Source: Bifidobacterium sp. ESL0775 | GTDB lineage: Bacteria > Actinomycetota > Actinomycetes > Actinomycetales > Bifidobacteriaceae | NCBI RefSeq assembly: GCF_029395475.1 | Contig: NZ_CP113917.1 | Span: forward strand, 186,001-250,000 | Direction: 5' to 3' | DNA length: 64,000 bases | Part shown: one piece after another, positions 1 through 64,000 of the stretch | Layout of the letters: each line of letters opens with the position of its first letter | How positions within the stretch are numbered: the stretch's first letter is position 1 | Translations under genes and position numbers: made by a program | The notes under the pieces: model-generated | What the model saw: the letters and a program-made list of their open reading frames with translations, nothing else | What the model was told of the DNA's origin: nothing | The model's database searches: none

Positions 1-3000
1 TCGTGGCCTCGGTGAGGGGGACGGCCTGGGTGCCGGGCTGCCAGGTCCTGGCCGGGCCGGCCCAGCCGGCGAACCAGGCGTTCGGGCCGCGCAGGTTGCC
101 GCGCGCGGGCACGGGGATCGCGGCGGTGGCCGGGTAGGTCGTGGTGTCGGCCAGGATGTCGTCGGTGATGGCGGGCTCGTCGCCGGTCACCGGGCCGCCC
201 GGGGTCGTGCCGCGCGCGAACGTGGCCCTCATCGAGGCCAGGGTCCCGGTCTGGTCGGTGGACTTGGCGATCCGCTGGCCGGTCGTCGGGTTGGTGACCG
301 TGAGCGTCACGGTGACGCGGTACTGGTAGCGGGCGGCCGCGCCGCGCGCGGTGTCGGTGAGCCGGCCGGCCGGCCAGCCCGTCGCCTGGCAGTCGGTGGC
401 CGACGCGGTCGGCGCGCAGGTGTCGGTGCCGTCGGCGCGATGGGTGTCGAGGTCGAGCCTGGCCGTCAGCCCGTCCACGAAGACGCCGATGTTGCTGACC
501 ATGTCGTAGGAGAGGTCGGCGGTGGGCGCGTCGCCAGGCCTCGCGTGCACCGTCGCGCCGTCGAAGCGTGCCGGCCCCACGGCCTGCCAGTGCGGCGTCA
601 GGGTGGCCCGCGCCACGCCGTCGCCCGCGTCGTCGCCGATCACGTAGTCGTATGGGCCCGGGGCGATCGTCTGGTAGCCGATCACGCTGTTGGTGTAGGT
701 CCAGTAGTCGAGGTAGGTGTCCCCGCCCGGCCCGGTGAGCCCCTGCTGGTTGGGTATGGTCACGGACGCCTGGTTGTAGGTGGTGCCGCCGGTCCTGTAG
801 CTGTACATCAGGGCCTTGATGTCCTGCGGCGGGGTGCCGGTGCCCGTCCCCCGCGAGAAGGTCAGGTGCTCGTAGGCCAGGTGGCCGCGCTGGGTGGCGG
901 AGCCCGTCGCGACCCGCTGGCCGGTGTAGGGGTCCGTGGTGGTGGTCGCGGCGGTGGCGGTGTACTGCACGCCGGGCGTGGGCTCCACGCTGGCGGCCGG
1001 GATGGTCACGCTGCAGTACCTCGTGGAGGCGGAGACCGAGCACGAGGCCGACCCGCCGCGCCCGGTCGTCACGCCTATCGTCTCGTAGCCGGCGGCGGCC
1101 GCGTCCTGGACCGTGAACTTGACCGGCCCGGACGGGCCGCCGTCGGGCATCAGCCGCTGCGGGACGTTGATGAAGGACAGCGACGTCGCCGGCGGGGTCC
1201 TCCACTTGGCTTTCAGCGTGAGGGTGTCGCGGGCGTGGGAGGTGAAGTTCCAGGAGGTGGAGGACGCGGCGGCGAACTGGTACTGGTTGCTGGGGCCGTA
1301 GGTCCAGCCGTCGAAGAGCTTGCCGGCCGGGTTGGTCAGGATGCCCGACGGGACGCTCACGGTGAACACGCCGGAGTCGCGGGTGTGGGTGTCGACCGTG
1401 TAGGACGCCACGCTGGTGGTGCCCCCGTTGGGGTCGATGTTGACGTGGCTGAGGTTGTGGACGTACGGGTCGGCCATGTAGAAGCCCGACGGGTCCGACG
1501 AGGCCAGTTGGCGCTGGAAGTCGTCGGCCGTGGGGTACCGGCCCAGGCAGTCCGTGTCTGTCTCGTTGAAGTCGCTGGTCTTGTACCACTTCGTCGCGGC
1601 CGCTATGCCGCTGGTCTTGTCGGACGGCAGGATGGTCCTGGGGCCCAAGCCCAGCTTGCGCACCGTGGACGGTATCTGGAAACAGTCCTCGAAATCATGG
1701 CTGTTGCATTCAATGCCGGAAGTGGCGCCGGCGGGGCAGCCGGTGTCGACGTTGTGCATGTCCAAAGTGACCAGGGGCGGCATCGACCATGGCAGTTTAT
1801 TGGATTCCCTAGCAAGGAACATATAAATTACGCCGTCTTTGCTCCAGTTGCTGACGTTGAGGCTGGTGAGTCGGGTGCACGCATTGAACATCATAGCTGT
1901 GGAGAGGACGTTCGCCACGTTCCAATGCGAGAGGTCCAGGGAGGTCAGGCTGCTGCACCCCTCGAACATCATCATCAAGTGCTTATTATTTCCGACGTCC
2001 AACTGGAAGAGCTTCAGTCCTTCGGTGGTCAGGCTGCTGCACCCCTCGAACATGAAGTCCATATAGATGGCGCCGCTGGTGTCCCAGTTGGACAGGTCGG
2101 CGGACGCCAGGCTCGTGTCGCCCTCGAACATGCTGTCGGCCGCCCCGTTCTTAAGATGGACGGTGGCGCCGGGGGCGACGGAGCGCAGGGACGTCATGCC
2201 TTTGAATGTGCCGAGGCTATAGCCGTCCAGGGTGAGGTCGCCGTCGATGTGGATGGTGGTGATGGTGGTTTTCAGCGAGTCCCAGGGTATGGTGCCCCAG
2301 CCGTCGGTGTAGGTGCCGCCGGAGAGGTGGAGGGTGCAGGTGGAGTCGATGTTCCAGGTGACGTTGCTGGTGCCCCATGCGGCGGGCGTGGTGGCCGGGC
2401 ACGTGTCCTGCGGGCCCGCCTCCAGCTCGCCTTGGGCCTGCGGCGTGCCGGCCTGCGCGCCGTCGTGGTCGGCGGCAGCGCGCACCGCCCCCGAGGCCCC
2501 GGCGGGATCCGCGCCTGCTGCCGCGTTCCCTCGCCGCGTCCGCCTGCCTGAAGCGGCGCCCGCGGCCGCCGAGCGCAAGCCGCTGCCGCTTGTGTCGGCG
2601 GGCACCTGCGGGATCGCGTCCTGTGTTTGTCCGGTTGTCCCGTCGGTGTCGGGGTCTGCCTGCGGGCCGGTCGTTGTCTCGGTGGTGGTAAGTGCCGTGT
2701 CAGTGGTCTTGGCCAGTACGGGGCTCTGTGTCGTGGGCAGTGTGGCCGTCTGAATGCGCAGTTGTGGCGTGGCCTCGTCGTCGGATTGCGTGGTGGGCAG
2801 CGGCGTGACGGCCGCGTCTGCCTGGATGGTTGGTGGAGTGGATGGGATCCCGCCAGTCTTGTCAACTTTGCTGGTCTTGCCGGGTTGTGCTTTCGTGCTC
2901 GGGGACGGCGTTGTCCGGGAGCGCGCGGCGTCTGGCGCGGATGGCGCGTTTGGCTTGGATGGTGGGTTGGAATGTGCGACGGCGGACTTGGTGGGGTGCG

Positions 3001-3165
3001 CGGCCGTGGACGCGTCGGTGTCGCGCCGCGAAGGTGTGGTTTGGCTGGAGGTGGGTGTTTTACCGGGTTGGGTTAACGGGTTTTGGTGACCAGCTTGCGG
3101 GGGGGGGTCGAAATCGTCATTGTTATGCACAACGCGAGCGCCACGATACTGTGGATAACTTCCAT
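1..3165 (-). CDS. Giant BspA/InlB-repeat surface protein 1 (C-terminus outside window; probable phase-OFF)
   Basis: The long open frame runs from a TTG at 3175 to the left edge without a stop (about 1058 codons visible). Residues 1-260 are a Pro/Thr/Ala-rich low-complexity stalk. Residues about 295-520 hold BspA/DUF285-type repeats (motifs such as FEGCSSLTSLDLSHW). From about 555 onward come InlB-B/List-Bact-type repeats (VNIDPNGGTT, FDGWTY). It is a close paralogue of the protein at 5756-11544, so an LPXTG-type anchor is expected beyond the edge. The conserved ATG at 3163-3165 opens a hydrophobic leader (MEVIHSIVALALCITM) in a different frame. The frames would join only if the nine-base C tract at 3099-3107 were ten or seven long. 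AAAAAGG precedes the ATG by 10 nt but abuts the TTG, which favours the ATG. Probable adhesin; the ligand cannot be told from sequence. Confidence 0.8.
3099..3107 (-). repeat. Homopolymer C9 (G9 on + strand) near N-terminus of surface protein 1
   Basis: Nine consecutive G on the + strand lie 56 nt downstream of the ATG at 3165. They separate the signal-peptide-like reading frame from the long body frame. The arrangement is identical at the two paralogous loci. Confidence 0.9.
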
Positions 3166-3196
3166 GGGAAACCAACCTTTTTCAATAACAAACACG

Positions 3197-3223
3197 GTTC
3201 CGCGATGTATTACATCGCGGAAC
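3197..3223. promoter_or_regulatory. Perfect 13-bp inverted repeat upstream of surface protein 1
   Basis: Arms GTTCCGCGATGTA and TACATCGCGGAAC are separated by one base, 32 nt before the ATG. The same position upstream of the other two giant surface genes holds a palindrome of different sequence. It could be a dyad operator or an RNA hairpin in the 5' leader. Confidence 0.75.
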
Positions 3224-3556
3224 GCAACCTGTGTCTTACGTTACCGGTTTCCCTGTCCGGTTTCAACCCGGCCGGCCACAAGCGTCGTACTCACCGGCCG
3301 GAGGCCCCGGGCGCCCGCTCCGGCGTGGCCGGGAGCTTTTCGAAACGTTTGCCGCCGCGGATTGCCTTGCATTCCAACGGGTGCGTGAGAAGGTCTCGAC
3401 GCCCTCCCGGCGCCTTGGGGGCAGGTCTTTCGGGGACTGGTTTTCCGGGCCCCTCCTCGGCGTGTCGCGCGTCCGGCCGCGGCAGACGAATCACCGCCCG
3501 GTGCGGCCACGCTTCGCCCCGGCAGACAGATCACCGTCCCGGCACTGCTACGGCGT
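3224..3556. other. Leader/intergenic region of surface protein 1
   Basis: This non-coding stretch between the surface gene and the AlbA_2 regulator resembles the leader at 11600-11850, for example the shared CGAAACGTTTGCCGCC block and the CCGGTTTC...AACCCGGCCGG block. I see no gene in it. It probably contains the promoter and a long 5' leader for the surface gene. Confidence 0.5.
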
Positions 3557-5224
3557 TCACTCTATTTTGATATACGCCCTTGTGCGGCTTCTCGGTTTTC
3601 CGATGGCCTGCGCCTGCCCAACGGCGATGAGCGTCTTGAGCGCGCGTTGCACGGTCTTGGTCGATGTCCCGGTTCGTCGCGCAAGCTCCTTGGCGGTGAT
3701 GGCCGTGTCCGGCGGCATGGCCTCACGGATGGTGGCCAAGGTGCCTTTTTTGACTTGGCTTATCGAACCTTGAGCGCCTGCCGTGCCTCTTCCGCTTTTG
3801 TGGGTTTTGCGACCCTTGGGAATTCCGGAATTTTCGTTTGTCTTGCCTGTCGTCGAGGGGCTTGTCATCGAAGAGCCGCCGCGCCGCCCTTGCCTTGAAG
3901 AAGTCAGAGGAGTGGCGGAGCCGGTACTTTCGGATTGCCCTTGGCGCGGTGCCCGAGGCGCCGGATTCCCGCGCCACAGAATGACGGTGAACTGGTCGGC
4001 GGCGGCGCGGAACGTGGGTCTGGGCAGGCCCCGCCGTTCCAACTCCCGCAGCACAAAGGGAATGCCGGAGCCTTGTCCCTCGACGGTCGTCGCCGCGCCC
4101 TCGCCGGGGATCGGGGCGTCGCGCACCAAGCCGATAAGCGCGGCGTTGCGGCAGCGGGAAGTGCCGTCCGCGAGGTTCTCCGTGGTGGCCCCGCCCCATA
4201 GTCCGCCGGGATTGCTGACCTCGATGCGGTCGGGGTAGATGTCGACGCTGACCGGCTGGCCACGGAAATATTCGTGGTATTCGCGGTGCACCACGGCGTT
4301 GGCGATGACCTCGCGCAGCACCTCTTCGGGGATCTCGAGCTCGTCGGTGCGCCCGATGCCCTCGATCAGCGAGTAGGTGCGCAGGTTGCGCCGTACCGCC
4401 TGCAGGGCCAGGTTGAGCATGACGGGAATGGGCCCGTCGCATTGCGCGCGGTCGAGGAAGCGCAGCGGGCCCGGTTCGGATTTGGCGTTGCCCGGGTGGG
4501 CCGCCACGTCGATGATGAGCCTTGGGAAGAACTGTTGCGGGTACTGCCCCGTCGCGAGGAGCCCGCCGAGCAGGACCTCGCCCTTTTTATCGGTGATGTC
4601 GAGCCTGGCGAGTTTCTGCTGTTTCGTCTTGGCCCCGTAAAGCGCGCGGGAGTTCCTCTTCGCCTCAAAAATGAGCCGCAGTTGCTGGTCGTCCAGATCC
4701 CCGGCGTCGCAGCCGGACACGACCTCCATGTCGGCGTAACTCGGCGTGAGCTGGTGCCGGTATTCGTATATCTCCGCGGCCGAAAGACGGATGTCCTTGT
4801 CATCGATGCGTTTGTAGCTGCCGTTTTCGATGCCTTTGGCCGTCACATAACAAGGTTTCTTGCCGATGTCATTGGCGAAGATGGCCACCGCGAGGATTTG
4901 CCGGCCGTCGAGGGTCTCCCGGCGCATGCGATAGGTGGGCGGATTGGTGAGCCTGATCCCGTCGCTGCCGCCGTCGCCGATGCCCTCGACGAATTGGTCG
5001 CGGGTTTTGTTGATGTCGAAGCCACGCGCCGGCGCGAACCCACTCATCTCGTCCAGCCCGAGCAGCAGGACGCCGCCGGACGAGTTGGCGAACGAGCTCA
5101 CGGTGTCCCAAACGCTGGCGCTCAGGCCGTGCGCGCAGGCTTTCGCCTCGTAGTCCGCGTCGTCGGTTCGCTGCGACCGCAGCCGCCGGACCGCTTTCGC
5201 CAAGGGCTCGTTCAGGATCGCCAT
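3557..5224 (-). CDS. AlbA_2/Schlafen-type ATP-binding transcriptional regulator 1
   Basis: Length 555 aa. The N-terminal 120 residues fit the AlbA_2 (Schlafen AlbA) domain, with FANSSGGVLLLGLDE as the hallmark. Residues about 290-430 fit the HATPase_c_4 domain usual in this family (EVLREVIANAVVHREY, then SNPGGLWGG and GQGSGIPFV). The last 60 residues look like a helix-turn-helix (AITAKELARRTGTSTKTVQRAL). Proteins of this build are annotated as ATP-dependent helicase-related or putative transcriptional regulators. The upstream region holds several copies of TATCTTCGTCATCGA plus an inverted copy, suggesting autoregulation. It lies directly upstream of, and on the same strand as, surface protein 1, an arrangement repeated at 56-57.6 kb. 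The regulated target is an inference. Confidence 0.85.
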   Translation of the reverse strand: MAILNEPLAKAVRRLRSQRTDDADYEAKACAHGLSASVWDTVSSFANSSGGVLLLGLDEMSGFAPARGFDINKTRDQFVEGIGDGGSDGIRLTNPPTYRMRRETLDGRQILAVAIFANDIGKKPCYVTAKGIENGSYKRIDDKDIRLSAAEIYEYRHQLTPSYADMEVVSGCDAGDLDDQQLRLIFEAKRNSRALYGAKTKQQKLARLDITDKKGEVLLGGLLATGQYPQQFFPRLIIDVAAHPGNAKSEPGPLRFLDRAQCDGPIPVMLNLALQAVRRNLRTYSLIEGIGRTDELEIPEEVLREVIANAVVHREYHEYFRGQPVSVDIYPDRIEVSNPGGLWGGATTENLADGTSRCRNAALIGLVRDAPIPGEGAATTVEGQGSGIPFVLRELERRGLPRPTFRAAADQFTVILWRGNPAPRAPRQGQSESTGSATPLTSSRQGRRGGSSMTSPSTTGKTNENSGIPKGRKTHKSGRGTAGAQGSISQVKKGTLATIREAMPPDTAITAKELARRTGTSTKTVQRALKTLIAVGQAQAIGKPRSRTRAYIKIE

Positions 5225-5243
5225 CGCCGCCTTCTTTGTCGTC

Positions 5244-5408
5244 TATCTTCGTCATCGACATTCTATCATAGACATTTATCTTCGTCATCGAAATCATCTT
5301 CGACATCGTTGGTAGTGCGGCGATTTTCTGCGGGGTGACAGGATATTATTTGCATCTTCGATATTTATCTTCGACATTTTTATTTTGTCGATGACGAAGA
5401 TAAATGTC
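5244..5408. promoter_or_regulatory. Iteron cluster upstream of AlbA_2 regulator 1
   Basis: TATCTTCGTCATCGA occurs at 5244-5258 and 5277-5291 (33 bp apart). Degenerate forms (CATCTTCGACATCG, TATCTTCGACAT) lie near 5295 and 5366, and an exact inverted copy lies at 5388-5402. GACATTTATCTTCG at 5271-5284 and CGAAGATAAATGTC at 5395-5408 form a perfect 14-bp inverted repeat. Placement just before the start codon of a regulator fits an operator array. Confidence 0.7.
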
Positions 5409-5465
5409 TAAGATGCCAACCGGATTGTGTGTCGGTTTGGCGGTGTAGGAGGGAAAGGTGGGGGT

Positions 5466-5554
5466 GGGCGCCGGCACGGGGTTGGTTTGGGTTTGGTTTC
5501 CGTGCCGGCGCCCGGTTGGTTCCCGCCTGGCCCATGGGTGGGGGCCGGCGGGAA
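5466..5554. other. Conserved two-hairpin element downstream of surface protein 2
   Basis: GGGCGCCGGCACGG (5466-5479) pairs perfectly with 5500-5513 across a loop containing GGTTTGGGTTT. A second stem pairs TTCCCGCC (5520-5527) with GGCGGGAA (5547-5554). The same two-stem layout and loop occur at 50752-50836, downstream of surface protein 3, with compensatory stem changes. No U-tract follows, so it is not a standard intrinsic terminator. Confidence 0.65.
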
Positions 5555-5755
5555 GTGTTAGTGGCGTGGCGCCGCCGGGCTGCGCCGGTGGTGGCCGGTG
5601 TGGCTGTTGGCGCTGGTGTGGCCGTTGTGGCTTGCAGCGCCGCGTGTAAAGTCACGCCTCGCTTGGGCCGCGTCCGTGGCCTTGACGGCGCCGTGAGTGT
5701 GGCCGCGCCTCCTTATCGGGAGTGGCTTTGCCGGCGCCGGCAGGTGGGTCGTGTC

Positions 5756-8700
5756 TCATCTGGCGCGTCCCTGTCGTTGCTCGCGCCGCCGGTCGCGCAG
5801 CCTGGTGGCTGCGGCGAGCAGGAGGAGCGTGGCTCCCAGAAGGAGGGCGAGGATGGCGGCCAAGCGCTGAGGCGTGCCGCCGGTCAGCGGCAGGGTGCGT
5901 AGTTGTTTCGGCAGGTTGAAGTCCCTGCTGGTTGTTGCGCTGGCGATGCGGCTGGATCCGCGCCATGCGCCGTCGTCCTCGGTGGCCGCCGCGGTGACGC
6001 GGTAATGGCCGCCTTGCCGCAGCGGGATGGTCACGCTCCAAGTGTGCTCGCTGTGCCCGTCGTAGCCGCCTGGGCCGCCGAGCGTGGCGGCTTGGGGTGT
6101 GCCGAGCGCGTTATCGCTCTGGCCCTCCAGCCCGGTGGCGGTCGCCTGGTAGCCCTCGCTGGAGGTCCATGGGGTGGCGGTGCCGGAGAAGGTGGTGCCG
6201 GAGAAGGTGGTGTTGGCGGTCGCGTTGAGGCTGGGCGCGTGGAGCTTGCGCCACACGGCGTGCAGGGTCGTGTCTATCTCCACGTCGCCGGTGTCGGCGT
6301 TCAGCGTCACCGTCCGCCTTGTCGGGTCGCCCATGCCGGTGTCGGGCGTGGCGGCGCCTTCGGTGGCGCTCCAGCCCTGGAACGCGGCGTCTGCGGGCTC
6401 CATGCTCTCGGTGGGCCCGGCCAATGTCACATCCGCTGGCCGCGACGCGTCATCGATGTCGATGAGGCCGGTGGCCGGTTCGGGCGCGGTGGCCGTGGCG
6501 CCTCCGGGCATGTCGGGCGCGAACGCGACCTTGAGCCAGGGCAGGATGGCGATGGAGTCCGTCTTGCCGCTGACGAGCTGCCCGCTGGTCTGCTGGGCGG
6601 TGAAGTGGTGTTCCGCCCCGACGCCGTAGCGGCTGGTGTAGTCGCTGGCGTCGAATGACACGCTCCAGTTCCAGGGGCGCAGCGCCTGCGCGACTTTGTA
6701 GGGGTAGTTGCGGTAGACGCTGGCATGCGAGAGCGGGGTGCTGTTGGTCATGAGGTTGGCCACGGCCCAGATGTCGTAGAGTCCCGGCCCGGCGGAGAAG
6801 TCGCCGTCTTTGGTCGTGTATTCTTTGTCCTTTTCGTGGCCGCGGATGTAGTGGCCGCCCCACGGCACGTTGTCTTCCGCGTTGGTACGCATCATTTCGC
6901 TGTTATTCCTGGCGGTGTCCGGCCTGAGCATGGGGGTCACTAGGGTGCAGCTTCCATCGTAGTGACCCCCGTCGGTGGGTTCCGTGGCGCCTTGGGGACA
7001 TATCACGATCTGTATTCGTGTGTTGGCGTTGTTGTTGACGCGGTCGATGTGACCTTTGACGGCTATCTTGCCGGGGTCGGTCGGATCCGGGGTGAAGGAC
7101 TCGACCCGTGGGTTGCCGCTGGTGACCGGTGTGAACGGGTCCGCCGCCGGCCGTGGGTTCGTGGCGTCCTTGCAGGTGTCCGCGCCGCCGTTGCCTCCGG
7201 TCATGCAGGCTTTGACAATGTCGCCGCCGGAGCCCTGCGCGGTGCCGGACAGGGTCACCGTGCCGTTCCCGGCGTGGTGGTAGGCCGCCGCCAGGTGCGT
7301 GGGGCCGGGGACGGCGACCCATGTCGCGTCGAGCGTCACCGCTATGTGCTTGGCGAGCATGGTGCCCGCAATGCCCGTGGCCGTGCCCGCGTTGGCGGGG
7401 ATGTTGGCTTGCCCGGCGGGCCATGTCGTGTCCGCGGCGGCCGAGTTCCAACCCGAGAACGACGTGCCGGTCGGCCCGGCGAGCCCGGTGGAGTCGGGAA
7501 GGGTGGGGACTGCCGCGTAGCTGCCGGTGTCGGCCAGCACGAGCAGGGGGGTTGGCGGTGTTCCCGTGCCCCCCGTTCCCGGCGTGAAGTTGATGGTCAT
7601 GTAGGAGAGGGTGCCTGTCTTCGGCGTGGTGGTGGATATCGGCTGGGCGATTACCAGGCCGTTGCTCTTGTAGTTCACGGTCGCGCTGATCGAGTATGGC
7701 GTGCCCGGCGTGCCGTCCAGCGGTCCTCCGGAGAGCGGGCCGGAGTACTCGCATGCCCCCGAGCGGAATGCGCAGGAGACCAAGTGGCCCGCCGAGCCGA
7801 ACACGGCCGTGCTGCCGTCCGGGGCGCCGGCGCTGGTGACAAACACGCTCAGGCTTTCGGTCCCGTTGCTCGAGACGCTTGACCTGGGCTCGCTGATGGT
7901 GACCGCGCCCATCGCGCTCCACTGGGCCGTGAGCGCGATGGTGGTGTGTTTGGCGGCGTCGGTGGCGTCGCCCTTCGCGACGGGGATGTCGCTTACGCCC
8001 GCCGGCCACGAGTCCGATCCCCTGGCCCAGGCCGAGAGGTACGAGCCGGCCGCCGGCGACATGGAGCCCATGCCGGGCAGCGCCGGCGCCGCCGTCGAGT
8101 CGGCGGTGTCCACCGGCGCGGAGGCCGGGTCGGGGGCCGCGCCGGCGGCGGTGCCCTTGTCGAACGTGACGGTCATGTAGGGCAACGCGCCCCGCATGGT
8201 GCGGGAGCGGGTGACGTTCAGCCCGGAGCCGGGGTCGATCGAGGTGATCGAGGTGGTGATCGCGTACGTGTAGGTCGAGCCCTGGCCCGTGTCGGCCAGC
8301 TTGTCCAGGTCCCACGTGACCGTGCACTCGCTGGTGTTGTTGGAGCGGGGCGTGTTCGAGCAGTTTGCGTGCCCTCCGGTCCGGCCGGTGTCGATGGTGA
8401 TCTCGCTGTTGCGTGTGATGTTCTGGGAGATCACGTCGATGTCGACGGTCGCCGTGTGGCCGGCCTTCGCGTGCACCACCGGGTCATGCACGGCCGGGGC
8501 CTCGAACGAGTACCAGCTGGCCGTCAGGGTGAACGAGTAGCGGTGGCCGTCGGCCGTGGTCTTTTCCTGGCTGAGCCCGAACGATGATCCCGGATAGACG
8601 ACCCCGGAGCGCGTGTCGCTCCATCCGCGGAACGACCCCCCGGAGGGTGGCGTCATCCCCGACTGGCCAGGCAACGATATGAGGGTCATGCCGCCGCTGA

Positions 8701-11544
8701 CTGTCGTGATCAACGCATAGACAGGCCCCGGGGCGCTGCCGCCGCCCTCGCCTTTGTCGAACGAGACCTGGTAATAGTCCAGCACGCCGCTTTTCGTCGT
8801 GGTCTTGGTGATGGCCCGCCCGGTGTCGGGGTTCGTGGCCCTGCTGGTCGCGGTGATCGTGTACGTGTCGCCGTACCCCGTCTGGAAACTCGAGACGGGG
8901 ACATCAACCGTGCAGGGGTCATTGGTGCAGGCGGCCGATGACCAGCCCGTCGATGTGGACGCCGTGGTCGTCCTGCCGTCCGGGGCTATGCCGGCGCTGA
9001 TTTCGAATTCCACCGACTGGCCATCCATGCCCACTGACAGGTCGGTGATTTTAGGTGCCCCCATGGTCTTCCAGCTGGCGGTGAGGGTGACGGTCATGTG
9101 GCCGCTGGCGTCCGTGTTCCCATGGGAGAAGTTGACCATGCACGAGCCATATTGGCAGCCGGAGACTTGGGTGTTGTCGGAATAGGCCCAGCCGTCGAAC
9201 CAGGTGTCGTCCGGCACGGACAGGCCCCCGCGCCGCGGCAGGCTTGTGGTTATGTAGCTGTCATTCTCGGCGACGAGTCCGGCGGTGAGGTCGTTGGGTG
9301 GTGTGCCGCTTGGGTGGGTGCCGTCGGCGAGGGTGCCGGCGGAGAATTTGACGGTCATCCATGGCAGGGTGCCGGTGCGGGTGTATGGGGCCGAGACCTG
9401 TTTGCCGGTTTTGGGGTCGGTGCCGGTGGTGGTGGCCGTCACGGAGTATGTCGCCCCCGGTGTCGGTTCGAGGGAGGCGACGTCGTTCCAGTTTATCCTG
9501 CATGTGGTGCCGGTTGTGTTGGTGGCGTTGCAGGTGCCGGTGCCGCCGCGTCCGGTGCGTACGCTGGTCTGCGACCCGGTCGGCGCCGCCGTGTTGATGC
9601 CCACGTTGAGCCACGACCCTAACGAGGTTCTGTATCCGTCCCAGGAACTACGCACGTGTGGCGCGTCTATGGACGGCGCGAACGGTTTCCATTGGGCGGT
9701 GAGTCTGTAGTAGGTGTATTTGCCTTGCGGCATGGCGAAGGCGTAGCCGCCGTCGGAGCTGGTGTAGGTCTTGCCGTTCTGGTCCTTCCAGCCGTCGAAC
9801 AGGCAGCCCGGCTTGTTGGTGAGGATGCTGGCCGGCACGCCTACGGCTTGGTCGGTGAGTTTGTTGTCGCGGGTGTAGGAGGCGGGGCTTGCGCTGCCGC
9901 CGGCTGGGTCGATGTCGACGGTGGACTCCACGTGGACCAGGGAGTCGTCCACGTAGTAACCGGGGGAGCTCGTGGTCCACAGGTGGTACGCCAGGTTATA
10001 CGCCGGGTTATTTTCTTCGGTGAGTTTGCCGAGGTAGTCGATGTGGTCGCCCAGCCCGCTTGTCTCATCCCACCACGTAGAACTACTTATATTCATCAAC
10101 GGATTTACTTCATTTGGTCCCGAGAAGGGGGGGCCGCTTCGCCCCGCACCAGTGATAGCCAGCTTTCGTAGCGAGGCGGGGAAATAGGTATCAACGCTTG
10201 AAAAATTGTTGATGTCTGCGCTGTATAAGTCAAGCGAGACAAGACTGTTGCAACCGTCTAGGAAATATATCCCACCGCCTCCGAAATTGTGCAGGTTCAG
10301 TGTGGTGAGACGGCTGCAACCATCGAACATATAATGTCCGACGCTGCTAGACGTGAAATTGGGCAGGTCCAGTGTGGTAAGGCTGCTGCAGTTGTAAAAC
10401 ATGTAGTTCAACACTGGATGGACGTCGCCGACTATGGTCGTGTACCAGTTGGTCAGGTCGACGGTCGCCAGGCTCGTGTCGTCTCTGAACATGCTGGCGG
10501 CCGCCCAGTTCTTGAGGTGGACGGGGGCGCCGGTGGCGACGGAGCGCAGGGACGTCATGCCACTGAACACGTATCCGCTGTTGCTGCCGGCGTCCAGGGT
10601 GAGGTCGCCGTCGATGTGGATGGAGGTGATGGTGGTCTTCAGTGTGTCCCAAGGCATGGCGCCGGAGGTGTTGCTGGTGTGGGTGCCACCGGAGAGGTGG
10701 AGGGTGCAGGTGGCGTCGATGTTCCAGGTGACGTCGCTGGTGTCCCATGCGGCGGGCGTGGTGGCCGTGCACGTGTCCTGCGGGCCCGCTTCCGGCTCGC
10801 CTTGCGCCTGAGGCGTGCTGGCATGTGTGTCATCGTGGTCGGCGGCCGCGTGCACCACTCCCGTGGCGCCTGCCGGTTCCGCGCCTGTTGTCGTGTTCCC
10901 GCGCCGCGTTCGCCTGCCTGAAGCGGTGCCCGCGGCCGCCGAGCGCAGGCCGCTGCCGCTTGTGTTGACGGGCTCCTGTGGGATCGCGTCCTGTGTTTGT
11001 CCGGTTGTCCCGTCGGTGTCGGGGTCTGCCTGCGGGCCGGGCGTCGTCTCGGCGGTGGCGAGTGCCGTGGTGTCGGTCTTGGCCAGTACGGGGCTCTGGG
11101 TCGTGGGCAGTGTGGCCGACTGGACGCGCAATGACGGCATGGCCTCATCCTTGGATGTGTCGCCGGATTGCGCGGCGGGCGACGGCATGACGGATTGGGT
11201 CGTCGGGGACGCGGACGGGTGGCCGTTGGCCTTGCCGGGTTTGTTTGGTTGTGCCTTCGCGCTCGGGAACGGCGTTGTCCGGGAGCGCGCGGCGTTTGGT
11301 GCGGGCCGGGTATCAGGACGGGTGGCGTCTGGCTTGGATGGTGTTGAGGAATGTACGACGGCGGATTTTGTAGTGTGCGCGGCGGCGGACGCATTCGTGT
11401 CGCGCCACGAAGGTGCGGCTTGGCTGGAAGTGGTGGTTTTACCGGGTTGGTTTAACGAATTTTGGTGACCGGCCTGCGGGGGGGGGTCGAAATCGTCATT
11501 GTTATGCACAACGCGAGCGCCACGAGACTGTGGATAACTTCCAT
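5756..11544 (-). CDS. Giant BspA/InlB-repeat LPXTG surface protein 2 (probable phase-OFF)
   Basis: The open frame runs from a TTG at 11554 (1932 codons). Residues 1-260 are a Thr/Ala/Pro-rich stalk. Residues about 305-455 hold DUF285/BspA-type units (SLTTLDLPNF, MFDGCSRLTTLNLHNF). From about 520 to 1790 there is a long series of InlB-B/Flg_new-like repeats (VTFDKGEGG, FRGWSD, LTASW). The C-terminus is a classic sorting signal: LPLTGG near residue 1888, a hydrophobic segment and an RDRRRE tail. No signal peptide is encoded in this frame. The conserved ATG at 11542-11544 starts a hydrophobic leader (MEVIHSLVALALCITM) in another frame, and the two frames are separated by C9 at 11479-11487. I infer that the functional protein needs ten (or seven) C. 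Wall-anchored adhesin-type protein, ligand unknown. Confidence 0.88.
11479..11487 (-). repeat. Homopolymer C9 (G9 on + strand) near N-terminus of surface protein 2
   Basis: The tract lies 55 nt after the ATG at 11544, between the hydrophobic leader frame and the body frame. In the leader frame the nine-base tract leads to a stop within about a dozen codons. One added base would give T-P-P-P-Q and continue into the 1.9-kb-residue body. Confidence 0.9.
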
Positions 11545-11572
11545 GGGAAACCAACCTTTTTCAACAAACGTA

Positions 11573-11599
11573 ATTCCGCGATGTAATACATCGCGGAAT
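11573..11599. promoter_or_regulatory. Perfect 13-bp inverted repeat upstream of surface protein 2
   Basis: ATTCCGCGATGTA, one base, then TACATCGCGGAAT, 28 nt upstream of the ATG. It is nearly identical to the palindrome at 3197-3223 and in the same position as the different palindrome at 55981-56011. Confidence 0.75.
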
Positions 11600-12002
11600 A
11601 CAACCTGTGGCTTACGTTACCGGTTTCCCTGTCCGGTTTCAACCCGGCCGGCCGCGGGCGGTTCGCGCATTGTCGGCGGCTTCGGGCGCCCGCACCGGTG
11701 TGGCCGGGATCCTCGCGAAACGTTTGCCGCCTTGTGCCGCCTTACGTTCCAGATGGTTTGCCGGGAGGTTTCCGGCGCCGCACCCGGTGCCGGCTGGCCG
11801 GTCTTCTGGGCCTTCTTTTCCGGCGTGTCGCGTGACGGCGCGTGGGTAGGCGTGTGTTGGCCAGTTGGCCCGTCTCCGATTTATTCCCCGTCGTCGTTGT
11901 GGACATCTATCGCTCTGCGAATTGGCCCCATTGCCATTTTGCTAGCATTTTTCACGATGTGCTTTCTCTGTGTTTTTGGAACATTCCGTACGCGCTGTGT
12001 TG
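11600..12002. other. Leader/intergenic region of surface protein 2
   Basis: Non-coding. The part up to about 11850 resembles the leader of surface protein 1. I see no convincing gene. The forward open frames across it are by-products of GC-rich composition. Confidence 0.45.
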
Positions 12003-12185
12003 TTAGTTGCGGCCTGAGCCTGAATTCATGGGATCAAAGACGCGCGGCTTATGCTTTGGAGCTTGCAGGTCTGAGATTTTCCCATCTATGAAACGTATAA
12101 GGTCATCGATATCAGCCAACTTGTTTTTGAAGCGGGGGTCATTGAGGCCCGTCTCGCTTGCGTCCAACATCAGTCTGCTCGACAT
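12003..12185 (-). CDS. Small hypothetical protein
   Basis: A 60-aa charged protein beginning MSSRLMLDAS, with a helical middle (DIDDLIRFIDGKISDLQ) and a basic tail. AGAAGAGGA sits about 3 nt before the ATG, a good ribosome binding site, which is the main reason for calling it. It has no membrane segment or signal peptide, and I recognise no family. It lies downstream of the toxin-antitoxin-like region and could be a fragment of a larger lost gene. Confidence 0.4.
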   Translation of the reverse strand: MSSRLMLDASETGLNDPRFKNKLADIDDLIRFIDGKISDLQAPKHKPRVFDPMNSGSGRN

Positions 12186-12420
12186 TTGTCCTCTTCTCTG
12201 CGAGAATTACTGGTATTCACTTTATGTATTACCCTGCAAATCCTGATAGCCAGCCTTCAGAACTTGCAGCGTAAATTGTAACACAAAAACTATCGGATAT
12301 TTCTAACGACAATATAGTTCCGTGTCCGTTTCCACGTTTGGTTTGCCATGAGAGCGTCCCCCGTACGTCATGTTCAACAATATTATTTTCTCGGTGGTAT
12401 CCGCCTCGGGTGCGCCAGTA

Positions 12421-12500
12421 AGGCCCATTAATAACTCCTTGGCGTTTTTTGCGCTTCCTCGCCGGTGTACCTCACGGTTTTACTGTCATCTCAATGCAAT
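12421..12500 (-). pseudogene. Decayed duplicate of the antitoxin-like gene
   Basis: Read on the - strand this encodes DDSKTVRYTGEEAQK before breaking down. That matches DDSKAIEYTGEEGQK of the intact gene at 12559-12831 with five differences in 15 residues. No open frame remains. The surrounding 12186-12558 holds no other recognisable gene. Confidence 0.55.
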
Positions 12501-12558
12501 TTTCGGTCTTTTTTGTATTGTCTGATTCACTTGAACATGGTTTCTTTCTAGGCTGGGC

Positions 12559-12831
12559 CTATGCCGAGGGATTCGATTTTGCAAGGCGTGTATGCAGCCA
12601 GGCCGGCACCTTGAACTGCATTGGCTTGCTATGATGGCCGAATTTCTTTGGATCCTCCTCCGGAGCCTGCAGAATCGTCTGTACCGCGGCGTCAATGTCC
12701 GTGGTGCCGGTGACTCTCATCAGCATTTGGTTGACGTGCTTTTGCCCTTCTTCTCCGGTGTATTCGATGGCTTTGCTGTCATCCCAACGCCACTTCTCGT
12801 CGTTGCTGCGCTCTTTGCTTTTTTTAAACAC
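12559..12831 (-). CDS. Putative antitoxin (ribbon-helix-helix-like C-terminus)
   Basis: 90 aa from a GTG at 12831, chosen because ACGGAGACAGAG lies just before it and it starts 13 nt after the stop of the preceding gene. An upstream in-frame ATG at 12879 lacks a good ribosome binding site. The C-terminus QFKVPAWLHTRLAKS resembles ribbon-helix-helix antitoxin sequences; the N-terminal half is charged. Immediate coupling to a small KHG-motif protein suggests a type II toxin-antitoxin operon. A degraded second copy lies just downstream. The family assignment is by pattern only. Confidence 0.5.
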   Translation of the reverse strand: MFKKSKERSNDEKWRWDDSKAIEYTGEEGQKHVNQMLMRVTGTTDIDAAVQTILQAPEEDPKKFGHHSKPMQFKVPAWLHTRLAKSNPSA

Positions 12832-12844
12832 CTCTGTCTCCGTT

Positions 12845-13120
12845 TCAGTCTTTATCCCAGAAATTGCCTTGTTCCGCATTGACGTGGAATATGATGAGCC
12901 TGCCGTTCCTCGCTATTCTCATCATCACTTCGATAGTTTGGACAAGCGGATCGCCATGATATTCGCCGGTAAGTTTCATATACCATTCGCCGTGATGCTG
13001 GAATTCGTCGTATTTTGTCATGTGTGTGCATGCGTAAATTGCGTCATCCAAGTTGTATCCGTGCTTGCCGGCTGAATGGGTAAACGTCACCCCATTCGGC
13101 CGAACGTTCCAAGATAACAC
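12845..13120 (-). CDS. Putative small toxin of a type II toxin-antitoxin pair
   Basis: 91 aa from a GTG at 13120, with GAGG 7 nt upstream. The pattern THSAGKHGYNLDDAIYAC, and later RNGRLIIFHV, resembles the small RelE/BrnT-fold-like toxins of actinobacteria (H-A-x-K-H-G near the N-terminus, a hydrophobic strand near the C-terminus). The next gene is a possible ribbon-helix-helix antitoxin. In most bifidobacteria this spot beside rpmH is occupied by dnaA, so the pair belongs to an accessory insertion or rearrangement. Function is inferred. Confidence 0.5.
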   Translation of the reverse strand: MLSWNVRPNGVTFTHSAGKHGYNLDDAIYACTHMTKYDEFQHHGEWYMKLTGEYHGDPLVQTIEVMMRIARNGRLIIFHVNAEQGNFWDKD

Positions 13121-13230
13121 CGTCTGCCCTCGATTCCAAATCGCTCCTGAACTTCGCTGTTAATGTCCAGTGAACACGAAAAAGAGCGATTAGCGAGGGA
13201 AAACAGGGTACTGTGGTCGAACGCTCGGGG

Positions 13231-13282
13231 TTATCCACATCCCGGGCGTGTCGCGAAAATTATCCACAATGAATGTGGATGA
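13231..13282. promoter_or_regulatory. DnaA boxes upstream of rpmH
   Basis: TTATCCACA is perfect at 13231-13239 and 13260-13268, and TGTGGATGA (one mismatch, reverse) lies at 13274-13282. The rpmH-dnaA intergenic region is part of oriC in many actinobacteria. Here the boxes remain although dnaA is absent. Confidence 0.65.
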
Positions 13283-13317
13283 CCTGTGCGTTGACTTGCC
13301 GAGATTCGGCGCGTGTT

Positions 13318-13347
13318 TTGACTTGGGACTAGGGGTAGGAGTAATTT
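13318..13347 (+). promoter_or_regulatory. Candidate rpmH promoter
   Basis: TTGACT at 13318 and TAATTT at 13342 with an 18-bp spacer, ending 63 nt before the rpmH start. It is followed by a perfect short palindrome (AGCCATGCC/GGCATGGCT, 13371-13390) in the leader. Confidence 0.4.
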
Positions 13348-13410
13348 GGTAGAGCTTGACTCATGAGGAGCCATGCCTTGGCATGGCTGAAAACAAACCG
13401 GGAGCATATT

Positions 13411-13545
13411 ATGAAGAGGACATTCCAACCGAACAACCGCCGTCGCCACATGAAGCACGGCTTCCGTGCCCGCATGCGCACCCGCGCCGGCCGCGCGGCC
13501 CTGAACCGCCGCCGCGCCAAGGGCCGCAAGAACCTGGCTGTCTGA
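13411..13545 (+). CDS. rpmH: 50S ribosomal protein L34
   Basis: 44 aa. [12 protein letters not shown] and the Arg/Lys-rich remainder ending [11 protein letters not shown] are diagnostic for L34. The start at 13411 is fixed by the family N-terminus and a GGGAG 6 nt upstream. It is the first gene of the conserved rpmH-rnpA-yidD-yidC-jag-rsmG-parAB run and assembles into the large ribosomal subunit. A leader of about 60 nt with a tight hairpin precedes it. Confidence 0.97.
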
Positions 13546-13562
13546 TCAGACCGCGGCAGGGC

Positions 13563-14132
13563 ATGGAGCGGCTGAAAAGCCATCGCGATTTTGTCCGGGT
13601 GCTGAAGCGTCGCAGAAAAGTCACTGAAAAGGATATCGTCGTGCATTTCTTGGTGTGCGACGATTCTTATTGCGAACGCGCCAAGGGCCGTCATGCCGCC
13701 ACAGCACAAGCAGAATCGAACGGCGAGGTCATGGGATCTACGGGTGTTTCCGTATCCGCAGACGCGGCCCGGCAGAACGTGCCGGGGCGGCGCCTCGGGC
13801 TCGCCGTGTCCAAAAACATCGGTAACGCCATCGCGCGCAACCATGTGAAGCGTCGTTTCCGCGTTCTGGCGAGGACTTACGAAGACCGCCTGCCGCAGCA
13901 TTGTGACATTGTGATGCGGGCCAAGCCGAGCGCCGCGCGTGCGGACTTCTCCTCACTGGATCGTCAGGTGGGGGAGTTGTTCGCCGCGGTGAGCCGCAAG
14001 GCCGCGCAGGGCGATGGCAAGGCTCTGCAAGGCTCGAGCAGGTGGCAGGACGCGAATTCGCAAGTCAATCGGCCAGGCTCGGGCCAGCGAAACGCAAGTC
14101 CGCAAGCCATCCGGCAAGGCGGCCAGTCATGA
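13563..14132 (+). CDS. rnpA: Ribonuclease P protein component
   Basis: 189 aa from [10 protein letters not shown], the family N-terminus, 17 nt after rpmH. RnpA binds the RNase P RNA and aids 5' maturation of tRNAs. The signature region [16 protein letters not shown] is present. The protein is long for the family (about 120 aa). There is an insertion of roughly 40 residues (about 35-78) between the first strand and [13 protein letters not shown], and a polar Gln/Ser-rich C-terminal extension of about 40 residues. The stop overlaps the yidD start as ATGA. Confidence 0.93.
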
Positions 14133-14620
14133 CCGCCATCACCGCATCCACAGCTCAACTGGTTCAGGGCGTTTCCGGTTCCCGTTCGCAATCTGTCGCA
14201 TCTGCCAAGGTCGCAATGGCAGCAAAGGCGAACCAAACGGCTCCTACGGCCGAGATGGCCGAGACGCAGGCTGATACGAAAGCAGGCGTCTCGCGCCCGA
14301 ACGCTTCCCGCTCGCCTATCGCCAGTGCGATGCTCGCCGCCGTGCGCTGGTACCAGGTCCATATTTCCGCCGGAAACCCGCCCTGCTGCAAGTATTACCC
14401 GTCCTGCTCCAACTACGCGATCCAGGCGGTGAGCCGCTACGGCGCCGCACGCGGCGGATTGCTTGCGCTGCTCCGCCTCTTGCGTTGCCGGCCCTGGAGC
14501 AACGGCGGCATCGACGACGTGCCCCAGCGTTATTCGATATTCTATAGATTTTCCTGGTCCAAGGCTCACGAAGAGCCACGACTGACACCATTGGCCTCAG
14601 ACGTGAAGGAGACGGCCTAA
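14129..14620 (+). CDS. yidD: Membrane protein insertion efficiency factor YidD
   Basis: 163 aa. The C-terminal 80 residues carry the YidD signature: [20 protein letters not shown], then [29 protein letters not shown] and GGIDDVP with the conserved cysteines. The first 55 residues are an Ala/Thr-rich extension absent from most YidD proteins. The start is chosen from the ATGA overlap with rnpA and AAGG 9 nt upstream. YidD is a small inner-membrane-associated helper of YidC-dependent insertion. It overlaps yidC by one base. Confidence 0.93.
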
Positions 14621-15642
14621 TGCACTTCACCAATCCCGATTACAACCACTTCCTTCTCGACCAAGGTCTGTTTGGTTGGGTCTACAAGATTCTCACGCCC
14701 ATCGAATGGCTGATGAGCGAGATCATGTCCTGCTTCCACAGGTTCATAGTCCTGCTTGGCCTGCCGTCCAAGGGCCTTTCGTGGATCCTCGCCATCGTCT
14801 TCCTTGTGCTCGTCGTCCACGCCATCATCCTGCCGATGTACATCAAGCAGATGCGCGGCATGGCCAAGATGCAGGCGCTGCAGCCCAAGATGATGCACAT
14901 CCAGAAGAAATACAAAGGCAAGACGGACCAGGCCAGCAAAGAGGCCATGAGCCGCGAGACCATGAAGCTCTACGAGGACAACAAGGTCAACCCGATGGGT
15001 TCCTGCCTGCCCATGGTCATCCAGGGCCCGGTCTTCATGTGCATGTTCTACATGCTTTCGGCTATTCCTTATATCGCGCACGGTTCGCGCGGTACGCTTG
15101 GTGCGTTCGACAAGGCCACCGCGGCGGAGTTCGCGGACACCCATCTCTTCGGGCTCAAGATCTCCAACACCTTCGGCATGGCCGACACGTCCGGCAAGAT
15201 CATCATCGGCATCTTCACCTTCCTGATGTGCCTGGCGATGTGGTACATGCAGTTCAACAACATGCGCAAGAACTTGCCGCCGGCCTCCATGGAGGGCTCG
15301 CAATACAAGATGCAGCAGGCGATGACCTGGGTCTTCCCGCTGATGTACATCTTCTCGGCCGTCTCCATGCCGTTCGCCGTGCTCGTCTACTGGCTCACGA
15401 ACAACATCTGCAACATGCTGCGCTCGCTCTGGCAGGTCCACGCCTTCCCGACCCCCGGCTCACGCGCCGAGGAGGAGAAGAAGAAGCGCGACCACACCAA
15501 GGAGAACAAGCGGCGCGAGAAGGCCGGCCAGATCTCCCTTGAGGAGGAGGCGCTGCAGAAGGCCCAGGAAGAGGTCAAGCGCCGCGAGGAGCAGGGCTTC
15601 CAGCGCGAGCAGCCCAAGCGCAAACGCAAGAAGAAAAAGTAA
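14620..15642 (+). CDS. yidC: Membrane protein insertase YidC/Oxa1
   Basis: 340 aa, typical for the short Gram-positive/actinobacterial form. It inserts membrane proteins and assists SecYEG. Hydrophobic segments lie near residues 35-75, 115-135, 185-210 and 235-265, with the Oxa1-type pattern ILPMYIKQMRGMAKMQALQP and NPMGSCLPM. The C-terminal 60 residues are very basic (ending KRKRKKKK), as in ribosome-binding tails of this family. GAAGGAG precedes the start, which overlaps the yidD stop. Confidence 0.95.
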   Translation: MHFTNPDYNHFLLDQGLFGWVYKILTPIEWLMSEIMSCFHRFIVLLGLPSKGLSWILAIVFLVLVVHAIILPMYIKQMRGMAKMQALQPKMMHIQKKYKGKTDQASKEAMSRETMKLYEDNKVNPMGSCLPMVIQGPVFMCMFYMLSAIPYIAHGSRGTLGAFDKATAAEFADTHLFGLKISNTFGMADTSGKIIIGIFTFLMCLAMWYMQFNNMRKNLPPASMEGSQYKMQQAMTWVFPLMYIFSAVSMPFAVLVYWLTNNICNMLRSLWQVHAFPTPGSRAEEEKKKRDHTKENKRREKAGQISLEEEALQKAQEEVKRREEQGFQREQPKRKRKKKK

Positions 15643-15749
15643 GAAAAGTAAGGAATTATCCGGTCCCGATAGTTATGTATTACATTGGCCGGTCGGGGCC
15701 GGGTATGGTTTAGACTTGACAACATTACGTCGGTGATAAGGAGTGTGTT

Positions 15750-16424
15750 ATGGCACGTGACGAGGAAAAGACGGTGGAGCAGCTCAATGACGAAGCTGAC
15801 ATCGCGGCTGACTATCTTGAGGGATTGCTTGATATCGCGGACTATGAGGGCGATATCGAGATGGGCGTGCGCAACGGTCGCCCGACCGTCCAGATCGTGG
15901 CCGATGACGACGAGGACATCAAGAACCTCATCGGGCACAAGGGCGAGGTCGTTGATGCATTACAATTACTGACCAGACTCGCCGTCCAGCAGAAGACGGG
16001 AGACCGTTCCCGGCTGATCCTTGACGTCGACGGTTATCTGAAGAAGCGCCGCCAGCACCTGCGCGACATGGCTCTTGACGTCATCGACGAGGTGCGCGAG
16101 ACCGGCGAACCGGCCAACCTCGACCCGATGAACTCCTTCGAGCGCAAGGTCGTGCACGATTTGGTCCGTGAGGAAGGGCTCAAGTCCCGTTCGCACGGCG
16201 AGGAACCGCATCGTTACGTCACCATCTATCTGAAGCCCCGTCATTCGGATGATGAGCTTGACGATGAGGATGTCGATGAAGAGGATATTGTCGATGCCGA
16301 CGTCGATGAGCGTGATGAAGCTAAGGATTCTCGTCGCCGCCGTCATGATGACGTTGAGGAAGCCAACGACATCGCTGATGAAGACGACAATGCTGTGGAT
16401 GATGACGATGTCGATGAGGAATGA
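15750..16424 (+). CDS. jag: Jag/KhpB-like RNA-binding protein (KH-R3H)
   Basis: 224 aa. A KH domain spans about 45-105 (LIGHKGEVVDALQLL holds the GxxG loop). The R3H domain spans about 128-160 (FERKVVHDLVREEGLKSRSH). The C-terminal 60 residues are an extreme Asp/Glu-rich tail. Jag/KhpB proteins bind RNA and influence cell division and elongation in Gram-positives, and the gene commonly follows yidC. AAGGAG lies 7 nt before the ATG. A strong terminator follows at 16502-16530. Confidence 0.93.
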   Translation: MARDEEKTVEQLNDEADIAADYLEGLLDIADYEGDIEMGVRNGRPTVQIVADDDEDIKNLIGHKGEVVDALQLLTRLAVQQKTGDRSRLILDVDGYLKKRRQHLRDMALDVIDEVRETGEPANLDPMNSFERKVVHDLVREEGLKSRSHGEEPHRYVTIYLKPRHSDDELDDEDVDEEDIVDADVDERDEAKDSRRRRHDDVEEANDIADEDDNAVDDDDVDEE

Positions 16425-16501
16425 TGATAAGGACCGTTACTGAGCATAATGATCAGTAATCGGCTCTGAAACGTGAATCATCTGATATTCATATTTATTT
16501 G

Positions 16502-16530
16502 AAAGCCACGGTTTAACACCGTGGCTTTTT
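16502..16530 (+). terminator. Intrinsic terminator after jag
   Basis: AAAGCCACGG, a 7-nt loop, then CCGTGGCTTTTT: a 9-10 bp stem followed by a U tract. Confidence 0.9.
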
Positions 16531-16615
16531 GATTCGCTTTTTGTTGGTTTTGGTGTAATGGACATTGTTTCTGATAGGTTTTCTCTAGTAGTTGCCTTCG
16601 TGATTAGGGGATGAG

Positions 16616-17302
16616 ATGGATACACACATGCATACCGATGAGGAGCTGGAACAGTCCTCGGTACTCAAGGATGTCTTTGGCCAGGCCTTCGACCAACTGC
16701 AGATTTTCAAGGACAAGCTCGCCAAGGAAGGTGAGGAGCGGGGGATCATCGGTCCCCGCGACGTCGACATCATCTGGGAACGCCACATCCTCAACAGCGC
16801 GGCCATTGTCCCCTTCATCGAAGCCTCAACTGAGAATGAACGTTTCAAGACTGTGGCCGATGTTGGCAGTGGTGGTGGCTTCCCCGGCATCGTAGTAGCT
16901 GCTTGTCTTCCAGACCATGAACTCACGCTCATCGAACCGATGGAACGACGTGTCGATTGGCTCAATGAATGTGTTGAAGAACTCAAGCTGGACAATGTCA
17001 ATGTCGTGCGCGAACGCGCGGAGGATTACATCAAGGAAATGAAGCATAGCAAGGAGGTGCACCCGTTTTCTGTGGTCACATGCCGAGCCGTCGCTCCCAT
17101 GACCAAGCTAACCGGATGGACATTGCCGCTTGTTCGCCATGGTGGCCAGCTCATCGCGCTCAAGGGTCGTTCGGCCCCAGCTGAGGTTCGCAAGGCAGCC
17201 AAGGAGATACAGAAGAACGGCGGCCGTAATCCCGAAGTTCTGGACGCGCCCATCGCTGAAGGTTTTGAACCCACGCATGTGGTCATTGTCAACAAGAAGT
17301 GA
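16616..17302 (+). CDS. rsmG: 16S rRNA (guanine-527-N7) methyltransferase RsmG/GidB
   Basis: 228 aa. It methylates G527 of 16S rRNA using S-adenosylmethionine. The SAM-binding motif [16 protein letters not shown] is at about residues 81-96, with [14 protein letters not shown] after it and [11 protein letters not shown] further on. An AGGGGA-type ribosome binding site precedes the ATG at 16616. It has its own transcription unit after the jag terminator and precedes the parS-rich spacer of the parAB genes. Confidence 0.95.
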
Positions 17303-17321
17303 TTGCGCTTTGAGATAGGAA

Positions 17322-17743
17322 TGTTTCACGTGAAACATTCCTATTCTTTTATCTACCGCACATTGTTTCACGTGAAACAATCAGCTTTGCTTTACCTTGA
17401 ATATGATTCGACGTGATTCGAAGTTCATTTTTTCGATTCGCTTGTGTATGATGCATCATTCACGATTGCTTCATGTTTTTGCATGAAACACTCGTTGAAA
17501 AAAATTTCAGAACTTGTCCATGTTGCTGATAAGCCAATTGCATGAATTGTTTCATGTGAAACAATCAATTTTCACCTTGAACTCGACTCACTCCGATTTA
17601 GTTGGTCGTTCAATAGCAATTTACATTTGAACGATTGATGATTTGGCCCTCAATAATGTTTCACGTGAAACATCCCATTATAGAATTCAATATTAATTGA
17701 TTGGCTTATCTCATTCAGCATGCAGATTGTTTCACGTGAAACA
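17322..17743. promoter_or_regulatory. parS: parS cluster (ParB-binding sites)
   Basis: TGTTTCACGTGAAACA, the parS consensus, is perfect at 17322-17337, 17364-17379, 17657-17672 and 17728-17743. A one-mismatch copy lies at 17548-17563, and a further perfect copy lies inside parB (19229-19244). ParB nucleates here to load the segregation complex near the origin. Confidence 0.95.
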
Positions 17744-17831
17744 TTCTCAATTTCGTACCGGTCAAGTTGTTAAATTTTTCGTATGAAAAGATGTTGATCG
17801 ATTTCTTTGCAATGTTGGTAGGATCGCAGAC

Positions 17832-17992
17832 TTATCCACATTTCCAGACTTCTGAAAAGTTATCCACAATTTCGAAGTGAAGATGTCGTATTCTGAAAAT
17901 TGTTGAAATTCCAACTGTTTTGCGAACAAATTTTCGAGTGATTGAACTTGTCCACAAAAGTTACGCACACTTATCCACAGTGGTGTGGATAA
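17832..17992. promoter_or_regulatory. DnaA-box cluster, candidate oriC element
   Basis: Perfect TTATCCACA at 17832-17840, 17860-17868 and 17971-17979, and reversed at 17984-17992. Near matches are TTGTCCACA (17948-17956) and TTACGCACA (17961-17969). The surrounding rsmG-parA spacer (17303-18112) is markedly AT-richer than its neighbours and holds no gene. Confidence 0.7.
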
Positions 17993-18112
17993 GTGTGTAG
18001 ACGCGGATTCTGTCCATACGAATGACGAAACTAGAATGACTAGTCCAAAAGAAGCTGTGCGCATTTCCACAGTTGATGATTGACGGCGGAGTGTCGTAGG
18101 GAGTTGAGGGAT

Positions 18113-19060
18113 ATGGAATCTGCCTCCGAAACCATCAAGCGTATCTTTGGTGGGAAAAGCAACTCGGTCGGTTCTGAGATGGCCGAAGTCTCCTCACGAT
18201 ACGAAGCCTTGGACCATGTCCGTTTCCCCAAGCCCGCTGAGACCCGCTACATCGCTGTGGCGAATCAGAAAGGCGGGGTCGGCAAGACCACGACGGCCGT
18301 CAATATCGCAGCGGCTCTGGCCTACGCGCATTCCAAGATCTTGGTCATCGATATGGATCCCCAAGGCAACGCCTCCACCGCGTTGGGAGTCAAGCATAAT
18401 GGAGGGGAGCTTTCGACATACGACGTGCTTGAGGGAAGAAAAGGCATCGCAGAGGTGAAGCAGCCCAGTCCAGCCTTCAAAACGTTAGAGGTGGTTCCGG
18501 CCTCCATCGACTTGAGTGGCGCGGAGCTCGAAGTCGCGGATATGCAGAACCGAAACAACCTGCTCAAAGACGCGCTTTCAGATTTCATTGAGTCTTCGAA
18601 GACACATTATGACTATGTCATTATTGACTGCCCTCCGAGTCTGGGTCTGCTGGTCATCAACGCGATGTGCGCGGTCAACGAGGTGCTGATTCCCATTCAG
18701 GCTGAGTATTATGCGCTCGAAGGTCTTGGGCAGCTGATTCAGACCATAGGTCTAGTGCAAAAGCACTACAACCCTAGCTTGCTGGTTTCCACCATGCTGG
18801 TGACGATGTTCGATCGTCGTACGTTGCTCAGCAAGGAGATCTACGACAAGGTTCGTGAGCATTATCCGCATATTGTGCTTGAGACGACGATCCCTCGGAC
18901 GGTGAAGATCTCAGAGGCCCCGAGTTTCGCGAAAAGCGTCATAGAATATGATCCGCATGGCATGGGGGCTGTGGCGTATCGTGAAGCAGCGTTGGAGATA
19001 GCCCGAAGGTCACCTGCGGTGTTGAAGACAATACAGGCCAGAAAGCAGAGGAGTAACTGA
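18113..19060 (+). CDS. parA: Chromosome-partitioning ATPase ParA (Soj)
   Basis: 315 aa from the ATG at 18113, which has AGGGAG 9 nt upstream; an in-frame TTG at 18080 is less likely. The deviant Walker A motif KGGVGKTTT is at about residues 54-62, with VIDMDPQGNASTALG and the Walker B-like YVIIDCPPSLG after it. ParA forms an ATP-dependent nucleoid gradient that moves ParB-parS complexes and helps segregate origins. It sits between the parS cluster and parB, which starts 2 nt after it. Confidence 0.96.
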   Translation: MESASETIKRIFGGKSNSVGSEMAEVSSRYEALDHVRFPKPAETRYIAVANQKGGVGKTTTAVNIAAALAYAHSKILVIDMDPQGNASTALGVKHNGGELSTYDVLEGRKGIAEVKQPSPAFKTLEVVPASIDLSGAELEVADMQNRNNLLKDALSDFIESSKTHYDYVIIDCPPSLGLLVINAMCAVNEVLIPIQAEYYALEGLGQLIQTIGLVQKHYNPSLLVSTMLVTMFDRRTLLSKEIYDKVREHYPHIVLETTIPRTVKISEAPSFAKSVIEYDPHGMGAVAYREAALEIARRSPAVLKTIQARKQRSN

Positions 19061-19061
19061 T

Positions 19062-20390
19062 ATGGCATCAAAGTCGCGTTTGGGAAAAGGCCTTGGTGCG
19101 TTGTTCCCCGCATTGCCCGGCGAGCCGGTATTCGCTGACGAGAACTCGTCGGAGGTCGCAGCGGATGAGTCTCCAAAGTCCACAAAAAATTCAAATAAAA
19201 AGGCCGCTGTAAAGGCATCCTCGAAGAATGTTTCACGTGAAACATCGCCACGCTCCGCGAAGAGGCGCAGGATGATGCCTTCGTTGAAAGAGGGGATGGC
19301 TCATCCCAGCGATCTGTTCTTTGGCAGCACGGTGGAAGATAAGTCCCCGAGCAGTGAAGTCGTTGAATCAAAGACCGCCAAGGAGAATGCCAGAAGTTCG
19401 GCGGGTGAAGTACGGGCTTCCGATTCCTCACCGAAATCGAACGTTGAAAAAGATAACCCTGAAAACAAGGGCTCAGCCGGGTTGAAGCCTGTGCAGGGTG
19501 GGTACCTGGTCGAGCTGAAACTTGACCAGATTGGCCCGAACGCCAATCAGCCACGAACCATCTTCGATGAGGATGAGCTCAAGGAACTCGCCGCCTCCCT
19601 CAAGGAGGTCGGCGTGCTTCAGCCGGTTGTCGTGCGCAAGCGACCGGCGAACCAGAAGGCGAAGCAACCAGCTACAACCGCAATTGGCACTTCAAGCAAG
19701 CACCTCCAACAAAACATGGACAGCGAGTATGAGCTGATCATGGGGGAGCGGCGCTGGCGTGCCGCGCATCTCGCCGGCTTGGACACGATTCCCGCCATCG
19801 TGAAGACGACCACGGATGACCAGATGCTCCGCGACGCCTTGCTGGAGAACCTGCATCGAGTGGCGTTGAACCCGCTTGAGGAATCAGCGGCCTACCAGCA
19901 GATGATGGAGGACTTCGGCCTGACCCAAGAGCAACTTTCCAAGTCGGTTTCCAAGTCGCGCTCGCAGATCGCCAACACACTGCGTCTCCTGAACCTGCCA
20001 CCATCGGTGCAGAAGAAAGTCGCCGCTGGCGTGCTTTCTGCAGGACATGCGCGTGCGTTGCTCGGCCTTCCCAATGAGGAAGAGATGGAGAAGCTGGCGA
20101 ACAGGATCATCGCCGAAGGGCTTTCGGTGCGTAGCACGGAAGAGATCGTCGCGATGAAGTCCAACGGCGACGGTAACGCCAAGAAGCAGAAGTCCAGGAA
20201 GGACAACCCTTGGGCGCAATCTCCGATCCAGCATAACCTGGAAGACCGCTTCGACACCAAAGTCTCGATCAAGGGCAGCAAGCAGCGCGGACGCATCGAA
20301 ATCGTGTTTTCCTCGTCGGAGGACATGAAGCGCATTGTCGGTCTGCTGATGCCTAAACAGCAGAACAGCCAACAAAATGGTTGGGTGTGA
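19062..20390 (+). CDS. parB: Chromosome-partitioning protein ParB
   Basis: 442 aa, long for the family because of an approximately 125-residue polar linker. The conserved start RLGKGLGALFP recruits ParA. The CTPase/N-domain follows (QPRTIFDEDELKELAASLKE and the GERRWRAAHLAGL box near 225). The helix-turn-helix region lies at about 270-310 (LSKSVSKSRSQIANTLRLLN). A perfect parS site is embedded in the linker-coding part (19229-19244), so the gene is itself a ParB loading site. GAGGAG lies upstream of the ATG. Confidence 0.96.
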   Translation: MASKSRLGKGLGALFPALPGEPVFADENSSEVAADESPKSTKNSNKKAAVKASSKNVSRETSPRSAKRRRMMPSLKEGMAHPSDLFFGSTVEDKSPSSEVVESKTAKENARSSAGEVRASDSSPKSNVEKDNPENKGSAGLKPVQGGYLVELKLDQIGPNANQPRTIFDEDELKELAASLKEVGVLQPVVVRKRPANQKAKQPATTAIGTSSKHLQQNMDSEYELIMGERRWRAAHLAGLDTIPAIVKTTTDDQMLRDALLENLHRVALNPLEESAAYQQMMEDFGLTQEQLSKSVSKSRSQIANTLRLLNLPPSVQKKVAAGVLSAGHARALLGLPNEEEMEKLANRIIAEGLSVRSTEEIVAMKSNGDGNAKKQKSRKDNPWAQSPIQHNLEDRFDTKVSIKGSKQRGRIEIVFSSSEDMKRIVGLLMPKQQNSQQNGWV

Positions 20391-20502
20391 AGCTCGGCTA
20401 CATTCTAAACTGGCGCAAAGGCAGAGTGATACGAGGTAGGAATAAAACTTGTATCCGTGGGAATCTGTATTAGCGTCTCAGATATGTTTTCAGTTGAAAA
20501 CA

Positions 20503-20554
20503 AAAACCTCCTGGGTACATCGTCACAGTCGATGATGTGCACCCAGGAGGTTTT
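20503..20554. terminator. Bidirectional terminator between parB and trxB
   Basis: AAAACCTCCTGGGT and ACCCAGGAGGTTTT form a long stem with an inner CATCGTC/GATGATG pairing. A-rich and T-rich flanks on both sides suit convergent parB and trxB. Confidence 0.88.
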
Positions 20555-20625
20555 GCATTGATGGGAATACAGAACTACTTATGCAAAATAATGAAGTGTA
20601 AGTCCTTGAAATTGCTCGGAATCAA

Positions 20626-21669
20626 TCACTTGAGGCCATCCAAGTAATCCTGGGCGTCGAGCGCGGCACGGCAACCCATGCCAGCGGCGGAGACCGCCTG
20701 ACGGTAGACGCTGTCGACCACGTCTCCAGCGGCGAAAACTCCCGGCAAAGATGTGCGGGTGGAAGCGCCGTCGACCTTGATATAGCCTTTCTCATCAAGC
20801 TGCAGGGCCCCGTTCAGGAATTCAGTGGCGGGGGTGTTTCCGATGGCCACGAACACGCCCTCGGCCGGCACCTCAGTGGTCTCGCCAGTCTTCACGTTGC
20901 GTACGGTGACGGACTTGGCGCTGCCGTTCTCGCCGTTGACCTTATCGACCACGGAATCGAGGATGAACGACATCTTGTCGTTGGCCTTGGCGCGGTCGAC
21001 CATGATCTTGGCGGCGCGGAATTCGCTACGACGATGAATCAGCGTCACCGAAGAGCCAAAGCGGGTTAAGAACTCGGCGTCGGTGAAGGCGCTATCGCCA
21101 CCGCCGACCACGACGATCGGCTTGCCGCGGAAGAAGAAGCCATCGCAGGTCGCGCAGTAGGAGACGCCCTTGCCGGAGTATTCTTTCTCACCCGGCACAT
21201 TGAGTTTGCGCACGTTGGAGCCGGTGGTCACCACAATGGCCGGTGCCTGATAGGTGTCGCCCTGGTCGCAGGTCACGCTTTTCAAGGCGGCCTTATCCGA
21301 GCCGTCGCCGAAGTCAACGGACACCACATCGTCGAAGACGATCTCGGCGCCGAACTTCTCGGCCTGCTTCTGCATGCTGTCCATAAGGTCCGGGCCCATC
21401 ACGCCGTCGGGGAAACCGGGGTAGTTCTCCACCTCGGTGGTGTTGACGAGCTGGCCGCCAGGGGTCAGGGCTCCTGCGATGACGAGCGGCTTGTAGCCCG
21501 CGCGCCCGAGGTAGATGGCCGCGGTATAGCCCGCAGGGCCGGAACCGACGATAATGACGTCGCGTATGCTGTGCTGAACGTTATTCTCAGCAGTGTTCGA
21601 AGTTTTATTGTCAGCGTTGTTTCCAACCGCATTCAGAAGGTTGATTTGCTGTGCATGTTCTTGAGTCAT
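20626..21669 (-). CDS. trxB: Thioredoxin-disulfide reductase
   Basis: 347 aa. It reduces thioredoxin with NADPH through FAD. The FAD-binding GSGPAGYTAA is near residue 43, the redox CATC (YCATCDGFFF) near 180, the NADPH motif VVGGGDSAFTDAE follows, and the C-terminal FAD segment is GVFAAGDVVD. The first 35 residues are a Gln/Asn-rich extension not typical of TrxB. An ATG at 21669 with only a weak GAGTGA upstream leaves the exact start open. In actinobacteria trxB commonly lies near the parAB end of the origin region. Confidence 0.95.
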   Translation of the reverse strand: MTQEHAQQINLLNAVGNNADNKTSNTAENNVQHSIRDVIIVGSGPAGYTAAIYLGRAGYKPLVIAGALTPGGQLVNTTEVENYPGFPDGVMGPDLMDSMQKQAEKFGAEIVFDDVVSVDFGDGSDKAALKSVTCDQGDTYQAPAIVVTTGSNVRKLNVPGEKEYSGKGVSYCATCDGFFFRGKPIVVVGGGDSAFTDAEFLTRFGSSVTLIHRRSEFRAAKIMVDRAKANDKMSFILDSVVDKVNGENGSAKSVTVRNVKTGETTEVPAEGVFVAIGNTPATEFLNGALQLDEKGYIKVDGASTRTSLPGVFAAGDVVDSVYRQAVSAAGMGCRAALDAQDYLDGLK

Positions 21670-22061
21670 GGAATCACTCTAACATTCGGCGCGGCTTAGA
21701 GAAACCTCAAGCGCACGGTATTGATTTGAGGGCGGAAAATCGCGTTACGAGCCGCAATCAACGTATCACCTCATGCAAAAAGGTCAAAAAGCGGAGCGGT
21801 ACCTCGCTAATGTAATACAATCAAGAAATCTTGTAAATCGAAACTGCGAAGGGCATAGGTCGTCAGGTTAAAGCAAGAATACAAGTCATTCGCTGTGCCC
21901 TAATTCACTGAGCCGGCTCTGTACCCCGTAAGTTGCGTCTGTTCGATCACAAAACAAGTCATGAATCAATAAGCACAGCCACAAAAGCGCTACTTGATCA
22001 CGGCCCCAAAGCGCTAATTCGTCACAGTTGTAGGCCGCTACTTGATTACGGCCCCAAGAAG
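21670..22061. repeat. trxB/sortase intergenic region with degenerate tandem repeats
   Basis: From about 21985 to 22085 a unit of about 24 nt recurs, such as CTACTTGATCACGGCCCCAA, CTACTTGATTACGGCCCCAA and TCACTTCGTCACGGCCACAA. The last copy forms the 3' end and stop of the sortase gene (encoding VAVTK-stop), so the others look like degenerate duplications of that end. The rest of the spacer has no gene. Confidence 0.6.
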
Positions 22062-23573
22062 TCACTTCGTCACGGCCACAAAATTAGACATTTGCCGCAA
22101 TAATGGAATATTCGCTGCAGCCCAAGGGCATCCCCACTGCACGACGGCGACAGCGGCCGCGAAGATCAGAATCAACAACAGCAAAATCCGCACAGGCTTG
22201 ACGCCCGGTTGCAGCCGCATCAGCCCCCCATAAATGCTCGCCGTGGGCCGTTTGACCTCACCGTCGCGAATCGCTCGCCGAAGCGGCCAGCGCCACAAAA
22301 GCGCGGCCATGACGAACAGCACGAGATACACAATCAGCGCCGCCACCAGCACAGGAACGAGCGAGGGGAGTTTGGAGGCGAAGGACTGCTTCTCGTTGTT
22401 GATGAACTGGACCGCCCCGCCCGGCCCCTGCTGCTTCGTCAGCTCGGCAGGCACGCCGTCGGAGACCTTCGCCCAATATTTCAGCTTGCCGTAAGAGATC
22501 CAGCGGTGCGAGGCGGGTGCGCTGTATTTCGGCTCGCAGGTGGTCAGGGTGATCAGGCGTTCGGTGGGCTTGGTCCCCGGGCTGTCCGGGTCCGGCGCCA
22601 CCACCCCCACGTCGTCAGGCGAGACGATGGTATAGCGCGTGTAGGTATAGACGTACCAATAATCCTTGGTCCGCAGCACGATCGGGTCGCCGACCTGCAG
22701 TTTGTCGACGTCGCCCAGCGGCTGCCCGTAGCCGGCGCGATGCCCGGCCGCCGCGAAATTGCCGAGCGCCCCCGGCATCTGCGTGTAGGTGTAATGCCCG
22801 ATGCCGTGCGCGTTGAGCTGCGGCATGTCCGTGCCCTCGACGATGTTGCGCTGCCACTGGTCGCCGAAACGCGGAATGTAGATCTGCGCGATCAGGTCGC
22901 CGGTATTGGCCTTCTCAGGTTGCACCGGGGGAGTGCCGTTCTGCGGGCTCGCGATGCTGACGCCCTTCGCGGAATTCGCCGATTTGCTCGGGTCGCTCCA
23001 CGAGACGGATTGGCGCTGCTCGACCTGCGTGTGCTCCGATTGCACGCCCGTCCACCACATCTGCCAAACGATGTAGAGCGCGCAGATTCCCGCCATGGTG
23101 AACAGCAGTTCCGCGACGATGCCCAGCACCGTCCACAAGCGTTTTGAGGCGGAGTGCGAGCGCGAGTATGAGCGCGAGTATGAGCGTGAGTATGAGTTCG
23201 ACCGTCTTGAACCGTCGCCTGTCGTCCCGCGCCCTCCGCGTGCATGTGAGGCGGCATGGCCTGCGGCACGACCTCCGTGCTGGCTGGGATCCTCCTCACG
23301 ATACGCACGTTGCGCTGTGGTGTCGTCGATCAAGCCAGCAAAATTGTCTTGGTCCCCGTCCTGGCCCTGAGCCGGTTGCCAATTCGTGTTCGCCGTTTCC
23401 GGTGCCTGCCCTTGGCCAGGCATGGTCTCACCGAAATCCGCGAAGGCGTCGTTCAGATCGGTGGTTTCAATGTCATCGTCGTGTCCGGCAGATTCGCCGC
23501 CCCGGCGCTCGCGGTCATCGTCCAAATCGTTCGTGTCTCCTATACCTTCCATGCCGTTCATCCCGCGCTTCAT
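22062..23573 (-). CDS. Class E-type sortase
   Basis: 503 aa. A long hydrophilic N-terminal region with an SYSRSYSRSYSRS tract is followed by a membrane segment (about 150-170) and a sortase domain (about 225-410). The catalytic His is in NFAAAGHRAGYGQP, the Cys in ITLTTCEPKYSAPASHRW, and the Arg in the same SHRW stretch. A further hydrophobic segment lies near 425-450. Its place beside DUF881 and crgA matches the class E sortases of actinobacteria, which attach LAXTG-type proteins to the wall. The start overlaps the DUF881 stop as ATGA, implying translational coupling. A C-terminal second membrane helix is present. Confidence 0.88.
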   Translation of the reverse strand: MKRGMNGMEGIGDTNDLDDDRERRGGESAGHDDDIETTDLNDAFADFGETMPGQGQAPETANTNWQPAQGQDGDQDNFAGLIDDTTAQRAYREEDPSQHGGRAAGHAASHARGGRGTTGDGSRRSNSYSRSYSRSYSRSHSASKRLWTVLGIVAELLFTMAGICALYIVWQMWWTGVQSEHTQVEQRQSVSWSDPSKSANSAKGVSIASPQNGTPPVQPEKANTGDLIAQIYIPRFGDQWQRNIVEGTDMPQLNAHGIGHYTYTQMPGALGNFAAAGHRAGYGQPLGDVDKLQVGDPIVLRTKDYWYVYTYTRYTIVSPDDVGVVAPDPDSPGTKPTERLITLTTCEPKYSAPASHRWISYGKLKYWAKVSDGVPAELTKQQGPGGAVQFINNEKQSFASKLPSLVPVLVAALIVYLVLFVMAALLWRWPLRRAIRDGEVKRPTASIYGGLMRLQPGVKPVRILLLLILIFAAAVAVVQWGCPWAAANIPLLRQMSNFVAVTK

Positions 23574-24445
23574 TCTTTGTCCCCGCTGCCGTTATTGCCG
23601 TTGCCGCTGTTGCTGCTGCCGTTCCCATTTCCGCTGTTGCCGTTCCCGTTACTGCCGCTGCCGTTGTTTTCCTCGCCCCCGGCTTCCTTGCCCTCGTTCT
23701 TCATCACTGTGGCGTAGCGCAGCGTCTGCAGCACCGGCGCCTCGGGGAAGCGCAGGTTGTCCTTGTCCTCGACCTTCCACCCCAGCCCGAACGCGCTGAC
23801 GTATTCCTGGTAGGTCTGGATCGCCTTCGAATTGCTGAGCGCGTCGCGCATGGCCGCGTTCGGCCCGATGGCGGAGATGGTGTACGGCGGCGAATACTGC
23901 TTGCCCTGCAGCATCAGAATGTTGCCCTTGCAGATGATCGCGGAATTGTAAAGCACGCGCTGGTCCTGGATCATCATCGCCTCCGCGCCGCCCCGCCAAA
24001 GCGCGTTGACCACGGACTCGATGTCCTGCTGGTGGATGACGTAATCGTTGATGTTCGCGGCCGTGCCGGTGCCCGAATCGGAGACCATGTGCTGCCAAAG
24101 CGGCGAATCGTTGAGCGTCACCGAAATCCCCGGCCCGGTGACCGCCGGAAGCATCGTGCCCGCGCCCGGGTCCTCGCTGGAATTGCCGGTTTTCGAGGCG
24201 TCCTTGCCGGCGTATTTGTTGAGCGTGTTGATCTGCGTGCCGAGCGATTTGACCTGTTTCTGCAGTTTGTCGACCTGGGCGACGCGCTGTTGCACCAGTT
24301 GCGCGGTGTCGGAGGAGACGACGCTGGTCTTGTTGACGCGCAGGTTGGTCATCAGAAGGAAGCCGGTGAGCGCGACCACCACGAATACGGCGACCCCGCC
24401 AAGCCGCGAACGCCTTGCCTTGTGCCTGCCCGGAGTTTCCTTCAT
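23570..24445 (-). CDS. DUF881 family membrane-anchored protein
   Basis: 291 aa. A basic N-terminus (RHKARRSR) and one membrane segment (VAVFVVVALTGFLLMTN) are followed by a short coiled coil (VQQRVAQVDKLQKQV). The DUF881 fold follows, with the hallmark VTLNDSPLW, VNALWRGGAEAMMIQDQRV and YTISAIGP. The tail is low-complexity Gly/Asn/Ser. DUF881 proteins sit next to crgA in many actinobacteria and are thought to act at the cell surface during division; their biochemical role is unknown. It is divergent from crgA and coupled to the sortase. Confidence 0.9.
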   Translation of the reverse strand: MKETPGRHKARRSRLGGVAVFVVVALTGFLLMTNLRVNKTSVVSSDTAQLVQQRVAQVDKLQKQVKSLGTQINTLNKYAGKDASKTGNSSEDPGAGTMLPAVTGPGISVTLNDSPLWQHMVSDSGTGTAANINDYVIHQQDIESVVNALWRGGAEAMMIQDQRVLYNSAIICKGNILMLQGKQYSPPYTISAIGPNAAMRDALSNSKAIQTYQEYVSAFGLGWKVEDKDNLRFPEAPVLQTLRYATVMKNEGKEAGGEENNGSGSNGNGNSGNGNGSSNSGNGNNGSGDKE

Positions 24446-24528
24446 TATTCCAATTTCCTTGACTTACTTTCTCTTGTTTCGAGTGTACACTAATATGTCG
24501 TTTAGCCTATTGAATGGAGACTACGCTT

Positions 24529-25164
24529 ATGGCTGACGAAGAGCTGGACAAGGGCACGGATGCCGCCTCGACGCAGGATGAGGGGCAGAAGGCATGGGAC
24601 GAGCCCGAAACGCAGACGGATGATGACGCCGCCGCCGAGACCGACACCGAGGTGACCGAGACGGCCGAAGTCGCCGAGGACACTGAAGACGATAAGGACG
24701 ACAGCAAGTCGGCCGCTGAGAAGGACGCCGCCGAAGCCTCCAAGGCCGAGAAGAACGCCAAGGCTGACGAGTCTGCTGACGAATCTGCTGACGATTCCGA
24801 CGCGGCTTCCGACGAAAAAGAAGCCGATGACGACGATGACGACCTTGACCTGCCGATGGACAAGATCGATGCGCTTCTGAGCGCCACGAGCACCGACAAG
24901 AAGGCGATGACCCCGCAGTTGCGCCGCGTCGCCCAGCGCCAGGCCGAGAACAGCAAGCGCGTCGAGGAGACCATCAAGGGTACCAAGGCGAACCCGGCTT
25001 GGTTCGTGCCGCTTTTCTGCTTCCTGATGATCCTGGGCCTCGCGTGGGCCGTGGTGTATTACCTCACCAGCAAGTACCCGATTCCTGGCATCGGCGCATG
25101 GAACCTCTTGATCGCCTTCTGCATCGTGATGGTAGGTTTCATCATGACGATGTGGTGGCGCTGA
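24529..25164 (+). CDS. crgA: Cell division protein CrgA
   Basis: 211 aa from the ATG at 24529, which has GGAG 9 nt upstream; the in-frame ATG at 24514 lacks a site. The last 75 residues are CrgA: NPAWFVPLFCFLMILGLAWA, a short loop with YPIPGIGAWN, and a second membrane segment ending FIMTMWWR. CrgA recruits septal peptidoglycan enzymes to FtsZ rings in actinobacteria and is usually about 90 aa. Here an N-terminal extension of roughly 125 residues is strongly acidic (Asp/Glu/Ala). A terminator follows. Confidence 0.92.
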   Translation: MADEELDKGTDAASTQDEGQKAWDEPETQTDDDAAAETDTEVTETAEVAEDTEDDKDDSKSAAEKDAAEASKAEKNAKADESADESADDSDAASDEKEADDDDDDLDLPMDKIDALLSATSTDKKAMTPQLRRVAQRQAENSKRVEETIKGTKANPAWFVPLFCFLMILGLAWAVVYYLTSKYPIPGIGAWNLLIAFCIVMVGFIMTMWWR

Positions 25165-25216
25165 TTTCGCGTCATTTGTTATAAGAAAACAAGACGTCGA
25201 ACTGAATACTGAATCA

Positions 25217-25254
25217 CAACGCGTTTTCCGAGCATCGGAAGGCGCGTTTTGTTT
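25217..25254 (+). terminator. Intrinsic terminator after crgA
   Basis: AACGCGTTTTCCGA, GCA, then TCGGAAGGCGCGTT followed by TTGTTTT: an interrupted stem with a U-rich end. The rest of the 25165-25489 spacer shows no gene and should hold the promoter of the next gene. Confidence 0.7.
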
Positions 25255-25489
25255 TGATATCCAGAATAAGTGGTGTGGGACGATGGATGAGCGACGTCGG
25301 ATGATAGACGAATAGTGCGGAAAACTTTGAGAATCCGATAGTGGAATCCCTCGTAAATCGTTTCGATTGACTTGTCTGCCTGTACTACATACAATAGGCT
25401 TATATTGTAGCCAGATATGTGTCGTTGCATAGCGGGTAGTTTTGTGCGCGCGTACGTAGGATTACTGATGCGAGAGAGAGTGAGGAATC

Positions 25490-28400
25490 ATGGCGGATTT
25501 GAAGAGGCGTTTGTCGCGTGTCCGTGAGGGCAGGAGGCCAGCGAGGCATGGAGGTCTGCTTTCTGCCGTGGTGGCGTTGATTGTCGGCGTGGCAATGGTG
25601 CTGCCGACCGGTGCCGCCGTGGCCGATCCCGCTGAAGGCAGCCAGGCTCCCAGCCAGGTGCAGTCTCAGTCATCCTTCCCATCGGCCCAAGGTCTGACCC
25701 CTCGTGGCGGTGGTAGCCTTCTGCGCTCTACGTGCCTTGTCACCCCGACACCGATTAGTACCTGTTTTCCTGACCCTGCTCTAAGAGATAAGGTTCTTGC
25801 CAAGATTAATAGCGCGTTGGGCACGAGTTATACGCTTAGTGAGTATTTCACGCAAACAATGGCTGATTCCGTTGACACGTTGGACATGCAGTTCAGCGTG
25901 ATTAGGGGTAACGATGGTGGCTTGGAAGGTCTGGAATATCTTCGTAATCTGACCAGTTTTACCGCGGAGCACACTTGGAATCTTACCGATGTCTCGCCTG
26001 TGGCTAATCTGACGAATCTCCAGACTCTTGATTTGTTTAACGCTCGCATTTCGAATGTCACGCCGTTGTCTGGCCTCGTGAGTCTGACGAGTCTTAACCT
26101 AGGCAAGAACCGCATTTCGAATGTCACGCCGTTGTCTGGCCTTGTGAATCTAACGAATCTTAATCTTTCCAATAACAGTATTTCATCTATTTTAGATTTG
26201 GCTAGTCTTACGAATTTGACGACTTTGAATCTGGAGCATAACCGGATTACGGATGTTTCGGCGCTGTCAGGCTTGAACACAAATTTGAGAACCCTTGATT
26301 TGGCTCAGAATATGACGCTTTCGAATGTCGCGCCGTTAACGAGTCTCACAAATCTGGCTTCACTTGATTTGCAGTTTGACCCGATTGGAGACGTGGGCTT
26401 GAGCTCGATAGCTGGCGCTCTTGGAAACCTGACCACGCTTAAGGTGGCACAATGTGGCATTACGAACACGACACCGCTGTCCAGCTTGACCCAATTGCAG
26501 CATCTTATAATTTTCCGAAACAACATCTCGAGTGTGTCAACGTTCGCCACCATGTCAAGTCTCGTCGAACTTGATTTGGTCGAGAACCATATTAGTGACA
26601 TCTCGCCTTTGACGGCATCGACTTCCTTAGGCTCGTTGACGACGTTGCATTTGCTGGGTCAGACGATAACGCAGACGCCGGACGCCACTTCAACCGACTT
26701 GACGGCTAAGTCAGGCAAACTGACCAGTTCCCCTGACACTTATGCAGCCAATGATACGACTGTTGCCCCGACGACCCCCAGCTCCGGTACTTATAGTGGG
26801 TCCACTGGTGTTATGACATGGCCGTCATCAGTGCCGCTGCCAACAACTTTGAGTTTTGGATTCTCTGAACCATCCGTGTCAGTAGGAAGTGCTTCTACGA
26901 CATACAGCGGCACGGTGACGCGTGGCGTCACTGCCGAGTCGACGCATTCGGTGACGTTCGAGCCGGGGCCGGGTGCCTCGTGGTCGTCGGTCTCGGGCAC
27001 GAACCCGTTGACGGTCAATGACGGCGACAAGGTGCCCGCGGCGCCGTCGATCGTGGGCCTGGTGCCTCCGTCTGGCTATCGCCAGACCGGCTGGGAGTAT
27101 GCGTCGTCGCACAACGGCGCGCGGGTCGGCGATTTCCTGTTCGGCCCGTCGGGCACCGCGGTGACGTCGGACCTGTATGTGCGCCCGGTGTGGGGGCGCG
27201 CCTCGTACTCGATTTCGTATGATTGGAACGGCGGCTCGTGGGCTGGCGGCTCGCTGCCGGCGTCCGCCGTGTATGGCGATACCGTCAACGCGCCCGCTTC
27301 GGCTGGCGCGCGGGCGCCAGCGCACCATCATTTGGATTATTGGGAGTATAAGACTCCTTCCGGTTCGTGGACGGCGTTTACGGGCAGTTTCGCGATGCCG
27401 GCCGACAATGTCTCGATCCGCCCGGTGTGGGCCGAGTCGACGCATTCGGTGACGTTCGAGCCGGGGCCGGGTGCCTCGTGGTCGTCGGTCTCGGGCACGA
27501 ACCCGTTGACGGTCAATGACGGCGACAAGGTGCCCGCGGCGCCGTCGATCGTGGGCCTGGTGCCTCCGTCTGGCTATCGCCAGACCGGCTGGGAGTATGC
27601 GTCGTCGCACAACGGCGCGCGGGTCGGCGATTTCCTGTTCGGCCCGTCGGGCACCGCGGTGACGTCGGACCTGTATGTGCGCCCGGTGTGGGGGCGCGCC
27701 TCGTACTCGATTTCGTATGATTGGAACGGCGGCTCGTGGGCTGGCGGCTCGCTGCCGGCGTCCGCCGTGTATGGCGATACCGTCAACGCGCCCGCTTCGG
27801 CTGGCGCGCGGGCGCCAGCGCACCATCATTTGGATTATTGGGAGTATAAGACTCCTTCCGGTTCGTGGACGGCGTTTACGGGCAGTTTCGCGATGCCGGC
27901 CGACAATGTCTCGATCCGCCCGGTGTGGGCCGAGTCGACGCATTCGGTGACGTTCGAGCCGGGGCCGGGTGCCTCGTGGTCGTCGGTCTCGGGCACGAAC
28001 CCGTTGACGGTCAATGACGGCGACAAGGTGCCCGCGGCGCCGTCGATCGTGGGCCTGGTGCCTCCGTCTGGCTATCGCCAGACCGGCTGGGAGTATGCGT
28101 CGTCGCACAACGGCGCGCGGGTCGGCGATTTCCTGTTCGGCCCGTCGGGCACCGCGGTGACGTCGGACCTGTATGTGCGCCCGGTGTGGGGGCGCGCCTC
28201 GTACTCGATTTCGTATGATTGGAACGGCGGCTCGTGGGCTGGCGGCTCGCTGCCGGCGTCCGCCGTGTATGGCGATACCGTCAACGCGCCCGCTTCGGCT
28301 GGCGCGCGGGCGCCAGCGCACCATCATTTGGATTATTGGGAGTATAAGACTCCTTCCGGTTCGTGGACGGCGTTTACGGGCAGTTTCGCGATGCCGGCCG

Positions 28401-30906
28401 ACAATGTCTCGATCCGCCCGGTGTGGGCCGAGTCGACGCATTCGGTGACGTTCGAGCCGGGGCCGGGTGCCTCGTGGTCGTCGGTCTCGGGCACGAACCC
28501 GTTGACGGTCAATGACGGCGACAAGGTGCCCGCGGCGCCGTCGATCGTGGGCCTGGTGCCTCCGTCTGGCTATCGCCAGACCGGCTGGGAGTATGCGTCG
28601 TCGCACAACGGCGCGCGGGTCGGCGATTTCCTGTTCGGCCCGTCGGGCACCGCGGTGACGTCGGACCTGTATGTGCGCCCGGTGTGGGGGCGCGCCTCGT
28701 ACTCGATTTCGTATGATTGGAACGGCGGCTCGTGGGCTGGCGGCTCGCTGCCGGCGTCCGCCGTGTATGGCGATACCGTCAACGCGCCCGCTTCGGCTGG
28801 CGCGCGGGCGCCAGCGCACCATCATTTGGATTATTGGGAGTATAAGACTCCTTCCGGTTCGTGGACGGCGTTTACGGGCAGTTTCGCGATGCCGGCCGAC
28901 AATGTCTCGATCCGCCCGGTGTGGGCCGAGTCGACGCATTCGGTGACGTTCGAGCCGGGGCCGGGTGCCTCGTGGTCGTCGGTCTCGGGCACGAACCCGT
29001 TGACGGTCAATGACGGCGACAAGGTGCCCGCGGCGCCGTCGATCGTGGGCTGGTGCCTCCGTCTGGCTATCGCCAGACCGGCTGGGAGTATGCGTCGTCG
29101 CACAACGGCGCGCGGGTCGGCGATTTCCTGTTCGGCCCGTCGGGCACCGCGGTGACGTCGGACCTGTATGTGCGCCCGGTGTGGGGGCGCGCCTCGTACT
29201 CGATTTCGTATGATTGGAACGGCGGCTCGTGGGCTGGCGGCTCGCTGCCGGCGTCCGCCGTGTATGGCGATACCGTCAACGCGCCCGCTTCGGCTGGCGC
29301 GCGGGCGCCAGCGCACCATCATTTGGATTATTGGGAGTATAAGACTCCTTCCGGTTCGTGGACGGCGTTTACGGGCAGTTTCGCGATGCCGGCCGACAAT
29401 GTCTCGATCCGCCCGGTGTGGGCCGAGTCGACGCATTCGGTGACGTTCGAGCCGGGGCCGGGTGCCTCGTGGTCGTCGGTCTCGGGCACGAACCCGTTGA
29501 CGGTCAATGACGGCGACAAGGTGCCCGCGGCGCCGTCGATCGTGGGCCTGGTGCCTCCGTCTGGCTATCGCCAGACCGGCTGGGAGTATGCGTCGTCGCA
29601 CAACGGCGCGCGGGTCGGCGATTTCCTGTTCGGCCCGTCGGGCACCGCGGTGACGTCGGACCTGTATGTGCGCCCGGTGTGGGGGCGCGCCTCGTACTCG
29701 ATTTCGTATGATTGGAACGGCGGCTCGTGGGCTGGCGGCTCGCTGCCGGCGTCCGCCGTGTATGGCGATACCGTCAACGCGCCCGCTTCGGCTGGCGCGC
29801 GGGCGCCAGCGCACCATCATTTGGATTATTGGGAGTATAAGACTCCTTCCGGTTCGTGGACGGCGTTTACGGGCAGTTTCGCGATGCCGGCCGACAATGT
29901 CTCGATCCGCCCGGTGTGGGCCGAGTCGACGCATTCGGTGACGTTCGAGCCGGGGCCGGGTGCCTCGTGGTCGTCGGTCTCGGGCACGAACCCGTTGACG
30001 GTCAATGACGGCGACAAGGTGCCCGCGGCGCCGTCGATCGTGGGCCTGGTGCCTCCGTCTGGCTATCGCCAGACCGGCTGGGAGTATGCGTCGTCGCACA
30101 ACGGCGCGCGGGTCGGCGATTTCCTGTTCGGCCCGTCGGGCACCGCGGTGACGTCGGACCTGTATGTGCGCCCGGTGTGGGGGCGCGCCCCATATACAGT
30201 GACATACGAGCCTGGGACTGGCGCTTCGTGGACTCCGTTGCCGGGGACTGGTTCAGTGCTTTATGGTTCGACAATCCCGTCGGCGCCGTCGATCGCGGGC
30301 CTGACGGCTCCTGCCAACAAGGTGCAGGACGGCTGGTTGTTTGCCTTGTCAAATAATGGACCTGCTACGACGTTCACGTTCGGTACAACGACGATGCCTG
30401 CGCATGACATCTGGATTCGTCCGAATTGGGTACAAGCGGTTCATTCGGTGACATTCGAGCCCGGGCCGGGTGCCTCGTGGTCGTCGATCTCCGGTAGCAA
30501 CCCGCTTCCGGTGAACTATAGAGGCACGATTCTTACGGCACCGGTGATCACCGGTCTTTCCAAGCCGGGTTATCACCAGGATGGCTGGGTGTCGTCTGCG
30601 ACAAGTAACGGCTCCCCGACGTTGGTGTTCAAGTTTGGTCCGACCGGCGTGGGAACTTCGGTGATGTCTGACCTGTTTGTGCGCCCGAACTGGGTGGCTA
30701 ATGGTGCTGTACCGAATCCTCCGCATAACACTTCGTCGGGGCAGCTAGGTTCTGGCCAGCCAAATGGCGGCGCGAAGTTGTCAAAGACTGGCTCCGCGAT
30801 CGCCATCCCAGCTGGTTTGGCAATATCCTTCCTGGTATTGGCAGCTGGGCTGGAGGTTCTGCGGAACTCCGAGTCCGAATCGAGCCGACATCGTCGGATG
30901 GATTGA
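25490..30906 (+). CDS. Internalin-like LRR/InlB-repeat surface protein, interrupted by a 1-nt frameshift
   Basis: Start ATG at 25490 with GAGG upstream. A signal peptide is clear (basic start, then LLSAVVALIVGVAMVLPTGA, cut near AVADP). About nine internalin-type leucine-rich repeats of 22 residues span about 145-390 (NLTNLQTLDLFNARISNVTP). They are followed by tandem InlB-B-like modules encoded by 498-bp repeats, and a sorting signal LSKTG with a hydrophobic segment and Arg-rich tail. The frame breaks near 29050 where one repeat copy reads GTGGGCTGG instead of GTGGGCCTGG. The first part ends at 29155 and the second frame runs to 30906. Restoring one C gives an 1805-aa protein. This is either a true disabling mutation or an assembly error in a repeat. 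Wall-anchored adhesin-like protein at the head of a pilus locus. Confidence 0.85.
26936..30187 (+). repeat. 498-bp tandem repeats, six full copies plus a partial
   Basis: GAGTCGACGCATTCGG recurs at 26936, 27434, 27932, 28430, 28928, 29425 and 29923. Spacing is exactly 498 bp except 497 for the copy holding the deletion. Copies appear identical at nucleotide level. Each encodes 166 residues, two InlB-B-like units. Near-identity indicates recent expansion or homogenisation. Confidence 0.93.
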
Positions 30907-30942
30907 TGGATAAGGATGTAGGGCTCTAATAAGCCAGACATG

Positions 30943-30982
30943 AAATGGGATGGACACAAGGTGTGTCCATCCCATTTTGTTT
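30943..30982 (+). terminator. Terminator after the LRR surface protein
   Basis: TGGGATGGACACA, short loop, TGTGTCCATCCCA followed by TTTTGTTT. Confidence 0.9.
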
Positions 30983-31239
30983 AAGTATTCGACGCTCAAC
31001 AAGAAACGCCGTAATGCATCTTTAGAAGTGAAGAAACTGTGATGGATTTTTCTATTAGAGTTTAGTCTCTATCGATAAATATAAGAGACTTGGAGATATG
31101 ATAGGTTGGCTTTTTGGAATCGATCGTCGCAATATGCTCAATGTTTTGCGGATGATTAGTTGAGCATACATCTCAGTATTAATAAGTCAGCGAACAGTAA
31201 TTGAGTAATTGCCCATTTTAAGGATTGCTTTGTGTAAAG

Positions 31240-31476
31240 TTATCCACTGAATATGAATAATTATTGTGGGGCGCTGTGGATAACCACAAGATAATTCTTG
31301 ATATGGTAGCGATATGCAAAGACCTGTGTGTAATTGTTATCCACATTGTCCACATTCAAAAAACATTGTGAAATAGGGGATTTGGAAAAGCAGTGTGGAT
31401 AAATGAGTGTCTTTTCCCCATTGCTTCCACTGGTTATACCCAAGTTATCCACACTTTTCTCCACAGTTGTGGAAAA
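31240..31476. promoter_or_regulatory. Second DnaA-box cluster in an AT-rich spacer
   Basis: Perfect TTATCCACA at 31337-31345 and 31445-31453, and reversed at 31275-31283 and 31394-31402. Near matches are TTATCCACT (31240), TTGTCCACA (31346), TTCTCCACA (31457) and a reversed TTTTCCACA (31468). The whole 30983-31765 spacer is AT-rich and has no gene. A cluster this dense away from dnaA is unusual. Confidence 0.7.
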
Positions 31477-31765
31477 CTACACGCGTGTAGTTACATGTTA
31501 TGTAACCGATATCAACATTCAGAAACGTAGGTTTTGTAGTTAAACAAGTAGGACTGATAGTTTTTAGAACAATGAATCATTAATACGTAAACACGTTAGA
31601 ATCGAATAATTTTGGCGATTTCTGTCGTTGGAACTGGCTAGCTTTGTTATCGGTATGGAAATGTCATGCTAGTATGGGTGTATAACAAGGGAGCGTGTTA
31701 GGCATTCGTCGGCATTGCTTGGGTAAGAACTTAAGTGGGGGTTGTGCCTCACCAGGGAGAGAGAC

Positions 31766-33682
31766 ATGGCGATACGTAAAGGATTGCGCAACGTTGCAGC
31801 AGCGGCGCTGAGTGCTGCGATGATACTGGCATGCGGGGTCGCCGGCGTTGACAGCGCTAATGCGGATGAAAATGTTGATGTGAGTCATCGTGTTGGGCAA
31901 ATTAAGGTTGATGAGGCAGCCGAGGGCCATGTCTTCAAAGCTATTCGGATAGGTAGCTATACTTCTGCCACGAAAACTGGGACAATGGTCACAGAAATTG
32001 ATGTGAGTACTGTTTCTGCGCCCGCCGCAGTCGTCAATGCAATCGGTAACGCATACAGGAGAGTGAGTAGACGTCCCTCAGTACCTTCGACAGCATACTG
32101 TCATTCGGACACCATGTGTTGGATATCGCGTAACTGGCTTGGATACCTTAGCGAAGCTGAAAGTGAAGATACAACCTCGAATTCTCATCCGTTTACAGGT
32201 AAGTTGCGTGAGTTTGTGACCGAGTTGCAAAAGGATTCTGGTTTTCAGGCGGCAATAAATACTAGCGTCAGGGCAAGTGTGGCTCCAGGGTCGAGCACGG
32301 CCTCTTTTGATAATTTGGATCAAGGTATCTATGTTATTGAAGACACAACTGCTGTGCTGCCGAACGGTGTTTCTAATTCAATTCCTATGTTGGTCGGTAC
32401 TACGGTGGGCGATAGCCATCTTCAAGTGGTCAGCAACCCTGTGACGCCTATGCTCGGCGAGATTAAAGTGAAATCTGATACGCCAACAGTTGATAAGGAA
32501 TTGGATTCTGTCACGGACGCAGCGGGATGGCCAGTTGTAGGTGATCCTAGTGACGGTGATGTTATGCATTTTATTTTGACTTCTATGGAACCGATGACAA
32601 CAGGATTTAGTCGGTATTTCTTCCAAATTACTGATAAAGCCAGTGCTGGTTTGCAGTATGTTAACGGCTCTGCACACGCAACTGTGGATGGCTCTGATGT
32701 CCCACTGGCACCTGTCCCGCCGACACCACCCTCACCAATGGTTGACGAAGTGTATTTCGCGCAGTCTGATATTTCTGGTTCGCATTATCTTACGTTTACG
32801 TTCCCCAATATTACGGCTTACTCTTCTACTGCTGCGCTTCAAGTCGAATACGACATGAAGGTTGTTGGAACGGGAATAATAAGCAACGATGCAGGCGTTA
32901 AATGGTCGAGTGATAGCAGCCATCAGCCAGAGCCCACTTGCGTAGCAAATCCCGCAACGAATTGTGGTGCTGTGGAGAAAAATGATACTGCTTCCAGCTA
33001 CAGTTTCTCTTCGTACTATATGATGCTGGAAAGCACCGATGGTATGAATCAGAGCTTGCCGCTCGGCGGCGCGACTTACGAGTTGCTCAAAGATGACAAG
33101 CCTTTGTCGTTCAGGCAATTAGGTGAAGGATATTACGTCTATCATCCGAGCGAGGACAAGGAATCGCACACTACGACCAAACTCGTCACGTCAAGTCACA
33201 CGCAGGTGGTGCAAGGCGCTCGGGCCGCCTCTTTCATTGAGCCGCGGACGCAACAGGCGGTGGACCGAGATCAAGGTCTTGGCTCGTTGAAGATTGATGG
33301 CCTTCCTCTTGGCATCTACACGGTCAAGGAGACTGCGCCACCCACCGGAAAGCCGGATGCGGAGTTGTTGAAGTTCGATGTCAAGTACACCAAAGATGCC
33401 AGCAACAATGGCACATACGTTAGCTTGCTTCGGGACTACACGGGTGGGTTGGTGCAACGGCCCATCGGGACAAGGGACCATCTTGGCGCCAATTTCTCGT
33501 TGAACGTGGCTAAGAAGCGTGGAGGTTTGTTGGGTGTGTTCGGCGCGTTGGGCACTGGGATGTTCGGTCCTGGAACCTTGGCACGGACGGGCGCGTCAAT
33601 CGTGGTCTTGCTCATTCTGCTGTGCTGCTTGATAGCAATCGGCACGGCGATATTGAGTCGGCGTCATCAGATCAGCAGATAA
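31766..33682 (+). CDS. Pilin-like surface protein with LARTG sorting signal (probable minor/tip pilin)
   Basis: 638 aa from the ATG at 31766, preceded by GGGAGAGA; an upstream in-frame TTG is unlikely. A signal peptide is evident (LRNVAAAALSAAMILACGVA, cut near SANA-DE). The middle has features of isopeptide-bonded pilin domains: GIYVIEDTT in the N-terminal domain and an E-box-like GIYTVKETAPPTG near the C-terminus. It ends LARTG, a hydrophobic stretch and RRHQISR. LAXTG-type signals are favoured by class E sortases, so the sortase at 22062-23573 is a candidate partner alongside the linked class C enzyme. Related in layout to the next gene (shared NWLGY and SGKLR/TGKLR motifs). Assigned as minor pilin by position only. 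Confidence 0.8.
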   Translation: MAIRKGLRNVAAAALSAAMILACGVAGVDSANADENVDVSHRVGQIKVDEAAEGHVFKAIRIGSYTSATKTGTMVTEIDVSTVSAPAAVVNAIGNAYRRVSRRPSVPSTAYCHSDTMCWISRNWLGYLSEAESEDTTSNSHPFTGKLREFVTELQKDSGFQAAINTSVRASVAPGSSTASFDNLDQGIYVIEDTTAVLPNGVSNSIPMLVGTTVGDSHLQVVSNPVTPMLGEIKVKSDTPTVDKELDSVTDAAGWPVVGDPSDGDVMHFILTSMEPMTTGFSRYFFQITDKASAGLQYVNGSAHATVDGSDVPLAPVPPTPPSPMVDEVYFAQSDISGSHYLTFTFPNITAYSSTAALQVEYDMKVVGTGIISNDAGVKWSSDSSHQPEPTCVANPATNCGAVEKNDTASSYSFSSYYMMLESTDGMNQSLPLGGATYELLKDDKPLSFRQLGEGYYVYHPSEDKESHTTTKLVTSSHTQVVQGARAASFIEPRTQQAVDRDQGLGSLKIDGLPLGIYTVKETAPPTGKPDAELLKFDVKYTKDASNNGTYVSLLRDYTGGLVQRPIGTRDHLGANFSLNVAKKRGGLLGVFGALGTGMFGPGTLARTGASIVVLLILLCCLIAIGTAILSRRHQISR

Positions 33683-33933
33683 GAAGGGGATAAATATGTC
33701 AGGGTGCAGAAGCAGTTAGACAAAGTCATGACTTGTAGTACACTATTGAGTAGTGCGTACTATAAGCCTAAAACTTCAAGCTTAAAGGCCTGTCGGTTAC
33801 GCGCAAGGAAATGCTTCTAAGGAGTTAGGCATGGAGATGTGATGTATTTGGCAGAGCATCAGGGGATGAAAGTCCTGTTGAGAGCTTGAACAATTCAGAA
33901 ATGTATTTCCGGAAAATACAAGGAGAAATAAAA

Positions 33934-35766
33934 ATGAAGTTAGGAAAAGGGTTACGTGGTGCAGCAGCCATGGTGTTGTCTGCCGCCACGCTCCTCGCGC
34001 TCGGTGTAACCGGCGTGGGTTCGGCCAATGCGGCTGATGTCGAGCAAACCATTAATGCTAATGATGGTACAATCACCATTACTGGTGGCAAGGGCCATGA
34101 TTTCCAGGTTTCTAGGCTCGCTACCTATACCAACGTAGCTGCCGATGGCAACACTTCGACCAGCAACATCACTGGCATCGCTGTCACTACGGATGACGCG
34201 ACAAGAGTTGTTCAAGCTATTACTTATGCAAACAATGGTGTCCCAACTGATACCAGTTATGATGCTACAAACCCTATGAACTGGGTGGCACAGAACTGGC
34301 TCGGATATAACGGAACCGATTCGACCTCAAGTGACAGTACAGCGAACTTAGGAGATCCTGATCACGCAACAGCGAAGAAGCCATACAGCGGCAAACTCCG
34401 TAACTTTGTAACGGATTTGACAACTGGGACTCCGGCGATTGCTTTCACGGCTCCTACTCAGGCTAATTCCGGCACTAATGACAAAACAATCACCGGCCTG
34501 ACTGAAGGTATTTATGTCATTATTGATAAGACCGCTAATAGCAATACCGCAATTCCGATGCTCGTTGGCACCACTGCGGGTTCGAATGCTCTGACGAATT
34601 CATCGTCAAAGACCAACATGGTCGGTAAGATCGAGCTGAAGCAGAAGGATGTTACCGTCACTAAGACGGTGACTAAGCTCAATACTAATCCCAGTAACCC
34701 GTCTTCGACAACGAATAATTCTCCTACCGATGCAGAGTGGAGAGCTGCGCCTCTCAATTCGATGTTCGGCTTCAGGATTACCGCGCATGTGCCGATGACG
34801 ACTGGATTCAAGAGCTACCACTTTGAGGTGAAGGATACCCCAACTGCTGGCTTTAGTTTGCAGTCTAGTCCGGCGCCGTTTGCAGACCCAGTGGTAAAGA
34901 TAACTGATAATGGTGTTACTACCACCTTGGCTGAAGGGACTGATTATACCTACACTGCCCCGTCAGGGTCGAATCTTTCGTTTAGCTATGATTTCTCTCG
35001 CAGTGTTTTGAAGTGGAGCTATGATTCGGAGATTACCATTGATTACACGATGCAGCTCACCGCGACGGGTAATCAGTCCAATGATGCGACCGTGATTCAT
35101 AGTTCTGATCCTACCAATCCCTCGCAAACCAGCGAGACTACGCCTATCGTAGATCCGACGAATCCAGATAACAGCTCTGAGGTTGCGCTGTCTACTTATA
35201 CGATCAACTTGACTAATACCCTGAGGAATAGTTCTCCTACGGCTTATTTGCCTGGTGCGCAGTTTACCGTTAAGAATGCTTCCGGTGATGTTAAGTTCTC
35301 GATGACTGGAACTGATTTCACTTATGATCCCAGTGGCACCATTACTTCGGTAACCACTGACACCAATGGTAAGTTGGTGATTGATGGCCTTCCACAGGGT
35401 ACTTATACTTTCACTCAGACGGTAGTGGGTACGCATACTCCGACCATTTCGGAAGCTATCAAGCCTACGTTCACAGTGGAAATTGCAAACGGAACTCCTT
35501 CAGGATCCACTCCGGGTACGAAGTTCACGTTGACTCAAGATGTTTGGCATCTCGCCAAAATCACTGATGGCAGCGGCGACACTACTAAGGACAGCACCGC
35601 TAAGACTGTCGCGCTTCAGCTTGAGTCTGTGACCAACCTCGCCTCCCTGCCTCTCACTGGTGGCGCGGGCCTCGTTCTGCTTGCGGCTCTGGTTGTGCTC
35701 AGCGGTGGCATCGTGGTCATCACTTCGGTGGCTCGCCGTCGCAACATGGCTTCCTCTCACAAGTGA
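33934..35766 (+). CDS. Major pilin subunit with LPLTG sorting signal
   Basis: 610 aa from the ATG at 33934, with AAGGAG 8 nt upstream. Signal peptide LRGAAAMVLSAATLLALGV, cut near SANA-AD. The N-terminal domain contains NWVAQNWLGY and KPYSGKLRNFVTDL. A lysine-rich segment KIELKQKDVTVTKTV may hold the pilin-motif lysine used for polymerisation. The last domain has IDGLPQGTYTFTQTV in place of a standard E-box. The end is LPLTGG, a hydrophobic segment and RRRN. The order pilin-pilin-sortase C and secretion and anchoring signals support a sortase-assembled pilus. A large hairpin terminator follows, so the sortase downstream may be expressed at a lower level or separately. Confidence 0.88.
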   Translation: MKLGKGLRGAAAMVLSAATLLALGVTGVGSANAADVEQTINANDGTITITGGKGHDFQVSRLATYTNVAADGNTSTSNITGIAVTTDDATRVVQAITYANNGVPTDTSYDATNPMNWVAQNWLGYNGTDSTSSDSTANLGDPDHATAKKPYSGKLRNFVTDLTTGTPAIAFTAPTQANSGTNDKTITGLTEGIYVIIDKTANSNTAIPMLVGTTAGSNALTNSSSKTNMVGKIELKQKDVTVTKTVTKLNTNPSNPSSTTNNSPTDAEWRAAPLNSMFGFRITAHVPMTTGFKSYHFEVKDTPTAGFSLQSSPAPFADPVVKITDNGVTTTLAEGTDYTYTAPSGSNLSFSYDFSRSVLKWSYDSEITIDYTMQLTATGNQSNDATVIHSSDPTNPSQTSETTPIVDPTNPDNSSEVALSTYTINLTNTLRNSSPTAYLPGAQFTVKNASGDVKFSMTGTDFTYDPSGTITSVTTDTNGKLVIDGLPQGTYTFTQTVVGTHTPTISEAIKPTFTVEIANGTPSGSTPGTKFTLTQDVWHLAKITDGSGDTTKDSTAKTVALQLESVTNLASLPLTGGAGLVLLAALVVLSGGIVVITSVARRRNMASSHK

Positions 35767-35817
35767 GGTTTCCATTGTTTAGAAAGTTCGATTCATAGTT
35801 GAACTTTTAAAGACAGC

Positions 35818-35868
35818 TAAAGGGTGGTTTGGTCTGGAATCAAATTTCGGACCGAACCACCCTTTACT
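35818..35868 (+). terminator. Strong hairpin after major pilin
   Basis: AAAGGGTGGTTTGGTC pairs with GGACCGAACCACCCTTT around a short loop. It is placed between pilin and sortase, where partial termination could set the subunit-to-enzyme ratio. Confidence 0.85.
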
Positions 35869-35976
35869 ATATGTAAAGCATGGAAATCGCAGTAAACTAC
35901 TTTCTGTTGTCTTCTTTTTGCGAGACAATAGCGGAAATACTTTTAGGTACTTTGAGCTGACCAGTGGAATGGACGA

Positions 35977-37071
35977 ATGAAGCGTAAGAAACAAAAGCAA
36001 CCGGAGACCCTAGCGGCTCTGCCTTTTGATGACGTCATCAAGCCCCACAGAAAACGTGGACAATACGTCTACCGTATCTTTATCGAGCTCGTCCACGACA
36101 TCTTTGTCATCCTTACCGTCATCCTCATTATGTGGGCCCCTGTTCATTGGGCTGTCAACTCGAGAACCGAGTCGTTAGCCGCCATTCAGGCTGAACGAGA
36201 CGTGTTGAAATGGCCTCGCGGCGACGTCGCCAAGGAGTATCATGCTGCGCAACGCTATAACGAGCAGATCGCCGCTTCAGGGCAGTTGACGTTGGGGGAG
36301 GTAAAAGATCCTTTTGATCCCCAGCCTGACGAGGACACCGAATCAGTAAAAGATCAGACATACCAATCGATACTGAAAAGCCCAACGGGAGTGATGGGCA
36401 CGATTCGCATTCCCAAAGTCTCCATTCATTTGCCGATTTACCATGGCACCTCTCGCTCGATATTGCAGATAGGTTCCGGACATCTTTACGGCACCAGCGT
36501 GCCTGTAGGCGGTAAATCAACAAACGCTGTGCTCACAGGCCATCGTGGGTTACCGGATGCCTTACTCTTCACAAGACTTGATGAATTGAGCAAAGGGGAC
36601 ATCATCTACATCAAGACGATGAACCATACCATGGGCTATCGTGTGACGGCCATCCACGTGGTCAATCCTGACGATGTACATCTTTACAAGGTTGTTCCGG
36701 GCCAGGACCTGCTGACGTTGATGACATGCACGCCATACGGTGTCAACACTCAGCGACTCGTCATCACCGCCAAGAGAGGGAACATCCCGCAGAACATCCC
36801 GCCGTTGGAAGATAGCGCCGCCGACGCGAAGCTGTATGGCCTCCTGACCATCGTGGTGGTGCTGATTATTGGTTTCATCCTCGCCCTGCGCAAGAACTAC
36901 CGTGAGCTGGTGCCACCGCCGTGGCACTACGATGGCACCCCGATTCCGCCATCGCTGCTCCTCCCACGTTTCGTCGACGAACGCGGCCTGCCGCCAATGG
37001 GCGTCCTGGCCCACCGCAAGCGTCCGCGCCATCAACAGCGCCCACGCCCGACTCCGCCCAAGAAAGAATAG
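35977..37071 (+). CDS. Class C (pilus-assembly) sortase
   Basis: 364 aa. An N-terminal membrane segment (about 35-55) precedes an exterior domain with a lid motif DPF (residues 111-113, EVKDPFDPQ), characteristic of class C enzymes. The catalytic His is in AVLTGHRGLP, the Cys in TLMTCTPYG, and the Arg in NTQRL. A second membrane helix lies near 290-310 and a Pro/Arg-rich cytoplasmic tail ends the protein. It polymerises the upstream pilins by linking the LPXTG threonine to a pilin lysine. A terminator follows at 37088-37129. Confidence 0.93.
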   Translation: MKRKKQKQPETLAALPFDDVIKPHRKRGQYVYRIFIELVHDIFVILTVILIMWAPVHWAVNSRTESLAAIQAERDVLKWPRGDVAKEYHAAQRYNEQIAASGQLTLGEVKDPFDPQPDEDTESVKDQTYQSILKSPTGVMGTIRIPKVSIHLPIYHGTSRSILQIGSGHLYGTSVPVGGKSTNAVLTGHRGLPDALLFTRLDELSKGDIIYIKTMNHTMGYRVTAIHVVNPDDVHLYKVVPGQDLLTLMTCTPYGVNTQRLVITAKRGNIPQNIPPLEDSAADAKLYGLLTIVVVLIIGFILALRKNYRELVPPPWHYDGTPIPPSLLLPRFVDERGLPPMGVLAHRKRPRHQQRPRPTPPKKE

Positions 37072-37087
37072 CGTTCGACGTATGTCA

Positions 37088-37129
37088 AGAGTCTCCCAGA
37101 CCCAGAAGTGGTGGTCTGGGAGACTCTTT
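37088..37129 (+). terminator. Terminator after class C sortase
   Basis: AGAGTCTCCCAGACC and GGTCTGGGAGACTCT form a 15-bp perfect stem followed by TTT. Confidence 0.92.
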
Positions 37130-37301
37130 GCTATACAGATGACTTTGTATATGTCGAACAAAGACAGACGTATAAAAGGCAGAAGATAAGCGGTAATCAA
37201 CTGAGGTTGATCGTTACAAGTAGGGGAATAAGAGGCATGAGTGAGGATGAGCAATTCTAAGAATGAAAGAAAAATGACCAGCAAGATTAGGCGCGATTGA
37301 T

Positions 37302-37352
37302 ATGAAAATGGTGCTTCCGAAACCGATTCCGGCTTCGCAAGCACCATTTTCA
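37302..37352 (-). terminator. Terminator downstream of pknB
   Basis: GAAAATGGTGCTT and AAGCACCATTTTC flank an inner CCGAAACCGATTCCGGC region. It lies 42 nt after the pknB stop on the - strand. Confidence 0.75.
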
Positions 37353-37393
37353 TTGGTTAAAGTGGCAGCTGGTTTGTTGAGGCTTGGCTTCGA

Positions 37394-39448
37394 TCAGTGA
37401 CCGGAGGGCTGCGGGGTGTTGCCTTCGCCGCCACTTGGGGTGGTGGGCTGGGGAGCGGCCTTGGTGCTCAGGGTGATGGTGCTGCCCTTGTCGACCTGCT
37501 GGCCCGGCGAAGGTGACATGCCGGTGACGATGGCGCTGTCATCCTCGGGGTTGCCCTGCGTGACGTTGATGGTGAAGCCTTGCAGCAGGCCGCGGGCCTG
37601 GCCCAAGGTGGTGGTGCCGAACGAGATGGTGTTGGGCACGATGACCTTCGGCTTGCCTTGGGAGACGTAGACGGTGATGCTGCCCTTCTGGGCAAGGCTG
37701 GCGCCGGCGCCTGGGTTGGTGCGCGTCACCAAGCCCTGGGCCACGTTGTCGGAAGCCTCCTGCTGGACGACGACGGTGAATGCCTTGAGCTGGTTCAGCG
37801 CCTGGTCCTGCTGCTGGCCCGAGACATCCGGCACCTTGGCCATGCCGGAGGAGATATAGAGCATCAACGAGGTGCCCTTGTCGGCGGCCGTTCCGGCGGC
37901 CGGGTCGGTGCGAGTGACCATGTCCTTGGCCACATCCATGCTGTCCTCGGTCTGCGCGGTGGGCGCGACCTTGAAACCGGCCTTCTCGAGCACTTTTCGG
38001 GCGTCGTCCTGCGACTTGCCCTTCACGTCGGGTATCTGGCCGGACTGCGGGCCGGCGGAGAACCAGACCTTGACGGTCGAGCCCTGTGGGGCTTTCGCGC
38101 CGCCCTTGGGCGATTGCTTGGTGAAGGTGCCCTTGGGTTCGCTGGAGTCGTTGTCCTGCTCCACCTTCATCTTCAGGCCGACTTCCTCAAGCTGCTCCTG
38201 GGCGCGCGCCTGCGTGGTGGTGGCGTTGAAGGTCGGCACGCTCACCATCTCCGGCTTCTTCATGTGCGTGACGCCGAAGACGATGCCCGCGATGGCCAGA
38301 ATGGCCACGATGCCGCCGATCACGGAGCCGATGATGATCTTCTTTTTCTTTTTCGCCTTCTCTTCGGCGGCCTTTTCGGCTCGGGTCTTGACGGCGGTGT
38401 TGCCGCCGGGCTCAAGCTGCGTCGCCGCGGTGTCGCCGTAGGTTCCCGTAAGCGGGTCGAAGGCCTGCGTGGCCGTGGTCTCCACGGGGTTCATCGCCTC
38501 GGTTGCCGCGGTCTGCTCGGCCTGCTTGCGCTCCTTCATGTTGGCGAGGTCGGTCAGCGGGTTGAACGCCGCCGCCACCGGGATGCCGCCGTTCATGTAG
38601 GTCAGGATGTCGTTGCGGAACTCGGCGGCAGTCGCGTAACGGTTCTGCCGGTCCTTGGCCATCGCCTTGGCGCAGATCTGGTCCCACATCTTGGGAAGTC
38701 CTGGCACCAGCGTGCTGGGCGGTGTGGCTACTTCCGAGACGTGCTGGTAGGCGATCGCCACGGCCGAGTCACCTTGGAAGGGAGGGCGTCCGGTGAGCAT
38801 TTCGTAGAGCACGCAACCGGCGGAATAGAGGTCGGAACGCATGTCGACGGTCTCGCCTCGGGCCTGCTCGGGGGAGAGGTACTGCGCGGTGCCCACCACG
38901 CCCTGCGACTGGGTCATCGTCGCCACGGAATCGTCAAGCGCGCGGGCGATGCCGAAGTCCATGACCTTGACCATGCCCTGCTCGCTGATCATGATGTTGC
39001 CGGGCTTGATGTCGCGGTGGATGATGCCCATCCGGTGCGAGTAATCGAGCGCGTTCAAGACGCCCAGCATCACCTGCTCGGCGTCGCGCTGGCTTAAGGG
39101 GCCGTTCGCCTTGATGATGTCGCGCAGGGTCTGGCCCTTGACGTACTCCATCACAATGTAGGGCACGCGCTCGGTGGAGCCGTCCTCGGCGGTGATGGCC
39201 TCCTCGCCGGAATCGTAGATGTTGACGATGTTGATGTTGTTCATCTGCGCGACCGAGTGCGCCTCGCGGGCGAACCGCTTGAGGAAGACGTCGTCGTTGG
39301 CCATGTCGGAGCGCATGATCTTGACGGCCACGACGCGCCCCAAGCGTGTGTCCTGCGCGATATGGACCTCGGCCATGCCCCCTCGGCCAATCAGTTGCCC
39401 CAGCTGGTAACGGCCGTTTGCCAGTGATGTTGGCATATTGGTGCTCAT
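37394..39448 (-). CDS. pknB: Serine/threonine protein kinase PknB with four PASTA domains
   Basis: 684 aa. The kinase domain is at about 13-280: Gly loop GRGGMAEV, the catalytic lysine in VAVKIM, HRDIKPGN in the catalytic loop, DFG and the activation-loop GTAQYLSPEQAR. A juxtamembrane basic stretch (KAKKKKK) leads to one membrane helix near 360-380. Four PASTA repeats follow outside (each with a VP or IPD start such as QIPDVKGKSQDDARKVLEKA) and a Pro/Gly tail. PASTA domains sense peptidoglycan fragments; PknB phosphorylates division and wall-synthesis proteins. It is last in a seven-gene operon. Its start overlaps the pknA stop as ATGA. Confidence 0.96.
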   Translation of the reverse strand: MSTNMPTSLANGRYQLGQLIGRGGMAEVHIAQDTRLGRVVAVKIMRSDMANDDVFLKRFAREAHSVAQMNNINIVNIYDSGEEAITAEDGSTERVPYIVMEYVKGQTLRDIIKANGPLSQRDAEQVMLGVLNALDYSHRMGIIHRDIKPGNIMISEQGMVKVMDFGIARALDDSVATMTQSQGVVGTAQYLSPEQARGETVDMRSDLYSAGCVLYEMLTGRPPFQGDSAVAIAYQHVSEVATPPSTLVPGLPKMWDQICAKAMAKDRQNRYATAAEFRNDILTYMNGGIPVAAAFNPLTDLANMKERKQAEQTAATEAMNPVETTATQAFDPLTGTYGDTAATQLEPGGNTAVKTRAEKAAEEKAKKKKKIIIGSVIGGIVAILAIAGIVFGVTHMKKPEMVSVPTFNATTTQARAQEQLEEVGLKMKVEQDNDSSEPKGTFTKQSPKGGAKAPQGSTVKVWFSAGPQSGQIPDVKGKSQDDARKVLEKAGFKVAPTAQTEDSMDVAKDMVTRTDPAAGTAADKGTSLMLYISSGMAKVPDVSGQQQDQALNQLKAFTVVVQQEASDNVAQGLVTRTNPGAGASLAQKGSITVYVSQGKPKVIVPNTISFGTTTLGQARGLLQGFTINVTQGNPEDDSAIVTGMSPSPGQQVDKGSTITLSTKAAPQPTTPSGGEGNTPQPSGH

Positions 39449-40863
39449 TGCTGCTCCTCCCGGTTGCGCGTGGTTGCCGACGAGTCGGCATTGTCTTGCG
39501 TCAAGTTGTTTGAAATTCCGATGTCTTGGATGGCGTGGACGGTCGCCGTCATGGTGTTCAGCGCCTCTTGCACTGCCGGCGGGTAGTGGCTGCCTGTGGT
39601 GCCGTCGTCTTCGGCGTTGCTGGAGACGGTGTTGATGGTGTTGCCCTCGATGGAGCTGTCGGCGTGATTGGCGTTGCTGGCGCTCGCGGTATCACCGCTG
39701 GTGCTGGCTGTATCGCTGGTACCGAGGGCGGTTTGGTCGTCGGCAACGTTGCTTGTATCGCCTGCATTCTCGTCATCGTCGATGCCGACGATCTCGGTAC
39801 TGCTGACGACGAGCGCCTTTCCCGTATCGTCCGAGTGGTCGTTGGCCTCAAGTTGAGGCGCGGGCGTGGATGCCGATTCGGTGGACTCGGCCGACACCGG
39901 CGCGGATTGCTGCGGATGGAACGCGGAGGCGTTGCCGCCGGCCACCCGTCCGTCGGCGGAGTACGGAGCACTGACCACGCGGCGCGCGATGCGCCCGTCG
40001 CGCGAGACCATCGTGGTGTCGTCCAGCGCGGCCTGCTGGTCCATCAGCCGGCGTTCGATGTGCGAGAGCGTGCGCGAGACGACCAGCGCGTCCTTCGGCC
40101 GGTCGAGCGGGTTCTTGGAAAGCATCGACATCACGAACTGGGCCAGCTGCACGTCGACCGTGTCCGGCAGCGGCGGAACCGCGTCGTTGACGTGCGCGGC
40201 GGCAATGTCGACGGGAGTGGCGCCGGTGAACGGGCGATGCCCGCACAGCCCCTCATAGGCCACCACGCCCAGCGAATAGATGTCGGACTGCGGCGTGGCC
40301 TTCTTGCCCTGCGCCTGCTCCGGCGAGATGTATTGCGCGGTGCCCACCACCATGCCATCCTGCGTGATCTGGGCCTGGTTGGTGGAGTAGGAGACGCCGA
40401 AATCGGTGATTTTCACCTCGCCGTCCTTGGAGACCATGATATTGGCGGGTTTCACATCACGATGTATTACACCGTGGGAATGCGCGACGTAAAGCCCGCG
40501 AGCCACCTGCACCAAAATCGGCAGCAGCTCGAGCGGGTCGATCGCGCCCTTCTCGCGGTACATGTCGGCCAGCGACTCGCTGTCGACATACTCCATGATC
40601 AAAAAGCCGATGCCGTCGTGCTCGTAGTAATCGAAGAGCGCGGCGATGTTCGGATGAGCCAGATCGGCGGAATTGTGCGCCTCGATGCGCAGCCTGCGCC
40701 GCTTGGCCTCCACGTCGGTGAGGTCGCCACGCAACGCCTTGATGGCCACGACACGTCCCAGTTGGATGTCGTAGCCCTTCCAGACCTCGCCCATCCCGCC
40801 TTGCGCGAGCCGGCGATCGAGGCGGTACCGGTTGTGAATCAGTTGACCTTCAACGAGCTTCAT
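39445..40863 (-). CDS. pknA: Serine/threonine protein kinase PknA
   Basis: 472 aa. Kinase domain at about 13-275: AQGGMGEVWKG, VVAIKAL, HRDVKPANI, DFGVSYS and GTAQYISPEQAQ. The remaining about 190 residues are a low-complexity Ser/Thr/Asp/Ala tail with no clear membrane helix and no PASTA domain. In actinobacteria PknA works with PknB in control of polar growth and septation. ATGA overlaps occur with both pbpA (upstream) and pknB (downstream). Confidence 0.93.
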   Translation of the reverse strand: MKLVEGQLIHNRYRLDRRLAQGGMGEVWKGYDIQLGRVVAIKALRGDLTDVEAKRRRLRIEAHNSADLAHPNIAALFDYYEHDGIGFLIMEYVDSESLADMYREKGAIDPLELLPILVQVARGLYVAHSHGVIHRDVKPANIMVSKDGEVKITDFGVSYSTNQAQITQDGMVVGTAQYISPEQAQGKKATPQSDIYSLGVVAYEGLCGHRPFTGATPVDIAAAHVNDAVPPLPDTVDVQLAQFVMSMLSKNPLDRPKDALVVSRTLSHIERRLMDQQAALDDTTMVSRDGRIARRVVSAPYSADGRVAGGNASAFHPQQSAPVSAESTESASTPAPQLEANDHSDDTGKALVVSSTEIVGIDDDENAGDTSNVADDQTALGTSDTASTSGDTASASNANHADSSIEGNTINTVSSNAEDDGTTGSHYPPAVQEALNTMTATVHAIQDIGISNNLTQDNADSSATTRNREEQQ

Positions 40864-42329
40864 TTGCCCAGTGCCTCCCTCATTATCGCCTTCATGATCG
40901 GGCCGGCAGCGGAGCCGCCCAGTTGGTCGGTGCTATGGACGACCACGGCGACCGCGATCTTCGGGTCGTCGGCGGGCGCGAAGCCCATGATCCAGCCGTC
41001 GTTGCTTTGGTTGCCCACGCCGATCTGCGCGGTGCCGGTCTTGGCCGCCACGGAGACGCCGGGAATGGCCAGGTTCGGATTCTCCTTGGTGATGACGGCC
41101 TTCATCATCTCCGTCAATTTGCCGGCCGTGTCCTTGCTCATCGGCTGGCTCATCACGCCCGGGCTGGTGGTCGAGATGACCGTGAGGTCGCTGGAACGCA
41201 CCCGGTCGACCAGCGTCGGGCGCATCAGCGTTCCGCCGTTGGCGATGGCCGAGGCGATCATCGCGTTCTGCAACGGCGTCTCCTGGGTGTCGCCCTGGCC
41301 GATAGACGCCAGCGCGAGGCGGTCCGGGGACGGGTTGTCGGGGAATTTCGAGGCGATGGCCTGCATGGGGTCGCCCGTCGAATTCGAGCCGTCGATCTGG
41401 ATGGATGAGCCGAAACCGAACTTCTTGGCCGTGTCCTCGATGGCCTGCGCCCCGAGCGCGCCGCCAAGCTGCGCGAAGGCGGTGTTGGACGAGTAGGCCA
41501 ACGCGTCCTCGAACGAGATCTGGCCGTCGGCGCCGCCGTTCGCCGCGCTGCCGGTGTTGGTCAGCTTCGTGTTGGTGTTCGGCAGCGTATAGCTCGCGCC
41601 CGCCGGGATGCGTGTATCCAGCTGGTATTTGCCGCTTTCCAAGGCCGCTGTGGCCACCACCGTCTTGAAGCTGGATCCAGGTGGATAGAGCTCGGAGATA
41701 GCACGGTTGAGCATCGGGTTCGCCTTGTCGGCGGTCAGCTTGGAGTATTCCTGGTTGACCTTGGTGGTGTCATGGCTGGCCAGCGTGTTCGGGTCGTAGC
41801 TCGGTGTCGACACCATCGCGAGTATCCGGCCGGTCTTGGGCTCGAAGGCGACTGCCGCGCCGCTTCTGCCGGCCAGCTGGTCGTAGGCGACGCGCTGGAG
41901 CTTCGTGTCGATGGACGTCTCGATGGAGGCGCCCTTGTTGGCCGATCCGGTGAACAGCGACTTGAATTGCTGCCAGAAAAGCTGGTTCGACTCCCCGGTC
42001 AGGAGCTTGTTGCGTGAGTCCTCGATGCCGCGGTCGGCGCGCTGGCTGATGGAGAAGTAACCGGTCACGGGCGCGTAGAGCGGGCCGTTGGAGTAGGAGC
42101 GTTGGTAGGCGAACGGGTCGTTCACCGGGTCGGATTTCGCCATCACCGTGCCGTCGGCAGCCAGGATGGGGCCGCGCGGGGCGTTGAACTCGTGGTAGAG
42201 GCCGCGCTGGTTGCGTGGGTCGTTGTTGAGCTTGTTGGCCTTGATGGCCGTGATCATCGTGCTGGAGAGCCCGAGGATCGTGAAGAGGACGACGACCGCG
42301 GTGAAAAGCTGGCGCAGGTATTTGTTCAT
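40860..42329 (-). CDS. pbpA: Penicillin-binding protein PbpA (transpeptidase)
   Basis: 489 aa. A single N-terminal membrane helix, then a non-catalytic domain, then the transpeptidase domain with SSFK (in YPPGSSFKTV), SSN (in AYSSNTAF) and KTG (in AAKTGTAQIG). It cross-links peptidoglycan at the septum or poles together with the adjacent FtsW/RodA-type polymerase. The size and position match PbpA of the actinobacterial pkn operon. 4-nt overlaps link it to both neighbours. Confidence 0.94.
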   Translation of the reverse strand: MNKYLRQLFTAVVVLFTILGLSSTMITAIKANKLNNDPRNQRGLYHEFNAPRGPILAADGTVMAKSDPVNDPFAYQRSYSNGPLYAPVTGYFSISQRADRGIEDSRNKLLTGESNQLFWQQFKSLFTGSANKGASIETSIDTKLQRVAYDQLAGRSGAAVAFEPKTGRILAMVSTPSYDPNTLASHDTTKVNQEYSKLTADKANPMLNRAISELYPPGSSFKTVVATAALESGKYQLDTRIPAGASYTLPNTNTKLTNTGSAANGGADGQISFEDALAYSSNTAFAQLGGALGAQAIEDTAKKFGFGSSIQIDGSNSTGDPMQAIASKFPDNPSPDRLALASIGQGDTQETPLQNAMIASAIANGGTLMRPTLVDRVRSSDLTVISTTSPGVMSQPMSKDTAGKLTEMMKAVITKENPNLAIPGVSVAAKTGTAQIGVGNQSNDGWIMGFAPADDPKIAVAVVVHSTDQLGGSAAGPIMKAIMREALGK

Positions 42330-44041
42330 CGCGCGCCTCCCATCAGATCGTCAAAACTTAAGCTTTGGATCCCCGAATCCTCAGGACTTTGACCTGCGGC
42401 TGCGGGCGTATTGCCGGCGTTCCCCTGCGTTTGGGCTTGCGGATCGGCGGCGACTGGCTGAGACGGCGTCTGCGGCAACACATCCGAAGATGAGCTCGAC
42501 GCCACGCGCGGGCCCGCTTGCGGGACGGGGACGGTTTCGGCGCTCGCCGGCGCCTCGGCGTCGCGTTGCGAAACTGACGAAGCCACCGGGAAGCTGGACG
42601 TCGTCGGCTGTGTCTCATCCGAATTTGAATCCGAGTGTGAACGGGAACGCGAATGGCGGCCTTCATTGCGCTTCTTCTGCGCGCTGCGCTTGTTCAACGC
42701 CTCCATCGCCTCGTATTGCATGGTGTTGGAAAGCTCGCCTTCGGGCTCCGGCTTGTTGGCCTCGTTCGAGATGACGATGAGCAGCGCGGCAAGCAGGTAA
42801 TTGGCCACCAGCGACGAACCGCCGGCCGCCATGTACGGCATCGTGAGCCCCGTCATCGGGATGACTAGCGTGAGGCCGCCGACGACGGTGAAGACCTGGA
42901 AGGCCATGGTGAAAACGAGGCCACTGGCCAAGAGCTTGCCGAAGCCGTCCTTGATTTTCATCGCCGTCAGAAGGCCCGAGGTGATGATGATCAAATACAG
43001 CATCAAAATGGCCATCAGACCGGACAGGCCCAGCTCCTCGCCGAGGGAGGAGTAGATGAAATCGGAATTGCCCAGCGGGGTGAGCGCGGGGTGGCCCTGG
43101 CCGATGCCGGTGCCGAGCAGACCACCCGAGGCGAGGCCGAAGAGGCCGGTGACCAGCTGGTAGGAGCTGCCGTACCTGCGGTTGTAGACGGCCGCGTCGA
43201 AGGGGTGGAGCCAGCCGTCGACGCGATAGCCGACGTGCGCGAATACCTTCACGGAGAAGACCGCGGCGACGACGAAGGCGATGCCGCCGATGATGAGCCA
43301 GCTGCCACGGCCGGTGGCGACATAAAGCATCGAGACGAACATCGCGAAGAACATCAGGGAGGTGCCGAGGTCATGCTGGACGACGAGCACGCCGATGGAG
43401 GCGAACCAGACGAGGATCAACGGACCCATGTCGCGCACGCGGGGTAGCTGCAGGCCGGCCACTTTCTTGCCGCCGACGGCCAGCTGGTCGCGGTGGTTGA
43501 AGAGGTAGGCCGCGAAGAAGAAGGCGAGGAAGAGTTTGGCGAATTCGCCGGGTTGCAGGGTGTGCGAGCCGAAGCCGATCCAGATGCGCGCGCCGCCGAT
43601 CTCCTTGCCCAGGCCGGGAATCATGGGGGAGAGCAGCAGCACCAGGCCCACCACCATGCTCACATACGAGAAGCGGCGCAGGACGCGGTAATCACGCAGG
43701 GCGACGATGAAAACGCAGGTCAGCGCCAGCGCGACGCACACCCAGATCAGCTGGCGGAAGGCCACGGAGGTCTTCTTGTCGTAATCGATGCGCGCGATCA
43801 TCATCGTGCCGATGGCCGTCAAGAGCATCACGCACGGCAGGATCTCCTGGCTCGCATAAGGCTGGAATTTCAGCAACAGCGCCCAAAGCAGGATGAAGAG
43901 AGCCGCCACCACGCACAGGATAGTGACGTACTTGGCGGGGAAGCCGCTGTAGACGCGCGCGAAAAGCTGGAAAAAGGCGATGCCGCTGATTGCGATGGCG
44001 AACAGCAGCAGGCCGATCTGACGGAAGCGAGTGGCGATCAT
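42326..44041 (-). CDS. rodA: FtsW/RodA/SpoVE-family peptidoglycan polymerase
   Basis: 571 aa with about ten membrane helices over residues 1-435. The family signature lies in GTGIGQGHPALTPLGNSDFI and SSLGEELGLSG, and GEFAKLFLAFFFA is typical of the first half. A cytoplasmic tail of about 130 residues rich in Ser, Arg and Pro follows. It is a lipid II glycosyltransferase that partners the PbpA encoded next to it. Whether it serves elongation (RodA) or division (FtsW) cannot be told from sequence; operon context is that of the actinobacterial rodA gene. ATGA overlaps occur on both sides. Confidence 0.93.
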   Translation of the reverse strand: MIATRFRQIGLLLFAIAISGIAFFQLFARVYSGFPAKYVTILCVVAALFILLWALLLKFQPYASQEILPCVMLLTAIGTMMIARIDYDKKTSVAFRQLIWVCVALALTCVFIVALRDYRVLRRFSYVSMVVGLVLLLSPMIPGLGKEIGGARIWIGFGSHTLQPGEFAKLFLAFFFAAYLFNHRDQLAVGGKKVAGLQLPRVRDMGPLILVWFASIGVLVVQHDLGTSLMFFAMFVSMLYVATGRGSWLIIGGIAFVVAAVFSVKVFAHVGYRVDGWLHPFDAAVYNRRYGSSYQLVTGLFGLASGGLLGTGIGQGHPALTPLGNSDFIYSSLGEELGLSGLMAILMLYLIIITSGLLTAMKIKDGFGKLLASGLVFTMAFQVFTVVGGLTLVIPMTGLTMPYMAAGGSSLVANYLLAALLIVISNEANKPEPEGELSNTMQYEAMEALNKRSAQKKRNEGRHSRSRSHSDSNSDETQPTTSSFPVASSVSQRDAEAPASAETVPVPQAGPRVASSSSSDVLPQTPSQPVAADPQAQTQGNAGNTPAAAGQSPEDSGIQSLSFDDLMGGAR

Positions 44042-46080
44042 GCGTTCGCCGCCTTTGCGCTGGTGATGATTGCGGACGGGGTTTCGGCGCTCGCCGACGG
44101 AGCCGCGTTGGGGCTCAGGTTACTTGTGTTGGCGCCCTCATCGCCGGAGCCGGAATCGCTGGGATTGGAGCCTTGGTTGTCGGAACCGTTGAGAGTGCTG
44201 AGCTCGGCGTCGTTTGGCGCGCTTGAGCTGTTCGCGCCGCTCGCACCGGAACCGTCTGTGCTTTCCTGGCTTGCCCACGGCCACGGTGTGGTCTTGCCCT
44301 TTGATTTGGACTTGTCGAGGGTCTTGGCCTCTTTCTTGATCATCGCGACATGGCTTTTAGCCTCGTCGAACGAGTCTACGGTGATGCCTTGGTTGAGCTC
44401 GTCCGTCCAGGATTGCGGCAGGTTGGAAAGCTTGATGTCGGTGGATTCGACCTTGTGGGAAAGCCGTGCGCCGAAGAGGTTGGTGTTGACGCCCTGGTAG
44501 ATGGCCACGGCCCCGTCGCTGGTACCAATGTAATACTTTGTCTGGCTCCAGCGGTAGGCCCCGAAGCCCACGCCGAGCACGGCGGCCAGGGCCACGACGA
44601 AGGCGACGATGACCGCTATACGTCCACGGTTGCGTTTGCGGCGTTCGTTTTTGCGATTACGTAGATGCTCACGACGGATGGCCCGGGCGACCTCCGGGTC
44701 GTTGGGATCGGCTGAGACGCGGCCGTCCTTCTTGGTGACCACCGGAATCTCGCCGGTGTCCATGTTGGCCTTGTCGTCGTTTTCGTCGCGCACGGCCGAG
44801 GGCTGCGCCACATGGACGATGCTGCCGCCTGCGGCCGAGGTGTCTTGCGCATCCGGGTTTTCCGACTCCTGGCCGGTGCTGGAAGCGCTGGCTTCCGGGG
44901 CTTCGCCGGTATTGGAGGAATCGTCGGCCGCGCTGTTGCTTTCGGCGTGGGAGAGGGCTGCGGCGCGCTGCGCGGGCGACTGTTTGCCCAAGCGCAACGC
45001 GGGCGAGGAGGCGACGGGCTCCTTGATGATGTCTGCGATGGCCTCGAGGTTCGAGCTTGCGGCCCCGCCGATCAGCGGCGTTTGATGGGGCAGGTCGAAG
45101 GAATCCGCGTCGAGCGCGAGCGTGGCGTCGGCGATCACCGCCGTGACGTTGTCGGTGCTGCCGGCCTTCAGAGCCATGGCGACCAGCTGTTGGGCGCATT
45201 CCTCCTCGTCAGAGACCGTGGCGAGCATGGTCTCGAGGGTGTCGTCCTCCAGCACGCCGGAAAGGCCGTCGGAGCAGAGCAGCCAGCGGTCGGATGGCTG
45301 GGCCAAGAAGATGCCGATGTCGGGGTGCGGGTCGATGTCGAAATCGCCGAGCACGCGCATCACCACATTGCGTTGCGGGTGGTTGCGGGCTTCGGCTTCT
45401 GTAATACGTCCGGTGTCGATCAGGTGCTGGACGTAGCTGTGGTCCTGCGTCATGCGGCGGATCTTGCCGTCGCGCAGCAGGTAGGCGCGGGAGTCGCCGA
45501 TGTGGGTGACGACCCAATGGCCGTCGACCAGGGCCACGGCCGTCACCGTGGTGCCCATGCCGGCCAGCGTGCGCTCGCGTTTCGCCTTCCCGACGATCGC
45601 GTCGTGGGCCGCCATCACGCTGGTCTCCATCATCGAGGCGATGGACGCGACGTCGTTTTTGGCGCCGCTCTGCTCGATATGCGCCAGCGAGCGGATGGCG
45701 ATGGTTGAGGCGGTGTCGCCGCCAGCGTGGCCGCCCATGCCGTCGCAGATGGCGACGAGGTGCTCGCCGGCGAACGAGGAATCCTGATTGTTGCTGCGCA
45801 CCGTGCCCACGTCGGAGACCGTTGTGGAATAAAGGAAGAGTTGTTGCTGAGGCTGTGCGCCCAAGCTGTGGTCGAGGATATGCGCTGTGTTGGCGGTTTG
45901 GGCTGAGTTGGTCGCGCTGGCTTGGTTAGTTGGGGTCGCGTCCGGCGTCTTACGGACCGGATGAGCGTTGGAAGGCGCAACAGAAGAAGGACTATCGATC
46001 CCGCTCACCGGAATCGAAGGTGGCATGTTGGCATTATCCGGATTTTCCGGTGTCAATGAGGAATCTGAGGTGTCTGGCAT
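44038..46080 (-). CDS. pstP: PP2C-family Ser/Thr phosphatase PstP
   Basis: 680 aa. A Pro/Ser/Thr-rich N-terminal region of about 80 residues is unusual for the family. It is followed by the PP2C domain (about 85-325) with the metal-binding NNQDSSF, ICDGMGGHAGGD, HIGDSRAYLL, LLCSDGLSG and STDNVTAV motifs. A linker leads to one membrane helix near 490-510 and an exterior Ser/Gly/Asn-rich tail. It reverses phosphorylation by PknA and PknB. GAGGTGA lies 8 nt before the ATG. The stop overlaps the start of the polymerase gene. Confidence 0.95.
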   Translation of the reverse strand: MPDTSDSSLTPENPDNANMPPSIPVSGIDSPSSVAPSNAHPVRKTPDATPTNQASATNSAQTANTAHILDHSLGAQPQQQLFLYSTTVSDVGTVRSNNQDSSFAGEHLVAICDGMGGHAGGDTASTIAIRSLAHIEQSGAKNDVASIASMMETSVMAAHDAIVGKAKRERTLAGMGTTVTAVALVDGHWVVTHIGDSRAYLLRDGKIRRMTQDHSYVQHLIDTGRITEAEARNHPQRNVVMRVLGDFDIDPHPDIGIFLAQPSDRWLLCSDGLSGVLEDDTLETMLATVSDEEECAQQLVAMALKAGSTDNVTAVIADATLALDADSFDLPHQTPLIGGAASSNLEAIADIIKEPVASSPALRLGKQSPAQRAAALSHAESNSAADDSSNTGEAPEASASSTGQESENPDAQDTSAAGGSIVHVAQPSAVRDENDDKANMDTGEIPVVTKKDGRVSADPNDPEVARAIRREHLRNRKNERRKRNRGRIAVIVAFVVALAAVLGVGFGAYRWSQTKYYIGTSDGAVAIYQGVNTNLFGARLSHKVESTDIKLSNLPQSWTDELNQGITVDSFDEAKSHVAMIKKEAKTLDKSKSKGKTTPWPWASQESTDGSGASGANSSSAPNDAELSTLNGSDNQGSNPSDSGSGDEGANTSNLSPNAAPSASAETPSAIITSAKAANA

Positions 46081-46087
46081 ATCGCGG

Positions 46088-46651
46088 TCACCTCAATTCG
46101 AACGTCGTGGCGCCGATGCGCACCGGCACGCGCGCGGGCAGGACCACGGGCGAGGTGATGCGGCGGTGGTTGACGATGGTGCCGTTCGTGCTGCCAAGGT
46201 CTTCGATGGCCCAGGAGCCCGAGGCGGGGTCGGCGTAGACGCGGGCGTGCTGCGAGGAGACGAATTCATCGTCAAGCACGACGGTGTTCGAGCTGGAGCG
46301 GCCGAGGGTGATGGTGCCGTTGCTCAACGGAACGGAGGAACCGGCGAGCGGCCCGTCGATGATGGTCAGAAGCGTCGGTTTGGCGTTGACACCGGCTCCG
46401 CCAGCGCTGCCCATTTGCATGCCTGGGTTGCCGCGGTGCGAGGTGGCCATAGGCGCGTTCGCCATGGCGGGCATCGGGTTGGATTCGGCGGCCTTGCGCG
46501 CGCGTCGTGCACTCTTGCGGTGCGACCACGATTTGTGCGGGCTCAGTGTGTCGACGTCGCGTTTCAGCGAGCGGACGGCGAGCCATACGAAAACCCAGAG
46601 CAGGGCGAGGAAGCCATACTTGAGAATCGCAAAGGTAAGTTCGGTGATCAT
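46088..46651 (-). CDS. fhaB: FHA-domain protein FhaB (FipA-like)
   Basis: 187 aa from the ATG at 46651; a longer upstream reading in the same frame overlaps fhaA and is not credible. One N-terminal membrane helix (LTFAILKYGFLALLWVFVWL), a basic linker (SHRKSARRARK), then an FHA domain at about 100-185 with LGRSSSNTVVLDDEFVSSQH and DLGSTNGTIVN, the phosphothreonine-binding signature. It would dock onto phosphorylated partners at the membrane. The stop is 7 nt before the phosphatase start. Confidence 0.93.
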   Translation of the reverse strand: MITELTFAILKYGFLALLWVFVWLAVRSLKRDVDTLSPHKSWSHRKSARRARKAAESNPMPAMANAPMATSHRGNPGMQMGSAGGAGVNAKPTLLTIIDGPLAGSSVPLSNGTITLGRSSSNTVVLDDEFVSSQHARVYADPASGSWAIEDLGSTNGTIVNHRRITSPVVLPARVPVRIGATTFELR

Positions 46652-46676
46652 TGGCGATGTACCTGGCGTCTGGCCG

Positions 46677-47378
46677 TTATTCCTGATCCTGCGATGAAGC
46701 CCAATAGAGGATGCGGGTGCGGCCGATAGTAATGGTGTTGCCGTCGAGCAGGGTCGCCGCCGGCACTTGGTGCCCTTCCACGTAGGTTCCGTTGGTGGAG
46801 CCCAAATCGCGGGCGATGGTGCCGTTCGGGGTGATGTCGATCTCGAGGTGGTTGCGGGAGATGCCCGGATCGTCGATGACGATGTCGCAGCCGGAGCCGC
46901 GGCCGACGATGGTCTTGTCTTTGGTGAGGAGGTATTGGTTGCCGTTAATCTCAAGCATCGGGCTGTCTTGCGACTGGTTCTCGGTGGTCACGGGAACGGC
47001 GTTGCCTTGCACGGATTCGCTAGTGAGCTTGAAGTTGCCCTTGCTCAAGTCAAGGTCTTCCTCGAAGATGACCACGACGGGGCCGACGAAGGCGTAGTGC
47101 TGGCTTTTGGCGTATTGCGTGAGGTTGTCCGCGAGCTCGTTGGCCAGCGTCTCGCTGCCCCATTGCTCGATGCGGTCGAAGTCGGGCGTGCTCAGCTTGA
47201 AGCGGTATTCGTTCGGGGCGACGGTGCGGTCGCGCCCGACCGGCATGGCCTCGGCGTCGATCTCGCGTTCGAGAGCGCTGGAGAGGTCGACCGGCTGGAG
47301 GTCTTTCGAGCCGAACTTCGAGAAGACGCCGTTGACGGCTCCCTCAACGCTTTTCTCAAAACGATCAAAAACGCTCAT
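46677..47378 (-). CDS. fhaA: DUF3662/FHA-domain protein FhaA
   Basis: 233 aa. The N-terminal DUF3662 domain (MSVFDRFEKSVEGAVNGVFS through about residue 125) is joined by a short linker to an FHA domain (about 145-225) with VGRGSGCDIVIDDPGISRNH and DLGSTNGTYVEG. In mycobacteria FhaA binds the phosphorylated pseudokinase domain of MviN and regulates peptidoglycan synthesis. First gene of the fhaA-fhaB-pstP-rodA-pbpA-pknA-pknB operon; its promoter should lie in 47379-47500. Confidence 0.95.
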   Translation of the reverse strand: MSVFDRFEKSVEGAVNGVFSKFGSKDLQPVDLSSALEREIDAEAMPVGRDRTVAPNEYRFKLSTPDFDRIEQWGSETLANELADNLTQYAKSQHYAFVGPVVVIFEEDLDLSKGNFKLTSESVQGNAVPVTTENQSQDSPMLEINGNQYLLTKDKTIVGRGSGCDIVIDDPGISRNHLEIDITPNGTIARDLGSTNGTYVEGHQVPAATLLDGNTITIGRTRILYWASSQDQE

Positions 47379-47513
47379 CCGAGCCCCTTTCTATCCGTAC
47401 CCATCTTACGCGAGGCCTCAAACCAGTTGCGATTTTGCCCCCCAATCCGTGCAATTTCTTCATTGTGCGCGTCTATAGATGCGGCAAGTGCGGGCCCTTA
47501 TTAGGGACTAGCC

Positions 47514-47640
47514 TTTAGTCGATAATTTGCTGCAGGTCGTGCAGGAAGAGCAGGGGCCCCATTTGGTGTTGAATGACTGGTCACCGCCGTAGACCACGAT
47601 GCGGTGGCCCTTGTTCACGCCGAGGCTGATTTCATTTCCA
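47514..47640 (-). pseudogene. Remnant of an AAA/DUF4143-type ATPase 3' end
   Basis: On the - strand it reads SLGVNKGHRIVVYGGDQSFN, which resembles the common VVYGGD C-terminus of DUF4143 ATPases. Then, after a 1-nt shift, it reads LLFLHDLQQIID before a stop. A related sequence ending LLSLHDLQQIIDQADVD lies at 48900-49015. It overlaps the end of the Abi_2 gene in another frame. Confidence 0.5.
47518..47545. repeat. Direct repeat copy 1 flanking the Abi_2 gene
   Basis: The 28-nt sequence beginning GTCGATAATTTGCTGCAGG recurs with one mismatch at 48976-49003. The pair brackets the Abi_2 gene and derives from homologous ATPase gene ends. Confidence 0.7.
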
Positions 47641-48633
47641 GAGGTTCTGGTCCCGCCAGTCGAGCGGGAATCCCATTTGGGTGACCGGAATGTGGGGGTT
47701 GTCGTCCATGAGTTTGATGAATTTGTCTTGCCAGTTGTTGGTGCCTTCAATCTGTTTGAGCAGGTAGTTTTCCATGGTGATGAACGTTGCCGGGCCTTGT
47801 CGCCCGCGCAGGAAGTCCCAGTCGTGGCCCCACCAGTCGCCTTGGTATGTCCGTGTGGGAAGGCTGTCTGGAAGTTTTGGCGCTATTAGATTTGATTTGG
47901 AGTTCCATAGGCGGTCGTGGTGGGCCGTCATGTTTCTCACGCATCTGATGGTTTCGAGCCATTGGTCAAGGCGTTTCACGTCGCCTCTCTCCGATGTCTG
48001 GGGGTTTGAGCTGGGCATGCCGAGCCTGCACGCCAGTTCGTTTTTGATGTGTTCCGGAGCTCCTTGGTATAGGAAAAGCTTCAGTGTGCCGTAGTCAAGG
48101 CAGCCGACGAGCATCCAGTATGGCGGCAGGGGATTGCTGTATGTCTTTCTGAAATGTCTGATGTAGGGTAGTTGTGAGCGTGAGTAGGAACGAAGGAAGT
48201 TCTCAAGGGCGGCGTGCCAGCCCTGCGGGCCACCGTCAGATAGGTTTGGTAATCCTGCTTTCTCCATGTAACCGAAAGATCCGTGGAAGAGGGCCAGTTT
48301 GGTACCGAGGAAACTTCTCAGAAAAGCCTCTATGGTGATGATTCCGTCGAATACCACGACTCTTAGTTGCTGGTCGAAGATGTAGCGTTCCCAGATGTCG
48401 CTGAAGTCGGTATTTGGAAGGAATGGTAGGTTCCGCTTACTCTGGTTATCGTCCTGGGGTGTCAAGAATGGATACCAGTAGCCTTTGAGCCGATAGTAGC
48501 CTACGCGTTGTATCCGGTTGGCCAAGTCATCGGAGGTTATACCTTGCAGGCCCTTGTCCATGAGTCGTGAGGCTAGCTGTTCGGGAGCCATGGCCTCGTG
48601 TGAAGGGTAAGGAATAAGGGGTCGTTCAGCCAC
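47632..48633 (-). CDS. Abi_2 (AbiD/AbiF)-type abortive infection protein
   Basis: 333 aa. The N-terminus (SRLMDKGLQGI...LANRIQRVGYYRLKGYWYPF) and the middle (YIFDQQLRVVVFDGIITIEAFLRS) fit the Abi_2 family. The HEPN-type motif R-x4-H is present as RNMTAH near residue 232, suggesting RNase activity. Family members protect against phage by killing or arresting the infected cell. It is a stand-alone gene with no antitoxin beside it, flanked by ATPase-gene remnants and a 28-nt direct repeat, so it looks like a recent arrival. Confidence 0.85.
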   Translation of the reverse strand: MAERPLIPYPSHEAMAPEQLASRLMDKGLQGITSDDLANRIQRVGYYRLKGYWYPFLTPQDDNQSKRNLPFLPNTDFSDIWERYIFDQQLRVVVFDGIITIEAFLRSFLGTKLALFHGSFGYMEKAGLPNLSDGGPQGWHAALENFLRSYSRSQLPYIRHFRKTYSNPLPPYWMLVGCLDYGTLKLFLYQGAPEHIKNELACRLGMPSSNPQTSERGDVKRLDQWLETIRCVRNMTAHHDRLWNSKSNLIAPKLPDSLPTRTYQGDWWGHDWDFLRGRQGPATFITMENYLLKQIEGTNNWQDKFIKLMDDNPHIPVTQMGFPLDWRDQNLWK

Positions 48634-49149
48634 GGTGCTGTCCTTTTCGCGTATGAAAATGCCACCCTAGGATGTCCCCTTTCGGAGTACTGGTGGCTTT
48701 TAACAACTTAAGATTATCGAAAAGTCAAATGGCGCCACGCGTATTTACAAAAATTTCACATATATATTGGTCGATAAGACATATTTTATCTACTTTCTTG
48801 GAATGTCTGGAATGCCTAGAAAAATTCGACGAAAACGTTGGTAAATCGATGAAAATAGTGTCCGGAATAATGCCTGAAATGTTCACAAAGATGCCTTGAT
48901 TTTCTATCCCGCCATGCTGAATATGGGTGTACGTATGTCGATGGTTACGGGGCTGAGCTGGTCGACGTCCGCTTGGTCGATGATTTGCTGCAGGTCGTGC
49001 AGGGAGAGTAGTCGCCCCGATCTTTAGCGAGGTCTATTCCATAGATTTAGCAATATCTACTCCCGAAGTTCTATGCAGTCTGCCACAGAAATTTCAAGAG
49101 ACATGTTTTTGGAATCTGCTGAGAATTATCAGATTTTAGATACTCGATC
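48634..49149. other. Intergenic region with ATPase remnant
   Basis: 48900-49015 on the - strand encodes LLSLHDLQQIIDQADVDQLS and continues to a stop after FSMAG. It is homologous to the remnant at 47514-47640. The 28-nt direct repeat copy 2 is at 48976-49003. The remaining sequence is AT-rich and shows no gene. Confidence 0.5.
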
Positions 49150-50526
49150 CTAAAGCAGCCCTGCCATGTAGAGGGGGAGGCGCACCACGTCACCGTTTAC
49201 GCTGAGTGGCTTGGGGTGCAGGATGTAGCGTGTGCCGACCTGGGGGCCGAATTTGGCCTTGAATTTGTTGAGTGAGATTGTGGAATACCGTTTTCCGGAC
49301 TTGACCTCGATGGGACTCACTCGCGCTTTCATGCCGGCGTTCTTGTAGAGCTCGACGATGAGGAAGTCGATTTCCATGCGGTTTTCGGCGTGCTCGCGGT
49401 CGCTGCGGGAGTAAAAGAACAGGCGGTGCCCCGATGTGCGAAGCAGCTGCGCGACGACGTTTTCGACAAGCATGCCTTCGTTCAGGCTGACGTTGCCGAG
49501 AAGCACGTCGCGGTACACGTCGCTGGTGGTGATGTCGGCGTCGGAGAGGGCGAGTGAGACGAGTAGTCCGGTGTCTGCCAAGTAGCATTTCACCGTCGAG
49601 TGGTCCTCGCTGATTTTTAGGCCCACGCCGGGGTCGGTCGAGTTGAAGCAGTCGTTGGTGACGAAGGCGTCGGAAAGCCAGAAGAAGGCGTCGTCGTAGT
49701 CGCGTTTGCGCGCGTCGGCGCCGAGTGAGGTGATGTTGAAACGTTTCTCCTTTTTGGAGAGCTGGCCGACGAGGTTGTCGAATATCCGTGTGACTCGTAG
49801 CTGGCTGGTGCCGCCGTGTTTGGCGATATCTTCGCGATAGAGTTTAAGAATGAGGCGTTTGGTCCGGTCGACCGCGCCGAAGTCGTGCGTTCGGGCGTAG
49901 GTCGTGACGGCCTGGGGCATGCCGCCGACCAGCATGTATTCGCGGAAAAGCCGTGTGGCCTTGCGGTGCACCGCATCTGGTAACGGCTTGAGTTTGGCGA
50001 ACGAGGTATGGATGGCATCGGCGAGAGGGCGCTCGTCAAGCGCCCAGAGAAATTCATCGAAGTCCATCGGGTCGAGGCGCATGGATTCCTCTTCCGAGGG
50101 GATGAGGATGTCGCGCACGTTCTCGCGGATGGATACCAGCGAGCCGGTTTCGATATAGTCGTAGCGCCCGTCGGCGATGAGCTGCTTGATCGCCTCGCGG
50201 GCCTTGGGGTAGAGCTGCACCTCGTCGAAGATGATGAGGCTGTCGCGTTCGTGCAATTTGACTCCGTAGAATGCGGAGAGGTACAGGAAGAAGGTGTCCA
50301 GATCGTTACGCAGGTCGCGGAAGTAGCCGAGGACGTCGTCCGGAGCGGTCGAGAAATCGACCAGCAGGCAGGAGGCATAGTGCCGCCTGCCGAACTCGGT
50401 GGCGAGCGTGCTTTTGCCCACGCGCCGTGCGCCTTCGATGAGCATGGCCGTGCTGCCGTTCGACTCGGCTTTCCATTGCTCCAGCCGGCCGAGGGCCTTG
50501 CGTTCGAAAACGGGAGTTTTCTCCAT
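49150..50526 (-). CDS. AAA-family ATPase with DUF4143 domain
   Basis: 458 aa from an ATG at 50526; ATG 50529 and TTG 50556 are alternatives. GGAG lies 6 nt before 50526. Walker A is EGARRVGKST (about residue 35) and Walker B is DSLIIFDEVQLYP (about 95). A sensor-type TGSL motif and the DUF4143/nuclease-like C-terminal region follow (LADTGLLVSL, then MEIDFLIVE and SPIEVKSGKRYS, matching E/D-x-E-V-K-S-G). Such proteins are widespread accessory ATPases of uncertain function, sometimes linked to defence or surface-protein loci. Four 33-34 bp-spaced iterons sit directly upstream. It lies downstream of surface protein 3 on the same strand. Confidence 0.85.
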   Translation of the reverse strand: MEKTPVFERKALGRLEQWKAESNGSTAMLIEGARRVGKSTLATEFGRRHYASCLLVDFSTAPDDVLGYFRDLRNDLDTFFLYLSAFYGVKLHERDSLIIFDEVQLYPKAREAIKQLIADGRYDYIETGSLVSIRENVRDILIPSEEESMRLDPMDFDEFLWALDERPLADAIHTSFAKLKPLPDAVHRKATRLFREYMLVGGMPQAVTTYARTHDFGAVDRTKRLILKLYREDIAKHGGTSQLRVTRIFDNLVGQLSKKEKRFNITSLGADARKRDYDDAFFWLSDAFVTNDCFNSTDPGVGLKISEDHSTVKCYLADTGLLVSLALSDADITTSDVYRDVLLGNVSLNEGMLVENVVAQLLRTSGHRLFFYSRSDREHAENRMEIDFLIVELYKNAGMKARVSPIEVKSGKRYSTISLNKFKAKFGPQVGTRYILHPKPLSVNGDVVRLPLYMAGLL

Positions 50527-50569
50527 CATATTCTCCATTACCGGTTTCCGTTGCAATAACTGGGTTTCT

Positions 50570-50687
50570 CACGGAATCAAGGATATTAACGCCTTTGATT
50601 ATACACGAAATCAAGAGTATTCTTACCGCAATAATACACGGAATCAAGGGTATCAAGATAGCTGATTATACACGAAATCAAGAGTAT
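50570..50687. promoter_or_regulatory. Four phased iterons upstream of the AAA ATPase
   Basis: The core CACGAAATCAAGAGTAT or its near-identical variant CACGGAATCAAGGATAT begins at 50570, 50604, 50637 and 50671, spaced 34, 33 and 34 bp. Copies 2 and 4 are identical over 24 bp. Regular phasing just before a start codon suggests cooperative protein binding. Confidence 0.8.
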
Positions 50688-50751
50688 GGCGTTCATGGGA
50701 TTGACGGGAACGGGTCGGGGTTGTGTGTTTGCGTTTGGTGGAAGTGTGGGT

Positions 50752-50836
50752 GGGTGCCGGCACGGTGGTTGGTTTGGGTTTGTTGGTTGCCGTGCCGGCA
50801 TCCGGTTGGGTTCCCGTCTGGTGTACCAGGCGGGAA
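50752..50836. other. Conserved two-hairpin element downstream of surface protein 3
   Basis: GGGTGCCGGCACGG (50752-50765) pairs with CCGTGCCGGCATCC (50790-50803). TTCCCGTCTGG (50811-50821) pairs with CCAGGCGGGAA (50826-50836). It matches the element at 5466-5554 in loop sequence and in layout. Confidence 0.65.
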
Positions 50837-51012
50837 GTGTTGTGTGGCGCGGGTGGCCGGGCTGTCATCGGGTCCGGTGGGGTCCCACGCTGTTGGTTAG
50901 TGGGGCGGGTTGGCGCCCCGGGTCTGTGGGGTGTGGTGCCGCCCTGTGTTTGTGGGTCGCCCGTCGTGGCCGTTGGCCGTGACGTTGGCCGGGGGGGCGG
51001 TCCAATTGCGGT

Positions 51013-54000
51013 TTATCTGCTGTGGCGAGCTTGGCGCCTGCGGTTGCGCAAGGCGGTGGCGGCCATGAGCAAGATGAGGACGATGTCGAGGGCCAGCACC
51101 ATGGCGATTCGCCATGACCTGCCTCCGGTCAAGGGCAGAGCGACCAGTTCGGGTCCGCTAATGAAGACATTGGGGGTGCTGACGCTGTTGCTCACGGTGC
51201 TGTTGGCCGGCAGCCTCCAAGTGTCTTTGGTCTTGATGGTGGCTGTCAGGTCGTAATGGCCGCCGGATGGCATGTCGCTTTCCGCAATCGTATGAGTGGA
51301 TTCGTGCTCCGTGGCGCCGTCCCACGAACCGGCAGAAACCGTGTCGTCCCAGCAGGTGGCCGGGAAGCTGCCGCCGTCGACGGCGGAGGGGGTGATGCAG
51401 TAGTGGATGGTGTCGCCGGCGGCGAGTGGCTTGCTGGTTGCCGTCACCGCGACTTTATTGCCGTCGGCGGGTTTGCGTTCGGCGGTGACAGAAGGCTTGG
51501 CAAGCGTGCGCCACACCGCGTACAGAGTGGTGCTTTTGCCGGCTTCGGTGGTGCCTGTCAACGTCTTGTCGGGGTCGTAGGTGCTGTCCGACTGAGTGGC
51601 GGAGTTGCTGGTGGACCAGCCGGCGAACAAGTCGCTGTCACCCTTGGTGGGGATGGTGTTGCGGGGGATTTTCACGTAGGTCTGATGGGTGGAGGAGTCG
51701 GCGAACGCGCTGATCGCGGCGGGCACGCCTGCCGTTGCGCCGTTGCCGTCGAACGTGGCCTTTGCATATTCCAGGTAACCTTGTTTGACATCGGTTCCGC
51801 CAGACACCGTGTTATGAGTGTTCGGGTCGGTGATGAGTGGGGCCGAAGCCGTCAGTGTGTATTGCGCGCCGGGCGTGGCTTCCAGGTTCACAACCGGGTC
51901 GTTCACCGTGCAGGTGCCGTTGACGCAGGTCCAGCTATGGGTGGGGTTGGTGCTGTCGGCGCCACTCGTCAAGGTCGTTGTCTCTGTGGCGGTCACTTCG
52001 AAGGTCGCGGTGCCGTCGTTGGCTACGTGCGTGGTCACGTCGCCGATTGACGGTTTTGCCGATCTCCACTGCGCGTGTAAGACCATGATGCGGCATGGAT
52101 TGTATTGGGTTTGAGAGAGATGAATTACGCTGCCGGCGGTCACAGGGTTGCCGTAATCGTCTTTCCAGCCCGTGAAGAGGCTCGCGGCATTGTTGCTGGT
52201 CAGCACCTCGCCTGTAGGTACCGTCGCGTTGGCTGCACCGCTTGTCGTGTTCGTTAAGGCTGGCTGGAAAGACGTGGTTCCACCGTTGGCATCCACTTCG
52301 ATTTGCAGGCCGGGGAGAGTGCTGTCGACGTACACGCCTTCCGGATTCGATGCCACACGCGTTGAAAGGCCAGCCTTGGTTGGGAAGGTATCGGTCACTG
52401 TCGCATTGACGCCGTAACCGCTCAGGCGTTTCCATGACGTGGCTTGCACCAGAGCAAATGCGTTGGCATTCGTGAGTTTGGTGTTTGAGCCCAGCACGAG
52501 CACGCGCAACGCTTCCGGCATCATGTAGCTCATGTTGGTGGTTTTGCGGGCGTCCCAGCCGTGCAGGTCGAGGCTGGTGAGGTTGGTGCAGCCCATGAAC
52601 ATGTAGCTCATGTCGATGGCTTTGGCGGTGTTCCATGCGTGCAGGTCGAGGCTGGCGAGTTTGGTGTCGTCCCGGAACATCTCGCTCATGGTGGTGGCGC
52701 TGCCGGTGTCCCAGCCGCCGAGGCCGGTGATGGTGGTGAGGTTGGGGTTGTTCTCGAAGAGGTTGCCCATGTAGAGCACGTTGGCGGTCTTCCAGCCGGT
52801 GGCGTCGATGCTGGAGATCTTGGCGTTGTAGAACAGGGCGCCGATGTTGTCGCCCTTGCCGGTGCCGGGCGTGGCGGCGAACTGCCAGTCGCGGGCGTTG
52901 AGGGTGGCCAGGCTGGGGAATCCGGCGAACCAGCTGAGGGTCGAGTCGGTGTTGCGGGAGAGGTCCCAGCCGCTGGCGTCGAGGGTGGCCAGGGCGGGTG
53001 CCTTGGCGAGGATGGCGAGGCCCATCCTCTGGTGGGCGGTCCAGTTCCTGGCGGTGACGGTGGTCAGGGCGTTGTCGCCGGAGAACGCGTCCCGCCAGCG
53101 GGCGGTGTCGGTCGTGTTGAAGCCGCCGAGGTCCCAGCCGGAGAGGTCCAGGGATTGCAGGGACGTGCAGCTCCGGAACGCGGAGTCCATGTTGCTGAGG
53201 TGGCTGGTGTCCCAGCCGGAGAGGTCCAGGCTGGCCAGGACGCTGTCGCCGGAGAACATGTAGGTGATGTCGGTCAGGGCCGGGGTCTTCCAGCCCGACA
53301 GGTCCGCGCTGGTCAGCCCGGTGCAGCCGGCAAACATGGCGGCGGTGCTGGACAGACTGCTGACGTTCCAGCCGTGCAGGTCGAGTGTCTGCAGTTTGGT
53401 GTCGCCTACGAACATGTAGGTCATGTTGTTGGTGGTGCGGGCGTCCCAGCCGTGCAGGTCGAGGCTGGTGAGGTTGGTGAGGTTGGTGAACATGTAGCTC
53501 ATGTTGGTGGTTTTGCGGGCGTCCCAGCCGTGCAGGTCGAGGCTGGTGAGGTTGGTGCAGCCCATGAACATGTAGCTCATGTCGATGGCTTTGGCGGTGT
53601 TCCATGCGTGCAGGTCGAGGCTGGCGAGTTTGGTGTCGTCCCGGAACATCTCGCTCATGGTGGTGGCGCTGCCGGTGTCCCAGCCGCCGAGGCCGGTGAT
53701 GGTGGTGAGGTTGGGGTTGTTCTCGAAGAGGTTGCCCATGTAGAGCACGTTGGCGGTCTTCCAGCCGGTGGCGTCGATGCTGGAGATCTTGGCGTTGTAG
53801 AACAGGGCGCCGATGTTGTCGCCCTTGCCGGTGCCGGGCGTGGCGGCGAACTGCCAGTCGCGGGCGTTGAGGGTGGCCAGGCTGGGGAATCCGGCGAACC
53901 AGCTGAGGGTCGAGTCGGTGTTGCGGGAGAGGTCCCAGCCGCTGGCGTCGAGGGTGGCCAGGGCGGGTGCCTTGGCGAGGATGGCGAGGCCCATCCTCTG

Positions 54001-55955
54001 GTGGGCGGTCCAGTTCCTGGCGGTGACGGTGGTCAGGGCGTTGTCGCCGGAGAACGCGTCCCGCCAGCGGGCGGTGTCGGTCGTGTTGAAGCCGCCGAGG
54101 TCCCAGCCGGAGAGGTCCAGGGATTGCAGGGACGTGCAGCTCCGGAACGCGGAGTCCATGTTGCTGAGGTGGCTGGTGTCCCAGCCGGAGAGGTCCAGGC
54201 TGGCCAGGACGCTGTCGCCGGAGAACATGTAGGTGATGTCGGTCAGGGCCGGGGTCTTCCAGCCCGACAGGTCCGCGCTGGTCAGCCCGGTGCAGCCGGC
54301 AAACATGGCGGCGGTGCTGGACAGACTGCTGACGTTCCAGCCGTGCAGGTCGAGTGTCTGCAGTTTGGTGTCGCCTACGAACATGTAGGTCATGTTGTTG
54401 GTGGTGCGGGCGTCCCAGCCGTGCAGGTCGAGGCTGGTGAGGTTGGTGAGGTTGGTGAACATGTAGCTCATGTTGGTGGTTTTGCGGGCGTCCCAGCCGT
54501 GCAGGTCGAGGCTGGTGAGGTTGGTGCAGCCCATGAACATGTAGCTCATGTCGATGGCTTTGGCGGTGTTCCATGCGTGCAGGTCGAGGCTGGCGAGTTT
54601 GGTGTCGTCCCGGAACATCTCGCTCATGGTGGTGGCGCTGCCGGTGTCCCAGCCGCCGAGGCCGGTGATGGTGGTGAGGTTGGGGTTGTTCTCGAAGAGG
54701 TTGCCCATGTAGAGCACGTTGGCGGTCTTCCAGCCGGTGGCGTCGATGCTGGAGATCTTGGCGTTGTAGAACAGGGCGCCGATGTTGTCGCCCTTGCCGG
54801 TGCCGGGCGTGGCGGCGAACTGCCAGTCGCGGGCGTTGAGGGTGGCCAGGCTGGGGAATCCGGCGAACCAGCTGAGGGTCGAGTCGGTGTTGCGGGAGAG
54901 GTCCCAGCCGCTGGCGTCGAGGGTGGCCAGGGCGGGTGCCTTGGCGAGGATGGCGAGGCCCATCCTCTGGTGGGCGGTCCAGTTCCTGGCGGTGACGGTG
55001 GTCAGGGCGTTGTCGCCGGAGAACGCGTCCCGCCAGCGGGCGGTGTCGGTCGTGTTGAAGCCGCCGAGGTCCCAGCCGGAGAGGTCCAGGGATTGCAGGG
55101 ACGTGCAGCTCCGGAACGCGGAGTCCATGTTGCTGAGGTGGCTGGTGTCCCAGCCGGAGAGGTCCAGGCTGGCCAGGACGCTGTCGCCGGAGAACATGTA
55201 GGTGATGTCGGTCAGGGCCGGGGTCTTCCAGCCCGACAGGTCCGCGCTGGTCAGCCCGGTGCAGCCGGCAAACATGGCGGCTGCATTATTAAGAGTGATG
55301 TTTACGTTGGATGTGGTGTTTACGTTTTGCAGTGAAGGCCATGATTGGAATGCGTTGGATACTCTGATGGTAAGGTCCCCATTAAAGACTACTTTGGTGG
55401 CGTTGTGAGCTACCGTGTTTGCCGTGCCGCTGTTGCCGAAGGCGGTTTGGCTGCTGGTGCTGCCGGTGTCGCCGGCCCCGATGGTGAGGGTGCAGTCGCC
55501 GCTGAGGCTCCATGAGGCTGTGCCCCATTTGGTGCCCGGTGTGCTGTTCTGCGGTGTACATGTTGCTTGCGGTCCTACTGAAGGTTGCTCTCTCAGGAGG
55601 GATTCGGAGTCTAACGGTGTGGGCGCGGAAGTTGCTTGATGGTCTGGGTTTGCAGGTTGCGACGGTGTGGGAGCAGATTGCGCGTGGTGGGTGCCGTCGA
55701 GCTGAGAGGTAGGTGGATTTGCCGGTTTTGGTGCGGGCTTGGTGTTTGCATCGTTAGGGTCTTCGGTGACCTTTGAAACGGAATGGACAATGGTGTTTTG
55801 GAGATGTCTAAAAGTGAGTTTGGGGGATGAAGTGGATTGTGCGGTGCTGTTTGGCGAGCCAGTATCTTCAGTTACATAACGGACCTGCGGGGGGGGGTAA
55901 TATTCGCCAGAGTTATGCACAGTGACAACACGACCAGATTGTGGATAACACCCAT
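51013..55955 (-). CDS. Giant DUF285-repeat LPXTG surface protein 3 (probable phase-OFF)
   Basis: The open frame from a TTG at 55965 is 1650 codons. A Pro/Thr/Ser-rich stalk (about 30-145) precedes a long series of DUF285/BspA units (about 205-1150; MFSGDSVLASLDLSGWDTSH, MFRDDTKLASLDLHAWNT), mostly encoded by a 969-bp tandem repeat. Then come InlB-like segments (IEVDANGGTTSF, FDGNGATAG, FAGWSTSN) and the sorting signal LPLTGG near 1612 with hydrophobic segment and RNRRRQ tail. The conserved ATG at 55953-55955 opens a leader in another frame (MGVIHNLVVLSLCITLA), separated by C9 at 55889-55897. A stop lies upstream of that ATG in its frame, so it is the true start if this frame is used. AGAAGG lies 10 nt before it. 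Adhesin-type protein. Confidence 0.85.
52524..55281 (-). repeat. 969-bp tandem repeat, about 2.85 copies
   Basis: Identical blocks are offset by 969 bp; the same sequence occurs at 52844, 53813 and 54782. Each encodes 323 residues of DUF285-type units. The copies appear identical in nucleotide sequence. Confidence 0.93.
55889..55897 (-). repeat. Homopolymer C9 (G9 on + strand) near N-terminus of surface protein 3
   Basis: Nine G on the + strand, 56 nt after the ATG at 55955, in the same place as at the other two surface genes although the flanking sequence has diverged. Confidence 0.9.
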
Positions 55956-55980
55956 AAGGAACCAACCTTCTTACTCAATG

Positions 55981-56011
55981 TCGTTGTGCGATGCAATGCA
56001 TCGCACAACGA
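55981..56011. promoter_or_regulatory. Perfect 15-bp inverted repeat upstream of surface protein 3
   Basis: TCGTTGTGCGATGCA, one base, TGCATCGCACAACGA, 25 nt upstream of the ATG. The sequence differs from the palindromes at 3197 and 11573, but symmetry and position are kept. Confidence 0.8.
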
Positions 56012-56155
56012 CGGTAATACTTCAACTTCTTTTATATTACATAGTTTCCCGACCGGATTCAATCTTCAGGCCGGAAACATCCCGTTGGGACCGGTCCCAT
56101 TGATTGTTGGCGCTGGATAGATTTGTCGTCTATTGGATTCAGATGTTTCAGGGTT

Positions 56156-57580
56156 TCAGCGGAAGGTTCCACGTGTCCTTGCAGCTGCTTGTGGTCCGGT
56201 GTAAGCCGTTTTCGCCCGGCGTGTCGCGTATTTTGTGGATGGGCCTTTGCCTAGACGTTTCAGGGTCTGGTTATCGACGAGTGAACTGAGGAGACGGGAA
56301 GCTGCAGGTTTGGAGAGTCCCGTCAATTCCGCCGTTTGACTTCTGTTGATTGAGGGATGTTCTTGCAGATAGGTGAGTATCAAATTGGTGCGGTTTGCAA
56401 AGTCATCATCGAGAATGGTTGGTGGTTTGCTGATTGGTTTATCCTTGATTGCACTGGTTTCGGTCTCATCTCCCTCATAACGTTGGGAAGGCAGGATAAG
56501 TTTGAAACTGTGACTGGCTATCGAGATTGTTGGCTGTTTTTCAAAGCCCTCATACATTTCGAAGATTTTCGGGATTCCCATTCCGTATGCTTCCACGAGA
56601 TGGAGCCGATAGAAGATGTTCGCGAGTTTTGGATTTCTTTTTGAGGAAAGCCCGTTGATGATGTCGTCTTTGCCCACGCCTTTGCGCAGGCCTCCGAAAT
56701 TGATGAATTCAATGCGGTCATCGTAAACGCTGATGAGCGCAGAATCATGATAGGTGTAATCGCGGTGGATTAATAGGTTTAATACTGCCTCGCGTAAGGT
56801 GGCTGGCGGGTAATCGTAGAAATCCTCGCGATATATCGACCCGATCGTCGAGCTGACCCGGTTGTAGGGGCCTAAAAATTGCAGGATTTGTTCCAGCTGG
56901 ATAAATAGGGAGCCGGTAAATTCGTAACGGTTGCTTATTGTCATTTTGCGGGTTCCTTGGAATTTGGCGGCTTTTACGGAAGCTGTGCATTCGTCAGAAA
57001 GCAGCCAGGCAAGGTTGGTGTATAGACCGTCGGCGTTGATTATTCCAAGTGTGCGATAGCTGTTGTCGTTGAGCGGAACGTCATGCTTCTCGAACATATT
57101 TCGTAAGGCATTGAAGGAGAGACGCTGTTCCAAGCTGACCGCATCTTCGAATGAATTGCCTGAGGTCTCCCGGACCATATCGAGTATTGCTGTTTCACTT
57201 GCGGGAATCGACGCGGCGCCCGAGCGGATATAGACGCCTGCCGGTCTGAGGCCTTTGTCGGAAAGATAATAAGGACGATCGGTGCCTCGGCTGACTTGGG
57301 CTTGCACGATTTGCTGCCCGTTCATAGTTTCGGTGGTTACTGAAAGGAAAGCAATGATATCAGGGCGTATGGCGTTGGCCGCAGCTTGGGTGACCTGTCT
57401 CATTGTCTCGTCTGGATTGGCGAGACCTGTTACTTGGCCTGTGTCGTCGATGCCGACGTAGATGGTTCCTCCATCGGTGTTTGCGAAAGCCGCCAAGGTA
57501 CGTTTTGCGCTGTCTGACCATTCGCGTTTGAATGCTATGTGTAGGCCTTCACGCAATGGTTCGGTCTTTTCCTTAGTCAT
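56156..57580 (-). CDS. AlbA_2/Schlafen-type ATP-binding transcriptional regulator 2
   Basis: 474 aa from the ATG at 57580 (MTKEKTEPLREG); a longer in-frame reading from 57661 runs through operator-like repeats and is rejected. The AlbA_2 domain covers about 10-130 (FANTDGGTIYVGIDDTG). The HATPase_c_4-like region is at about 255-375 (LREAVLNLLIHRDYTYHD, NFGGL, GMGIPKIFEMYEG). A winged helix-turn-helix lies at about 400-455 (NRSQTAELTGLSKPAASRLL). It has the same domain order as the protein at 3557-5224 and the same position upstream of a giant surface gene. The ribosome binding site is weak. Confidence 0.85.
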   Translation of the reverse strand: MTKEKTEPLREGLHIAFKREWSDSAKRTLAAFANTDGGTIYVGIDDTGQVTGLANPDETMRQVTQAAANAIRPDIIAFLSVTTETMNGQQIVQAQVSRGTDRPYYLSDKGLRPAGVYIRSGAASIPASETAILDMVRETSGNSFEDAVSLEQRLSFNALRNMFEKHDVPLNDNSYRTLGIINADGLYTNLAWLLSDECTASVKAAKFQGTRKMTISNRYEFTGSLFIQLEQILQFLGPYNRVSSTIGSIYREDFYDYPPATLREAVLNLLIHRDYTYHDSALISVYDDRIEFINFGGLRKGVGKDDIINGLSSKRNPKLANIFYRLHLVEAYGMGIPKIFEMYEGFEKQPTISIASHSFKLILPSQRYEGDETETSAIKDKPISKPPTILDDDFANRTNLILTYLQEHPSINRSQTAELTGLSKPAASRLLSSLVDNQTLKRLGKGPSTKYATRRAKTAYTGPQAAARTRGTFR

Positions 57581-57596
57581 AAATAGAATCTTATCA

Positions 57597-57880
57597 TATC
57601 TTATCGTATCGTTTTGATAAGATACGATAAGATAGTAGGATTTGTAAAAATCAAAAAGCATATTTTTGTTGGAATAGCAATGTTTCTGAGCTATCTTATA
57701 TCTTATATTTTTATCTTATAAATTATACGATACGATACGATATTTTGATAAGATAAACCGGTCTTTTTGTGAGGGTATAAGCTCAATTTTCGTTGGAATT
57801 ACAACGTTTCTGCGCCTATCTTATAATCTTCTATCTTATATTTTGTATCGTATCACCTATCCGATCAAATGATACGATAG
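57597..57880. promoter_or_regulatory. Operator-like repeats upstream of AlbA_2 regulator 2
   Basis: A perfect 14-bp inverted repeat, TATCTTATCGTATC (57597-57610) and GATACGATAAGATA (57621-57634), begins 16 nt before the start codon. Further CTATCTTATA and CGATACGATA motifs recur to 57880. A diverged direct duplication of about 60 bp starts at 57668 (GTTGGAATAGCAATGTTTCTG) and at 57792 (GTTGGAATTACAACGTTTCTG). No gene is present in 57581-57936. Confidence 0.75.
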
Positions 57881-57936
57881 CCTGCTATATCGCGGCGGCG
57901 ATTGTGGATTCCTTCGTTACCAGGTGCTGCGGCTTT

Positions 57937-60372
57937 CTACTCCTGCAAGTGGTAGACGCTGTCGTCGCTTGGGGCCGAGTTCATGTGGTAGCCGACCACA
58001 TAAAGGTAGGGTCGGTCTGTTTTTGCCGCCGTCGCCGGGCCTTGGGCTGGGTCGAATAGAGGGCTGGAGATCGTTGATGTGTTGGGGTTGTACCAGCCTG
58101 ATGTATCCGCGTTTTTGAAGACGTAAATCGTGAAAAGGGGCTTTTGGATTTCGGCTTCGCTCGCTCCGCTGTCGTAACAGAGTTGTGAGCCCGTTCCCGC
58201 GGCGCATTTGTAATCGCTGTCCGGCCCGATAAGGCTCAGATAGGGTGAGTCTAGCTTGCTGTTGTGGGCTTGGTCTCCCCATGTCTCGTTTGAGTTCGCA
58301 AGGTGGAGCTGGTTGCTTGGATGGTCCGATGGCATCCCTGTGATGATGCCTGTCTTATCGAGTTGGGCGCATTTGCCGGAGTCGGTGCAGTACTTGCCGG
58401 CTATCAGCGAGAAATCGCCTTTTTCTGCGGCCGCCGTGATTTGGTCCGGGGTCGCGTTCTTGGAAGTGGGCTTCGGATCGGCCTTGCTGCCGTCCTTCGA
58501 GATGGTGAACTCGGGCAACGAGCTCCAATCGAGCTGCGGGTTTTCGACCAGATAATAAGCGGTTTCGTCGGAAGGCGCGGGCTTGGTGGCGACCATCTTG
58601 TGGCCCGGCTGCTCTACTTCCGGGACAAACGGGTTGGGGGAGTCCAACGTGGGGACGTTGACTTTCGTGGTCTTATAGAGGCTTTTGTCGCGGCGGATGA
58701 AGAACGGGCGCGAGGTGTCGACGTCTTTTTCCTTGGCCGCCTCGGCTGTCGCGTCCTTGTCGAAGTATCCGGAATCGATGACCCCTTTCACGTCGGAACC
58801 GACCGGGAAGTAGACGTAGTGGGTTTTCATCTCGTAACTTGCCCCAGACATCGGCGCGTTCTGGCTCGGGTAGTCGTGGGATAAGTGCCCGTTGACGCAC
58901 GTGTCCTCTGGATCCCAGCGGGGGATTATGTCCGTGCCGCAGGTGATTTGGGAAATGGTCGAGTCCATGAGTTCGAACGCGCCCTTGTTTTGATAATACA
59001 GTTCTTCGCGAGCACCTTTCTTCGGGTCCGTGTTTGCCGGGCAGCCGGGGTCGCCGCCGTTATGGCAGAACAGCAGCGCGTGGCCGGTTCCGGTGCCGTC
59101 GGCGGAGTCATCGCCATTGCTTTCCGAACTTTTGACCCAGGATCGGCCGCCATCGTCGCCTGAATTTTCGCCGGGGCTCAAGGTGATGCATTTGTCGTCG
59201 TTGGTGCAGTATGTTCCCTCCACCGGTGCCAAGCCGGCATTGACGCCGGTCATGTTGATGTCGCTGTTGGTGGGATCAAATCTTACGGCGTCGTTCATGC
59301 CATTGGCGTCGATGCCGTAATAAAGCGTCAGGTTGCCGCCGGTGGCCGCGCTGCCGGGCTTGGGAGAGGAATCGACGACTTTGCCGAGCATCTTCTTGCT
59401 GGAGAAGCGGGGGACAAGCTTCACGTTGAAACCCTTGCTGGCGTACTGCTGCTTGGCCTCGCTCTTGTCTTGGCCCACGACGTCGTAATTGATGCCGCTG
59501 CCCGAGGTGGCGACGCCCACGTCGATGCCGGTTTTGCTGTCGCTGACCGCCTGGCCGTCGTTGGGGTAGGAGGCGATGACCGTGCCCTCTTTGGTCTTGT
59601 CCGTGTTGGTTATCACTTTGTAATAATGCACCGGAACGCCCATGGATTTGAGGCTGTCGGTGACGTTTTGCACAGGTTGGCCGCTGGTGCCTTTGGGCAC
59701 GCCGGGGCCGCTCGAGGCGATGACGGTGATGGGCTGGCTGCGGGTGCTGTAACGCTTGCCGGACTCGATGCCGCGATATTTGAGGAAGCTGCCTTTGGGC
59801 TTGGCCGAGAAGGTTTGCTTGGTGACGGTTTTGAAGCCGCGTTTGTGCAGCGATTTCTCGACGTCGGAGGCGCTGAACTCATCGGTCTTGCCTGATTTGA
59901 CCACGCCGAGGTCGGTTGGGTTCGGCACGGTTTTGCCGCCCCACAGCTGGGCTTTGTAGGTGCCGAAACCGACACCCGTCACCACAAGCGCGGCGGCGAC
60001 AATGGAGGCGATGATGATAATGAGGGTTTTCTTCGTGTGGACTTTTGCCGCCGTGGTTACGGCCGCGCCCGCAGCCGTAACCACGGGGTTGGGTGCGCCA
60101 TGGGGCAGGGGTATGGATGAGGTCGGGCCTTGTGCGGGCTGGTTCGGTGCCGGTTGCGCGGCGATTGGCGTGTTGTTTCCTACCGTGTTGCCGTTGTTGC
60201 TTCCAGCACCGCCAGTGCTGCCAGCGCTGCAGATGCTGCCGGTGCCGGTGCCGGTACGGCCGCCTCCTATGCCGTTATTGTTCCCGCCCACCGTCGGCGC
60301 CGGGGAGCCGCATTGGGTGCAGAACGCTTCATCGTCATCCATCCGGTGCCCGCAGCTATTGCAGAATTTCAT
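57937..60372 (-). CDS. Zinc-ribbon, membrane-anchored PASTA-like protein 1
   Basis: 811 aa from the ATG at 60372, with GAGGAG 5 nt upstream. The N-terminal zinc ribbon is FCNSCGHRMDDDEAFCTQCG, with two CxxC pairs. A Pro/Ala/Gly-rich linker leads to one membrane helix (LIIIIASIVAAALVVTGVGF, about 115-140). Outside, residues about 145-340 resemble divergent PASTA repeats (ITVIASSGPGVPKG, VVDSSPKPGS). The rest carries two GTYC/GKYC...C modules (EGTYCTNDDKCITL, AGKYCTDSGKCAQL) that could be disulfide-bonded. The architecture suggests a cytoplasmic sensor domain linked to a wall-binding exterior, but no function is established. Tandem paralogue of the next gene. Confidence 0.75.
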   Translation of the reverse strand: MKFCNSCGHRMDDDEAFCTQCGSPAPTVGGNNNGIGGGRTGTGTGSICSAGSTGGAGSNNGNTVGNNTPIAAQPAPNQPAQGPTSSIPLPHGAPNPVVTAAGAAVTTAAKVHTKKTLIIIIASIVAAALVVTGVGFGTYKAQLWGGKTVPNPTDLGVVKSGKTDEFSASDVEKSLHKRGFKTVTKQTFSAKPKGSFLKYRGIESGKRYSTRSQPITVIASSGPGVPKGTSGQPVQNVTDSLKSMGVPVHYYKVITNTDKTKEGTVIASYPNDGQAVSDSKTGIDVGVATSGSGINYDVVGQDKSEAKQQYASKGFNVKLVPRFSSKKMLGKVVDSSPKPGSAATGGNLTLYYGIDANGMNDAVRFDPTNSDINMTGVNAGLAPVEGTYCTNDDKCITLSPGENSGDDGGRSWVKSSESNGDDSADGTGTGHALLFCHNGGDPGCPANTDPKKGAREELYYQNKGAFELMDSTISQITCGTDIIPRWDPEDTCVNGHLSHDYPSQNAPMSGASYEMKTHYVYFPVGSDVKGVIDSGYFDKDATAEAAKEKDVDTSRPFFIRRDKSLYKTTKVNVPTLDSPNPFVPEVEQPGHKMVATKPAPSDETAYYLVENPQLDWSSLPEFTISKDGSKADPKPTSKNATPDQITAAAEKGDFSLIAGKYCTDSGKCAQLDKTGIITGMPSDHPSNQLHLANSNETWGDQAHNSKLDSPYLSLIGPDSDYKCAAGTGSQLCYDSGASEAEIQKPLFTIYVFKNADTSGWYNPNTSTISSPLFDPAQGPATAAKTDRPYLYVVGYHMNSAPSDDSVYHLQE

Positions 60373-60462
60373 CTTCACTCCTCAATACGGATTTCCGTTG
60401 ATACGAATGCTGCGCCCTGGTTTTCCGCAATTGGCAAAAGGCTTGCAGCGCAAACTCAGCCG

Positions 60463-62940
60463 TCATTCTTTGAGATAGTAGACATCGTCCGGATGGGGCG
60501 GAGCTGTCGACGTGGTGCTGTGGCTGTTCATGACGACCAAATACGGCCTATCAGTAGGGGCCTGGGTGGGGTCATCGGCTCCGGCGACGAACAAGAAGCC
60601 AGGATTTTCGATGGACTGGTCATTCTCTTTGTACCAAGCCGAGGTGTCCGCACCCTTGAAAACGTAGAGGAGCTTGGTCGGGGTGGTGGCCATCTGATTC
60701 ATCTGGACGTCGGCGCATTGGCTGAGCCCCACGCCGCCGTCACAGGTGTATTCGCTGTCTGGCCCTGTCAGGAAGAAGAAGGGCCGTTTCGCCGAGTATG
60801 TGGTTCCTGCGGATCCGTTGCTGGTGTTGTCGAAGGAAAGATGGCTGCCTTCGTGCGCGATCATGTCATAATCTTTGCTCACTCCAGTCAACACGCCTTG
60901 CTTGCTCAGCTGCATGCATTCCCCACTGCTCAGGCAATAGCTCCCGGCGATCGGCGTGAAGTCCCCCTTTGCCATCGCCGCTAAAATCTGGTTGGGCGAG
61001 GCATCTTTGGAGGCAGATTCGGTCTTTTTGCCATCATTGTTCCCATCGCTGAAGACGTAATCCGGCAATGAACCCCAGTCAAGTTGCGGGTCCTCGACCA
61101 GGTAATAGGCCGTCTCGTCGCTGGGGGCAGGCTTGAATGGTTCCAGCTTCTGCCCGTTAAGGGCGGCGAAAGTCGGGGCGAAGGGATTGGGGGTGTCGAA
61201 TGTGGTCACCGGAACGCTGGTCTTGTCGTAGAGCTTCTTGTCACGTCTGATGAAGAACGGGCGTGAGGTGTCTACGGCCTTCTGCTTCTGTGCTTTGGCG
61301 AGTTCATTGTTATCGAAATAATTCGCGCCGGTTACTTTGGATACGTCGGAACCGACCGGGAAATAAATGTATAGGGGCCCCATGTCGTAATTCGCCCCGG
61401 ACATCGGGCTGTCAAAGCCCGGGTCGCCTGTGTAAATGGTCTTGCCATTGATGCATCCACCGTCTTCCTGCCAGATGCCGCCGCATTCGAACCCGACGGC
61501 CATCTGGTAAGGTGCGAGCTCGAACGCGCCGGAACCCTTGGTGTAAAGGGATTGCAAGTCGTTTTCTGTTGGGCAATACGCCTGTTGCACTGATCCGCAA
61601 AACAGCAGGTCCTTGCCAAAGTCTTTGCTTCCTTGGCTTGGGAATTCGGAGCTGATGGTGGCGGGCATTCCCTGTCCGCTATCGGACGGGTTCGTGAAAT
61701 CGATGCAATCTCCCGCATTGGTGCAATATTTGCCCGCCACCGGAGCGGCCGATCCCACAAGATCATTGGGCGAACCGTAGGGGTCATCCGGATATGCGTT
61801 CTTGCCGATTACCGCGTCCTTGAAACCGCTGGCGTCGATGCCGTAGTAGAGGGTGAGGTTGCCGCCGTTGGCCTCGGAGCCGGGCTTCGGGCTGGAATCG
61901 ACGATCTTGCCGAGGCGCGCCTTCGAGGAGAAGCGGGGCTTCAAAGTGACGTTGAAGCCGGCGCTTGCGTACTGTTGCCTGGCCTGGTCCTTGTCCTGGC
62001 CTACGACGTCGTAGCCCACGCCTTTGGCCTGCTCGGCCACGCCGATGTTGATGCCGGTTTTGGTGTCGGTGACAGGCTGGCCGTCGGCGGGGTAGGAGGC
62101 GACGACGGTGTCTGGCGCGGTTTTCTGATTGGTGACGACCACCTTATGGAAGTGGACGGGGACGTTCATGTCGGAAATCGACTTGCGGATCTTGCGCACC
62201 TGCTGGCCTTGGGTGCCTTTGGGCACCCCCGGCCCGCTCGAGGCGAAGACGGTGATGGGGTCGCCGGTGCTGTAGCGCTTGTTCGGGTCGATGTTGCTGT
62301 ACTTGATGAAACTGCCCTTCGGCTTGCCCGAGAACGTCTGCTTGGTGGTGGTCTTGAAGCCGCGTTTGTGCAGGGATTGTTCCACGTCCGACGCGGTGAA
62401 TTCGTGGGTCTTGCTTGACTTGACTACGCCGAGATCGGCTGGTTTCGGCACGGTTTTGCCACCCCACAGTTGGGCTTTGTAGGTGCCGAAGCCTGCGCCA
62501 GCCACGACGAGCGCGGCGGCGACGATGGACGCGATGATAATGATGAGACGTTTTTGGGCGTTCGCCTTGACGGCTGTGGCTGCTGCCATGCTCGCTGGGC
62601 CTGCGGTTGGGCTTGCCTGCGTGTTTGCTCCGCCCATGGCTGGGCTTGCTGCTGTCGAGCTTACCGGTGCGCTTGTTGCCGCGCTTGCCGTTGCACCCGT
62701 GACCGCGCTCGGAGCCACACTTTCGGTTCCTGCGGTTGCTGCTGCGCTGGCTCCTGCGGCTGTGGGTGCGTCTGTACTTGTGGGGGTTGCCGTTGTCGCG
62801 TTTGCCGGTGCGTTTGGAATGTCGCTTTGTGGTTGTGGTACGTTTTGTGACGTTGACATAGACGGCGCGGGAGCCCCGCATTTGGTGCAGAATTTCTCTT
62901 CATCAGCGAGCCTGTGCCCGCATTTGTTGCAAAACTTCAT
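60463..62940 (-). CDS. Zinc-ribbon, membrane-anchored PASTA-like protein 2
   Basis: 825 aa, same architecture as the neighbour at 57937-60372. Zinc ribbon FCNKCGHRLADEEKFCTKCG, Ala/Thr-rich linker, membrane helix LIIIIASIVAAALVVAGAGF (about 130-155), PASTA-like repeats (FASSGPGVPKGTQ, VVDSSPKPGSEANGGN) and two GKYC/GSYC...C modules (GKYCTNAGDCIDF, GSYCLSSGECMQL). The two proteins are most similar in the membrane and PASTA-like part, and diverge in the linker and exterior modules. AAGAGA precedes the ATG. Function unknown. Confidence 0.75.
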   Translation of the reverse strand: MKFCNKCGHRLADEEKFCTKCGAPAPSMSTSQNVPQPQSDIPNAPANATTATPTSTDAPTAAGASAAATAGTESVAPSAVTGATASAATSAPVSSTAASPAMGGANTQASPTAGPASMAAATAVKANAQKRLIIIIASIVAAALVVAGAGFGTYKAQLWGGKTVPKPADLGVVKSSKTHEFTASDVEQSLHKRGFKTTTKQTFSGKPKGSFIKYSNIDPNKRYSTGDPITVFASSGPGVPKGTQGQQVRKIRKSISDMNVPVHFHKVVVTNQKTAPDTVVASYPADGQPVTDTKTGINIGVAEQAKGVGYDVVGQDKDQARQQYASAGFNVTLKPRFSSKARLGKIVDSSPKPGSEANGGNLTLYYGIDASGFKDAVIGKNAYPDDPYGSPNDLVGSAAPVAGKYCTNAGDCIDFTNPSDSGQGMPATISSEFPSQGSKDFGKDLLFCGSVQQAYCPTENDLQSLYTKGSGAFELAPYQMAVGFECGGIWQEDGGCINGKTIYTGDPGFDSPMSGANYDMGPLYIYFPVGSDVSKVTGANYFDNNELAKAQKQKAVDTSRPFFIRRDKKLYDKTSVPVTTFDTPNPFAPTFAALNGQKLEPFKPAPSDETAYYLVEDPQLDWGSLPDYVFSDGNNDGKKTESASKDASPNQILAAMAKGDFTPIAGSYCLSSGECMQLSKQGVLTGVSKDYDMIAHEGSHLSFDNTSNGSAGTTYSAKRPFFFLTGPDSEYTCDGGVGLSQCADVQMNQMATTPTKLLYVFKGADTSAWYKENDQSIENPGFLFVAGADDPTQAPTDRPYLVVMNSHSTTSTAPPHPDDVYYLKE

Positions 62941-63236
62941 CGTTTCTCTTTTCCCAGTGTCTCATACACCAACTCTTCAATATATATGCTACGACTTCCA
63001 GTGCCGAAATGTGGTGAGTCTAAGTGCAAGTTGGGAATTTAAAAGTAGGTTATTATGGAGAAGTCAATAGAGAGCTTCTAACAAGGGCACTTGAACGGCA
63101 GCGTTTATAGTCTTTAGCCCAATCTCTGTTGATGATAGCTGGCCTTCGGGCTGGAGTTACTTGATGGAGCCGGTGTAAAAGCCGGCTCCTTGCATTTGCG
63201 GATGGCCGTGTGAGGCTCGTTCTTTATACTGGAACC
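62941..63236. other. Intergenic region between divergent genes
   Basis: It holds a hairpin GGAGCCGG/CCGGCTCC at 63166-63189 and presumably divergent promoters. No gene was found. Confidence 0.4.
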
Positions 63237-64000
63237 ATGACTTTAGGTGAGACTCGACATGTTGACGGTTTGGATCTGCGGGCGAAGGCGATTGCGGAGT
63301 TTCCGGGGCGCAAGGCGCGGACGCTGCGGTTCACGGGTGGGGCGCCTCGAGCGGCGCGAGCGATCGGCGACGGGTCGCGGGCGTTGTTTCTGCGTTCGGA
63401 CGGGCCGGAGGATCTGGTCACGTCGCTGTGGATGAGCGTGATTGGCCGTGACGGTTCTCATCGCGAGGTGCTGCTGGCCGACCCACGTGAGCTGCTTGCC
63501 GATGCGGACAACGAGGATGTGCCAGCCGAGGAGAAAGCGCGGCGCGAGCGTGCCCGCGAAGGTGGGCAGGGCATCGTCTCGTACTCCGTGGATGACGCTG
63601 GGCGGCGCGTGGTTTTCACCATTAACGGCCAGCTCTTCGTCAGCGAGATCGACGAGGACGGCGACGGCGCTCGCACGCGGCAGATTGCGGTTGGCGGCGC
63701 TGATGATGGCGGCGAAAATGGTCATGACGATGCCGCGAATTCCAATGATGACGATGGCGTGACCGACGCCAATTCGAAGGCTTCGTCGGCAGGTTGCAAG
63801 TGGCTGCCGGTGTTGAACCCGCGGATTTCACCGGATGGGCGGCATATCGCCTACACGACGGGTTCACGGCTGGTGATGGTGGATATCGCAGATTGGGATG
63901 ATGCTGGATTTGCCGATACCGCTGTAAAACAGGACGATGATGGCACTGATTCTCGTGCCGGCGATGTTGCTGATGACAGCGTTGCGGAAGCGGATGGTGG
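63237..64000 (+). CDS. S9-family (DPP IV/prolyl oligopeptidase-like) peptidase, N-terminal part
   Basis: The open frame starts at ATG 63237 (MTLGETRHVDGLDLRAKAIA) and runs off the right edge (254 codons visible). The visible part resembles the beta-propeller half of S9 peptidases: WMSVIGRDGSHREVLLADP, then GIVSYSVDDAGRRVVFTING and NPRISPDGRHIAYTTGSRL, the last being the blade motif typical of DPP IV and acyl-aminoacyl peptidases. Acidic, Asp-rich insertions interrupt it. The catalytic Ser-Asp-His domain would lie outside the window. A cytoplasmic role in peptide use is likely (no signal peptide). Confidence 0.75.
   Translation, partial: MTLGETRHVDGLDLRAKAIAEFPGRKARTLRFTGGAPRAARAIGDGSRALFLRSDGPEDLVTSLWMSVIGRDGSHREVLLADPRELLADADNEDVPAEEKARRERAREGGQGIVSYSVDDAGRRVVFTINGQLFVSEIDEDGDGARTRQIAVGGADDGGENGHDDAANSNDDDGVTDANSKASSAGCKWLPVLNPRISPDGRHIAYTTGSRLVMVDIADWDDAGFADTAVKQDDDGTDSRAGDVADDSVAEADG

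Follow-up and report, generated by a model that had tools for sequence, protein, structure and literature searches.

The closest described arrangement is that of the pilus genes bbr_0113a/b and bbr_1889a/b of Bifidobacterium breve UCC2003, in which a signal-peptide ORF and an LPxTG ORF are separated by a G-tract (PMC9187656). In that study, tract lengths of 10–12 and 9–10 coexisted in the population, and strains in which the two ORFs were placed in frame made pili. The genomes surveyed in it were examined for sortase pilus clusters; additional G-tracts of UCC2003, within genes and in promoters, are mentioned in the discussion without detail. One or two tract-bearing clusters per genome are reported there for B. 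breve and B. dentium (PMC9187656). Poly-G near the N-terminus has been described for PARCEL-type lipoproteins of Mycoplasma agalactiae (PMC2996958). The open-licence literature retrieved on tract control in bifidobacteria dealt with pilus genes only, and tract control of a BspA/PARCEL-type family was not found in it.

The window analyzed here is the whole stretch of 64,000 nucleotides at positions 186001–250000 of a genome consisting of a single contig of 2,255,024 bases (2.26 Mb). It contains a gene, referred to as c5, whose signal-peptide-like leader and long LPxTG-type body are split at a run of nine C. Slippage phase variation of a BspA/PARCEL-type LPxTG surface-protein family is the best reading of this arrangement, and we consider it likely. 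In this reading, c5 belongs to a multigene family whose products are surface proteins of the BspA/PARCEL type anchored by sortase. Export signal and body meet at a poly-C tract after the hydrophobic core of the leader, and replication slippage in the tract would shift leader and body in or out of frame. In the ON state, with both in frame, the protein would be exported and anchored; in the OFF state, a short leader peptide would be made, and the body would remain untranslated for want of a usable start. We infer that tract lengths change within a population and that expression follows them, and the proteins may be adhesins or otherwise host-facing. Slippage would take place in a genome in which a search for the MutS_I domain gave no match; the control search gave matches in 11 of 14 genomes.

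Anatomy of the split gene

The features of c5, and of the two paralogs c4 and c6 in the window, are as follows.

11478–11486, minus strand: C9 tract of c5 (nine G on the plus strand; by sequence inspection)
11452–11544, minus strand: c5 leader ORF, signal-peptide-like, from ATG 11544 to a TAA end (from the sequence and leader-frame pN/pS)
5756–11486, minus strand: c5 body ORF, in the -1 frame relative to the leader, ending in LPLTGG, a membrane segment, and RRREQRQGRAR
11555–11561, minus strand: AAAAAGG, probable ribosome-binding site for ATG 11544 (10 nt spacing; from the sequence)
11574–11598, minus strand: 25-bp palindrome with perfect 12-bp arms upstream of the c5 leader, a candidate operator or 5' UTR hairpin (from the sequence)
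3099–3107, minus strand: C9 tract of c4, with leader ATG 3165 and the same out-of-frame register (from the sequence)
1–3098, minus strand: c4 body, cut by the window edge (a 1,819-codon open frame in the genome; from the sequence)
55889–55897, minus strand: C9 tract of c6, with leader ATG 55955, a diverged leader, and the same register (from the sequence)
51013–55888, minus strand: c6 body, with DUF285/PARCEL repeats and an LPLTGG end (from profile matches)

A sequence-only reading of this DNA had described a hydrophobic leader encoded from ATG 11544, which was confirmed by translation: the product is MEVIHSLVALALCITMTISTPPRRPVTKIR, opening with the residues MEVIHSLVALALCITMTIST. The stop expected after the tract is present, but it lies about 8 codons past C9 and not about a dozen; likewise, the tract is nine bases long as claimed, but lies one base earlier than had been given. 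Starting at TTG 11554, the body frame stays open for 1,932 codons, down to 5756, and ends in LPLTGG; the size given for it had the wrong unit ('1.9-kb-residue' for 1.9 thousand residues). The sortase-substrate features of c5 are all present, namely an LPxTG-type motif (LPLTGG), a hydrophobic stretch, and an Arg-rich basic tail in that order at the C-terminus, and sortases in the genome (four matches, at 208, 222, 390, and 836 kb). The tract lies just past the hydrophobic core of the leader. This core is conserved among the leaders; the n-region of the c5 leader has no K or R, and no clear AXA site is seen, which counts against the slippage reading. The leader may work as a Sec signal. The addition of one C or the loss of two would bring leader and body into a shared frame, as had been proposed; this holds by frame arithmetic only.

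The body of c6 matched DUF285 (375 bits) and TIGR02167 (433 bits), and that of c1, a paralog outside the window, matched TIGR02167 at 50.6 bits (cut-off 30); one ESL0769 copy also exceeded this cut-off. The c5 body matched LRR_5 at 28.0 bits (cut-off 27.7) and TIGR02167 at 27 bits, below the cut-off of 30.

The leader frame was evaluated in 14 chosen leaders of the 49 scored. Its pN/pS was 0.45, compared with 0.84 and 1.52 in the other two frames, and it contained stops in none of the 14 leaders, compared with 10 and 5 of 14 in the others. As judged by this low ratio and the absence of stops, the leader frame is coding and under constraint. Uninterrupted leader–body relatives are present in this genome and in others. 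In c3, a paralog at genome 173537, the TTG lies outside the body frame owing to an indel directly ahead of the ATG, and in c6 a stop codon immediately precedes the leader ATG; both argue against translation entering from further upstream. The proposed ribosome-binding site is supported by AAGGTTGG, which is common to the seven own copies aligned. The palindrome upstream of the leader is retained in c6, where its sequence differs but the pairing is perfect, whereas those of c1 and c3b each contain a single mismatch; long palindromes precede the cluster leaders of this genome, with equivalents across c1–c6. A scan for sigma-70-like promoters on the strand of the gene over 11480–12700 found nothing.

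Other starts and other roles for this segment were considered and rejected. TTG 11554 abuts AAAAAGG without a spacer, as had been stated, and is thus a poor body start, besides lying outside the body frame in c3. GTG 11509 has by eye no ribosome-binding site at a usable distance, and a leader read in the body frame as coding would have the pN/pS of 1.52. The database protein of c5 (P0004, 1,917 aa, MHNNDDF...) starts at an internal GTG, by arithmetic at window position 11509, and three cluster paralogs are likewise recorded from an internal GTG with MHNNDDF.... The listed public records that were inspected all begin past the leader. A search of public proteins for fused leader–body alleles found none, the matches being copies from this genome, ESL0769, and ESL0690 only; in a protein search for a second strain of the same species, only the copies of this genome matched. 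Two 9-mers within the c5 leader (window 11502–11537; TTATCCACA...TGTGCATAA), located inside the C9 leaders of this genome, fit the DnaA-box consensus in inverted order. A DnaA-box function was rejected and the likeness is probably incidental, since the motif is absent from c1 and from the other species' leaders compared. A strict leader pattern searched in 112 genomes of the genus retrieved the copies of this genome and four single matches elsewhere, which by eye resemble DnaA-box clusters.

The tract family in the genome and its surroundings

The genome has 14 leaders with a C7–C9 tract. All six of its C9 runs represent the same site in six paralogs, five at 167–198 kb and one at 242 kb, and six of the eight C8 runs, together with two C7 runs, sit in leaders of the same type elsewhere, so that 12 of the 14 C runs of at least 8 belong to the leader family. 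The only C8 runs outside it, at genome 391247 and 1004015, are not followed by a long ORF. If bases are modeled as independent, with G+C taken from a 114-kb stretch, about 66 C/G runs of at least 9 are expected genome-wide; 6 are present, which indicates that long C runs are otherwise avoided. The window itself has three C9 runs compared with a shuffle mean of 0.95, a modest excess, as three or more occurred in 9 of 100 dinucleotide shuffles. Near-identical leaders of this genome differ in tract length (four C8 and two C7). In c1, a seventh cluster paralog without a tract, CTCCCTCCCC replaces C9 and the leader is in frame with the body, reading MGIVHSIVAFALCVAMTMFAPSPQ directly into it. The leader peptide of the OFF state comprises 25–30 codons in the 14 own tract copies.

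On one side, c5 is flanked by an AlbA_2 gene and the paralog c4; on the other, a yidC-type gene lies about 3 kb away. The surface-gene array c1–c5 (genome 152654–200548) lies between dnaA/dnaN and yidC/parA/parB-type genes assigned with Pfam, probably in the origin region; the GC3 skew of the cluster gave no replication direction. The ESL0769 cluster also precedes dnaA (L062:15728 onward). Between the switchable genes lie genes with SLFN_AlbA_2, HATPase_c_4, and HTH domains as well as AAA/DUF234 genes, and look-alikes were observed in ESL0769 and ESL0690 (window 3557–5224 and 56156–57661; L038:6023-7522, L061:15748-19335, L062:13669-15402, and L142:2452-4188). Two further loci lie on the plus strand of the window. 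At 25490–30906, an LRR/LPxTG-type gene contains seven near-identical 498-bp repeats and has its frame split by one lost C of a CC pair near 29050; the loss is a genuine mutation or else an indel arising in assembly. At 31742–37071, a pilus-like cluster encodes a sortase and two LPxTG-type proteins that match SpaA weakly, and has no C/G run of at least 7.

Reading-frame register among relatives and competing explanations

Searching 112 genomes of the genus with a sequence model built from leader and tract gave 69 matches. Of these, 54 (E <0.001) were followed, in this genome, ESL0690, ESL0682, ESL0769, and two further genomes (G091 and G025), and 15 weak single matches (E 0.0016–0.046) in 15 other genomes were left aside. 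An ATG leader was present in 49 of the 54, and these were scored as 37 tract leaders (C6 or longer) and 12 tractless ones. The five G025 matches without an ATG lie outside these counts: two have no tract and are in frame when read from a GTG or TTG start, one C11 copy is out of frame from GTG, and two were unscored. Among the tract leaders, 3 of 37 were in frame, 25 one C short, and 9 two short, the register being weak for two copies with short bodies (112 and 87 codons); 11 of the 12 tractless leaders were in frame, counting one degenerate leader (G091:C1:578638) in the twelve. The scored ATG of copy 287146 is internal to its leader. Across the scored copies, tract length sets the leader/body reading frame, as in a contingency locus.

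Tracts range from C6 to C11 in Bifidobacterium sp. ESL0690, ESL0769, and ESL0682. Where near-identical leaders differ in tract length (C7/C8 and C7/C10), they are paralogs, not alleles. In-frame tract copies number none of 14 in this genome, none of six in ESL0690, none of six in ESL0769, and 3 of 11 in ESL0682, the only scored genome with ON tract copies (C8, C8, and C11). Of the 26 tracts of at least 8, 23 were one C short, three in frame, and none two short, and the 23 copies in the shared OFF register are spread over three genomes. In the other OFF register are seven copies of ESL0682, with C6, and two of this genome, with C7. Two near-identical leaders of ESL0769 have C10 and C7, exactly three apart. 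In ESL0690 and ESL0769, whose aligned cluster pieces are about 74–97% identical, 11 of 12 tracts are C10, a constancy that suggests a steadier state than free slippage would give. If one third of the copies were expected ON, the binomial probability of 3 of 37 in frame would be 0.0004, but the copies are not independent; when tracts of at least 7 were grouped at 90% leader identity, three of ten groups were in frame, which is the chance level. The excess of one OFF register remains suggestive only. Within a cluster, the bodies differ but the leaders are almost the same, which suggests that the 5' ends have been homogenized, and the shared register of the 23 copies may reflect paralog homogenization, assembly under-calling, or programmed slippage.

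These counts qualify the proposal that c5 is an ON/OFF contingency locus captured in the OFF state. The split between leader and LPxTG body and the differing tracts of the paralogs agree with it; instead of a single gene being OFF, however, all 14 own copies are OFF and 12 share one register, so that a captured OFF state is not separable from a maintained register or homopolymer under-calling. In one unlikely variant, selection would hold the leaders a single base short of the ON state by default, with display by rare DNA, RNA, or ribosome slippage, and the dnaA-adjacent array would be a set of homogenized switch cassettes with diversified bodies displayed one or a few at a time. Under-calling itself, in which the true tracts are one C longer, most copies are ON, and OFF is a long-read consensus error, appears distinctly unlikely; the genes could still be slippage-prone in that case. 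A systematic one-base loss would yield the shared '+1' register, one of the seven 498-bp repeats of the gene at 25490–30906 has a frame-breaking CC-to-C deletion, and annotated tract lengths may be wrong, as PMC9187656 cautions. Flye, Racon, and Pilon were used to assemble nanopore reads in a study of ESL-numbered stingless-bee isolates (17 Bifidobacterium; Illumina and partly nanopore reads; PMC10128065), a collection from which this genome and those of ESL0769, ESL0690, and ESL0682 presumably come. However, the two own C7 copies would require two extra bases, ESL0682 has in-frame C8 and C11 copies and mostly the other register at C6, the C7 runs within the bodies of c5 and c1 leave the reading frame intact, and tract length follows the leader subfamily (C9 or C8).

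A programmed slippage site is quite improbable in our estimate. In this case, the body would be kept one base off and a fraction of product would arise when RNA polymerase slips, or the ribosome slips by -1, at the C run, so that display would be low but steady. Such a site would account for the single register of all 23 OFF copies with a tract of at least 8, which is reached via leader lengths of 57, 58, 61, and 62 and tract lengths of 8, 9, and 10, as well as for the three-base step and the C10 constancy described above. No clear 3' stimulatory structure was found, however: five downstream stretches gave z = -0.06, 1.47, -0.99, 0.64, and 1.59, two leaders alone gave fold z-scores of 0.06 and 0.79, and the c5 leader with tract and following bases (145 nt) gave z = -1.60, with 13 of 200 shuffles as good. 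A ribosomal frameshift driven by downstream structure was rejected, as the stretches tested gave no stable fold. The nine copies in the other OFF register and the three in-frame ESL0682 copies also speak against such a site, and leader homogenization leaves few independent cases (the ten groups, three of them ON). That the split genes are decaying pseudogenes is highly improbable, because the leader is constrained and, of 21 tract copies inspected at the end of the body, 18 reach an LPxTG motif; the common break also falls at the C run. The three that end early without LPxTG are in keeping with decay, namely own copy 2007192, ESL0769 1284028, and the ESL0682 C11 copy, which end 251, 754, and 839 codons past the leader, respectively. 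The last is one of the ON copies, and its missing LPxTG end also counts against the slippage reading. Slippage phase variation remains our preferred reading.

Comparison with known systems

The homologs in ESL0769 and ESL0690 are recorded as BspA family leucine-rich repeat surface proteins, and the c5 family resembles these in its body homologs and LRR_5/DUF285 matches; the name carries nothing on a poly-C switch, and the proteins so recorded begin beyond the leader, at an internal codon. PARCEL repeats in surface proteins, as in c1 and c6, are also described for Mycoplasma agalactiae and M. capricolum lipoproteins with homopolymer tracts (PMC2996958). Those are lipoproteins of wall-less bacteria and not sortase-anchored, unlike the c5 family. 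Tract genes recorded from internal starts can pass for proteins without an export signal.

Within the genus, sortase-dependent surface genes that carry a G/C tract close to their start are reported for B. dentium and other Bifidobacterium, as found here (PMC12104195, PMC9187656); as described, those of B. dentium belong to pilus clusters, unlike the c5 family (PMC12104195). If the slippage reading is true, some bifidobacteria, probably bee symbionts, hold a sizeable homopolymer contingency repertoire (14 loci in a 2.26-Mb genome, partly beside dnaA), from which many surface combinations are possible in principle, and bet-hedging via surface variation would become testable in a gut system of few species.

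The precedent that had been named for slippage in bifidobacterial pilus genes matches the B. breve pilin arrangement (PMC9187656). In that account, as in the c5 family, a signal-peptide-like ORF and an LPxTG ORF of the same genus are split by a G/C homopolymer, the downstream ORF has no good start, and the tract lengths of 9–12 are comparable to C9. The B. breve tracts have G on the coding strand, whereas those of the c5 family have C; the B. breve gene is the first of a pilus operon with a dedicated sortase, whereas the c5 family is of the BspA/PARCEL type with no adjoining sortase, and the genes neighboring c5 did not provide the further pilins and dedicated sortase of a pilus operon (PMC9187656). 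Two loci are described in B. breve, compared with 14 tract loci in one genome here (PMC9187656), and, if our reading is true, what was found for B. breve pilins would hold not just for one or two pilus operons but for an entire family of surface proteins.
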